Shown one piece after another: positions 1-37,582 of a DNA stretch of 37,582 nucleotides. The stretch covers positions 1-37,582 of the forward strand of contig JACCWD010000136.1 in NCBI GenBank assembly GCA_013697825.1, read 5' to 3'. This DNA is from Rubrobacter sp. GTDB taxonomy: Bacteria > Actinomycetota > Rubrobacteria > Rubrobacterales > Rubrobacteraceae. The translations under genes and the position numbers were made by a program. Each line of letters begins with the position of its first letter. The stretch's first letter is position 1. Below the pieces are notes generated by a model. The model had not been told where the DNA came from. It saw only the letters and a program-made list of their open reading frames with translations, and did not search any database.

Positions 1-42
1 GGGATGTCGAATGGCGAGTGTCCATTTATCTCGTGCATCTAT

Positions 43-708
43 CTAGATCTCGCCCCTCTTTTGGAGTTGCTCCATGAGAACCAGCAGCATATCTTTCTGG
101 TCGCTGGACAAACCCAGGCTGCGGTGAAGTATGAGCCTGTTCTGCTCGACTCTGAGCGCCTCGACCACCTCTTGATCCACGAGGGGCCTGTCCTCGCCGC
201 GCCTGAACCAGTACGCCGGATCCACGTCGAACGCCCTGGAGAGGGCGAGTAGCTGCTGGAGCGTCGGATTCTCCAGATCGCCGGAGCGCATCCGCTGGAG
301 TTCTTCCTCCGTCACCCTCCCCGCTGCCCGCTTGGCTACCTCCGCGCTGGTCATGGCCTCTCCGGTGCGCTCGTCGGGAATCGAGGCAAAGAGTTCGTTC
401 AGCAGATCCTTCAAGGAAGCGCCTTTCGGAACGAACATGAGATCGCCCGAACCTTGCGGGATTTCCCACATCTCCGGCTCCTCTAACCATAGCTGCGCGG
501 GAAAGCCCATCGTCTCGGCTATCGCCTTGAGCTTGTCGAGACCCGGCTGTTTTATGCGGTCGCCCAGAAGATTGGAGAAGTACGAGGCGTTGACGAAGCC
601 GGAGGTCGCCTCCTCCATGCGGGCGCCGGTCCACGCTCCGCCCTCGGGGTGCGGATGGGCGTCCAGCAAACGCCGGAACATTTCGCCGTATCTCAGGTTG
701 CGTCTCAC
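43..708 (-). CDS. XRE-family regulator with two helix-turn-helix segments (EspR-like)
   Basis: Cytoplasmic DNA-binding protein of 221 aa. Residues about 6-80 carry an atypical helix-turn-helix of the EspR type, with a long insertion before the recognition segment (FVNASYFSNLLGDRI). Residues about 105-165 carry a second, more ordinary XRE segment (MTSAEVAKRAAG, then NPTLQQLLALSRAFDVDPAYWF). The order matches actinobacterial regulators that bind DNA as dimers. The start is GTG at 708 with GGAG only three bases upstream; an internal ATG at 681 is an alternative. It lies nine bases downstream of a 47-codon ORF on the same strand and diverges from the VapBC-like pair, so it may be transcribed from the shared 862-937 region. 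Its target is unknown. The family call is solid; the function within the element is inference. Confidence 0.8.
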   Translation of the reverse strand: MRRNLRYGEMFRRLLDAHPHPEGGAWTGARMEEATSGFVNASYFSNLLGDRIKQPGLDKLKAIAETMGFPAQLWLEEPEMWEIPQGSGDLMFVPKGASLKDLLNELFASIPDERTGEAMTSAEVAKRAAGRVTEEELQRMRSGDLENPTLQQLLALSRAFDVDPAYWFRRGEDRPLVDQEVVEALRVEQNRLILHRSLGLSSDQKDMLLVLMEQLQKRGEI

Positions 709-717
709 AAGCTCCGA

Positions 718-861
718 TCACCCCGCAGTAGACTCGGTGTATTTTATGCCGCACCTCTTCCTCACCGCCACTTCGATCTCACAGAATATCGCTCTCCCAG
801 AACGATCTCGTGGAGCCGATTCAAGCGCCACTCGCCAAGAATCCCTCCAAACATCCTCCAT
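718..861 (-). CDS. Small hypothetical protein upstream of the XRE regulator
   Basis: A 47-codon ORF starting at ATG 861, with AGGAAG nine bases upstream, and ending nine bases before the regulator at 43-708. The product starts MEDVWRDSW and has a basic C-terminal half with two cysteines (FCEIEV, RKRCG). I recognise no domain. The ribosome-binding site, the short gap and the shared direction suggest a leader gene cotranscribed with the regulator, but an ORF this short can arise by chance. Confidence 0.4.
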   Translation of the reverse strand: MEDVWRDSWRVALESAPRDRSGRAIFCEIEVAVRKRCGIKYTESTAG

Positions 862-879
862 GGCGACGCACTTCCTGTC

Positions 880-908
880 ACGCAAAAGTGTGCTACGCTT
901 TTTTGCGT
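880..908. promoter_or_regulatory. Inverted repeat in the divergent promoter region of the VapBC-like pair
   Basis: ACGCAAAA (880-887) and TTTTGCGT (901-908) are perfect 8-bp arms. Between them lies TGCTACGCT, which resembles an extended -10 (TACGCT at 894-899) for rightward transcription. An operator over the -10 would fit autoregulation by the downstream antitoxin, which is usual for such pairs. The placement is seen; the role is inferred. Confidence 0.4.
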
Positions 909-937
909 GAATCCTATCATGACGGAGGTTATGTTCG

Positions 938-1195
938 GTGGCTACGAGGAGCGGAGACAGGCAGAATGTCACATTGTCGTTGCCCAGGGAGGTTGTGCGG
1001 GAGGCGAAGGTGATCGCGGCGAAGCGGGACACTTCCATTTCGGCGCTCATGGCTGGGGTTTTGAACGGGATCATCGAGGAGGATCGCGGCTACCGGGCGG
1101 CTCGCGAGCGAAGTTTGAGGAGGCTCGCCAGGGGCTGGGATCTCGGCACCGGAGGAGAGAGAACCTGGACGAGGGACGAACTGCATGAGCGATGA
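938..1195 (+). CDS. VapB-like ribbon-helix-helix antitoxin
   Basis: An 85-aa protein from GTG 938, chosen because GGAGG at 924-928 lies nine bases upstream. The N-terminus (VTLSLPREVVREAKVIAAKR) is a ribbon-helix-helix pattern: one beta strand, then two helices ending in SALMAGVLNGIIEE. The charged tail (RTWTRDELHER) would wrap the toxin. It overlaps the PIN toxin gene by 11 bases, the translational coupling typical of VapBC. It is expected to neutralise the toxin and repress its own promoter, where an inverted repeat is present. Pair membership is well supported; VapB naming rests on partner and fold, not on a subfamily match. Confidence 0.8.
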   Translation: MATRSGDRQNVTLSLPREVVREAKVIAAKRDTSISALMAGVLNGIIEEDRGYRAARERSLRRLARGWDLGTGGERTWTRDELHER

Positions 1196-1640
1196 GATCC
1201 CGGACGGCGCTCCCGCCTTCGTGGATTCCAACGTCCTCATCTACGCACACGACGAGGGCGCGGGCATCAAGCGCGAGGCGGCGAGAGCGCTTCTCGAAAG
1301 GTTGTGGGAGGAGCATTCCGGCAGGTTGAGCGTACAGGTTTTGCAGGAGTTCTTCGTCAACGCGACCATCAGTTCGGGGAGGCGGAAGTTGGAGCATCCC
1401 CTCGATGCCCAGGAAGCCCGCGAAGTGGTCGAGGACTTCTCCAAGTGGGGCGTCCACCGCCCCGGAGCCGCCGACGTACTCGCCGCCATAGACATCCACC
1501 GTCGGGTGGGCATCTCGTTCCGGGATGCCATGGTCGTGCAAAGCGCCTCTTCACAGGGCTGCGAAGTGCTTTTCTCCGAGGATTTGAACGACGGGCAAAT
1601 CTACGAGGGAGTACGCCTCAAAAACCCCTTCGCAACATAA
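1185..1640 (+). CDS. vapC: PIN-domain ribonuclease toxin, VapC family
   Basis: A 151-aa PIN-domain protein. The acidic metal-binding residues are visible: D14 in FVDSNVLIY, E55 in QVLQEFF, D114 in SFRDAMVV and D133 in FSEDLND. VapC toxins are magnesium-dependent RNases that usually cut tRNA or rRNA. Length and motif spacing fit an intact enzyme. The start at 1185 lies inside the antitoxin gene (11-base overlap). The last 23 bases overlap the 3' end of the convergent Xre-like gene at 1618, so the transcripts are antisense at their ends. The substrate cannot be read from sequence. Confidence 0.88.
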   Translation: MSDEIPDGAPAFVDSNVLIYAHDEGAGIKREAARALLERLWEEHSGRLSVQVLQEFFVNATISSGRRKLEHPLDAQEAREVVEDFSKWGVHRPGAADVLAAIDIHRRVGISFRDAMVVQSASSQGCEVLFSEDLNDGQIYEGVRLKNPFAT

Positions 1641-2019
1641 CGATCCTCGTCAAAAACTCGAAGGCGGGAGCTTCGGAGACCCGGTGGAATGTCGGGGATT
1701 CGAGTTCGGAGATCAGCCGCGACAGCCGACGGCAGTCGCCGTTCGCCAGTACGGCGAGGGGCTTCTCGTCGTTTAAAGCCGCCACCGGCTTGTGGAGCCA
1801 GACCGAAATGTACTTTGGATCCATCATTCGCGCCAGACGCTCCACTGTCGTCGAAAGCTCCGCTAGTCGCTCCGCGCTCGGCCCGGAAGGCGTCCTATTG
1901 CGCCGAGTCCACGCTCCCACCGTACTTGCCTCGGCGCCCGTGGCTCGAGCGATATCCCGATCGCTCAATCCTACGACCTTATGAACGTACACAACTTTCT
2001 CGGCGAATGTTGTTTCCAT
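1618..2019 (-). CDS. Xre/MbcA/ParS-type antitoxin-like protein, orphan
   Basis: A 133-aa protein read from ATG 2019. The N-terminal half is a helix-turn-helix (GLSDRDIARATGAEASTVGA). The C-terminal half resembles the toxin-binding domain of Xre/MbcA antitoxins (DUF2384): ISVWLHKPVAALNDEKPLAV, then a short acidic-basic helix. Antitoxins of this type normally pair with RES-domain toxins. No toxin gene adjoins it on this strand, and the RES gene at 2753 has its own antitoxin. A promoter (TTGTTC-17-TATAAT) ends only ten bases before ATG 2019, so the transcript is leaderless or nearly so, which is why I prefer this start to the one at 2031. It may be an orphan antitoxin or an immunity relic. Confidence 0.65.
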   Translation of the reverse strand: METTFAEKVVYVHKVVGLSDRDIARATGAEASTVGAWTRRNRTPSGPSAERLAELSTTVERLARMMDPKYISVWLHKPVAALNDEKPLAVLANGDCRRLSRLISELESPTFHRVSEAPAFEFLTRIVMLRRGF

Positions 2020-2029
2020 ACAAAACCGC

Positions 2030-2058
2030 ATTATAGAAAGAGCGTCAGAGTAGAACAA
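2030..2058 (-). promoter_or_regulatory. Promoter of the orphan Xre-like gene, likely leaderless
   Basis: On the minus strand, TTGTTC (2053-2058) is followed 17 bases later by TATAAT (2030-2035). The ATG at 2019 lies ten bases beyond the -10, so transcription would begin at or within a few bases of the start codon. This is a good sigma-70-type match. Confidence 0.6.
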
Positions 2059-2117
2059 AGATCAGACAATCGAAACTTGATACTGACTGTTCAGTTCTCA
2101 TCGAATCCTGCACTACC

Positions 2118-2615
2118 TTAACCCGAAATGATGCCATCGCCGAGAAGCTCGTCGAGCGTCTGCAGCTGAAAGTCGTGCACGTCTACTCCGACGTTTACGA
2201 TCCTCGCGCCGTCGGCTCGATGCATCTCGTCCCACGCATTATGCACGTGTCCGGCAAAGGTGACCTCTCCCGCCCGCGCATGTTCGGGGTAGTGGACGCA
2301 CCGTATCCCGCTTATCTCGTACTCCTTATAGACTTCGTCGAAGCCGAGTTCGCGCATTCGCTTCGCCGAGCGGTCGTGGTTGCCGAGAACGAGGATCTTG
2401 TGGCCGTCGAGTTCGGCGAGAAGCTCCTCAATCCGCCCCACGCCGACCAGCGCGAAGTCGCCAAGATGGATCACGGCGTCCTCTCCACCGAGGACCATGT
2501 TCCATCGCCGAACAATCTCCTCGTCCATCTCCGAGGCGGTGACAAACGGTCGGTCGCAGTAGCGGCGGATCGCATCGTGTCCGAAGTGCGTGTCAGCCGT
2601 TATGCACATCGTCAT
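2118..2615 (-). CDS. Calcineurin-like metallophosphoesterase, small phage-type
   Basis: A 165-aa metallophosphoesterase with the full dimetal signature: D8 and H10 (TADTHFGH), G52-D53 (HLGDF), G78-N79-H80-D81 (LGNHD), H108, and G122-H123-V124-H125 (AGHVH). The arrangement matches the short metallophosphoesterases common in phages and mobile elements, which act on phosphodiesters or phosphomonoesters. It starts at ATG 2615; ATG 2609 would also work. It lies between the orphan antitoxin and the RES toxin, on the same strand as both. The family assignment is firm; the substrate is unknown. Confidence 0.85.
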   Translation of the reverse strand: MTMCITADTHFGHDAIRRYCDRPFVTASEMDEEIVRRWNMVLGGEDAVIHLGDFALVGVGRIEELLAELDGHKILVLGNHDRSAKRMRELGFDEVYKEYEISGIRCVHYPEHARAGEVTFAGHVHNAWDEMHRADGARIVNVGVDVHDFQLQTLDELLGDGIISG

Positions 2616-2752
2616 GCTCTCGCCCCTCTATCCATTCTTTTGCGATCCTCATTGGTTTCCTGCGGTAAGCAGTTTCTACGAAAACCAGCTTGACTTCGGC
2701 CACCGAATCCTTGCGAAGCTGGCAGGAAACCTCGGCTGCTCTACCGGTTGGC

Positions 2753-3358
2753 TCAATCGACGATCCTGAAGTCGTAGATTCGACGCAACTCGCTCCGGAA
2801 CGACACATCGTTCTCCAATGCCACTCCCTCCCGCTCGCGAACCAAATCCTCTGACATGCGTTCGAAGAGCGCGATCCCGTAGCGATCCGGATCGTGCTTC
2901 AGGCGGTAAGCAATCCCGTCCGGCTCCTCGGAATGTTCGTAGAGAGCACGCGACCATGCCTGCGAAAGCTCGTACCGACCGGAATACATTTCTCCGGTGG
3001 CTCCGAGTCGCGCGAGACCGCTTCCCCTGAGATCCACGAGTTTCAATTCCCGCCACGTACCGAGTACGGCGAGCCGCCTATTCGCGAGTTGACTGGCGAA
3101 GAACCGGCGTTTGCCTGGCTCGCGACCGAAGCTCTCGATGAACGCCCCGAATTCGTCGCTCGCCGCGTACAGCACCCCGTACTCGCCCTCCGGATCGTCG
3201 AACCGAGCCTTACGGCTGCGACCGAAGTAAACCGGATCGTAGCTCGAACGGTACGTCCTGCACCACGGCCCCGCGCACAGCCCACCCTCGACGAGAGGCA
3301 GCCGCCGCTCTGCCAAGTCAGGCGGCGGCCAGCCCTCCTCCTCGCCGCTAACGCCCAA
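2753..3358 (-). CDS. RES-domain NAD-degrading toxin
   Basis: A 201-aa RES-family protein. Toxins of this family destroy NAD+ by phosphorolysis or hydrolysis. The three conserved positions are visible: arginine in CRTYRSSYDPVYFG (residues 33-46), glutamate in AASDEFGAFIESFG (E75), and serine in SQAWSRALYEH. These are followed by the family's EPDGIAYRLKHD segment, here with L where many members have S. Its start overlaps the end of the antitoxin gene by 11 bases, so the antitoxin comes first and translation is coupled. Length is normal for the family. I expect NAD+ depletion when it is free of the antitoxin. Confidence 0.82.
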   Translation of the reverse strand: MGVSGEEEGWPPPDLAERRLPLVEGGLCAGPWCRTYRSSYDPVYFGRSRKARFDDPEGEYGVLYAASDEFGAFIESFGREPGKRRFFASQLANRRLAVLGTWRELKLVDLRGSGLARLGATGEMYSGRYELSQAWSRALYEHSEEPDGIAYRLKHDPDRYGIALFERMSEDLVREREGVALENDVSFRSELRRIYDFRIVD

Positions 3359-4013
3359 CCTGCTCCCCGTACACCTCGGCGACCTTCGCTACCTCCTCTA
3401 CCTCTCCGCTCTCGAGCGCCTCGGCCGAGGTCTTGCCGCCCAAAAGCTCTTCCTCCTCCAGGAAGAACTGCAGGGCCACCCAGCCGTCCTCGGGTTCTAG
3501 AGCCTTCAAAGCCCTCTCGAGTCCTTCGAGTAACCCGTTCTCCGTGAACTGGAAAGCCGGGTAATGCATCCCGTGCCTACCCAGCACGACGGCGATGAGC
3601 CTGCCGCCCTTGCGCCGCTTATCCACCGCGTCCCGCGAAAGCCCCAAAAGCTCGGCTACATCAGAGACCCCGAGGGCGCCGCCCGCTTTCTCAAGAAGCT
3701 CCCGGCGGTAGGCGAGCCCTTCAACCCGGGCCTTCGCCAACTCGTCCATCCCCTCGACGAACTCGTCCATGACACCGGCGGAGAGCAGCGTCAAGAACAC
3801 CGCCCGATCCTCGCTCTCCGAAGCCGTCCTCACCAGTGCCTCCTCCGGCAAGTATCCGACACCCTCCCGCATCTGCCTGAGCGCCCGCGCCAACACCACT
3901 TGCTCCACAGCCCCACCGCGTGCGGCCTCCATGATTCGCAGTGCCTGCACCACCAGCTCGTCCGGCAAGTCCCTCGAAACCCGCTCGAACTCCCCCGCAA
4001 GGCTCTCGTTCAT
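3348..4013 (-). CDS. Antitoxin partner of the RES toxin (HTH plus Xre/MbcA-like domain)
   Basis: A 221-aa protein if ATG 4013 is used. AAAGGAG lies nine bases before that ATG but only three before the in-frame GTG at 4019, so I prefer the ATG. Residues about 1-110 are helical and unassigned. A helix-turn-helix follows (VSDVAELLGLSRDAVDKRRK), then the segment characteristic of RES antitoxins: MHYPAFQF, a gap, DGWVALQFFLEEEELLGGKT, then the EVAKVAEVYGEQ end. The C-terminus should bind the toxin and the HTH its promoter. An 18-bp inverted repeat brackets that promoter. The long N-terminal extension is larger than in simple RES antitoxins. Confidence 0.75.
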   Translation of the reverse strand: MNESLAGEFERVSRDLPDELVVQALRIMEAARGGAVEQVVLARALRQMREGVGYLPEEALVRTASESEDRAVFLTLLSAGVMDEFVEGMDELAKARVEGLAYRRELLEKAGGALGVSDVAELLGLSRDAVDKRRKGGRLIAVVLGRHGMHYPAFQFTENGLLEGLERALKALEPEDGWVALQFFLEEEELLGGKTSAEALESGEVEEVAKVAEVYGEQVGR

Positions 4014-4016
4014 CTC

Positions 4017-4087
4017 CACGAACTCCTTTGCTATACTGTTTCTGATTATACATCCAAACTAGAAAACGCATAGCAAAGGAGTTCGTG
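4017..4087 (-). promoter_or_regulatory. RES antitoxin promoter enclosed by an 18-bp perfect inverted repeat
   Basis: Arms 4017-4034 (CACGAACTCCTTTGCTAT) and 4070-4087 (ATAGCAAAGGAGTTCGTG) are perfect complements 35 bases apart. On the minus strand the spacer holds TATAAT (plus coordinates 4045-4050). The downstream arm contains the ribosome-binding site AAAGGAG of the antitoxin gene. A dimeric regulator bound to both arms, or an RNA hairpin if transcription starts further upstream, could block initiation or translation. A clean -35 is not obvious. Confidence 0.6.
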
Positions 4088-4140
4088 CCGATCCAACCGG
4101 AAACCTCCGACATCTACGCAACTTCGACGTATAAATGGAG

Positions 4141-4359
4141 CTACCTGAGTATTTCGCTCCAGATCTGACCAGACTCGTCTTGATGCTCGCTCAGCCACAC
4201 ATTGATGTCGCTGCGGCGCACGATCCTGCTCCGCCCAACCCGGTACGAAGGAACCTCGCCCGTCCGCAAAAGCTCGTACGCCTTCGTCCTCCCGCACCGC
4301 AACAACCGGGCGACCTCATCCGGCCTCAGAAACTCATGCTCGCCAGCCCGAGTATCCAT
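4141..4359 (-). CDS. Excisionase-like helix-turn-helix protein
   Basis: A 72-aa MerR/excisionase-type DNA-binding protein: FLRPDEVARLLRCGRTKAYE is the winged-helix first half, and VPSYRVGRSRIVRRSDINVW is the wing and final helix. It starts at ATG 4359 with GAGGAGG ten bases upstream; longer in-frame extensions lack a site. Small proteins of this class near integrases direct recombination towards excision or regulate the element. It diverges from the PadR-integrase pair across a short AT-rich region with a promoter for each direction. Whether it acts as the true Xis of this element is inference. Confidence 0.75.
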   Translation of the reverse strand: MDTRAGEHEFLRPDEVARLLRCGRTKAYELLRTGEVPSYRVGRSRIVRRSDINVWLSEHQDESGQIWSEILR

Positions 4360-4430
4360 CACCGCCTCCTCATCCTTCCCGCGCCACCGCCGTGGCGCAT
4401 CTTTTCTAGTGCATGCTGCACAGTAGAGAT

Positions 4431-4499
4431 ATGATAAGCTCGCCTCCACTACTTTTCAACATCCAATACTTTGTATTTCATAATAATATGATATATAGT
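4431..4499. promoter_or_regulatory. Back-to-back promoters between the excisionase-like and PadR genes
   Basis: Leftward: TTGAAA (plus 4454-4459) and TATCAT (plus 4431-4436), spacer 17. Rightward: TTGTAT (4471-4476) and TATAGT (4494-4499), spacer 17. The region is far more AT-rich than its surroundings and carries ATATGATA near both -10 elements, which could be sites for the PadR protein. A TTGACA at 4509-4514 has no matching -10. Confidence 0.55.
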
Positions 4500-4577
4500 A
4501 GCTTTCGGTTGACACTTTTAGGACATGGGAGGCGGAGGTTGGCTGCGGGGCTTGCGGAGGATCGGAGCGCGAGACTT

Positions 4578-4925
4578 ATGACGGCGGGTCTTGACATCTG
4601 CCTGCTCGCGATGATCGCCGAGAGGGATCGCTACGGGTACGAACTCATAAAGAACCTCGAATCTGAGGGACTCAGGCTCGTCAAGGAGGGCAGCGTCTAC
4701 CCCATGCTGCGGCGGATGGAGAAGGAGGGTTTGATCGAGAGCCGCGTAGCCCCCTCGACGGACGGCCCTCCTCGGAAGTATTACCGCATCCTGCCGAGGG
4801 GCGATGAACTGCTTGTCGCGTGGGCGAACGGGTTTATCGAGTTCACGGATTCGGTGAGGGGAATACTCGAGAGGAGGATGAACCTCGACCCGCCGCCCAC
4901 GCCAGACGACAGACAAAGCGCGTGA
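4578..4925 (+). CDS. PadR-family transcriptional regulator
   Basis: A 115-aa regulator. The winged-helix core is typical of PadR: GLDICLLAMIAERDRYGYEL, then EGSVYPMLRRMEKEGLIESR, then PPRKYYRILPRGDELL. A helical C-terminus (residues about 75-100) would dimerise. I place the start at ATG 4578, with GGAG ten bases upstream; an in-frame TTG at 4539 has its ribosome site too close. The gene is followed 33 bases later by the integrase and is probably cotranscribed with it, so it may control integration. The ligand is unknown. The family call is secure; the role in the element is inferred from position. Confidence 0.82.
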   Translation: MTAGLDICLLAMIAERDRYGYELIKNLESEGLRLVKEGSVYPMLRRMEKEGLIESRVAPSTDGPPRKYYRILPRGDELLVAWANGFIEFTDSVRGILERRMNLDPPPTPDDRQSA

Positions 4926-4958
4926 GAACGAAAACCGAAGACATCGGAAGGAGAACCG

Positions 4959-6113
4959 GTGAACAAGAAACGCGGAAACGGAGAAGGCTCCGTGACGAAG
5001 AGGAAGGACGGGAGGTGGATGGCACGCTACACCGTGTATACGGCGAAGGGCCAGCAGCGCAAGTCCGTCTACGGCAAGACGCGCAAAGACGCCTCGGACA
5101 AACTGGCGAAGGTTCTCTCGGACTGCGCGGAAGGCATCGTCTACGAAGACGACAACATGACGATGGATGAGTACCTCGACAGGTGGCTGAAAGGTTCCGT
5201 ACGCGGTTCCGTGCGGAAGAGCACCTACGACCGCGACGCATACCTCGTCTCCAACCACATAAGGCCCACGCTCGGGAGGATCAAGCTAAAGAAACTCTCC
5301 CCAGCACATGTGCAGGGCTTCTACCGGGAAAAGCTCGACGCCGGACTCAGCCCCTCGACAGTCCACAAAATCCACGCCATACTCCACAAAGCCCTCGCCC
5401 AGGCCGTCAAGTGGCATATGGTTCCTCGCAACGTCACCGAAGCGACCGATCCCCCGAAACCCACCCCGAAAGAGATGCGCCCGCTCTCGACCGAAGAGGT
5501 GCATAGACTTCTCGAAGCCGCGCGCGGCGACAAGCTCGAAGCCCTTTACGTCCTCGCCGTCACCACCGGCATGAGGCAGGGAGAACTCCTCGCCTTGAAG
5601 TGGCAGGACATAGATCTCGAAAACACAACCCTGAGCGTCAGGCGAACCCTCACCCGAGACGGCGGACGCTTCACCATCGGAGAACCGAAGACGAAGAAGA
5701 GCCGTCGCTCCATCCGCCTCACCACGCAAGCCGCGCAAACTCTCAAAGAACACCTCTCGCGCCAGCTACGCGACATAGAGATGCTCGGCGACCGCTACGA
5801 AGACAGGGGACTCGTGTTCACCACCGAAACGGGCGCGCCCGTCATCCCCTCCAACCTGCGCCGCCGCTCGTTCGCCCCGCTCTTGAAGAGGGCGAATCTG
5901 CCGAGCATCCGCTTCCACGACCTCCGCCACACCTGCGCGACATTGCTTCTCACGAAGGGCGTACACCCCAAGTTCGTCCAGGAACTCCTCGGCCACGCAA
6001 CCATCGCCATAACCCTCGACACATACTCCCACGTCCTCCCCGGCATGGGCGACGCGACCGCCCGCGCGATGGAGGACGCTCTCACTCCGTCGGACGGTGT
6101 GATCGCCGAATAA
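4959..6113 (+). CDS. int: Tyrosine-type site-specific integrase
   Basis: A 384-aa phage-type tyrosine recombinase. The N-terminus has the arm-binding AP2-like segment (GEGSVTKRKDGRWMARY), then a SAM-like core-binding domain (about 68-160), then the catalytic domain. Catalytic residues are in place: R206 (TGMRQGEL), a lysine near 244 (EPKTKKSRR), H320 and R323 (HDLRHT), H346 (LGHATI) and Y356 (TYSHV). It starts at GTG 4959 with GGAGAACC just upstream. It appears intact. Its 3' end faces the 3' end of tRNA-Ile 100 bases away, the usual placement beside the attachment site, so the element should extend leftwards. Confidence 0.93.
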   Translation: MNKKRGNGEGSVTKRKDGRWMARYTVYTAKGQQRKSVYGKTRKDASDKLAKVLSDCAEGIVYEDDNMTMDEYLDRWLKGSVRGSVRKSTYDRDAYLVSNHIRPTLGRIKLKKLSPAHVQGFYREKLDAGLSPSTVHKIHAILHKALAQAVKWHMVPRNVTEATDPPKPTPKEMRPLSTEEVHRLLEAARGDKLEALYVLAVTTGMRQGELLALKWQDIDLENTTLSVRRTLTRDGGRFTIGEPKTKKSRRSIRLTTQAAQTLKEHLSRQLRDIEMLGDRYEDRGLVFTTETGAPVIPSNLRRRSFAPLLKRANLPSIRFHDLRHTCATLLLTKGVHPKFVQELLGHATIAITLDTYSHVLPGMGDATARAMEDALTPSDGVIAE

Positions 6114-6118
6114 TCCGG

Positions 6119-6235
6119 GTTGGTGTCAAATTGGTGTCAAAAGAGCCGGGAGCGAATCCCGACCCTTTGTGCTGCTTCCACGTTTTTCCTGCAAAACGAA
6201 CTGTTTAAACTGTGGGCCTGCCTGGACTCGAACCA
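6119..6235. other. Putative attachment region between the integrase and the tRNA-Ile 3' end
   Basis: Just after the integrase stop, TTGGTGTCAAA occurs twice in tandem, as seen near other integrase genes. The 3' end of the tRNA (from 6213) would supply the crossover core, because tyrosine integrases commonly use the T-arm end of tRNA genes. I find no second copy of the tRNA 3' end in the first 6 kb, so the other attachment site should lie left of the window. Confidence 0.4.
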
Positions 6236-6286
6236 GGGACCTCATCCTTATCAGAGATGCGCTCTAACCACCTGAGCTACAGGCCC
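6213..6286 (-). tRNA. tRNA-Ile (anticodon GAT)
   Basis: Read on the minus strand, a 74-nt cloverleaf starts GGGCCTGTAGCTCAGGTGG and ends with the T-arm GGTTCGAGTCC and acceptor strand AGGCCCA. The anticodon loop CTGATAA gives GAT, reading ATC and ATT codons. The acceptor stem pairs GGGCCTG with CAGGCCC. No CCA is encoded. It is the probable integration target of the element to its left. A promoter lies 41 bases upstream. Confidence 0.95.
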
Positions 6287-6326
6287 GAAGAGATCCGCGC
6301 CGGGGAACCCCCGCTCGCGCCGGGTA

Positions 6327-6355
6327 AATTTACAATACCCCGCCCCCTCTGACAA
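6327..6355 (-). promoter_or_regulatory. Promoter of tRNA-Ile
   Basis: On the minus strand, TTGTCA (plus 6350-6355) and TAAATT (plus 6327-6332) have 17 bases between them and sit upstream of the tRNA 5' end at 6286. A GC-rich inverted segment between the promoter and the mature end may be part of the trimmed leader. Confidence 0.6.
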
Positions 6356-6490
6356 GCGGATGGGACGCCATCGGCACGACGATTGAAGACGGATGGGGGG
6401 GGAAGTACAATCCGCTTTGATGAATTCAAAGTCTATTATGTTCACGACGACCACACACGAGCCTCGCGAACCGAGAGGAGCCTTTAGTCT

Positions 6491-6994
6491 GTGAGCGCAA
6501 ACGGCTTCACCCGCATGTCTATATACGGGATCAACTTAGACCTCTTCTCCTCGAGCCCCATAGTGATTCTCAAGGTCGAGGATGAGAACCGATACCTCCC
6601 TATCTGGATCGGCCAGCCCGAAGCACGCTCGATCCTCATGAAACTCCAAAACCAGGAATTCTCCCGCCCGTTGACGCACGACCTCGCCGTCAACCTCGTC
6701 TCCGAACTCGGCGGCAACATGGAGAAGATAACCGTGACCGAACTCCGCGACTCCACCTTCTTCGCCACCATAAGCGTGGACATCGGCGGAAGGAAGGTTG
6801 ACGTTGACTCCCGCCCCTCCGACGCCATCGCCCTCGCCGTTCGCTCCGGAGCCGAAATCTTCGCCTCCGACGAGGTCATCGAGGAAGCCGGTGTCGTCTT
6901 CGAGGAAGCGATGGAGGATGCCCCCGAGGAAGAAGTCGTGGACAAGTTCAAAGACTGGATGAACCGCGTCTCCCCCGACGACTTCGGAAGATAG
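6491..6994 (+). CDS. Bifunctional nuclease family protein (DUF151)
   Basis: A 167-aa protein of the BFN/DUF151 family. The hallmark start is MSIYGINLDLFSSSPIVILK, followed by YLPIWIGQPEA, then LTHDLAVNLVSELGG and the conserved VDSRPSDAIALAVRSGAEIF. The acidic tail ends in a short amphipathic helix. Members have been described as having nuclease activity in plants and are near-universal in actinobacteria, where their role is not settled. The start is GTG 6491 with AGGAG ten bases upstream; the first eight residues precede the usual family start. It stands alone between tRNA-Ile and the convergent carboxylase gene series. Confidence 0.9.
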   Translation: MSANGFTRMSIYGINLDLFSSSPIVILKVEDENRYLPIWIGQPEARSILMKLQNQEFSRPLTHDLAVNLVSELGGNMEKITVTELRDSTFFATISVDIGGRKVDVDSRPSDAIALAVRSGAEIFASDEVIEEAGVVFEEAMEDAPEEEVVDKFKDWMNRVSPDDFGR

Positions 6995-7045
6995 GAAAAC
7001 GGGGGTCGGGAAAGCCCGGCTCCCGAGTTTTATTTCGGAGGCGGG

Positions 7046-7282
7046 CTAACTTTCTTCTTTCTCGTCCCCGATGCGTTTCGCGAGCCGTCCGAGGCGGATG
7101 GTTGTGACGACGACGATGAGGGTGACGACCACCGCATAAAGGAACTTCGCGGCGAGGTCGCCGCCTTGCGGGAGGAGGGCGGCGAAGAGGGCTTGAATCG
7201 CCTCGTTCCAGGCGAGGGTGGCCACGAGGCCGAAGGCGGTGGTCATTAGCGTGATGATGGCATCGAGGACTTCCTTGCTCAA
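7046..7282 (-). CDS. DUF5654-type small membrane protein
   Basis: A 78-aa protein from TTG 7282, with GAGGAGG six bases upstream. The sequence opens SKEVLDAIITLMTTAFGLVA, then has WNEAIQALFAALLP, and a second hydrophobic helix VVVTLIVVVTTIRLG. This matches the DUF5654 pattern of two helices flanking a W-N-E segment. It is membrane-embedded with a charged C-terminal tail. It ends the leftward gene series that begins with the carboxyltransferase and sits 11 bases after the preceding gene. Function is unknown. Confidence 0.7.
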   Translation of the reverse strand: MSKEVLDAIITLMTTAFGLVATLAWNEAIQALFAALLPQGGDLAAKFLYAVVVTLIVVVTTIRLGRLAKRIGDEKEES

Positions 7283-7293
7283 ACCGAGCCTCC

Positions 7294-7554
7294 TCAGCCT
7301 ATTTGCTCGCCGTCGTGCTTTCGTTGTTTTTGCGAGCGGTATTCGGGGTGGCTTTCGAGGAACTCCTCGACGGAGCCGACGCCCCATCCGACTATGACTT
7401 GGAGGGTGTCGCCGTCGTAGTGTTCGCGGACTTGGGCCTCGCGGCGGACGCTGCGCCGGACGTACTCCCACGGAGTCTCGCCCGAGCGGCGCTCGAGTTG
7501 CTCGGTGTACAGGAAACGCCCGGTCCCCCGGTCGCGCACCATCAAGAGATCCAA
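7294..7554 (-). CDS. Hypothetical protein in the carboxylase gene series
   Basis: An 86-aa product from TTG 7554, two bases after the stop of the RtcB-like gene and with GGAGGGG nearby; ATG 7542 is a second option. The sequence is soluble-looking and charged (RDRGTGRFLYTEQLE, then WEYVRRSVRREAQVREHYDG, then VIVGWGVGSVEEFL). I recognise no domain. Tight packing between its neighbours supports a real, translationally coupled gene. Confidence 0.55.
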   Translation of the reverse strand: MDLLMVRDRGTGRFLYTEQLERRSGETPWEYVRRSVRREAQVREHYDGDTLQVIVGWGVGSVEEFLESHPEYRSQKQRKHDGEQIG

Positions 7555-7556
7555 CG

Positions 7557-8648
7557 TCAGCCTTCCCCTCCAAGAAAGTCGAGATCCACCCACCGCCCAA
7601 GCAAACCGGCCTCTTCCCAGAGCCAGCGTCCGTCTTCCAAGTACTCGCCGAACGGTGGAGCATTTGCATACATTGTACCCACGCCCCCCGCAACCACGCC
7701 ATCCGAAACGAGAACGTCCCCTTCACCGGCCTCCGCAAACCTCCGCCGATGCACGACGAAACCCTCCGTCCCCCCGACCCCGCCGACCCTCCACGCCGCC
7801 CGGACATCGAGCCTCCCGGCCATCTCCCGCAACGCCCGCCGAAGCGCGTAAACCACGAGCGCCGCCCGTCCGTCCGTGAAGTTCGCCGCCGCCCGAGAGG
7901 CGGACAAAAAGTCGCGCGCCTCCTCGGTTTCAAGCGGCGCGGCGGGGAGGTCGCCGGAAGAATCGAACTCCCCGCTCTCCACGCGGGCCGAGATGCGCTC
8001 CCGGTGGAGCGAGGTGGATATGCGCCCGAGCTCCCCGGCCCCCGCACCCACCTCGACGGCGAGCATCCCCGCTTCGAGGCCGAGCGACTCCGCCCCCTCC
8101 GAGTCGAGGATATCCCCCACCTCGTAAAGTTTGATCTCGACTCGCCCGTTCCATTCCCGCTCCCCGGCGGAGACGGCGCGGCGTCCGAGGGTGTCGGGAT
8201 CTCCCGAAAGCGGCGTGAGGAAAGCGAGGTCTTCCTCCTCGATCAAGCCGTCCTCCGCCGCCGCCTCCCCCCCGAACCCGCACATCCTCCCCACCCCCGC
8301 CGCGTTGAGCCGAAGCACCGAAAGCTCCGGAAGCCCGACTCGAAGCACCTCATTCATAACCTCATCACGCGGAACCCCTAGGTTTCCGACGGGCGTATCC
8401 GCGACGAGGAGAACGGAGCGCGAAGGAACCGACACGATATCCGGAGCCGCGTGAGTCGTCGAAACCGCGGCGCACCCGGCCTTCCGAGGCGTCGCCGCGA
8501 CATACACCGGACTCACGGCTCCGGGCAGCCTCGCCACGAAAGAAGCCCGCTCGAAAGCGGCCCTCGCCGTCCCTTCGTCCGGGGCGACGACGGAGACCTC
8601 GGCCTCGTCGCCGTCGGCGAGCCACACGAACTCCTCGGAGTGATCCAT
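7557..8648 (-). CDS. Degenerate RtcB-like protein, probably catalytically inactive
   Basis: A 363-aa protein with no easy family match. The second half follows the order of RNA ligase RtcB motifs. VEIKLYEVGDIL then SLGLEAGMLAVEVGAGAGEL parallels the GNHF...HSGSRGLG region. DFLSASRAAANFTDGRAALV parallels the segment before the AHN motif. EGFVVHRRRF then GDVLVSDGVV parallels the HRKGATRA...PVLIPGSM region. The metal ligands expected at GNH, HSGSRG and AHN are absent, and the C-terminal HGAGR region is missing. If homologous, it has lost ligase chemistry. It directly follows the biotin carboxylase gene, separated by a palindromic repeat. ATG 8648 is the start. Homology is my reading and could be wrong. 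Confidence 0.4.
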   Translation of the reverse strand: MDHSEEFVWLADGDEAEVSVVAPDEGTARAAFERASFVARLPGAVSPVYVAATPRKAGCAAVSTTHAAPDIVSVPSRSVLLVADTPVGNLGVPRDEVMNEVLRVGLPELSVLRLNAAGVGRMCGFGGEAAAEDGLIEEEDLAFLTPLSGDPDTLGRRAVSAGEREWNGRVEIKLYEVGDILDSEGAESLGLEAGMLAVEVGAGAGELGRISTSLHRERISARVESGEFDSSGDLPAAPLETEEARDFLSASRAAANFTDGRAALVVYALRRALREMAGRLDVRAAWRVGGVGGTEGFVVHRRRFAEAGEGDVLVSDGVVAGGVGTMYANAPPFGEYLEDGRWLWEEAGLLGRWVDLDFLGGEG

Positions 8649-8685
8649 TATGCTCGCTTCGCGGTCGGCTTCGCCGCCGTTCTTG

Positions 8686-8736
8686 GTTCTTGGTTTTTAG
8701 TTTTTAGCCAAGAACTAAGAACTAAAAACCAAGAAC
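8686..8736. repeat. Palindromic intergenic repeat, 17-bp arms
   Basis: GTTCTTGGTTTTTAGTT (8686-8702) and AACTAAAAACCAAGAAC (8720-8736) are perfect complements around a 17-base loop, between the biotin carboxylase and RtcB-like genes. The flank from 8651 to 8700, read on the minus strand, is shared with 32058-32096. It may attenuate transcription between the two genes. Confidence 0.7.
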
Positions 8737-8753
8737 CTGAGCGGAGCGACCCA

Positions 8754-10487
8754 TCACTCGACCACCACGAGAGCCTCGCCGCCCTTCACCGTCTGCCCGG
8801 CCTCCACGAGAACCTTCCCGACCTTCCCCGCCTTCGGACTTCGAACTTCGGACTCCATCTTCATCGCCTCTAAAACGCACACCGCCTCGTCGGCCTCGAC
8901 TTCGTCGCCCTCCTCGACGAGGAGGCGCACGATGGTTCCTTGCATCGGGGCGGCGACCGTGCCTTCGCTCACCGAGGCCCGCCTCCGGTTCCCCCCGCCC
9001 CGCCGCGTCGGAGTCGCATCCCCCTTCGCCTCCGCTCCGCCGAAGACTTTGACTCGGAAGAGGCGTCCGTCCACCTCGACCTCGACCTCGCGGGCCTCCT
9101 TCTCGGGGGAATCGTCGGGGACGGCGGGGCTCGACGACTCGATCTCCAAACCCTCCATCCTCTCGGCGACGAAGCCCGTCGTATAGTCGCCGGAGACGAA
9201 CGCCTCGTCGTCGAGGATGGCCCGATGGAAGGGAAGCGTCGTCGCGATCCCTTCGACCTCGAACTCCTCGGTGGCGCGGCGGAGGCGCGAGAGGGCGTCG
9301 TCCCGATCCGAGCCTCGGACAATGAGCTTCGCAAAAAGCGGGTCATACGACTCGGGAACCACTCCCGGCCCCCGGAGCGAAGAATCCACCCGCACTCCGG
9401 GGCCTCCCGGCTCTTTGTACGCCGTCACCGTGCCGGGACTCGGGGCGAAGTCGTTGGACGGGTCTTCGGCGTTCAGCCGAACCTCGATGGCATGGCCGCG
9501 CCACGACACGTCGCTTTGGGAGAACGGCATCCCCTCCCCGGCGGCGATGCGGATGCCCGTCTTCACGATGTCGATGCCCGTGACCTCCTCCGTCACCGGA
9601 TGCTCGACTTGAACGCGCGTGTTCATTTCGAGGAAGAAAAACTCGTCCCCCTCCACCAAAAACTCGCACGTTCCGGCGGAATCGTATCCGACGGCCTTGG
9701 CGGCGGCGATGGCGGCCTCGCCCATCGCCTCGCGCATCTCGGGGGTCAATGCCGGAGACGGACATTCCTCGACGAGTTTTTGGTGGCGGCGTTGTATCGA
9801 GCAGTCCCGCTCCCCGAGATGGACGGCATGCCCGTGCTTGTCCCGCAAAATCTGGATTTCGATGTGCCGGGGCGAGGAAAGATACCGCTCCAAATACACC
9901 GACCCGTCCCCGAAATACGCCTCGCCCTCCCGGCTCGCCCGCTCGAAAGCGGCTTCCGCTTCGGTTTTGTCGAAGGCGACGGCGAAGCCCTTTCCGCCGC
10001 CGCCAGAGGATGCTTTCACGGCCACCGGAAATCCGTGAGCGGAGGCGAAGTCCATGACGGAATCCGCCGACTCGACCGGGTCTTCGGTGCCGGGAGTGAT
10101 CGGGACTCCGGCGCGGGCCATGATCCTTCGGCTCTCCACCTTCGACCCCATCGCCTCGATCGCCTCGGGATGAGGTCCGATCCAAACAAGCCCCGCCCCG
10201 GTGACGGCTCGGGCGAAAGGCACGCTCTCGGCGAGGAACCCGTATCCGGGATGGACCGCCTCGGCCCCGCTCCTTTCGGCGACCTCGATGAGCTTCCCGA
10301 TGTTCAAATAACTCTCGTTCGCCGGGGTCGCCCCGATATGGTACGACTCGTCGGCGAGGATCGTATGGAGCGCGTCGCGGTCGGTGTCCGAATACACAGC
10401 GACGGACTCGATACCCATCTCGCGGCATGCCCGGATGATGCGGACGGCTATTTCCCCCCGGTTCGCGATCAGAATTTTTCTAAACAA
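8754..10487 (-). CDS. Acyl-CoA (acetyl/propionyl) carboxylase, biotin carboxylase plus biotin carrier subunit
   Basis: A 577-aa alpha subunit from TTG 10487, with GAGGGG eleven bases upstream; a GTG at 10526 would add 13 residues that the family lacks. Domains in order: biotin carboxylase N-domain (FRKILIANRGEIAVRIIR), ATP-grasp with the glycine loop KASSGGGGKG and the FLEMNTRVQVEHPVTE active-site strand, C-domain, then a biotin carrier domain with the biotinylated lysine in VLEAMKMESEV. It carboxylates biotin with ATP and bicarbonate, then passes CO2 to the beta subunit encoded at 13441. The two subunit genes are separated by a restriction-modification pair and a membrane protein. Acetyl-CoA or propionyl-CoA preference cannot be read here. 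Confidence 0.93.
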   Translation of the reverse strand: MFRKILIANRGEIAVRIIRACREMGIESVAVYSDTDRDALHTILADESYHIGATPANESYLNIGKLIEVAERSGAEAVHPGYGFLAESVPFARAVTGAGLVWIGPHPEAIEAMGSKVESRRIMARAGVPITPGTEDPVESADSVMDFASAHGFPVAVKASSGGGGKGFAVAFDKTEAEAAFERASREGEAYFGDGSVYLERYLSSPRHIEIQILRDKHGHAVHLGERDCSIQRRHQKLVEECPSPALTPEMREAMGEAAIAAAKAVGYDSAGTCEFLVEGDEFFFLEMNTRVQVEHPVTEEVTGIDIVKTGIRIAAGEGMPFSQSDVSWRGHAIEVRLNAEDPSNDFAPSPGTVTAYKEPGGPGVRVDSSLRGPGVVPESYDPLFAKLIVRGSDRDDALSRLRRATEEFEVEGIATTLPFHRAILDDEAFVSGDYTTGFVAERMEGLEIESSSPAVPDDSPEKEAREVEVEVDGRLFRVKVFGGAEAKGDATPTRRGGGNRRRASVSEGTVAAPMQGTIVRLLVEEGDEVEADEAVCVLEAMKMESEVRSPKAGKVGKVLVEAGQTVKGGEALVVVE

Positions 10488-10543
10488 TCTCTTTGAATCC
10501 CCTCGTAATTTCCCAGTGGGAGCCACGCCGAATCGGAAGTCGT

Positions 10544-11488
10544 TTATCCGTACAGCTTCTCGGTCGAGGCCGCGTCGAACAAAGTCTCCGGCGAAGGTTC
10601 GTCGTTAATATATTCGCCGATGCACTTTGCGACGTACTCGGCCAGTTTCACAGGCACGGCGTTGCCGATCATAAGTTCCAGATTCGTTTTGGAGCCTTCG
10701 AAGACGAAGCTCTCCGGGAAGGTTTGTATATAGCTTCTCTCGACGGTCGTGAGCGGGCGGACATCCGGATTCATGAGGATGGAGTCGCCGGGGTGTCCCG
10801 GATAGCCTCCGGGGACGGGGCGGTTCACGCCTCGTATCGTCATGCTCGGCTCGTCAATACTGTAAATCGCCCTCCGGCTGTAGTTTCGCGGGTGGCGATA
10901 ATAATGCTCCACATCGAGCTTGTCTCCGAAATAGTCCCTCACCGTCATGGGCCTTTTCGCAAGGTTCTTCTCGAAGTAGCGAAGCACGGAATTACTGTAT
11001 CCCCCGAGTTCCCCGACCATGAAGAAGCGTTTGTGTTTTTGGGGGACTCCGCACAAGCTCGCGTCGAAAACCTTCATCGTGACGTATCCGGCTTCGGCGA
11101 GGATCCCCCGCACGATGTCGAGGCGTTTGCTTTTCAGAATCCTCTCAACGTTCTCCATGACGAACCATTTCGGACGCACGCCCGCTACGATGTCGGCGAA
11201 GGTTACGGTGAGGTCGGCGCGTCCACCTTCTTCGTCGCGCTTTCCGGCGTGGGAGAAATCCTGGCACGGGGGGCCGCCGATAATGATGTCCGGGTCGTGT
11301 TTCGAGAGAGTTTCAAGGTTCCGGGAAGCGGAGACGAGATCCACCTCGAAGATTTCGTGGTCGAAGTTCTTCCGGTATACGTCCACGGCGGGCTTCCAAT
11401 GGTCGAACGCCGCCGCTATCTCGAACCCGGCATTCTGGAAACCCAGGCTCATCCCCCCGCAGCCGGAGAAGAGATCCACGACTCTCAA
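10544..11488 (-). CDS. DNA cytosine-5 methyltransferase of a type II restriction-modification system
   Basis: A 314-aa C5 methyltransferase with all main motifs: I (DLFSGCGG, 5-12), IV with catalytic C75 (GGPPCQDFS), VI (MENVERI from 111), VIII (QKHKRFF from 150) and X (GNAVP, 275-279). The target-recognition region lies between VIII and X. The start is TTG 11488 with GGAGG six bases upstream. Its partner is the HindVP-like endonuclease immediately upstream, 63 bases away. HindV-type systems recognise GRCGYC, so this enzyme probably methylates cytosine in that or a related site. It sits inside the carboxylase gene series rather than in a mobile setting. Confidence 0.93.
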   Translation of the reverse strand: MRVVDLFSGCGGMSLGFQNAGFEIAAAFDHWKPAVDVYRKNFDHEIFEVDLVSASRNLETLSKHDPDIIIGGPPCQDFSHAGKRDEEGGRADLTVTFADIVAGVRPKWFVMENVERILKSKRLDIVRGILAEAGYVTMKVFDASLCGVPQKHKRFFMVGELGGYSNSVLRYFEKNLAKRPMTVRDYFGDKLDVEHYYRHPRNYSRRAIYSIDEPSMTIRGVNRPVPGGYPGHPGDSILMNPDVRPLTTVERSYIQTFPESFVFEGSKTNLELMIGNAVPVKLAEYVAKCIGEYINDEPSPETLFDAASTEKLYG

Positions 11489-11551
11489 AAAGACCCTCCA
11501 CTCGTCGAATTCACGTGGTTTTCCGCATATTTCATATCGCTTCCAATTCTC

Positions 11552-12621
11552 TCACAAAAGATCGAAAGTGCTTTGGACGACGGCATCGAGCCTCCTTTCG
11601 GGGCTGAGGTATTTCTCCCCTCCCCCGAGCACGATCCCCCTCACCGCCGACCGCCCCACACGGGGACGCGCAAGCTCCGGGCTTCGTAAATAATGAATCG
11701 TACGCGCACCCGATATGGCGAAGGCTTTGTCGTTTTTGGGGCATAGACAATTTCGTTTATCACTCTGTCCGGGTTCATACTCCCCGTGGACGCGAAGTCG
11801 TGGAGCATCTTCACCATCCAGACCACGCTCCGCATCTCTCGCGTCATCCGCTCGCCCATCTGGCTCTTCGCCCGATCCAAAAACAACCTCGTCAACGCGA
11901 GGTCGCTCCACACGAAAACATCGAAACATTGCTCGTGGAGTTGAAGCGTCTTCCCCTCGGTCTTCCAGACGGGCTGCATCATGAGCGGCGATTGACGCTC
12001 CAATTCGCTCCCGAGAACCCGGTCGAGGTCGTCGGCGAGTTCGGGGATCAAAGGTCGGACATCCTCGGAGCTTTGCCAATCCACGCCGCCGCAATAGTCC
12101 GGATCGAGCAATTCATGAAGATCATCCCGGCGCCCTTCGAAGATCCTCGCCACGCTCAACGCGGCGTATACGATGGTATCCGGCCTCACGACTATCTCGC
12201 AGCTTTGCTCCTCGTCGGGACGGTCGACGGTCGAGCTGTCCGGGAGCGCGGTCAGTTTTATCTCCACGCTGCGGAGGCATTTCCCGCCACCCTCCGAAAC
12301 ATCCATCGTTACGAGATCCGCCCTCGTAAGTCGTCCGACGACCATCGAATGGTACGGCGTGTATTGCGACTCAAAACAGAAAAAGAGATTCTCGGACTCG
12401 GGGTCGGCTCCGAAAACCTCGACCGCAGAAATCTTCGAGTGGCGCACCTCGAAATCTTCGTCGAGCGTGAGATAGACGGGAGCCAAATCCTCCCGATTCA
12501 TATAGAAGGCCAAAGATGCCGGGAAGCAATTATTGAACTGATTTTTGCCCCACGCCTCCCGAAGCGAGAAGTCCCGATTCGACCTTCCCGCAAGCCCGAA
12601 TAAAGAAGGTTCGCCGCTCAT
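11552..12621 (-). CDS. HindVP-like type II restriction endonuclease, interrupted by a -1 frameshift
   Basis: The first frame (12621 to 11641) gives 326 aa with clear HindVP family features: NRDFS (15-19), WGKNQFNNCFP (24-34), a PD-(D/E)xK-like core with D102 and E120-x-K122 in VEIKLTALPD, and CEIVVRPDTIVYA. Its last 30 residues look out of frame. From about 11741 the -1 frame continues sensibly: PKNDKAFAISGARTIHYL, then LARPRVG, then GGGEKYLSPERRLDAVV, stopping at 11552. Joined, the protein is about 356 aa, which I believe is near normal family length. The switch falls at CCCCAAAAA, which contains a C CCA AAA slippery heptamer. It should cut unmethylated sites matching the neighbouring methyltransferase. 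Whether the break is mutation, sequencing error or programmed slippage is open. Confidence 0.8.
11733..11741 (-). other. Frameshift site in the restriction endonuclease gene
   Basis: On the coding strand, CCCCAAAAA is read GCC CCA AAA ACG in the upstream frame. A slip of one base back gives CCC AAA AAC GAC, entering the frame with the conserved tail. One extra A in the run would have the same effect. I see no compelling stimulatory hairpin close downstream. Confidence 0.6.
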
Positions 12622-12634
12622 CCCCCCACAACCC

Positions 12635-13417
12635 TCAAACCATCCCTTCCCAACTCGAATACGACCACAAGGAATCTCCGGGCTTCATCCGGCGGGGCGG
12701 CATGTGGCCGAGGAGCGCGGCCATCCGCCATAGGCTGCGTTTGAGATTATGCGCTTTTTCCAACCTTTCGTCATTCGTGGCTTCGAGCGCGGCGATGATC
12801 GCGGCGGCTTCTTCGAGGGTCGGGGATGGTGTGATCTTCACGCGAGGCTCCTTACTATGGGCGCGACTATGTATTATGGGCGCGACTATGTATTCGATGG
12901 CGATATATCCGAGGAGGCAAAGGACGAGAAGGCCGATGACCGCCCCGCACACGACGAGGGCGAACCGCATCCGAACAGCCTTCGACTCGCCGTCTTCGTC
13001 GAGCATCCCGGTGAACGCGGATTTCAAACCGCCGCCGCGGGCGAAGGCTCCCACCGAACCACCGAATCCGAAGGCGGCTCCGTATATGAACGCTCCGACG
13101 TTCCCGCCCTCGGCGGTCGGGAAGAGCGGGATGCCCGCGAGGGACGAACCTCCGAAGATGATCCCGAACATCGAGGCAAGCCCGAAGAAGAACCATACGA
13201 TTCGCCACACGCTCGCCCGAGGGAGCCGCCGTATGAGCGGATACGCGACCATGGACGCGGTGAGAATCCCCGCGACGGCCCCACCGAGCGTCACGAGCAA
13301 CCCGACGGCGAGATCCACGCCCGCGAGCGCGAGAACGTCGAGGACGAGGAAGGCGAACGCGAAGAGGGCGACGTACATCCACGCCCGCATCGTCCTCGGC
13401 CAGAGTTTGGGGGTCAT
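12635..13417 (-). CDS. Membrane protein with a C-terminal acyl-CoA carboxylase epsilon-like tail
   Basis: A 260-aa protein. Residues about 10-175 hold four or five hydrophobic helices (for example WMYVALFAFAFLVLDVLALA and FALVVCGAVIGLLVLCLLGY). Residues about 195-260 are cytoplasmic: ITPSPTLEEAAAIIAALEAT, a basic helix, then PGDSLWSYSSWEGMV. That tail resembles actinobacterial carboxylase epsilon subunits, which begin with a TPEELAA-like helix and end in a proline-tryptophan motif. Free epsilon subunits are normally small soluble proteins that join alpha and beta. Here one appears tethered to the membrane, immediately downstream of the beta gene (23-base gap). ATG 13417 has GGAGG eight bases upstream. 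The epsilon assignment is inference from motif and location. Confidence 0.55.
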   Translation of the reverse strand: MTPKLWPRTMRAWMYVALFAFAFLVLDVLALAGVDLAVGLLVTLGGAVAGILTASMVAYPLIRRLPRASVWRIVWFFFGLASMFGIIFGGSSLAGIPLFPTAEGGNVGAFIYGAAFGFGGSVGAFARGGGLKSAFTGMLDEDGESKAVRMRFALVVCGAVIGLLVLCLLGYIAIEYIVAPIIHSRAHSKEPRVKITPSPTLEEAAAIIAALEATNDERLEKAHNLKRSLWRMAALLGHMPPRRMKPGDSLWSYSSWEGMV

Positions 13418-13440
13418 GGCGGCGCCTCCCCTCGACTCGC

Positions 13441-15015
13441 TCAGAGCGGGATGTTTCCGTGCTTGCGCGGCGGCCGGTCGGGGCGTTTGGTTTTTATCAT
13501 CGAGAGCGCCTTTATGAGGTATGGCCTCGTCTCCCTCGGGTCTATGACATCATCCAAATAGCCCATCTCGGCGGCGACCATCGGGTTGTTGAATTGCTCC
13601 TCGTAGCCGGAGATGAGTTCTTTGCGCCGCTCCTCGGGGTCTTCCGCATCGGCGATGTCGCGGCGGAAGATTATGCCCACGGCGGCGGAGGCTCCCATCA
13701 CCGCGATCTCCCCCGTCGGCCACGCGACATTCACATCGGCACCGATGTGCTTGGAACACATGACATCGTAAGCCCCGCCATACGCTTTCCTCGTTATGAC
13801 CGTCATTTTCGGGACGGTCGCCTCGGAGAAGGCGTAAAGGAGTTTCGCGCCGTGGCGGATGATGCCGCCCCATTCTTGATCCGTGCCGGGCATGAACCCC
13901 GGAACGTCCACAAACGTGAGGAGCGGGATATTGAAAGCGTCGCAAAACCTCACGAACCTCGCGCCCTTCGTGCTCGCGTCTATGTCGAGCGTTCCCGCCA
14001 ATACCATCGGTTGGTTCCCGACGACTCCGATGGCTTGCCCGTCGAGCCTCGCGAACCCGACGACGAGGTTTTGCGCCCACCCCTCCATGACCTCGAAGAA
14101 GTCGCCGTCGTCCACCGTCATGCGAACGGCCTCGCGGATGTCGTACGGACGGTTGTTCGAGTCGGGGATGAGCGTCGCGAGATCCTCGTCCATCCTCTCC
14201 GGGTCGTCGAAAGCCTCGAAGCTCGGCGAGCTTTCGAGGTTGTTCTCAGGAAGGAACGAGAGGAGGTATCGTACGTCTTCGAGACATGTCTCCTCGTCCG
14301 GGGCGGAGAAGTGGGCGACTCCGCTCGTCGTATTGTGTGTCGCCGCGCCGCCGAGGTCTTCCTGCGTGACCTCCTCGCCCGTAACGCTCTTTATGACATC
14401 CGGCCCCGTTATGAACATGTGGCTCGTCTCCTCAACCATGAATATGAAGTCGGTGATGGCGGGGGAATAAACCGCCCCTCCGGCGCACGGCCCCATGACG
14501 ACGGAGATTTGCGGGATGACCCCCGAGGCGAGGACGTTCCTGTGAAAGATATCGGCGTATCCGGCGAGGGAGACGACGCCTTCTTGGATGCGCGCCCCGC
14601 CTGAGTCGTTGATGCCGATGATTGGGCATCCGGTGGAGATCGCGAGATCCATGACCTTGCAAATCTTCTGGGCGTACACCTCACCGAGCGACCCTCCGAA
14701 GACGGTGAAATCCTGTGAAAAGACGCAGACTTTGCGTCCGTTCACCTCGCCGTACCCGGTGACCACCCCGTCTCCGAGGGGTTTGTTCTCCTCCAGTCCG
14801 AAATTATTCGAGCGGTGGACGCGGTATCGGTCGAGCTCCACGAAGGTTCCGTCGTCGAGGAGGGTTTCGATGCGTTCTCGGGCGGTCATTTTGCCCTTTT
14901 CGCGTTGGTGCTCCACCGCTTTCTCCGTCGAAGGGTTCGCGGCGGCTTCGCGCAGCGTTTTCAGACCTTCGACCTTCCCTGCCGTCGTGTCTTCTCCGAG
15001 CCTCTCTTTTTGCAT
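13441..15015 (-). CDS. Acyl-CoA (propionyl/acetyl) carboxylase carboxyltransferase beta subunit
   Basis: A 524-aa carboxyltransferase from ATG 15015. The N-terminal half has the family's [20 protein letters not shown] opening and the [20 protein letters not shown] oxyanion region. The C-terminal half has [20 protein letters not shown] and [17 protein letters not shown]. The end, PRKHGNIPL, is typical of complete beta subunits. It transfers CO2 from carboxybiotin to acetyl- or propionyl-CoA, yielding malonyl- or methylmalonyl-CoA. An upstream extension to 15090 is basic and alien to the family. No ribosome site precedes ATG 15015, but TAAAAT sits seven bases upstream, so the message may be leaderless. 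It opens the leftward gene series ending at 7046. Confidence 0.93.
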
Positions 15016-15147
15016 GGAGGCGATTTTAACAGGTCGAAATGGCCGCACCGCCCGTCCCAGCGCGGCGGCTCCGCGCTCGCTCGGCTGCAAACGATGTTAA
15101 TATCGTGGCACATTAAGCACATCCCATGAGCGAGAAAGAAGTGTGCC
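15016..15147. promoter_or_regulatory. Divergent promoter region of the carboxyltransferase gene and a coiled-coil gene
   Basis: On the minus strand, TAAAAT ends seven bases before the carboxyltransferase ATG, the spacing expected for a leaderless start; I see no good -35. On the plus strand the AT-rich GATGTTAATATCGTGG (about 15093-15108) is the likely promoter area of the gene at 15148. Confidence 0.4.
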
Positions 15148-15603
15148 ATGCCATTCACGGATCCCAAACCCGACGAGACGGCTGCCGAGCTTCAAGAGAG
15201 CCAGGAGAGCCTCGAACGAAAGAGGGTCGCGCTGGAGCAATCGCGCAAGAGGAACAAGGAGATGAAGGCGGCCCAGCTCGTCGAAGCGTGGGAATCCTTC
15301 GTGGAGGAGGAAGCGCGTGAGCTGGAGGCGAGAAGGAACGGCCAGCTCGCGAAGCTGCTCGGCGAGCCGCTTCCGGGGGAGCCGCCGGAGGCGTTGCGCC
15401 AGCTCGCGAGAGAAGACCAAAGACAAGCCGAAGAGGGCCTCGTGACGCTGGCGAACGGCACGGCGACGATCTACAAGCATATAGACGAGCTTACACAGGA
15501 AGACATGCCGGCGCGGTCGGCCGCCAAAACAATGCGGACCACATGGCTCAAGGAACGCCGCGACGGCTGGCTCGCAAACAACAGAGGTTCATTCTCCTCG
15601 TAG
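15148..15603 (+). CDS. Hypothetical coiled-coil protein
   Basis: A 151-aa highly charged protein from ATG 15148, preceded by AGAAAGAAG. Residues about 10-75 form a probable coiled coil (SLERKRVALEQSRKRNKEMK, then AWESFVEEEARELEARR). The C-terminal part (RTTWLKERRDGWLANNRG) is basic and tryptophan-rich. I see no signal peptide, membrane segment or known domain. It diverges from the carboxyltransferase gene and precedes leucine dehydrogenase by 147 bases. Function is unknown. Confidence 0.6.
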   Translation: MPFTDPKPDETAAELQESQESLERKRVALEQSRKRNKEMKAAQLVEAWESFVEEEARELEARRNGQLAKLLGEPLPGEPPEALRQLAREDQRQAEEGLVTLANGTATIYKHIDELTQEDMPARSAAKTMRTTWLKERRDGWLANNRGSFSS

Positions 15604-15750
15604 CCTCCATAGAAAGAGGAACGCGCGGCCGGACACGCCACCCACCACCCCTTGAGCGCGAAGGCCAGACTCCAATCCTGCCAGCGGGCAACTCCGGCCC
15701 TTAGTAGAATCTCCTTCCGGACTTCGCTGGACGGGAAAGGAGAAACAACC

Positions 15751-16857
15751 ATGAAAATCTTCGAGAGGCTGGAGGAGTACCGCTACGAGCAGGCCGTGTT
15801 CTGCCACGACACCTCCACGGGCCTGAAAGCCATAATCTGCATCCACAACACGACCCTCGGCCCCGCCCTCGGCGGATGCCGGATGTACCCGTACGCGGAT
15901 GAAGAAGCAGCCATAAACGACGCCCTCCGACTCGCACGGGGCATGACATACAAAGCGGCGGCGAGTGGCCTCAACCTCGGCGGCGGGAAGTCCGTCATCA
16001 TCGGCGACCCGCACAAGGACAAGTCGGAGGCTCTCTTCCGATCCTTCGGAAGGTACATCGAGACTTTGGGAGGCCGGTACATCACCGCCGAGGACGTCGG
16101 GACGACGACCGAGGACATGGTGAACATACAGGTCGAGAGTTCGTTCGTCGTCGGGGTGGACAAGACGTATGGAGGCTCGGGCGACCCTTCGCCGTTCACC
16201 GCGCTCGGGGTTTTCCAGGGGATGAAGGCTTGCGCGGAGGACAAGTTCGGTTCCATCTCGCTGGAAGGGAAGACCGTCGCCGTGCAGGGACTCGGGCATG
16301 TCGGATATTACCTTTGCGAGCTTTTGCATGGGGACGGCGCGAACCTCGTCGTGACGGACATCCGGAAGGAGAACGTCGAGCGGGTCGTCGGCGAGTTCGG
16401 GGCGAAGGCGGTTTCGCCGGACGAGATCATGTCGGTCGAGTGCGACGTGTTCGCTCCATGCGCCCTCGGCGGCATCCTCGACGACGAGTCCATCTCGAAG
16501 CTCCGATGCGCCGTCATCGCGGGCGCGGCGAACAACGTTCTTTTGGAACCCCGCCACGGAGAATCCCTCGCCGAGCGGGGCATCCTTTACGCGCCGGACT
16601 ACGTCATAAACGCGGGCGGCCTCATAAACGTCGCCGACGAGCTCGAGGGGTACAACGAGACCCGCTCGACGCGGCGTGTCATGGGGATATACGAGTCGGT
16701 GAAGAGGATCATCGCGATCTCGAAGCGCGACGTAGCCCCGCCCCAGACCGCCGCCGACACCCTCGCCCTCGAACGCATTGACGAGATGAACTCGATGGTG
16801 CGACTCCATACGGGGCATCCTTACGGGCAACTCAAGCGCCAGCGGGAAACGCTTTAA
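15751..16857 (+). CDS. Leucine/branched-chain amino acid dehydrogenase
   Basis: A 368-aa Glu/Leu/Phe/Val dehydrogenase that oxidatively deaminates branched-chain amino acids to 2-keto acids with NAD+. The start ATG 15751 has AAAGGAG nine bases upstream. The family opening is clear ([20 protein letters not shown]). Catalytic lysines K68 (GMTYKAA) and K80 ([15 protein letters not shown]) are present, as is the Rossmann loop [11 protein letters not shown]. The substrate pocket ([10 protein letters not shown]) is typical of leucine/valine enzymes. Branched-chain breakdown yields propionyl-CoA and acetyl-CoA, so a link to the nearby carboxylase is plausible but not shown. TAGAAT at 15705-15710 may be its -10. 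Confidence 0.9.
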
Positions 16858-17235
16858 GGGACTTCAGAATTTTCCTGAAACCTCTCGAAAGTCGGGAGTC
16901 GGGGAATACCGAAAGCCGAAAAGGCGCGGCCATGCGATGAACCACGGAGGGATACCGTTCGCCGAGCTTGCCCGGTGGACTCTCTCGCCGCATCCACCCT
17001 GACTCCCGAAGCGAGCGAAGCGGAACACACAGCGACGCGCCTCCCGCCCGGCGCGGCCGGAGAAGACCGCAACGCCCTCGCGGGGCCGATCGGCGACCGC
17101 CTCTTCTCCGCGGGGGAGGCCACGAGCCGGGAGTATCCCGCGACGGCGCATGGGGGTACTTCTCCGGTGGGAGGTCTCCGGTGGGAGGGCGCCGGATTTC
17201 CTCGTCGCAATAAAATGATACTCTTTCGGCTCATA
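16858..17235. other. Intergenic region upstream of the cobalamin riboswitch, with a 14-bp tandem duplication
   Basis: No convincing gene. It holds a GCGAGCGAAGCGG patch of the kind found in other intergenic repeats here, and a perfect 14-bp tandem duplication TCTCCGGTGGGAGG at 17161-17174 and 17175-17188. TAAAAT at 17211-17216 and GATACT at 17217-17222 are candidate -10 elements for the riboswitch transcript. Confidence 0.45.
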
Positions 17236-17405
17236 CGCAAGGTGCCGTGGCAAAGGGAATCCGGTGCGAAGCCGGAGCGGTCCCGCCACTGTGAGCGGCG
17301 AGATGGATTTTGTCCGGGAGGCTTCCGAGCCTCCGGCCACTGAGGGAACTCGGGAAGGCCGACGAAGACATCGTTCGAGCCGCGAGCCAGGAAACCTGGC
17401 CCGGC
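17236..17405 (+). ncRNA. Cobalamin (B12) riboswitch
   Basis: The conserved blocks of the adenosylcobalamin riboswitch appear in order: GGTGCCG near 17241, AAAGGGAATCCGGTGCGAAG with GCCGGAGCGGTCCCGCCACT (about 17252-17290), a variable arm, GGGAAGGCCG (about 17352), and the B12 box GAGCCAGGAAACCTGGC (17384-17400). It lies in the leader of the BtuF-like gene, so B12 should lower its expression. Boundaries are approximate. Confidence 0.93.
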
Positions 17406-17470
17406 GCCCATAGACCATAGACTCTTCGAGGAGGGAGCCGGTTCCATGGACGCCACAGGATTCCTTTAAT

Positions 17471-17519
17471 AAACCTCCCAGTTCGACCGGGGCTTTTTCC
17501 AATTTACACAGGGAGGTTT
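17471..17519 (+). promoter_or_regulatory. Shine-Dalgarno-sequestering hairpin of the riboswitch
   Basis: AAACCTCCC (17471-17479) pairs perfectly with GGGAGGTTT (17511-17519), which contains the ribosome-binding site five bases before the GTG at 17524. Formation of this helix would block initiation, so the riboswitch probably acts on translation. There is no U-rich terminator after it. Confidence 0.7.
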
Positions 17520-17523
17520 CACC

Positions 17524-18498
17524 GTGCGGAAGACTTTTCGCGCCATTTTCTACGCCGCGATAATGCTCGCTGCGATGACGTTCGTTTCAGCCTGCGCCGG
17601 AGGCACGTCCGGAGAGGGGACCGAAGGGGACGGGGGTTCCGAGACGACGATGTCTTCGGGGGATCCGGAGGCGGCGGGGTACCCCGTCGAGATCACCGAC
17701 TCGCTCGGGCGCGAGGTCACGATCGACTCCGAGCCGGAGAACATCGCCTCGATGGCCCCGAGCGTGACGGAGACGCTCTTCGCGGTCGGGGCCGGGGAGA
17801 AGGTCGTCGGGGTTACGACGGCGGACACATACCCCGAGGAAGTCGAAGAGATCGAGAAGATCGGGGACTTCCAGCAAGTCAACGTCGAGAAGCTCCTCGA
17901 ACTCGACACCGACCTCCTCTTCCACTCATACGACTCGACGACCCGCGAAGTCGCCGAAGACCTCGAAGAACAAACGAACGCCGATGTCGTCGTCGTCAAC
18001 CCGCAAACGCTCGACGAGGTCGTGGCGAGCATGGAGCTCGTGGGGAGCGCCGCCGGGGAGCCGGAGGCGGGGCGCGAACTCGAACAGGAACTCCGCTCCG
18101 ACCTCGAAGAAATATCGGCGGCGGTCGAGGGCGAGCCGGAGCCAACGGTATTCTACGAGGTCTTCAACGACCCGCTCCAGACCGTCGGGCCGGGCAGCTT
18201 CGTCCACGACGGACTGGTTTTGGCGGGAGCGGAGAACATCGCCGCCGACACGAACGAGGGCTATCCGACGTATTCCGCCGAGACGGTCATAGAACGCGAC
18301 CCGGAGTTCTATTTCATCGGCGAATCCGTCGGCATCACCCCCGAGGACGTGGCCGAGCGCCCCGGCTATTCATCCCTCACCGCCGTTGAGGAGGATAACG
18401 TCGTCGCGGTGGACGACGCCTCGCTGAGCCGTCCGGGGCCGCGCATCACCGAGGCCATACGCGAGGTCGCCGAGGAGATGCACCCGGAGGCTTTTTAA
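17524..18498 (+). CDS. btuF: ABC transporter substrate-binding lipoprotein, probable vitamin B12 binder
   Basis: A 324-aa extracellular lipoprotein: a basic start, a hydrophobic signal segment (AIFYAAIMLAAMTF) and lipobox cysteine C24 (FVSAC). An acidic Gly/Ser/Glu linker follows. The periplasmic-binding fold is of the BtuF/FhuD class: VTIDSEPENIASMAPSVTET, then FAVGAGEKVVGVTTADTYPE, a long bridging helix, and RPGPRITEAIREVAEEMHPE at the end. The B12 riboswitch directly upstream makes cobalamin or a precursor the likely ligand. The start is GTG 17524 with GGGAGG six bases upstream. No permease or ATPase gene follows, so it must use components encoded elsewhere. Confidence 0.85.
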   Translation: MRKTFRAIFYAAIMLAAMTFVSACAGGTSGEGTEGDGGSETTMSSGDPEAAGYPVEITDSLGREVTIDSEPENIASMAPSVTETLFAVGAGEKVVGVTTADTYPEEVEEIEKIGDFQQVNVEKLLELDTDLLFHSYDSTTREVAEDLEEQTNADVVVVNPQTLDEVVASMELVGSAAGEPEAGRELEQELRSDLEEISAAVEGEPEPTVFYEVFNDPLQTVGPGSFVHDGLVLAGAENIAADTNEGYPTYSAETVIERDPEFYFIGESVGITPEDVAERPGYSSLTAVEEDNVVAVDDASLSRPGPRITEAIREVAEEMHPEAF

Positions 18499-18594
18499 GT
18501 GTCGTGACTCGGGAGGCTCTCGCTTCGGGAGTGGGGAGTCGGGAAAGGCAATTCGACTCCCGCGTTCTTTCACGAGTGGGACGGGGAGCTTTCT

Positions 18595-18936
18595 TTACAG
18601 CTCGAAGAGATAGCGGAGTACGTGCCGGACGCGGTCGAGAGTCTCTGGCGAAACGGCGCCGAAGCGATGGGCCAAGCGTTCGATCGAGACGGACTTCACG
18701 CCCTCGCACTTCGCGTAGCTAACTGCATCCAGTCCGCTGCCGCCCGGCTCGACCTCGACGTGCAATGGCAACCCGCGATATGCGGTGGTTATGGGAACCA
18801 CGACAACGACACTTCCGGGGCCGGAATTGAGCATGTCGGACGACACCACAACGGCGGGCCGCCGATGCCCTTGCTCGCGCCCGATGGGAACGCCGAAGTC
18901 AACGAGCCAGACATCGCCGCGGCGCGGCCCGGTCAA
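18595..18936 (-). CDS. mazF: MazF-family endoribonuclease toxin
   Basis: A 113-aa MazF/PemK-fold protein: RRGDVWLVDFGVPIGREQGH, then RRPAVVVSSD, then VVVVPITTAYRGLPLHVEVE and the closing SPETLDRVRHVLRYLFEL. Members cleave mRNA or structured RNA at short motifs. The start is TTG 18936, overlapping the antitoxin stop by four bases (TTGA), which indicates translational coupling. Length is normal and no lesion is seen. It converges with the btuF-like gene. Confidence 0.9.
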   Translation of the reverse strand: MTGPRRGDVWLVDFGVPIGREQGHRRPAVVVSSDMLNSGPGSVVVVVPITTAYRGLPLHVEVEPGGSGLDAVSYAKCEGVKSVSIERLAHRFGAVSPETLDRVRHVLRYLFEL

Positions 18937-19172
18937 TCCGAACCGTCCCGCAGCGCTTCAGACTCACCCTCTCGCTCGGCCTCGATGCGCGCCCATTCCT
19001 CCGGATTTCGCCGAAGCTCGGCGTATCTTTGGTTCGTCCGCTCCCAGAACACTTTGCGCTCATACTCCGCAATCGCCTCCTCGACGACGGCTTGCATCTG
19101 CTTGCCCGTCATCTCCGCGATCGCTTTCACCCTGTCTTTGGTCGAATCCGCTATTCGTATCGTGGTGCTCAT
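18933..19172 (-). CDS. Ribbon-helix-helix antitoxin of the MazF toxin
   Basis: A 79-aa antitoxin: MSTTIRIADSTKDRVKAIAE is the ribbon-helix-helix start, and MTGKQMQAVVEEAIAEYERK the second helix. A charged tail (WARIEAEREGESEALRDGSD) would occupy the MazF active surface. ATG 19172 is preceded by a weak GAGG. Upstream, GTAGA (19193-19197) and TCTAC (19205-19209) form an inverted repeat with a further GGTAGAT nearby, a likely operator for autoregulation. Fold and coupling support the pairing; the protein is of RHH type rather than classical AbrB-type MazE. Confidence 0.85.
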   Translation of the reverse strand: MSTTIRIADSTKDRVKAIAEMTGKQMQAVVEEAIAEYERKVFWERTNQRYAELRRNPEEWARIEAEREGESEALRDGSD

Positions 19173-19197
19173 GCCTCAAAATCTACCATTCAGTAGA

Positions 19198-19365
19198 CTA
19201 ATGATCTACCGCGTTATCGAGTCCGGCCTCGCGGGCGATGCGGGCGGCTTCTTTGCGGTCGGCGACTTGCAGCCTGGCGAGGATGTTCGAGACATAGTTG
19301 GCGACGGTTTGCCGCTCAGGGAGAGGAGGGCGGCTATCTCGGGATTCGAGGCTCCTTTCGCTCGA
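19198..19365 (-). pseudogene. Remnant of a LuxR-type helix-turn-helix response regulator
   Basis: The minus strand encodes ANYVSNILARLQVADRKEAA then RIAREAGLDNAVDH, the end of a NarL/LuxR DNA-binding domain. The first half of the domain, ASNPEIAALLSLS, is in another frame, with one surplus base before the QTVANYVSN part. The receiver domain and everything before about 19365 are missing. It is a fragment with a frameshift between MazE and panC. Confidence 0.7.
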
Positions 19366-19442
19366 TTGACTATGGCGAAAGGAACGATACCCGCGGCGCA
19401 TTCCCGGGAGAAAGAGTGGACGCTTCCCGAACTTCGGGAACT

Positions 19443-20336
19443 TTATTCGGAGCGGACGAAAGGAAGCGCGATGTTGTCTATGAGCCGCACACTCCCCACA
19501 CGAGCCGCGATGAGAATGCGAGCAGAACGCTCCCCGAGGCTTTCGAGGGCTTCGAGCGTCTCCGCGTCCACGACGGCGACGTATTTCGGCTCCACGAGCG
19601 GCTCACCGTCAAGCACCCCACGCATCCGGCGGAGGATGGTCGAGACATCTTTTTCACCGTCCGCGGCGAGCTTCGCGCCCGCTTCGAGGCTCCGGTGGAG
19701 GACGGTCGCCGCTTCCCTTTCTTCGCTTCCGAGGTTCGCGTTTCGGCTGCTCATGGCGAGTCCGTCCGACTCTCGCACGGTCGGGCATCCGACGATTTCG
19801 ACACCCATGTGAAGCTCCCGTGCCATCCTCCCGATGACTTTGAGTTGCTGGAAATCCTTCTCGCCGAAGTACGCCCGATGCGGAACCGCCGCGCCCATGA
19901 GCATCGCCACGACGGTAGCGACGCCCCGGAAATGTCCGGGGCGGTCTTTCCCCTCGAAGACATCGCCGAGCCGCCCAGCTTCGACGAATGTCCGCTCGCC
20001 GGATGAGAGGTCGGTCGAACCTTCACCATACATCTCCGCGACTCCGGGGGCGAAGATGGCGTCGCATCCCGCCTCCGAGAGGAGTTCGCGGTCGTTTTCG
20101 AGGTTTCGCGGGTATGTGTCGAAATCCTCGCCCGCGCCGAATTGCGTCGGGTTCACGAAGACGGAGACTATGACTTTGCCGCACTCGCTCCGCGCCTTCC
20201 GGACGAGGGAGAGGTGTCCTTCGTGGAGCGCGCCCATCGTCGGCACGAGGCCGACCGTTTTCCCGGCGGCTCGCCACTCGTATGAGAGGGCGCGTATTTC
20301 GTCGGGGGTTCGGGCGACGAGGGCTTCATCCACCAT
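19443..20336 (-). CDS. panC: Pantothenate synthetase
   Basis: A 297-aa ATP-dependent ligase joining pantoate and beta-alanine, the last step to vitamin B5. The family signatures are present: GLVPTMGALHEGHLSLV (29-45), VSVFVNPTQFGAGEDFDTYP, the FRGVATVV and GEKDFQQL substrate and nucleotide segments, and the SDGLAMSSRN loop. Length is normal. The start at 20336 overlaps the end of panB by 11 bases, so translation is coupled to panB. Confidence 0.95.
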   Translation of the reverse strand: MVDEALVARTPDEIRALSYEWRAAGKTVGLVPTMGALHEGHLSLVRKARSECGKVIVSVFVNPTQFGAGEDFDTYPRNLENDRELLSEAGCDAIFAPGVAEMYGEGSTDLSSGERTFVEAGRLGDVFEGKDRPGHFRGVATVVAMLMGAAVPHRAYFGEKDFQQLKVIGRMARELHMGVEIVGCPTVRESDGLAMSSRNANLGSEEREAATVLHRSLEAGAKLAADGEKDVSTILRRMRGVLDGEPLVEPKYVAVVDAETLEALESLGERSARILIAARVGSVRLIDNIALPFVRSE

Positions 20337-21174
20337 TTTCCCACCTCCGGTATTCCTCCTCGTCCATGCGCCATCCGTGTTCGGGGGCGGGGAATGCTCC
20401 GGAGCGGACTTCCTCGACGAAGCCTGCGGAGGCGTCCTTCATCGTCTCGTACACATCGGCGTATTGCTTGACGAAGCGGAAGGGCTTTTCTTCCGAGAAT
20501 CCGACGAGATCGTGCCAGACGAGAACTTGCGCGTCGCAGTGCGGCCCGGCCCCGATGCCGATGGTCGAGATGGCGAGTTCGGCGGTCGTCCTCTTCGCCA
20601 CCTCCGTCGGCACGACTTCGAGGACGACGGCGAACGCCCCCGCGTCCTCGAGCCTCTTCGCGTCTTCGAGGAGGCGCGTCGCCGCCTCGGTGGACTTTCC
20701 TTGAACGACACCCTCGAAGCGGCCCGCTGACTGCGGCGTGTACCCGAGATGCCCGACGACGGGAACCCCCATCTCGACGAGGACGCGGGCGGCGGCGAGG
20801 GTACCCTCCCCCGCCCGTTCGAGCTTTATGGCGGAAGCTCCGGCGCGCATGAGCATCGAGGCGTTCTCGACCGCCCGCTCGACGGTCGCGAATCCGCCGA
20901 AGGGAATGTCCGAGACGACCGGGGTTTCGGGGTGCGAGGAATTCTTTACGCCCCGGACGACCGCCCCCGTATGATGGAGCATCGCGTCCATCGTGACCGG
21001 CACCGTTCCGTCGTGGCCGAGGATGGCGTTTCCCATGGAGTCTCCGACGAGGAGGATGTCGGCTCCGGCGTCGCATGAAAGGGTGGCGGAGGGCGCGTCG
21101 TAAAGGGAGATCATGGCGAGCTTCTCGGATTTTTGCTTTGCGTGGGCGAAGAGTCTCGTGAGGGAAGTATTCAT
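20326..21174 (-). CDS. panB: 3-methyl-2-oxobutanoate hydroxymethyltransferase
   Basis: A 282-aa enzyme transferring a hydroxymethyl group from methylene-THF to ketoisovalerate to give ketopantoate. Visible features: MISLYDAPSATL, the metal-binding VGDSMGN (43-49), AIKLERAG, GHLGYTPQSA and the catalytic-region LEVVPTEVAKRTT. ATG 21174 lacks a ribosome-binding site; TATAAT lies nine bases upstream, so the transcript may be leaderless. It leads the panB-panC operon. The panD function is not in the window. Confidence 0.95.
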   Translation of the reverse strand: MNTSLTRLFAHAKQKSEKLAMISLYDAPSATLSCDAGADILLVGDSMGNAILGHDGTVPVTMDAMLHHTGAVVRGVKNSSHPETPVVSDIPFGGFATVERAVENASMLMRAGASAIKLERAGEGTLAAARVLVEMGVPVVGHLGYTPQSAGRFEGVVQGKSTEAATRLLEDAKRLEDAGAFAVVLEVVPTEVAKRTTAELAISTIGIGAGPHCDAQVLVWHDLVGFSEEKPFRFVKQYADVYETMKDASAGFVEEVRSGAFPAPEHGWRMDEEEYRRWENGG

Positions 21175-21224
21175 AGTCGGAGGATTATAAAGCGTTTTCC
21201 GGCCGCGCCGGAGAACGCGCTTTC

Positions 21225-21254
21225 AGCTTTTGGCTGTCAGCCGTTAGCAAAAAT
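21225..21254. repeat. Copy of the AGCTTTTGGCTG-type intergenic repeat
   Basis: AGCTTTTGGCTGTCAGCC followed by GTTAGCAAAAAT. GGCT and AGCC can pair, with a T-run on one side and an A-run on the other, like a small bidirectional terminator. Related copies are at 28656, 29266 and 31920. Here it lies between the divergent panB and oxidase genes. Confidence 0.6.
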
Positions 21255-21306
21255 ATGGGGAGGCGGCATGGTATCGTGTTCCGAACCGGGTGAAGGAGGA
21301 GGCCGT

Positions 21307-22662
21307 ATGGATTTGATCGCATCCCTCGAAGGGATCGTCGGGGAGCGGGTGTCCACGACCGCCGAGGTTCTCGACAAACACAGCCGAGACTTTGCGTACC
21401 ACGCGCCGAAGCGACCGGACGCCGTCGTGTTTCCGAAGAGCGCGGACGAGGTTCGGGGGGTTCTCCGGTTCGCCGACGAGAATGGCATACCCGTCGTGCC
21501 GTTTGGGGAGGGGAGCAGTTTGGAGGGGAGCGTGGTTCCGATCCGAGGCGGCATGAGCCTCGACCTCTCGCTCATGGACGAGGTTCTCGAAATACGTCCC
21601 GATGATTTCATCGCCCGCGTTCAGCCGGGGGTGGCGCATGGGAAATTAAATGGGGCGCTTCGGGAATACGGCCTTCATTTTCCCGTGGATCCCGGCTGGG
21701 ACGCTTCGCTCGGGGGCATGTGCGGGACGAATGCGAGTGGGACGAACGCGGTGAGGTACGGGGTTATGCGGGATCAGGTTTTGGGACTCACGGTCGTCCT
21801 CGCCGACGGCTCTTTTATGGGGACGGGGAGCCTCGCCATGAAGTCGTCCGCCGGGTATAACCTCACCTCCCTCTTCGTCGGGTCGGAGGGGACGCTCGGG
21901 GTGTTCACGGAGATCGTGGTACGGCTTTATCCGATCCCGGAGAAGACGGTCGCGGCACGGGCCGTGTTCCCGAGCGTCGAGGCGGCGGGGCGGGCGGCGA
22001 TCGCGGTGATCCGGACGGGCATGCAAATCGGTCGCGTGGAGCTCGTGGACGAGCGCACGATAAAGGCCGTGAACATATTCAAAGGCACGCGATACATCGA
22101 AGAGCCGACCCTCTTCCTCGAATTCAGCGGAAACGAGGCCGGAGTCGAAAGCGATGTCGAAAAAGCCCGCGAAGCCGCGAACCTCGAAGGATGCCGCGCC
22201 TTCGACTTCGAGGAGGACGAGGCGGGCATCGAGAAACTCTGGGAGGCTCGCCACGAGGCCGCGCTCGCCATCGTCACCGCTTCTCCGGGGAAGCTCGTGA
22301 TGTCCACCGACGTATGAGTTCCCATATCCGCATTGCCGGACGCGCTCCGAAACGCCCGCGAAACTATCGCCTCGCGGGGCATCGACGGCGCCATCCTCGG
22401 CCACGTCGGGGACGGAAACTACCACGCCGTGTTCATGCTCGACGCGAAGGACGAAGCGGACATCGAGCGAGCGAAGGCGGTGAACGCGGAGATCGTCCGG
22501 TACGCGCTCGAACGGGGCGGGACATGCACCGGCGAGCATGGCGTCGGCTTCGGGAAGAAGGAGCATCTCGAAGCCGAGCATGGAGACTCCATACCCTTCA
22601 TGCGAAAGCTCAAAAACATGGCCGACCCGAACGGCATCATGAACCCGGGGAAGCTGTTTTGA
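21307..22662 (+). pseudogene. FAD-linked D-lactate/glycolate oxidase (GlcD/LDHD type) with in-frame TGA
   Basis: From ATG 21307 (GGAGGAGG upstream) the frame encodes 451 codons, close to a full-length family member. The FAD-binding part reads VVPFGEGSSLEGSVVPI and GMCGTNASGTNAVRYG, and the cap and C-terminal parts follow (GHVGDGNYHAVFML, CTGEHGVGFGKKEHL). A TGA at 22315-22317 falls at MSTDV-stop-VPISALPD, where homologues commonly read TDVCVPISRLPE. The stop therefore replaces a conserved cysteine codon and the frame continues unchanged. A single TGC-to-TGA change, a sequencing error or selenocysteine insertion would explain it. I see no strong bacterial SECIS after the TGA. If not recoded, the product loses its last quarter and is probably inactive. 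Confidence 0.8.
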
Positions 22663-22700
22663 GGATAAACTCGGTTCGGAAGCGAAGGAAGGGAGTGGCG

Positions 22701-22940
22701 ATGGAGAGGATGAAGGTGCGCGAGGTCGTTTCGCGGGATCCGGCGGTCATGAACGGCGCGTTGGTTTTCGCCGGGACGCGCGTTCCGGTGGACATTCTCA
22801 TCGAGCATCTCGTCGGAGGCGAGGGTATGGAGGATTTCCTGGAAGGCTTTCCGAGCGTTTAGCGCGAGCAAGCGGTGGCGTATTTGGAGATGACTCCGGG
22901 CGCGGTCGAGGAGGCTCGCCTCGGTGCGCGTCCTTCTTGA
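22701..22940 (+). pseudogene. DUF433 antitoxin-like gene with an in-frame TAG
   Basis: ATG 22701 with GGGAG upstream begins a DUF433 protein: VMNGALVFAGTRVPVDILIE, then GGEGMEDFLEGFPSV, the stop TAG at 22860-22862, then REQAVAYLEMTPGAVEEARL in the same frame to TGA 22940. In homologues the position after the PSV-like segment is usually Ser or Thr, so TCG to TAG is one base. DUF433 proteins commonly precede DUF5615 PIN-like proteins as putative antitoxins. Its end overlaps the next gene by 17 bases. As written, only 53 residues are made. Confidence 0.75.
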
Positions 22941-23232
22941 CGAGCACGTCGACTGGCGGCTCTCGCGCTCCTTCGGCGAAGGTTTCGAGGTGGAGACGGT
23001 GATCCGTCGCGGGTGGGGCGGAAGAACGAACGGCGAACTCCTCGAACTCGCGCAATCGGCGGGCTTCGACGCCCTCATCACCACCGACCGGGGGGTCCCC
23101 CACCAGCAAAACCTCTCGAACTTCGATGTGGCGGTCGTGGTTTTGCGGGCGGGAAGCAACCGCCTCCGCCACCTCGCGCCAATCGTCGAGGCCGGGCGAA
23201 AAAGATGCGCTCCGCTCCACCCGACGAGATGA
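22924..23232 (+). CDS. DUF5615 PIN-like protein, putative toxin
   Basis: A 102-aa protein from GTG 22924. MRVLLDEHVDWRLSRSF is the family's acidic N-terminal strand, and FDALITTDRGVPHQQNL the second acidic motif, a PIN-like active-site layout (D6, E7, and TTDRG). It is partnered with the DUF433 gene upstream, whose amber codon would remove part of the presumed antitoxin. The toxin reading frame itself is intact. Confidence 0.8.
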   Translation: MRVLLDEHVDWRLSRSFGEGFEVETVIRRGWGGRTNGELLELAQSAGFDALITTDRGVPHQQNLSNFDVAVVVLRAGSNRLRHLAPIVEAGRKRCAPLHPTR

Positions 23233-23259
23233 CATCCCTCCCATAAAACCCGCCGCGCA

Positions 23260-23288
23260 TTGACACGCCCCTCCCCTCTCGCTACGAT
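23260..23288 (+). promoter_or_regulatory. Promoter of the BVMO operon
   Basis: TTGACA (23260-23265), spacer 17, TACGAT (23283-23288). The -35 is a consensus match. Transcription from about 23295 leaves a 150-base leader containing a TGGGC-TTCG-GCCCA hairpin and a GCATG-GCG-CATGC hairpin. I do not recognise a known riboswitch in it. Confidence 0.7.
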
Positions 23289-23444
23289 CCTCACGTGGGC
23301 TTCGGCCCATCGTGGCCGCGGGGAAAGGTCGTAAACATGAAGCATGGCGCATGCGGGCGCTCGCCACCCGTGACGAAGAAAGGTGCGTTCGTCCTCGGGG
23401 TGGATGGCGGGGTTTTATGGGCGGCATGTGAAAAGGAGGAGAAC

Positions 23445-25094
23445 ATGGCGGGAAACGAGACTTCCACGGTGGATTTTGATGCGGTGGTGGTGGGCGCGGG
23501 CTTCTCGGGGCTTTATATGCTCAAAAGTTTGAGGGACTTCCTCGGCCTTTCGGCGCGGGTTTACGAGAGCGGCACCGGCGTCGGCGGGACGTGGTATTGG
23601 AATCGGTATCCGGGGGCGAAGAGCGACTCCGACAGCTATATTTATTGCTTCTCGTTCGACAAGGAACTCCTTCAAGAATGGACGTGGAGCGAGAAATATC
23701 CCGGCCATAAAGAAATACGGGCATATTTGGAGCACGTCGCCGAACGCCACGATTTGAATCGCGACATCGAGTTCGAGACGAGCGTCGCCTCGGCCACGTT
23801 CGACGAGGATGCGAACGTATGGACGGTCGAGACGGACAAAGGCGATTCGGTGACGGCGCGCTTCTTCATCTCGGCGGTGGGGGCGCTCTCTTCTTCGAAC
23901 ACCCCGAAGTTCGAGGGGATCGACTCCTTCCGGGGCGAGACGTACCATACGGGCCATTGGCCACACGAGGGCGTGGACTTCACCGGGAAACGGGTGGGGA
24001 TCATCGGTACGGGGGCGAGCGCGGTTCAGGCGATACCGATCATCGCCGAGGAGGCGGACGAACTCACCGTTTTCCAAAGAACCGCGAACTATATCGTCCC
24101 CGCCCGGAACACCCCCGCCGATCCCGAGGAGACGGCGGCGCGTAAAGCGGACTATGAAGCCATATGGGAGCGCCTCCGCGAGTCGAACTTCGGCTTCGAG
24201 CTTTATCTCGAAGAGAAGGGCGCGCTCGATTGCTCCGACGAGGAGCGCGAGCGCGAACTCATGGAGCGGTGGGAGGATGGTGGCTTCCGCATATGGCTCG
24301 GGAGTTATGTGGACATCTTCTTTACCGACGAGGCGAACGCGAAGGTTCGGGAGTTCCTCCACGAGCGCATCCGCGAAACCGTGGATGACCCCGAAACGGC
24401 GGAGAAACTCATCCCGAAAGACCATCCCTTCGGCGTGAAGAGGAACCCCCTCGACACCGGATATTACGAGGCTTTCAACCGCGAAAACGTGAGCCTCGTG
24501 GACGTGAAGTCGAACCCGGTCGCAAGGATCACGGAGTCCGGCGTGAGGCTCGAAGACGGCTCGGAGTACGAGTTCGACGCGCTCGTGTACGCCACCGGCT
24601 TCGATGCGATGACGGGGCCGCTCAATAAGATCGACATCCGGGGTCGGAATGGGGAGCTTTTGCGTGAGAAGTGGGAGATGGGGCCGCGGACGTATCTCGG
24701 GCTCATGAGCGCGGGGTATCCAAACCTCTTCACGATCACGGGTCCGCAAAGCCCGTCGGTGCTTTCGAACATGCCCGTCTCCATCGAGCAGCATGTGGAG
24801 TTCATCACGAGGATCGTGCGCGACATGGGCGAGCGCGGGGCGGCGACCATCGAGCCGACGCGCGAGGCCGAGGATGCGTGGGTGGAGGAGAATCAGGCGC
24901 TCGCGGAGGCGACGCTCTTCACGAGCGCGGACACGTGGTACATGGGGGCGAACATCCCCGGAAAGCCGCGGGTGTTCATGCCGAATTTGAGCTTCGTCGG
25001 GCCGTACCGGAAGAGGTGCGACACCGTCGCCGACAACGACTATGAGGGGTTCGCCTTCGACGGCGCGGCCTCTCGGGAAGGAGCCACGGCGTGA
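23445..25094 (+). CDS. Flavin-containing Baeyer-Villiger monooxygenase
   Basis: A 549-aa type I BVMO that inserts oxygen next to a ketone using NADPH and FAD. ATG 23445 has AGGAGG upstream. Motifs in order: first Rossmann loop VVGAGFSGLYML (15-26), GTWYWNRYPGAKSDSD (48-63), the BVMO fingerprint FRGETYHTGHWP (162-173), second loop IIGTGASA (186-193), and GPQSPSVLSNMP near the C-terminus. It resembles cyclohexanone-type enzymes more than phenylacetone-type. The stop overlaps the following hydrolase start (GTGA), so ketone to ester to acid plus alcohol is the likely two-step path. The actual ketone is unknown. Confidence 0.93.
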   Translation: MAGNETSTVDFDAVVVGAGFSGLYMLKSLRDFLGLSARVYESGTGVGGTWYWNRYPGAKSDSDSYIYCFSFDKELLQEWTWSEKYPGHKEIRAYLEHVAERHDLNRDIEFETSVASATFDEDANVWTVETDKGDSVTARFFISAVGALSSSNTPKFEGIDSFRGETYHTGHWPHEGVDFTGKRVGIIGTGASAVQAIPIIAEEADELTVFQRTANYIVPARNTPADPEETAARKADYEAIWERLRESNFGFELYLEEKGALDCSDEERERELMERWEDGGFRIWLGSYVDIFFTDEANAKVREFLHERIRETVDDPETAEKLIPKDHPFGVKRNPLDTGYYEAFNRENVSLVDVKSNPVARITESGVRLEDGSEYEFDALVYATGFDAMTGPLNKIDIRGRNGELLREKWEMGPRTYLGLMSAGYPNLFTITGPQSPSVLSNMPVSIEQHVEFITRIVRDMGERGAATIEPTREAEDAWVEENQALAEATLFTSADTWYMGANIPGKPRVFMPNLSFVGPYRKRCDTVADNDYEGFAFDGAASREGATA

Positions 25095-26152
25095 TCGAGA
25101 ACCCGTATTACACGCCCGAACACCACGGCGAGTACGAACTCGCCTCCATCGGCCGCCTCGACCTCGAAGAGGGGGGCTCCATCCCAGACTGCCACCTCGC
25201 CATAACGACGTGGGGCGAACTCAACGAGGCGAAAGACAACGCCATCCTCATCACGACGTGGTACTCCGGCACGCACCAAATCTGGCGCGACGTGTACGTC
25301 GGAGCGGGCCACGCCCTCGACCCGTCGAGGTACTTCATCGTCGCCATAAACCAGATCGGGTCGGGACTCTCGACCTCGCCGCACAACGCCGACGGGGCGA
25401 ACGCCGCCCTCGCGATGTCGAAGTTCCCGAAGGTGCGTATAGGCGACGACGTGGTCGCGCAGGAACGGCTCCTTCGCGAGCGCTTCGGCATCGAGCATCT
25501 CGCGCTCGTCGTCGGAGGCTCGATGGGGGCGCAGCAAACTTACGAGTGGGCCGTCCGCTTCCCGGACAAAGTCGAGCGAGCCGCGCCGATCGCCGGAACC
25601 GCCCAAAATACCCCGCACGACTTTTTGTATACCGAGGCTCTCAACGAGCAGATATGGTCCGACCCCGGCTGGAACGGCGGAGAATACGAGTCGAACGCCG
25701 ACGTGGAGGACGGCCTCAAACGCCACGCGCACATATGGGGGATCATGGGCTTCTCCACCGAATTTTGGAAACAGGAAGTGTGGCGTGCCCTCGATTTCGA
25801 GTCGAAGGAGGCGTTCCTCGAAGGCTTTTTGGAGCCGTACTTCACGGTGATGGATCCGAACGACCTCCTTTGCATGGCGTGGAAGTGGCAGCGCGGCGAC
25901 GTAACCCGCCACACGAACGGCGACCTCGAAGCCGCCCTCGGCCGCATCACGGCGAAAACATACGTCATGCCGATAAACGAGGACATGTTCTTCCCACCCC
26001 GCGACTGCAAAGCCGAACAAGCCCTCATCCCGAACAGCGAGTTCCGCATCGTGGACGACGTCCTCGGCCACCTCGGCCTCTTCGGGGTCGCACCCACGTA
26101 CATGCCGCAGATAGACGAGCATCTCGGGGATCTGCTTGCGACGGATGTGTGA
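25091..26152 (+). CDS. MetX-like alpha/beta hydrolase, probable ester hydrolase or homoserine acetyltransferase relative
   Basis: A 353-aa alpha/beta hydrolase of the homoserine O-acetyltransferase superfamily: DCHLAITTWGELNEAKDNAI, then FIVAINQIGSGLSTSPHN, the nucleophile elbow VVGGSMGAQQTYEW, and closing residues in PINEDMFFPPRDC and DDVLGHLGLFG (histidine). GTG 25091 overlaps the BVMO stop by four bases. Canonical MetX carries GGSMGG at the elbow and a strict homoserine pocket; coupling to a BVMO points instead to hydrolysis of the ester made upstream. The superfamily is firm; the reaction is inference. Confidence 0.8.
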   Translation: MIENPYYTPEHHGEYELASIGRLDLEEGGSIPDCHLAITTWGELNEAKDNAILITTWYSGTHQIWRDVYVGAGHALDPSRYFIVAINQIGSGLSTSPHNADGANAALAMSKFPKVRIGDDVVAQERLLRERFGIEHLALVVGGSMGAQQTYEWAVRFPDKVERAAPIAGTAQNTPHDFLYTEALNEQIWSDPGWNGGEYESNADVEDGLKRHAHIWGIMGFSTEFWKQEVWRALDFESKEAFLEGFLEPYFTVMDPNDLLCMAWKWQRGDVTRHTNGDLEAALGRITAKTYVMPINEDMFFPPRDCKAEQALIPNSEFRIVDDVLGHLGLFGVAPTYMPQIDEHLGDLLATDV

Positions 26153-26189
26153 TACGGAATCCGGGTGAATACTTCGTGTCTTCCGCTAT

Positions 26190-26236
26190 CCGGGAGGTCG
26201 TGAGGCCGCTTCGCGCCTCACAGCTCCCGGTTTTTT
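26190..26236 (+). terminator. Rho-independent terminator of the BVMO-hydrolase operon
   Basis: CCGGGAG (26190-26196) pairs with CTCCCGG (26224-26230), and GTGAGGC (26200-26206) with GCCTCAC (26215-26221), followed by TTTTTT (26231-26236). The T-run touches the stop codon of the convergent TPP-enzyme gene. Confidence 0.85.
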
Positions 26237-27827
26237 ATGACATCCCCGACAAGCGGGCCGTCGGCGTTATGAGATCGGGGTCGGTGGCGATGTCCACGAG
26301 GGAGACCGACTCCGATGAAACCGCTTCTTCGAGGGCGGGGATTATTTCGTCGGGGCTTTTGACGGAGAATCCTTCGGCTCCGAGGCTCCGGGCGAAGGAG
26401 GCGAGATCCACGTTTCCTATCCCCGTCCCGGCGAGCCTCCCCATCTCCCGCGCCTGATGCATCGCGATCGTCCCGTGCATCCCGTTCCGCATGACGACGA
26501 CGGTGAGCGAAAGCCCGTGCCTCACGGCGGTCTCGATTTCCTGCCCGGTCATGAGAAAGCCGCCGTCCCCCGAAACCGCGACGACCGTTCGCTCCGGCGC
26601 GGCGAGCTTCGCCCCGATGGCCGACGGAACCCCGTACCCCATCGCCCCGTTCGCCGGAGCAAGCTGTGTGTCGGGATGTCCGTATCGCCAATAACGATGG
26701 AGGAAGATCGAGAAATTCCCCGCGTCGTTCGCGATGATGGAGTCTTCGGGAAGCGTTTCCCTCATCGCGGCTATGACCTCCGCCGGATCTACGCCGCCCT
26801 CGGAGCGGGACTCGGGAACTTCGCTGAGTTCGAGGTACGCGCCGTGAGCCACGCTCCATCCACGCACCGGCGGTTCTTTCGGAGCCGCTTCGATGAGCGC
26901 GGAGAGGGTTTCCCGAACCTCGAACGCGCCCTCGCCGACGGCCTCCGCGCCGATTCGGACGACGTTTTGCCACTTCTTCGGGAACTCATAACTTTGCGTC
27001 GTGACTTCGTCGAGGCGACACCCGGCGGAGATTATGAGATCCGCTTCTTCGAGGGCTTCGAGTATCTCCGGCGGCGTCCCGAGCGCGAGGTGTCCGAGAT
27101 AATTCGGATGCCCGTTCGGAAATTTATCTTGCCGACGAAACGCCGTATACACCCCGATGCCATACCTCTCGGCGAATGCGACGAGTTCTTCACGCGCCAC
27201 TTTCGACCCCTCCCCTGCGATGGCGACGGGACGGCGAGCCTCGACGATCCGGCGCGACATGTCCCGCACATCCTCCGATGATGGAACGGGACGGCTCTTC
27301 GCCGTCGGTGTGCTTTCGGGGGCTTCGATGTCTTCTCCGAGAATGTCCGCCGGGAGGGCGAGCATCACCGGGCCGGGGCGACCGGAGGCGGCTATTCGCG
27401 CCGCCTTCTCGACGAACTCCGGGAGGCGGTCGGCCCGGTGGACGGTGGCGGAATATTTCGTGATCTCACGGTAAAAATCCGGGAGATCCACTTCCTGAAA
27501 CGCCTCGCGCCCCAAAAACTCCGTCTCGACCTGCCCGAGAAGGACGACCATCGGAGTCGAATCTTGCCGGGCGGTATGCACGCCGATGGCGAGGTTCGAC
27601 GCGCCGACTCCCCGCGTCGCCATCGCGACTGCCGGAACCCCGGTGAGCTTCGCGTCGGCCTCGGCCATGAAGGAAGCGCCGGATTCGTGACGCGTCGAGA
27701 TGAGCGAGAGGTCGGGACGAGTTTCCACCGCGTCCATGATTTCCAGAAAACTTTCTCCCGGCACGGCGTAAAAACGTTTCACTCCGGCTTGCGCGAAGAT
27801 TTCGACCGCCGCGTCTCCCGCTCGCAT
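26235..27827 (-). CDS. Thiamine-diphosphate-dependent enzyme, acetolactate-synthase-like
   Basis: A 530-aa ThDP enzyme from ATG 27827 (GGAGGTGGAGA upstream). The Pyr domain holds the activating glutamate in ISTRHESGASFMAEA, the middle domain spans about 190-310, and the PP domain has the cofactor motif VSGDGGFLMTGQEIETAV with N in MRNGMHGT. The closing helix is short. It resembles the broad acetolactate synthase/benzoylformate decarboxylase group rather than a true biosynthetic IlvB: it stands alone with no small subunit, and the FAD-site regions are weak. Likely chemistry is decarboxylation or ligation of a 2-keto acid. The substrate is not readable. Confidence 0.85.
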   Translation of the reverse strand: MRAGDAAVEIFAQAGVKRFYAVPGESFLEIMDAVETRPDLSLISTRHESGASFMAEADAKLTGVPAVAMATRGVGASNLAIGVHTARQDSTPMVVLLGQVETEFLGREAFQEVDLPDFYREITKYSATVHRADRLPEFVEKAARIAASGRPGPVMLALPADILGEDIEAPESTPTAKSRPVPSSEDVRDMSRRIVEARRPVAIAGEGSKVAREELVAFAERYGIGVYTAFRRQDKFPNGHPNYLGHLALGTPPEILEALEEADLIISAGCRLDEVTTQSYEFPKKWQNVVRIGAEAVGEGAFEVRETLSALIEAAPKEPPVRGWSVAHGAYLELSEVPESRSEGGVDPAEVIAAMRETLPEDSIIANDAGNFSIFLHRYWRYGHPDTQLAPANGAMGYGVPSAIGAKLAAPERTVVAVSGDGGFLMTGQEIETAVRHGLSLTVVVMRNGMHGTIAMHQAREMGRLAGTGIGNVDLASFARSLGAEGFSVKSPDEIIPALEEAVSSESVSLVDIATDPDLITPTARLSGMS

Positions 27828-27935
27828 TCTCCACCTCCGACGATTTTGCCTCCGCCGGGAATATTATCCGAAAGCGTCTTTGGAATTTCGCTCGGTGGGT
27901 AAGTACGGTGTCGCAATCCAAACGGAAAGAAGTAT

Positions 27936-28657
27936 ATGAGCAAGTTTGTTTTGATTCATGGCGCGTGGCACGGCGGATGGGCATGGGACAATGTCCGGCC
28001 CGTTCTCGAGGGAGCCGGGCACGATGTGGACGCGCTCGACCTTCCGGGGCATGGCGAGGACTCGACCCCGACTTCGGAGGTTACGCTCGAATCATACGTG
28101 AGTCGGACGGTCGAGGCTCTCGACGCGAGCGACGAGCCGGTGTATCTCGTCGGCCACAGCCTCGCCAGGCTCGTCATCGCGGAGAGGCCGCCGAGAGGCG
28201 TCCCGAGAAAATAAAGAAGCTCGTTTATGTGTGTGCGTTCATGCTTCGGAACGGTGGGTCTCCGATGGGGATGTCGCAGTCCGACGGGGACTCCATCGTT
28301 CTCCAAAGTTTGGACATGAGCGAGGATCAAAGCACGGCGACCGTGAAGGACGACGCGCTCAAAAATCTTCTTTACAACGACGTGCCGGACGAGGTCGTCG
28401 AAGCCGCGAGGAAGAGGCTCGACAACCAGTCTCTGGAGCCGTTCGCCGCCGAGGCGACCGTGACCGATGAGAACTTCGGGAGGGTACCCCGCGTATACAT
28501 CGAGACGACGAACGACCACGCCGTGAGCAACGCCATGCAGCGGAAGATGATCTCGAACCTCCCGGTCGAAAAGGTGTACACGACGGACACCTCCCACCTC
28601 CCGATGGCCTCGAAGCCGGAGGAACTCGGGCGGAATTTGAACGACATAGCTGCATAG
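27936..28657 (+). pseudogene. Alpha/beta hydrolase (esterase) with a frameshift
   Basis: The first frame from ATG 27936 reads MSKFVLIHGAWHGGWAWDNV to VYLVGHSLARLVIAE, then goes out of frame near 28185. From there another frame continues: AAERRPEKIKKLVYVCAFML, then EKVYTTDTSHLPMASKPEEL, to 28657. Removing one AG from GAGAG at about 28182-28186 restores VIAEAAERRPEK, the sequence expected for this esterase family. The nucleophile elbow is also odd: GHSLAR where homologues have GHSxGG. Two faults suggest decay, though the frameshift alone could be an error. The final H in TSHLP is intact. Confidence 0.8.
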
Positions 28658-28761
28658 CTTTTTGGCTGCCAGCCATAAGCCAAAATGATTCGCTCGCGGC
28701 TGACGCTCTTCGTGTGAGGCTCGCGTTTGTCGGGCGAGGGGCGGTTGGCGAACCGCCCCTC
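28656..28761. repeat. Intergenic repeat copy and GC-rich hairpin after the hydrolase remnant
   Basis: AGCTTTTTGGCTGCCAGCC with AAGCCAAAAT (28656-28686) is another copy of the dispersed repeat. A perfect hairpin follows: GAGGGGCGGTT (28736-28746), loop GGCG, AACCGCCCCTC (28751-28761). Together they probably terminate transcription. I see nothing gene-like from here to 28942. Confidence 0.6.
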
Positions 28762-28942
28762 CAATATAGAAAGAGGTTGCTTCGCCGCCCTCGAAGCGAC
28801 CTCGCGCGAACTCGACCCTCGAAGGCGGCTGCCCATGAGCTTCGGCGGTGAAAGCGTCGCCCCAGCCGCGAATCCTCGACACAATTGGAATACATGATAC
28901 AAATATATCTAGGGTTTGGTGAAAGCGAGATGGAGGAAGAGC

Positions 28943-29236
28943 ATGTATGCGAGGGTGACCACCATCCAGATCCAGGACGGGAAGTTCGAGGAGGCGATCG
29001 GGATCGCGAAGGACTCGATCGCGCCTTTGGCGAAGGAGCAGCCGGGTTTCAAGAACCTCCTCGCGCTGACGAACCCCGAGGATGAAGAAGTCCTTCTCAT
29101 CTCTTTGTGGGAGACGGAGGAGGCTTTGCATGCGGGCGAAGACAGCGGGTATTACGAGGATCAAATCGGCAAGCTCTCGACCGTCCTCGACGGGAGGGCG
29201 CTCCGCGAAAACTACACGGTGGATAATCTGGCGTGA
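28943..29236 (+). CDS. Antibiotic biosynthesis monooxygenase (ABM) domain protein
   Basis: A 97-aa ferredoxin-like-fold protein from ATG 28943 (GGAGGAAGAGC upstream). Typical ABM pattern: MYARVTTIQIQDGKFEEAIG, then QPGFKNLLALTNPEDEEVLL, then SLWETEEALHAGEDSGYYED. Such dimers act as small cofactor-free monooxygenases or haem-degrading enzymes, or have no known activity. It stands alone, closed by a 9-bp hairpin GCGGTTCGC/GCGAACCGC at 29238-29259. Confidence 0.85.
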   Translation: MYARVTTIQIQDGKFEEAIGIAKDSIAPLAKEQPGFKNLLALTNPEDEEVLLISLWETEEALHAGEDSGYYEDQIGKLSTVLDGRALRENYTVDNLA

Positions 29237-29237
29237 G

Positions 29238-29290
29238 GCGGTTCGCGCCAGCGAACCGCGCTGTTAGCTTTTGGCCGTTAGCTGAAAAAT
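29238..29290. terminator. Hairpin and repeat copy after the ABM gene
   Basis: GCGGTTCGC (29238-29246), loop GCCA, GCGAACCGC (29251-29259), then the dispersed repeat TAGCTTTTGGCCGTTAGCTG with an A-run at 29265-29289. It lies between convergent genes. Confidence 0.6.
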
Positions 29291-29387
29291 CGGCGGCGGC
29301 GAAACCGTGTCCCGAATGCGGTGGGATCTCCACCGAGCATCGCCTGCGGACAAGAATCTGACAGCTGGCGGCGCGAAGCGAAGCGGT

Positions 29388-31148
29388 TCATTTGGGGGTC
29401 TTCAAAACGAGCACGGCGAGGTCGTCGAGGGGGACGCCGTCGTCGAAGTCGTGGACGGCGTCTTTGAGGCATTCGGCGATCTCGGCGGCTTTCCCCTCGC
29501 CGCACTCGCGAAGGAGATCGAGGAGGCGCTCCTCGCCGAAGAGCGAGCCGTCGGGGGCGCGGGCCTCGGTGAGGCCATCGGTGTAGAAAACGGCTGCGTC
29601 TCCGGGGAAAAGGCGCACCACGCGCTCCTCCACACCGGGATCGTCGAAGACGCCGAGGACTCTTCCGGGCATCTCGATCTTCTCGATGCGCCCGTCGAAG
29701 CGGTGGACGAGCGGCGCCGGATGCCCGCCTCGGGATACCGTGAGGTCGAACGTGTTCTCCCCCTCCGCTTTTTCGAGGCGGGCGCACGTGATGGTCGAGA
29801 ATTTGAGGTCGTCGAGCTGGCGGAGCATGGCCTTGTTGAGGGCGGAGAGTATCTTCGCGGGGGAGTCTTCGTTCATGACGACGGCTTGTATGGTGTACCG
29901 GGAGAGGGCCGCGACGGCGGCGGCGTCCGGGCCTTTTCCGCACACATCGCCGACAACGGCTATGAGCGAGCCGTTCGGAGCGCGGATGAGGTCGTAGAAA
30001 TCGCCGCCGATCTCGGTCTCCTCCCCGAGCGGAAGGTACTCGACCCCGACATCCACCTCCCCAACCTCGGGGAGCCGCGGAAGCAAACTTCTTTGCAATG
30101 TGCGGGCGATGCGGCTCCTCTCGCGATACAGCCCGGCGTTGTCCACGGCGAGAGCGCACCGGTACGCGAGGCTCTCGGCGAGGGCGAGGTCTTCGTCGCC
30201 GTAAATCCTCTCGGGACTCGAGGAGACGAGGGTGACGACCCCGAGGACGCGGCCGCGGGCGAGGAGCGGCACGCTCACGAGCGAGGATACGCCGAGTTCC
30301 CCGAGGAGGCGAAGGCTCTCCTCGCCGGAGGCGAGATCCTCGACGATCCCCTTCTCTTCTCCGGAGATCGTCTCCGCTTTCCCGGTCCGGAGCACCCTCG
30401 CGGCAACGCCATTCGAACCCTCCTCGAAGCTCCGGTGCCGCTGAAGCTCGCGCAAAAGCTCGTGCTTCCCCTCGTCCGCGTGCGAAGCTGCCGCCTGAAC
30501 GACCCCCCCGTCATCCTCGACGATATCCACGAGGCACCAGTCCGCCAGCGCGGGGACGGCGAGCCGCGCCGTGTCCCGGAGCCGCTCGAAGAATCCGACC
30601 GACGAGAGAAGAATATTGTCCGCCTCGACGAGGAACGAGAGGCGGCGGCGGGCGGCGACGGCCTCCGCTTTCGCGAGTTGCTCGCGGGCGAGGAGGAGGT
30701 CGCGCTCTTCTTCGACCTCCTTCCGCTCCGTCACGTCGTGCTGAACGCCGATGAAGTTCGTCACCTCGCCGTCGTCGTCGAGGACGGGCGAGACATAAAG
30801 CTCGTTCCAGAACATCTCGCCGTTCTTTTTGTAGTTTCGGATGACGGCCCGGCACTCGCGGCCCCCGGCTATCGCCTCGCGCAATTCGTCGAGGGCGGGC
30901 TGCTCGTTGTCGTCGCGCTGCAAAAAGCGGCAATTCTCCCCGATTACTTCGTCGAACTCGTAGCCCGTGGTTCTCATGAAGGAGCGGTTCGCGTAAATGA
31001 TCGGGTTGTCCGGAAGGCTCGGGTCGGAGATGACAATGCCATTGTAGCTCGCCGAAACCGCCCGATCGAGGAGGAGCCTCAGTTCCTCCGCGCCGCGCTG
31101 GTTCCATGAACTCCCGAAAATGCCGCCCGGTGATTTCTCCATCCGCAC
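29388..31148 (-). CDS. LOV-GAF-PP2C (SpoIIE-type) protein phosphatase, putative blue-light sensor
   Basis: A 586-aa three-domain protein. Residues about 30-150 form a PAS domain with the LOV signature GENCRFLQ (70-77; photoactive cysteine C73), NRSFMRTTGY, NYKKNGEMFWNELYVSPV, and the closing glutamine in NFIGVQHDVT. A coiled coil leads to a GAF domain (about 190-340; SSLVSVPLLARGRVLGVVTL). The PP2C domain follows (IGGDFYDLIRAPNGSLIAVV, GDVCGKGPDAAAVAALSRY, FYTDGLTEARAP) with metal-binding aspartates. Such phosphatases act on anti-sigma-factor antagonists; flavin light-sensing at C73 would control output. No kinase domain is fused. GTG 31148 has GGAGGAG upstream. It diverges from superoxide dismutase, which hints at a photo-oxidative stress link. 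Confidence 0.85.
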   Translation of the reverse strand: MRMEKSPGGIFGSSWNQRGAEELRLLLDRAVSASYNGIVISDPSLPDNPIIYANRSFMRTTGYEFDEVIGENCRFLQRDDNEQPALDELREAIAGGRECRAVIRNYKKNGEMFWNELYVSPVLDDDGEVTNFIGVQHDVTERKEVEEERDLLLAREQLAKAEAVAARRRLSFLVEADNILLSSVGFFERLRDTARLAVPALADWCLVDIVEDDGGVVQAAASHADEGKHELLRELQRHRSFEEGSNGVAARVLRTGKAETISGEEKGIVEDLASGEESLRLLGELGVSSLVSVPLLARGRVLGVVTLVSSSPERIYGDEDLALAESLAYRCALAVDNAGLYRERSRIARTLQRSLLPRLPEVGEVDVGVEYLPLGEETEIGGDFYDLIRAPNGSLIAVVGDVCGKGPDAAAVAALSRYTIQAVVMNEDSPAKILSALNKAMLRQLDDLKFSTITCARLEKAEGENTFDLTVSRGGHPAPLVHRFDGRIEKIEMPGRVLGVFDDPGVEERVVRLFPGDAAVFYTDGLTEARAPDGSLFGEERLLDLLRECGEGKAAEIAECLKDAVHDFDDGVPLDDLAVLVLKTPK

Positions 31149-31235
31149 ATTTTACTCACTCCTCCAAAGATGGAAAACCTGCGTGACCTCGATCAAAGCC
31201 GGAAGGACACGCGCCGGGCGAAGCGAAGCGAAGTG

Positions 31236-31266
31236 AAAAATCCGGCCATTTTGGGTATAAGTACCC
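31236..31266 (+). promoter_or_regulatory. Promoter of superoxide dismutase with an inverted repeat over the -10
   Basis: GTGAAA, spacer 17, TATAAG (31255-31260). The -10 is embedded in GGGTA-TAAG-TACCC (31253-31266), a 5-bp inverted repeat that could be an operator. A GCGAAGCGAAGCG patch lies just upstream. Confidence 0.5.
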
Positions 31267-31300
31267 TCGGCAACGCAAACGCAATGTGGAAAGGAAGACA

Positions 31301-31921
31301 ATGGCCTACGAACTACCGAGTCTGCCATACGACTACAACGCCCTCGAGCCCACCATAGACGAGGCGACGATGCACCTCCACCACGAGAAGCACCACAACA
31401 CATACCTCGCCAACCTCAACGCCGCCCTCGAAAAGCACCCCGACGCCGACCCCGGCAACGCCGAGGATCTCGTCAGAAACATAAACTCCGCCCCCGACGA
31501 CATAAAAACCGCCATAAGAAACAACGGCGGCGGATACATAAACCACAATCTCTTCTGGCAAATAATGTCCCCGAACGGCGGAGGCGAGCCGACCGGTTCT
31601 TTGGCGGAGGCCATAAACCGCGACTTCGGCTCCTTCGAGAGCTTCAAGGAGGAGTGGGGCAAAGTCGGCGCCCCCGGATCGGTGTTCGGAAGTGGATGGG
31701 TATGGCTCATCGCGGACTCGGGCGGCTCGGTGTCCATCGAGAAGACGGCGAACCAGGATTCGCCGTTGATGGAGGGCAAGAACCCGGTCATCGGACTCGA
31801 CGTGTGGGAACACGCATACTATCTCAATTACCAAAACCGCCGCCCCGAATACATCGAAAACTGGTGGAACGTGGTGAACTGGGACGAGGCCGAGAGGCGT
31901 TACCAGGCAGCCACTTCGTAG
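31301..31921 (+). CDS. Superoxide dismutase (Fe/Mn family)
   Basis: A 206-aa cytoplasmic SOD converting superoxide to peroxide and oxygen. ATG 31301 follows GGAAGGAAG. The metal ligands are H27 ([13 protein letters not shown]), H82 (YINHNLFW), D167 and H171 ([14 protein letters not shown]). The [12 protein letters not shown] and [10 protein letters not shown]-type signatures are characteristic of Mn-preferring enzymes, but metal choice is not certain. Length is normal and the gene is intact. It is monocistronic and divergent from the LOV phosphatase gene. Confidence 0.95.
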
Positions 31922-32366
31922 CTTTTTAGCTGTCAGCTTTCGGCTGTCAGGCGTCAGCTAAAAACATAATAAAAAGTCCCACGCCCCCGACGAGCATATC
32001 GGGGGCGCGGCCTTTCGCCGTCCACAAGCATCACATCCCCTCATTCGCCATAGCCGACAAAACCAAGAACCAAGAACGGCAAGCGAAGCGAGCCATTTGA
32101 CATTCCCCTCTCATGTACGCAAAATTACACGCAGCGGCTGCCTCGGCGCTCGTCGAGGGGTATGGAGTGGATCGTGGGTATATTTCGCCAATTCATGGTG
32201 TTTCCGGGGCGGTCGCGCCACGTCGAGGGGCGTTGCCGGTGTCCGGGATGGAGAGGGGTTCGTCTCGGGTGGTTTCGGCGGCGTTTTGCGTGCGGGGTGT
32301 TCGGGGAGGTCATGGTCTTCGTGGGTCGGATAAAGATCGAGAGGAGGGTGGAGGAGGAGTTTTGGC
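31920..32366. repeat. Gene-poor region with dispersed repeats, a hairpin and a promoter
   Basis: In order: a double copy of the dispersed repeat (AGCTTTTTAGCTGTCAGC then CTTTCGGCTGTCAG, 31920-31966); hairpin CGCCCCCGA/TCGGGGGCG (31982-31990 and 31999-32007), a likely terminator for superoxide dismutase; the AAACCAAGAACCAAGAACGG repeat at 32060-32079, also present inverted near 8680; and TTGACA (32097-32102) with CAAAAT 17 bases on, a candidate promoter for the lysis-like cassette. A 72-codon frame at 32162-32380 is possible but doubtful. Confidence 0.55.
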
Positions 32367-33593
32367 GTGGCCGAGAATGAACGCACGAAGACGTATATTT
32401 ATGCGTGCCGCGTTATCCCGCCGGAGGAGCGGGACGTGGCCCGCGCCCATCAACGCGACCCGGTCGAGATGCATCCCGCCGAAGTCGGGGGGGTTCGCCA
32501 GCTAAGCGTATCTCTCACCGACGAAGGAGCCGAGGCGTACGCGGGAGCGTCGAACCTCATCGAGATCGAGGAGGAAACGGAAGCTCACGCCGACGGATGG
32601 ACGGAGGACTACGCCGAGCTTTCCGACGAGGCGGGAGCCGCGAGCCACCCGTCCATCCCGCACGCCGAGGACACGGCCTATGGCCGCTCGACGTGGCTGA
32701 AAGGCGGAAAATGCGGCGCGGGGGTGAAGGTCGCCGTCCTCGACACCGCGCTCGGGGCGGCTTCGGCGAGGATGCTCGCGAACTATATCGTGGGGCATAG
32801 ATCTTGGGTCGGGGGGTTGGCCCTCTCGGGGACGAACTCGCATGGCTCCCATTGCGCGTGCACGGCACTCCCGGACAAAGCGAGGCTCCTCTACGCCGCC
32901 GTCCTAAAAAATAGTGGATCGGGCGGCACGGGGGGCATCATCGAGGCGATACATTGGGCCGTGGATTCGGGGGCGGACATCATAAACATGTCGCTCTCGG
33001 GAAACGGAAACGAGGCTCCGTACGAGCGGGCGATCCGGCGCGCGAGGGATCGGGGCGTCCTCGTCTTTTGCGCCGCCGGAAACGAGGCCGAGAAAGGGAA
33101 CCCGAAGCGCTTCCCCGGCGGATGCAATTCGGCGGTGGCGGTGGCCGCCTTCGACCGGAGGACCGACCGCCGCGCCCCCTTCTCGTGCCACGGCCCACAC
33201 GTGGACATCGCGCATTCGGGCGTGAGCGTGCTTTCGTATTCGGCGGGCGGAACCCTCGTGCGGATGAGCGGCACCTCGCAGGCGACTCCGAACGCGGTGT
33301 GGACGGCGGCCTCCCTCATGGCGGAGACGGGGAAGCGGGGCGATGCCCGTTCGGGGGACGCGCTCCTCGCGGGCCTCATCTCCGGCGCGAGGAAGAACGG
33401 CTCGCCCATCACGCACTACGGGGCGGGCATCGTGGACGGACAAGCCGCGAAGAAGGCTTTGGCGAAGCTCCTCGTCCCCGCCGTCCACACGAAGCCGAAA
33501 AAACCAGCGGACAAGCCGACGCACATGCCGGGCAAACCGCCGGGCAAGCCGCGCACGGCACGAAAACTCTTCCCGAGATTGGAGGGACGATAG
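32367..33593 (+). CDS. Subtilisin-like serine protease (S8)
   Basis: A 408-aa S8 peptidase. Residues about 8-70 look like an inhibitor-I9 propeptide (YIYACRVIPPEE, then QLSVSLTDEGAEAYAG). The catalytic triad is D126 (VAVLDTALG), H159 (NSHGSHCACTA) and S304 (RMSGTSQATP), with oxyanion N239 (CAAGNE). A Lys/Pro-rich tail (KPKKPADKPTHMPGKPPG) ends the protein. There is no signal peptide, unusual for a secreted subtilase and consistent with release by lysis. GTG 32367 follows GGAGGAGGAG. The amidase gene starts two bases after its stop, so the two are coupled. The target is unknown; it may process the cell-wall enzymes encoded next. Confidence 0.88.
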   Translation: MAENERTKTYIYACRVIPPEERDVARAHQRDPVEMHPAEVGGVRQLSVSLTDEGAEAYAGASNLIEIEEETEAHADGWTEDYAELSDEAGAASHPSIPHAEDTAYGRSTWLKGGKCGAGVKVAVLDTALGAASARMLANYIVGHRSWVGGLALSGTNSHGSHCACTALPDKARLLYAAVLKNSGSGGTGGIIEAIHWAVDSGADIINMSLSGNGNEAPYERAIRRARDRGVLVFCAAGNEAEKGNPKRFPGGCNSAVAVAAFDRRTDRRAPFSCHGPHVDIAHSGVSVLSYSAGGTLVRMSGTSQATPNAVWTAASLMAETGKRGDARSGDALLAGLISGARKNGSPITHYGAGIVDGQAAKKALAKLLVPAVHTKPKKPADKPTHMPGKPPGKPRTARKLFPRLEGR

Positions 33594-33595
33594 AG

Positions 33596-34615
33596 ATGAC
33601 CATGGAGGCTTCGCTCTCCACGGAGAGCTGTTTGATGGAGGATCAAAGCGGACAGGCGAACGCCGAAGGACTCCCCGCCGAGGAGTCGTTCCGGGCCTCG
33701 CTCGCGATGGATACTATGGAGATGGAGGACGCGGCCGCCGTCTCGGGAGTTCCGGCCCCGAACATCCACCGCTTCATACAATGCCGGGGCGCGACCCCGA
33801 TGAGCCGCGGAAAGCACAATATAGACACGATCGTGCTCCACACCCCGGAGGGATACGTACCCGGAACCCTTTCCGTCCTCTCGGGTACACGGGCGGGCTT
33901 CGACTGGTATCTCCCGCCCTCCGGCGAGCTTTACAAATGCAATGATTATCTCCGCTATTTCTCGTGGCACGCCGGGGATCTCGGCTACAACCGACGCTCC
34001 ATCGGCATCGAGCAATGGGACTTCGCGCAAAACATGCCGAACGCCCCCGACGCGCATTATCAAAGGCTCGCCCGCTTGTGCGCGTACCTCGTCGAGACGC
34101 TCGACCTCGCGATACGGCACGCGAAGAATTATGGCGAATATGGCTTCATCGCGCACGGGACCGTCACCCCGCACGCCCGCTGGGACCCCGGAAACTTCGA
34201 CTACGAAAAGCTCCTCTCCCTCGTCTCCGACCTCGTGAAGGGGAGGCCGGAACTCAAGCTCGACCCGGTGGACGGCGACCCGTCGAACGGGGATCCACCG
34301 AACGGCGGCCCGCGAAAGAAAATATGGCTCCCCGGCCTCAAACGGATCGCCGCCGGAGCCTTCGACGAGACGCACCTCGGAGAAGCCCGCGTCATGACCC
34401 TCGACGGAACCGACCGGGCCGTCGTCGTCCCGAAGGGTGTCGCCATGAACGTCCCGAAGCCCGGAGAGACGACCGAAAACCCCATCGTCGAGCCGGACGA
34501 CCCGGCGTTTCGCCCACCGTGGATCCCGAAGGGAAGCGCCTCGCCGCCGTCATTGACGGATACTTCGCCTCTCTCCCCTCGAGCCTCGCTCCGTACACCC
34601 CGGTCGGAGCGATAA
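33596..34615 (+). CDS. N-acetylmuramoyl-L-alanine amidase (PGRP/Amidase_2 type)
   Basis: A 339-aa protein from ATG 33596 (GGAGG ten bases upstream). Residues about 70-205 are a zinc amidase: IDTIVLHTPEGYVPG (H82), YFSWHAGDLGYNRRSIGIEQ, and GTVTPHARWDPGNFDY with the last ligands. It would cut the bond between MurNAc and L-Ala. No signal peptide is seen; the acidic N-terminal 60 residues are unassigned. A low-complexity linker (DPVDGDPSNGDPPNGGP) follows. The last about 33 residues (PKGSASPPSLTDTSPLSPRA) look like out-of-frame translation, and the transglycosylase frame overlaps there by 97 bases. That suggests either an overlapping gene or a frameshift in an originally fused enzyme. Confidence 0.82.
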   Translation: MTMEASLSTESCLMEDQSGQANAEGLPAEESFRASLAMDTMEMEDAAAVSGVPAPNIHRFIQCRGATPMSRGKHNIDTIVLHTPEGYVPGTLSVLSGTRAGFDWYLPPSGELYKCNDYLRYFSWHAGDLGYNRRSIGIEQWDFAQNMPNAPDAHYQRLARLCAYLVETLDLAIRHAKNYGEYGFIAHGTVTPHARWDPGNFDYEKLLSLVSDLVKGRPELKLDPVDGDPSNGDPPNGGPRKKIWLPGLKRIAAGAFDETHLGEARVMTLDGTDRAVVVPKGVAMNVPKPGETTENPIVEPDDPAFRPPWIPKGSASPPSLTDTSPLSPRASLRTPRSER

Positions 34616-35499
34616 TTTACGACGAGGCGAAGAAGGCGAATTTGCACATAACCTCGGCGTGCGCCCTCGTCGAACAAGAATCGGCGGGCCGGAACGTGTT
34701 CGGCGCCGACTGGGGGACGAGGCACGCCGACACCGTCCCCTTCGCCCATCTCCCCGTTACGAAGGCCCGCGTGGCGAACCTCGTCGCCCACATCCGAAAC
34801 GGCGGCGTCTCGAACGGGGTCGGCCTCACGCAAATAACGTGGCGCGACTTCATATACGACGCGGAGAAGCGAGGCGGCGCGCATTTGCCGAAGAATCAAT
34901 GCGCCGTGGGCTTCGAGCTTCTCGCCAGATATTACGGACGGTATCCGTACCTCGAAGCCATCGGGGCGTACAACGCCGGGGAGGCGAACCGCCGGAGCGT
35001 CATCGGCACGTACTCTGCGCAGTTCGCCGCAAAGCACGAAGCGTGGCGGGCGAGGCTCGGAGTCGCGGGCGAAGCCCCGCCGGAGCCGTCGCCGGAAATG
35101 TCGCCGGAGCCATCCCCCATCGCGAACGAGCCGGAAGCCCCGGAAGTTCCCGAAACTCCGAAAGTCCCGAGCGAGACTCCCGAAGAAGTCCTCCACGAAG
35201 AGAAGCCCCCCAAAGAAGCACCTCCGAAGAATGGCGCTCCCGTGACGGCTCCGCCCGCGGCAAGCCCGCCAGCGGCGGTTTCGCCCGAAAGGCCCGAGGT
35301 TCCGGCGAAGCCCCCCAAACTCAGCAAAGCGGCGAAGGCCATCGTGGCGGCCGTCGTACCGCTCGTGGGGGCTTTGCTTTTGTGGGCGCAAACCGGAACG
35401 CTCGACGCGACGGAGTTCTCCGTGGGGCTCACGGGGCTTCTCACGGCCATGCTCGTGTACTTCGTCCCGAACTCGACGGACACGGGAGTCGAAGGATAG
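34519..35499 (+). CDS. Lytic transglycosylase-like protein with a holin-like membrane tail
   Basis: A 326-aa frame from GTG 34519 (no ribosome-binding site; the start is uncertain). Residues about 30-190 resemble a lysozyme-like transglycosylase: ITSACALVEQESAGRNVFGA (catalytic E54), GVGLTQITWRDF, AIGAYNAGEANRRS. A Pro/Glu-rich linker (EPSPEMSPEPSP and on, about 195-270) leads to a C-terminal pair of hydrophobic segments: IVAAVVPLVGALLLWAQTG and FSVGLTGLLTAMLVYFVPN. The latter resembles small actinophage holin-type proteins (DUF7439-like), which normally are separate. Fusing murein cleavage to a membrane domain would give lysis in one polypeptide. Function is inferred. Confidence 0.72.
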   Translation: MDPEGKRLAAVIDGYFASLPSSLAPYTPVGAIIYDEAKKANLHITSACALVEQESAGRNVFGADWGTRHADTVPFAHLPVTKARVANLVAHIRNGGVSNGVGLTQITWRDFIYDAEKRGGAHLPKNQCAVGFELLARYYGRYPYLEAIGAYNAGEANRRSVIGTYSAQFAAKHEAWRARLGVAGEAPPEPSPEMSPEPSPIANEPEAPEVPETPKVPSETPEEVLHEEKPPKEAPPKNGAPVTAPPAASPPAAVSPERPEVPAKPPKLSKAAKAIVAAVVPLVGALLLWAQTGTLDATEFSVGLTGLLTAMLVYFVPNSTDTGVEG

Positions 35500-36035
35500 T
35501 GTGATACGGAATCGTCGCTTCGCTCCAAAAATCGTAAGGTCATGAGGCGCGTCGTTCCACGGGATCTTGGGTCGAACTCCCCTCGACCCGAGATCCCACG
35601 AATACCGAATCCATAAACCGGACTCCACCGACGACGCGTATCCTATGATTCTCTTCGATCTTTCACCGAAGGTCTAGGGAACGGATGAAGCTACCCGTTC
35701 CCTAGACAGAAATCCTTCTTGAAACGAGGCGCGAAAGGATGTCCTTCCGCGCCTCGCGCCGTCAGCCGGAGACCACCCTCACGGGCAATTCACTCTTCTA
35801 TCTCTCGGTTCGGCTTGGCACGAATCGCGCCCCGGCCCGCCGTTTGCGATGTCGTTGCCACACACTCCGTCGCGGGCGAGGAGACGGTCGCTCCCGCCCT
35901 TGACCCGGAGAATGCCCCTTCTGGAGCCGCCGAGGAGCGTGCCGTTCCCGGCTCCACCCGCGAAAGGAGGCATACGAAAACCCCCGATGCTCCATCGCGT
36001 AAACTTTGAGTGGTGTATATGAGAGGGGATTTTCC
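35499..36035. repeat. Gene-free region with three strong inverted repeats
   Basis: No gene. (a) GTGTGATACGGAATC at 35499-35513 also occurs at 26147-26161. (b) GGGATCTTGGGTCGA (35561-35575) with TCGACCCGAGATCCC (35583-35597), one G-T pair. (c) TCTAGGGAACGG (35673-35684) with CCGTTCCCTAGA (35695-35706), perfect. (d) CGAGGCGCG (35725-35733) with CGCGCCTCG (35748-35756), with an inner AAGGA/TCCTT. Some of these should terminate the lysis-like cassette; none has a clear T-run. From 35757 to 36035 I see nothing firm except GAGAGGGG before the next start. Confidence 0.6.
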
Positions 36036-37412
36036 ATGCGAATAGTGGTCATCGGTGGCGTGGCGGCGGGGACGAAGGCGGCTTCGCGGGCGAAGCGGGT
36101 CGCCCCGGAGGCGGAAGTGGTTATTTATCAAGCCGAGCCTGACGTGTCCATAAGCGAATGTGGGATGCCGTATTTCCTCTCCGGCATAGTCGGGAGTCGC
36201 GAGCGCCTCGTCGCCCGGACACCCGAGAAGTTCGAGGAGAACGACATCGAAGTGAGGGTGCGCCACCGTGTCGAGGGGATCGACGCGGAAAATAAAACGC
36301 TCGTCGTCCACGACCTCGGCTCCGACACGACTTTCGAGGACTCGTATGACCGTCTCATAGTCTCGACCGGAGCGAAGGCCGTCGTCCCCCCCATTCCCGG
36401 CTCGGGCCTCGACGGGGTTTTCAAGCTCCGGTTCCTCACGGACGCGGACGATATCGAAAGGTACATCGAGGAGCATTCGCCGAAGAGCGCGGTCGTCGTC
36501 GGGGGCGGGTACATCGGACTCGAGATGGCCGAGGCGCTCACGATGCGCGGCATGGAGGTTTCGCTCATCGAGGCCGGGGAGAGGCTCGCCCCGACGTATG
36601 GGTCGGAGGTCGCCCGCATAGTGAACGCGCACCTCGAAGAGAAGGGCGTCAAAGTCTTCGCCGGAAACCCGGTGAGCGAGATGGAGATGGTGTGCGAAGG
36701 CGGGGACGACGGATGCGTGCACAACGTCGAGTTCGGGGGGGAGGGGATCGGGGCCGACCTCGTCATCGTCGCCATCGGCGTGAAGCCCGAGATCGAACTC
36801 GCGAAAAGCGCGGGCGCGGAGATCGGCGAGACGGGAGCGATAAAGACGGACGAACACATGAGGACGAACCTCCCGGAGGTGTGGGCCGCCGGGGATTGCG
36901 CCGAGACGACGAACTATATTACGGGCGGGGCGGTGTGGGTTCCGCTCGGGGACACCGCGAACCAGATGGGCCGCGTCGCCGGGACGAACGCCGCGAAGGG
37001 AGAGGCCGACCTCGCCTTCCCCGGTGTCCTCGGGACGGGCATTTTCAAGGTCTTCGACCTCGGAGTCGGGAAGACGGGGCTTTCGGAGTCGGAGGCGGAA
37101 GAGGCGGGCTTCGAGACTTTATGCGCGTCGGTGGAGGCGAGCAACCGTGCCGGATATTTTCCGGGTTCGGCGGGGGTTTTCCTCAAAATGATCTCGGACA
37201 AAAACTCGGGGCGCATCCTCGGTGCGGAGGCGGTCGGGGCGAGCGTGGATAAATTGATCGACGTATCGGCGACCGCGATATGGGGCGGACTCAAAGTCGG
37301 CGACGTGGTGGATATGGATCTCGCGTACGCTCCGCCCTTCGGCCCGACGCTCAGTCCGGTGATACAGGCGGCGACGGTACTTTCGGGGAAGTTGCTTCGC
37401 TCCGGTTCTTAG
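36036..37412 (+). CDS. CoA-disulfide reductase-like FAD/NAD(P)-dependent oxidoreductase
   Basis: A 458-aa flavoprotein from ATG 36036 (GAGAGGGG upstream). FAD loop VVIGGVAAGTKAASRAKR, active-site cysteine C42 in SISECGMPYFLSG, NAD loop VVVGGGYIGLEMAEAL, second FAD motif EVWAAGDCAE, and a dimerisation domain with the AYAPPFGP segment. One active cysteine without a CxxxxC pair marks the CoADR/NADH-oxidase/persulfide-reductase group. The rhodanese domain of persulfide reductases is absent. Reaction: reduction of CoA disulfide, persulfide or oxygen; which one is not readable. An IS begins within five bases of its stop. Confidence 0.9.
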   Translation: MRIVVIGGVAAGTKAASRAKRVAPEAEVVIYQAEPDVSISECGMPYFLSGIVGSRERLVARTPEKFEENDIEVRVRHRVEGIDAENKTLVVHDLGSDTTFEDSYDRLIVSTGAKAVVPPIPGSGLDGVFKLRFLTDADDIERYIEEHSPKSAVVVGGGYIGLEMAEALTMRGMEVSLIEAGERLAPTYGSEVARIVNAHLEEKGVKVFAGNPVSEMEMVCEGGDDGCVHNVEFGGEGIGADLVIVAIGVKPEIELAKSAGAEIGETGAIKTDEHMRTNLPEVWAAGDCAETTNYITGGAVWVPLGDTANQMGRVAGTNAAKGEADLAFPGVLGTGIFKVFDLGVGKTGLSESEAEEAGFETLCASVEASNRAGYFPGSAGVFLKMISDKNSGRILGAEAVGASVDKLIDVSATAIWGGLKVGDVVDMDLAYAPPFGPTLSPVIQAATVLSGKLLRSGS

Positions 37413-37415
37413 TTA

Positions 37416-37582
37416 ACCCAAGTTGCCCCCTATTCCGGTAAACAATATCCTCCCGACCGGAAGGCCACTCAACCTTTCGAACCGGGAGGACGAATTGGAA
37501 GATACCATAACCACCACCTACTGCCTCTGCGAGGAGTTCCTTGAGGCCATGGGGCATCGCGACGACCCCCAGGCGCGCCTCT
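37416..37582 (+). mobile_element. Left end of an IS982-like insertion sequence, cut by the window edge
   Basis: ACCCAAGTTGCCCCCTATTC starts at 37416, four bases after the reductase stop, and looks like an IS982-type terminal repeat. A transposase start follows at 37495. The right end and any target duplication are outside the window. Confidence 0.6.
37495..37582 (+). CDS. IS982-family transposase, N-terminal part only
   Basis: From TTG 37495 (GGGAGGA upstream) the frame reads MEDTITTTYCLCEEFLEAMG then HRDDPQARL to the window end. This matches the N-terminus of IS982-type DDE transposases, which read like ITTIFCLCDDFLKALGHRDD with a few changes. The DDE residues lie beyond the window. Whether the gene is whole is unknown. 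Confidence 0.75.
   Translation, partial: MEDTITTTYCLCEEFLEAMGHRDDPQARL

Follow-up and report, generated by a model that had tools for sequence, protein, structure and literature searches.

A probable phage-derived lysis cassette with a leaderless subtilase, kept by selection in the chromosome of a Rubrobacter genus

The window, that is, the whole stretch of DNA that was analysed, is one entire contig (37,582 nt) of a draft genome of 3.2 Mb and 82% completeness. It contains a cassette of three genes that has a Mn-SOD gene and a CoA-disulfide reductase (CoADR) gene as its two flanks. The trio was compared in two genomes of the genus, those of the window host and of a sister species (G001), both of which are metagenome-like drafts. 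The features of the locus are as follows:

31922-36038, no strand assigned: insert between SOD and CoADR
32097-32125, forward strand: promoter-like site TTGACA-17-CAAAAT, 10/12 to the sigma-70 consensus
32126-32366, forward strand: leader of ~240 nt upstream of the subtilase gene, from the alignment with the sister species
32367-33593, forward strand: subtilase gene, 408 aa, PF00082
33596-34615, forward strand: amidase gene (N-acetylmuramoyl-L-alanine amidase), PF01510
34519-35499, forward strand: SLT/goose-type lysozyme gene with a TM tail, PF01464

The original prediction had described three close or overlapping genes for a protease and two wall enzymes, and both the coordinates and the domains (PF00082, PF01510 and PF01464) hold. 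It had also seen no signal peptides, and hydropathy analysis agreed with this: no N-terminal hydrophobic stretch was present in the subtilase, the amidase or the SLT protein, with 19-residue Kyte-Doolittle means of ≤0.95 across the N-terminal ~60 residues of all three proteins. The subtilase gene starts with a GTG that has GGAGGAGGAG 7 nt upstream. The amidase ATG (33596) is preceded by GGAGGG and lies 2 nt past the subtilase stop. The SLT gene starts at GTG 34519, where no Shine-Dalgarno sequence is visible; it is in the -1 frame relative to the amidase gene and shares 97 nt with it.

Within 31800-36200 the promoter-like site was the only one of its kind (0.8 expected by chance), and it was near-identical in the sister species. 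The promoter/leader region (282 nt) was single-copy and had 80% identity to the sister species. The leader gave no Rfam match, and a leader ORF was rejected on the substitutions relative to the sister species, which fell at codon positions 1 and 2 (read from the alignment). LexA-like GAACNNNNGTTC sites were considered and discarded: none occurred upstream of the cassette and their total count was at chance level. An inverted CCCCTCTCAT motif was found at both ends of the cassette; the pair was not taken as transposon ends because the sister species lacks the right copy. Two hairpins on the 3' side of the cassette (35561-35597 and 35672-35707; z -4.6 and -4.95) were essentially single-copy and absent from the sister species. 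A PADLOC defence-system search of the cassette returned one weak partial match only (IetS, E 0.0016 over 57 residues).

The subtilase matched PF00082 with an E-value of 6.6e-28 in the domain profile search and could be divided into a pro-domain-like N-terminus (residues 1-~110), an S8 domain (117-323) and a Pro/Lys-rich C-terminal tail. The triad residues D126, H159 and S304 and the oxyanion residue N239 were invariant across four subtilase homologues. With its Asp/His/Ser triad and S8 domain, the predicted product of this first gene is a peptidase S8. The profile alignment covered all of pro-subtilisin E (3whi; query 10-362), which suggests that the protein carries a pro-domain without a secretion signal. 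Because of this whole-length alignment and the lack of a signal peptide, synthesis of the subtilase as a proenzyme in the cytoplasm is probable. Inside the cytoplasm such an enzyme would need restraint; the putative pro-domain is read from the alignment and from a low-confidence predicted structure (pLDDT 39) that serves as a hint only. A mycosin (TIGR03921) was also considered, and the score of 94.3 bits was below the equivalog cut-off of 278.75.

The amidase has an Amidase_2 domain at 33815-34195 (PF01510, E 6.2e-12), followed by a linker and a C-terminal 'IWLPGL' segment. It matched endolysin families in PHROG with E-values down to 1.4e-6, and its motifs IVLHTPEG and IAHGTVTPHARWDPG hold candidate Zn ligands that are kept in the sister species (assignment read from the alignment). 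In the third gene, the SLT domain occupies 34522-~35064 (PF01464, E 6.4e-5), and a profile search against the PDB matched goose-type lysozyme (E 0.005), with VEQES aligned over the catalytic Glu of ISRES. A Pro/Glu-rich linker (~35065-35330) leads to two C-terminal hydrophobic segments at about 35335-35391 and 35416-35466 (hydropathy), which are the membrane pair with which the last gene had been said to end. The TM pair had no holin match in Pfam or PHROG, and 'holin-like' refers to its topology only, as judged by hydropathy. Substitutions relative to the sister species were distributed over the three codon positions as 18/10/54 in the SLT part and 4/2/15 in the TM part.

The boundary between the second and the third gene deserves attention of its own. 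The last ~35 residues of the amidase gene (after ~34505) are out-of-frame SLT sequence. Of 9 differences between the two species within the overlap, 7 fell at third positions of the SLT frame (hand count); it is therefore not the frame of the amidase tail that is under selection here. The sister species has the IWLPGL segment joined in frame to its SLT domain, after a 16-nt deletion beside an A6 run, and its TM part is split from the SLT part by a frame change at a C7 run. The frame breaks fall in linkers in both species, that of the window being the amidase/SLT junction. Since the amidase end is out-of-frame SLT sequence, the amidase and SLT genes may come from one fused gene, and the simplest reading would be an ancestral amidase-SLT-TM chain cut by indels or assembly errors. 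Assembly errors, slippage or the onset of decay could each account for the linker frame breaks themselves.

A search of related genomes for the trio and its neighbours, as had been proposed, recovered the same trio in the sister species, in syntenic position between SOD and CoADR. Confinement of the trio to complete prophages, which had been named as a counter-indication, was not observed, as in both genomes that have the trio no prophage was detectable around it. Between the window and G001, dS was 0.56 for the subtilase, 0.62 for the amidase core and 0.50 for the SLT gene, and dN/dS was 0.19, 0.09 and 0.11, respectively. The dS range of the cassette (0.50-0.62) matched that of six flanking genes (0.39-0.66), namely SOD (0.56), CoADR (0.47), a GAF/RsbU-type protein (0.39), ABM (0.63), a ThDP enzyme (0.66) and panB (0.43). 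Since dS of the cassette equals that of its flanks and dN/dS is 0.09-0.19, the trio was inherited from the common ancestor of the two species and has stayed under purifying selection. Given the synteny and the purifying selection, the arrangement exceeds chance.

The search set for the host family comprised 40 species from 13 genera. At 22 of the family's 28 other SOD loci, SOD and CoADR were directly adjacent, with a gap of 85-541 bp, which argues that the cassette is an insertion fixed in the host genus. On its two sides, the terminator of SOD and the upstream sequence of CoADR remain recognisable. At the same junction in another genus (G005; L221 7858-11724), PhoD-like and RTX-repeat genes were seen by eye; as these are different genes, the junction has received insertions on more than one occasion.

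Relatives of the SLT protein were rare: among 101 relatives 3 had one, and among 297 genomes of the phylum likewise 3. One of these genomes, the third (G023), belongs to another genus of the same family and contains a prophage with a serine recombinase, a terminase (phrog_38, E 7.5e-42), a portal (phrog_113), a major head protein (phrog_1005) and a tape measure; no att sites were evident in it. Past the tail genes, at its end, this prophage encodes a 1-TM coiled-coil protein and a leaderless subtilase (PF00082, E 4.4e-17; phrog_3677 protease), which is followed after a gap of 4 nt by an SLT gene. The SLT protein is 40% identical to that of the window, and the subtilases are 29% identical with an invariant triad. 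Judged by gene order, the pair occupies the usual lysis position of the prophage. The cassette of this prophage resembles that of the window in having the leaderless subtilase immediately 5' of the SLT enzyme and differs in that it sits among structural genes and is without the TM pair, in whose place the SLT protein has a different C-terminal domain. The amidase was not found in it either, and no Amidase_2 gene lies beside the SLT gene. Because the amidase and the TM tail are missing from the prophage cassette, the window trio may be a composite to which both were added later. Subtilase and SLT gene appear to travel together in the family as a phage lysis unit, for which the prophage pair is the main evidence. 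The origin of the cassette is thus probably a phage, and this one prophage suggests a transfer from phage to host. The cassette further suggests that phages of the family need a protease for opening the host envelope.

In a third genus (G017), a leaderless subtilase with 48% identity to that of the window was found with a 285-aa gene 3 nt behind it; the latter had no family match, so that its reading as an amidase was dropped and the gene left unassigned. A secreted beta-helix/RTX-repeat gene (L035:18071-19885) lies directly upstream of this orphan subtilase. Annotated phages and IMG/VR provided no usable match for relatives of the amidase or the SLT protein. Wider searches of IMG/VR and GTDB placed leaderless phage subtilases in many contexts (tail fibre, trypsin and nucleic-acid genes) and only occasionally beside a holin or amidase. 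Leaderless subtilases of ~300 aa were widespread in uncultivated phages, again in varied contexts (L040-L103). A general rule by which a subtilase would be a lysis gene is ruled out by this variety.

Leaderless peptidoglycan hydrolases with catalytic residues, relatives inside a prophage, and fixation and selection in the host lineage without a surrounding phage are among the marks of a domesticated cassette, and the trio shows them all; for a further mark, a holin or equivalent membrane element, it offers the two C-terminal TM helices, which had no holin-family match. Our main reading, to which we assign a probability of roughly 0.58, is that a phage lysis cassette has been fixed in the chromosome of the genus and is kept there by selection without a phage. 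Because a phage-like set of genes is kept under selection with no phage remaining, its use by the bacterium for controlled lysis or protein release is suggested; of the readings that survive, a putative device for programmed lysis or release is the best.

In such a device, the conserved promoter would give rise to a single transcript, from which three proteins would be made: an SLT muramidase with its own tail and two cytoplasmic enzymes, the amidase and a pro-subtilisin-like protease. The two-helix tail of the muramidase would enter and gather in the membrane, opening or weakening it, and would place the muramidase beside the wall, while the amidase and the protease would get out through the opened membrane. 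Amidase and muramidase would cut stem peptides and glycan, and the protease would digest envelope protein or act outside the cell. Two wall cutters acting together with a protease would likely end in lysis, probably of some cells only, with release of the protease and of cell contents. The membrane permeabilisation, the order of events, the trigger and the benefit are parts of this scheme that we infer; its purpose may be protease release of a Type-10-like kind, allolysis, or the production of vesicles and DNA.

Known cases of domesticated phage lysis genes without particle genes come mainly from Gram-negatives and clostridia, and a fixed, selected cassette that begins with a protease and whose muramidase ends in a membrane tail would widen this picture. 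Quite tentatively, with the odds well against it, the cassette might be a new device for the lineage, in which a leaderless pro-subtilisin would be released via a muramidase with a holin-like tail and in which holin, endolysin and cargo would be combined in a unit of three genes, originally perhaps two. Among characterised systems, xhlAB-xlyA of PBSX in B. subtilis and Lys of the pyocin in P. aeruginosa, which are linked to explosive lysis and membrane vesicles, are likewise domesticated phage lysis enzymes. They lyse a subpopulation of cells (PMC5589764, PMC4834629), and B. subtilis prophage endolysins make vesicles (PMC5589764). These enzymes lie in particle-encoding defective prophages, whereas no particle genes were found in the host and sister genomes. 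Natural fusions in C. sporogenes combine holin and endolysin, and thus a wall hydrolase and a membrane element, on one chain (PMC9527704). There, by description, a TpeE-family holin has the endolysin behind it, whereas in the window protein the hydrolase is N-terminal and the TM pair, which is of no known family, is C-terminal.

A first alternative, unlikely though not negligible, is a Type-10-like release, in which the leaderless subtilase would be the cargo and the TM-SLT protein and the amidase would make local openings in membrane and wall, whether the cell lives on or is sacrificed, and let out a protease that is barred from Sec and Tat. This would fit a cargo-like enzyme, wall hydrolases and a TM element that stand without signal peptides in one conserved transcript-like array, as well as the fixation of the cassette and the selection on it. 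T10SS are phage-derived holin and hydrolase cassettes re-used for export, lytic or non-lytic (PMC13284979). Those of Serratia (chiWXYZ), Salmonella (ChiH/ChiP) and C. difficile (TcdE/TcdL) share with the window cassette a phage-derived leaderless hydrolase and a membrane element in a chromosomal, phage-free setting, and possibly the release of a leaderless enzyme. The window cassette differs from them in that it has no separate holin, the TM pair being fused to the C-terminus of the muramidase, and in that it has two hydrolases and a subtilase and no spanin-like gene, spanins being a component of the Gram-negative systems. A literature search found no actinobacterial example of a T10SS. Moreover, the order of subtilase and SLT gene also occurs inside a phage, a setting in which the protease need not be cargo for a host. 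Because there is no separate holin and export is putative, we file the locus as a domesticated phage lysis cassette and not as a T10SS.

That the genes are instead a functionless lysis relic of a prophage, surviving by chance, is improbable. The original prediction had named such a relic as one option, and the prophage pair in G023 bears out its phage-lysis origin; the frame breaks in the linkers of both species would also fit a relic. The implied decay, however, is contradicted by the low dN/dS at a dS of ~0.55, equal to that of housekeeping neighbours, by the third-position bias of the SLT and TM parts, by catalytic residues that are all intact and by the conserved promoter.

GTAs, tailocins and injection systems need a lysis module, which may lie away from the structural genes, and the trio had accordingly been considered as part of a particle encoded elsewhere. 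That it serves a GTA, tailocin or contractile injection system is very improbable. Neither the host genome, at its 82% completeness, nor the sister genome had a match to PF05065 (Phage_capsid, HK97-type), PF04984 (Phage_sheath_1) or the phrog_38 terminase, in searches whose positive controls matched in Caulobacter, B. subtilis and E. coli and which divergent families could escape. A tailocin or GTA is therefore unsupported. Hardly credible, too, is a set of phage-tail wall-entry enzymes or of wall-attack enzymes directed against competitors and not at self-lysis: phage subtilases do occur in many contexts, some of them beside tail-fibre genes, and lysins work from outside on thick walls, but the trio has no tail proteins nearby and no export signals, and the G023 pair follows the tail genes and adjoins the gene for the TM coiled-coil protein, which is where lysis genes usually stand.

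The earlier remark that no phage structural genes are near the trio was right. At the far left of the window (about 1-6.2 kb), a tyrosine integrase gene (4959-6113; phrog_1, E 1.8e-86) adjoins tRNA-Ile (6212-6286), and a phage-type phosphoesterase (2118-2615; phrog_547) belongs to the same left-end element. From their gene content, positions 1-6286 are an integrated element of their own, truncated where the contig ends and 26 kb from the cassette. A probable DNA cytosine methyltransferase (10544-11488, read from the translation) is followed by genes at 11641-15090, one of which matches phrog_30623, a phage family of unknown function; together they are a possible restriction-modification or mobile island. 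A cobalamin riboswitch at 17210-17418 (RF00174, 82.9 bits) precedes a secreted, possibly substrate-binding protein at 17524-18498.
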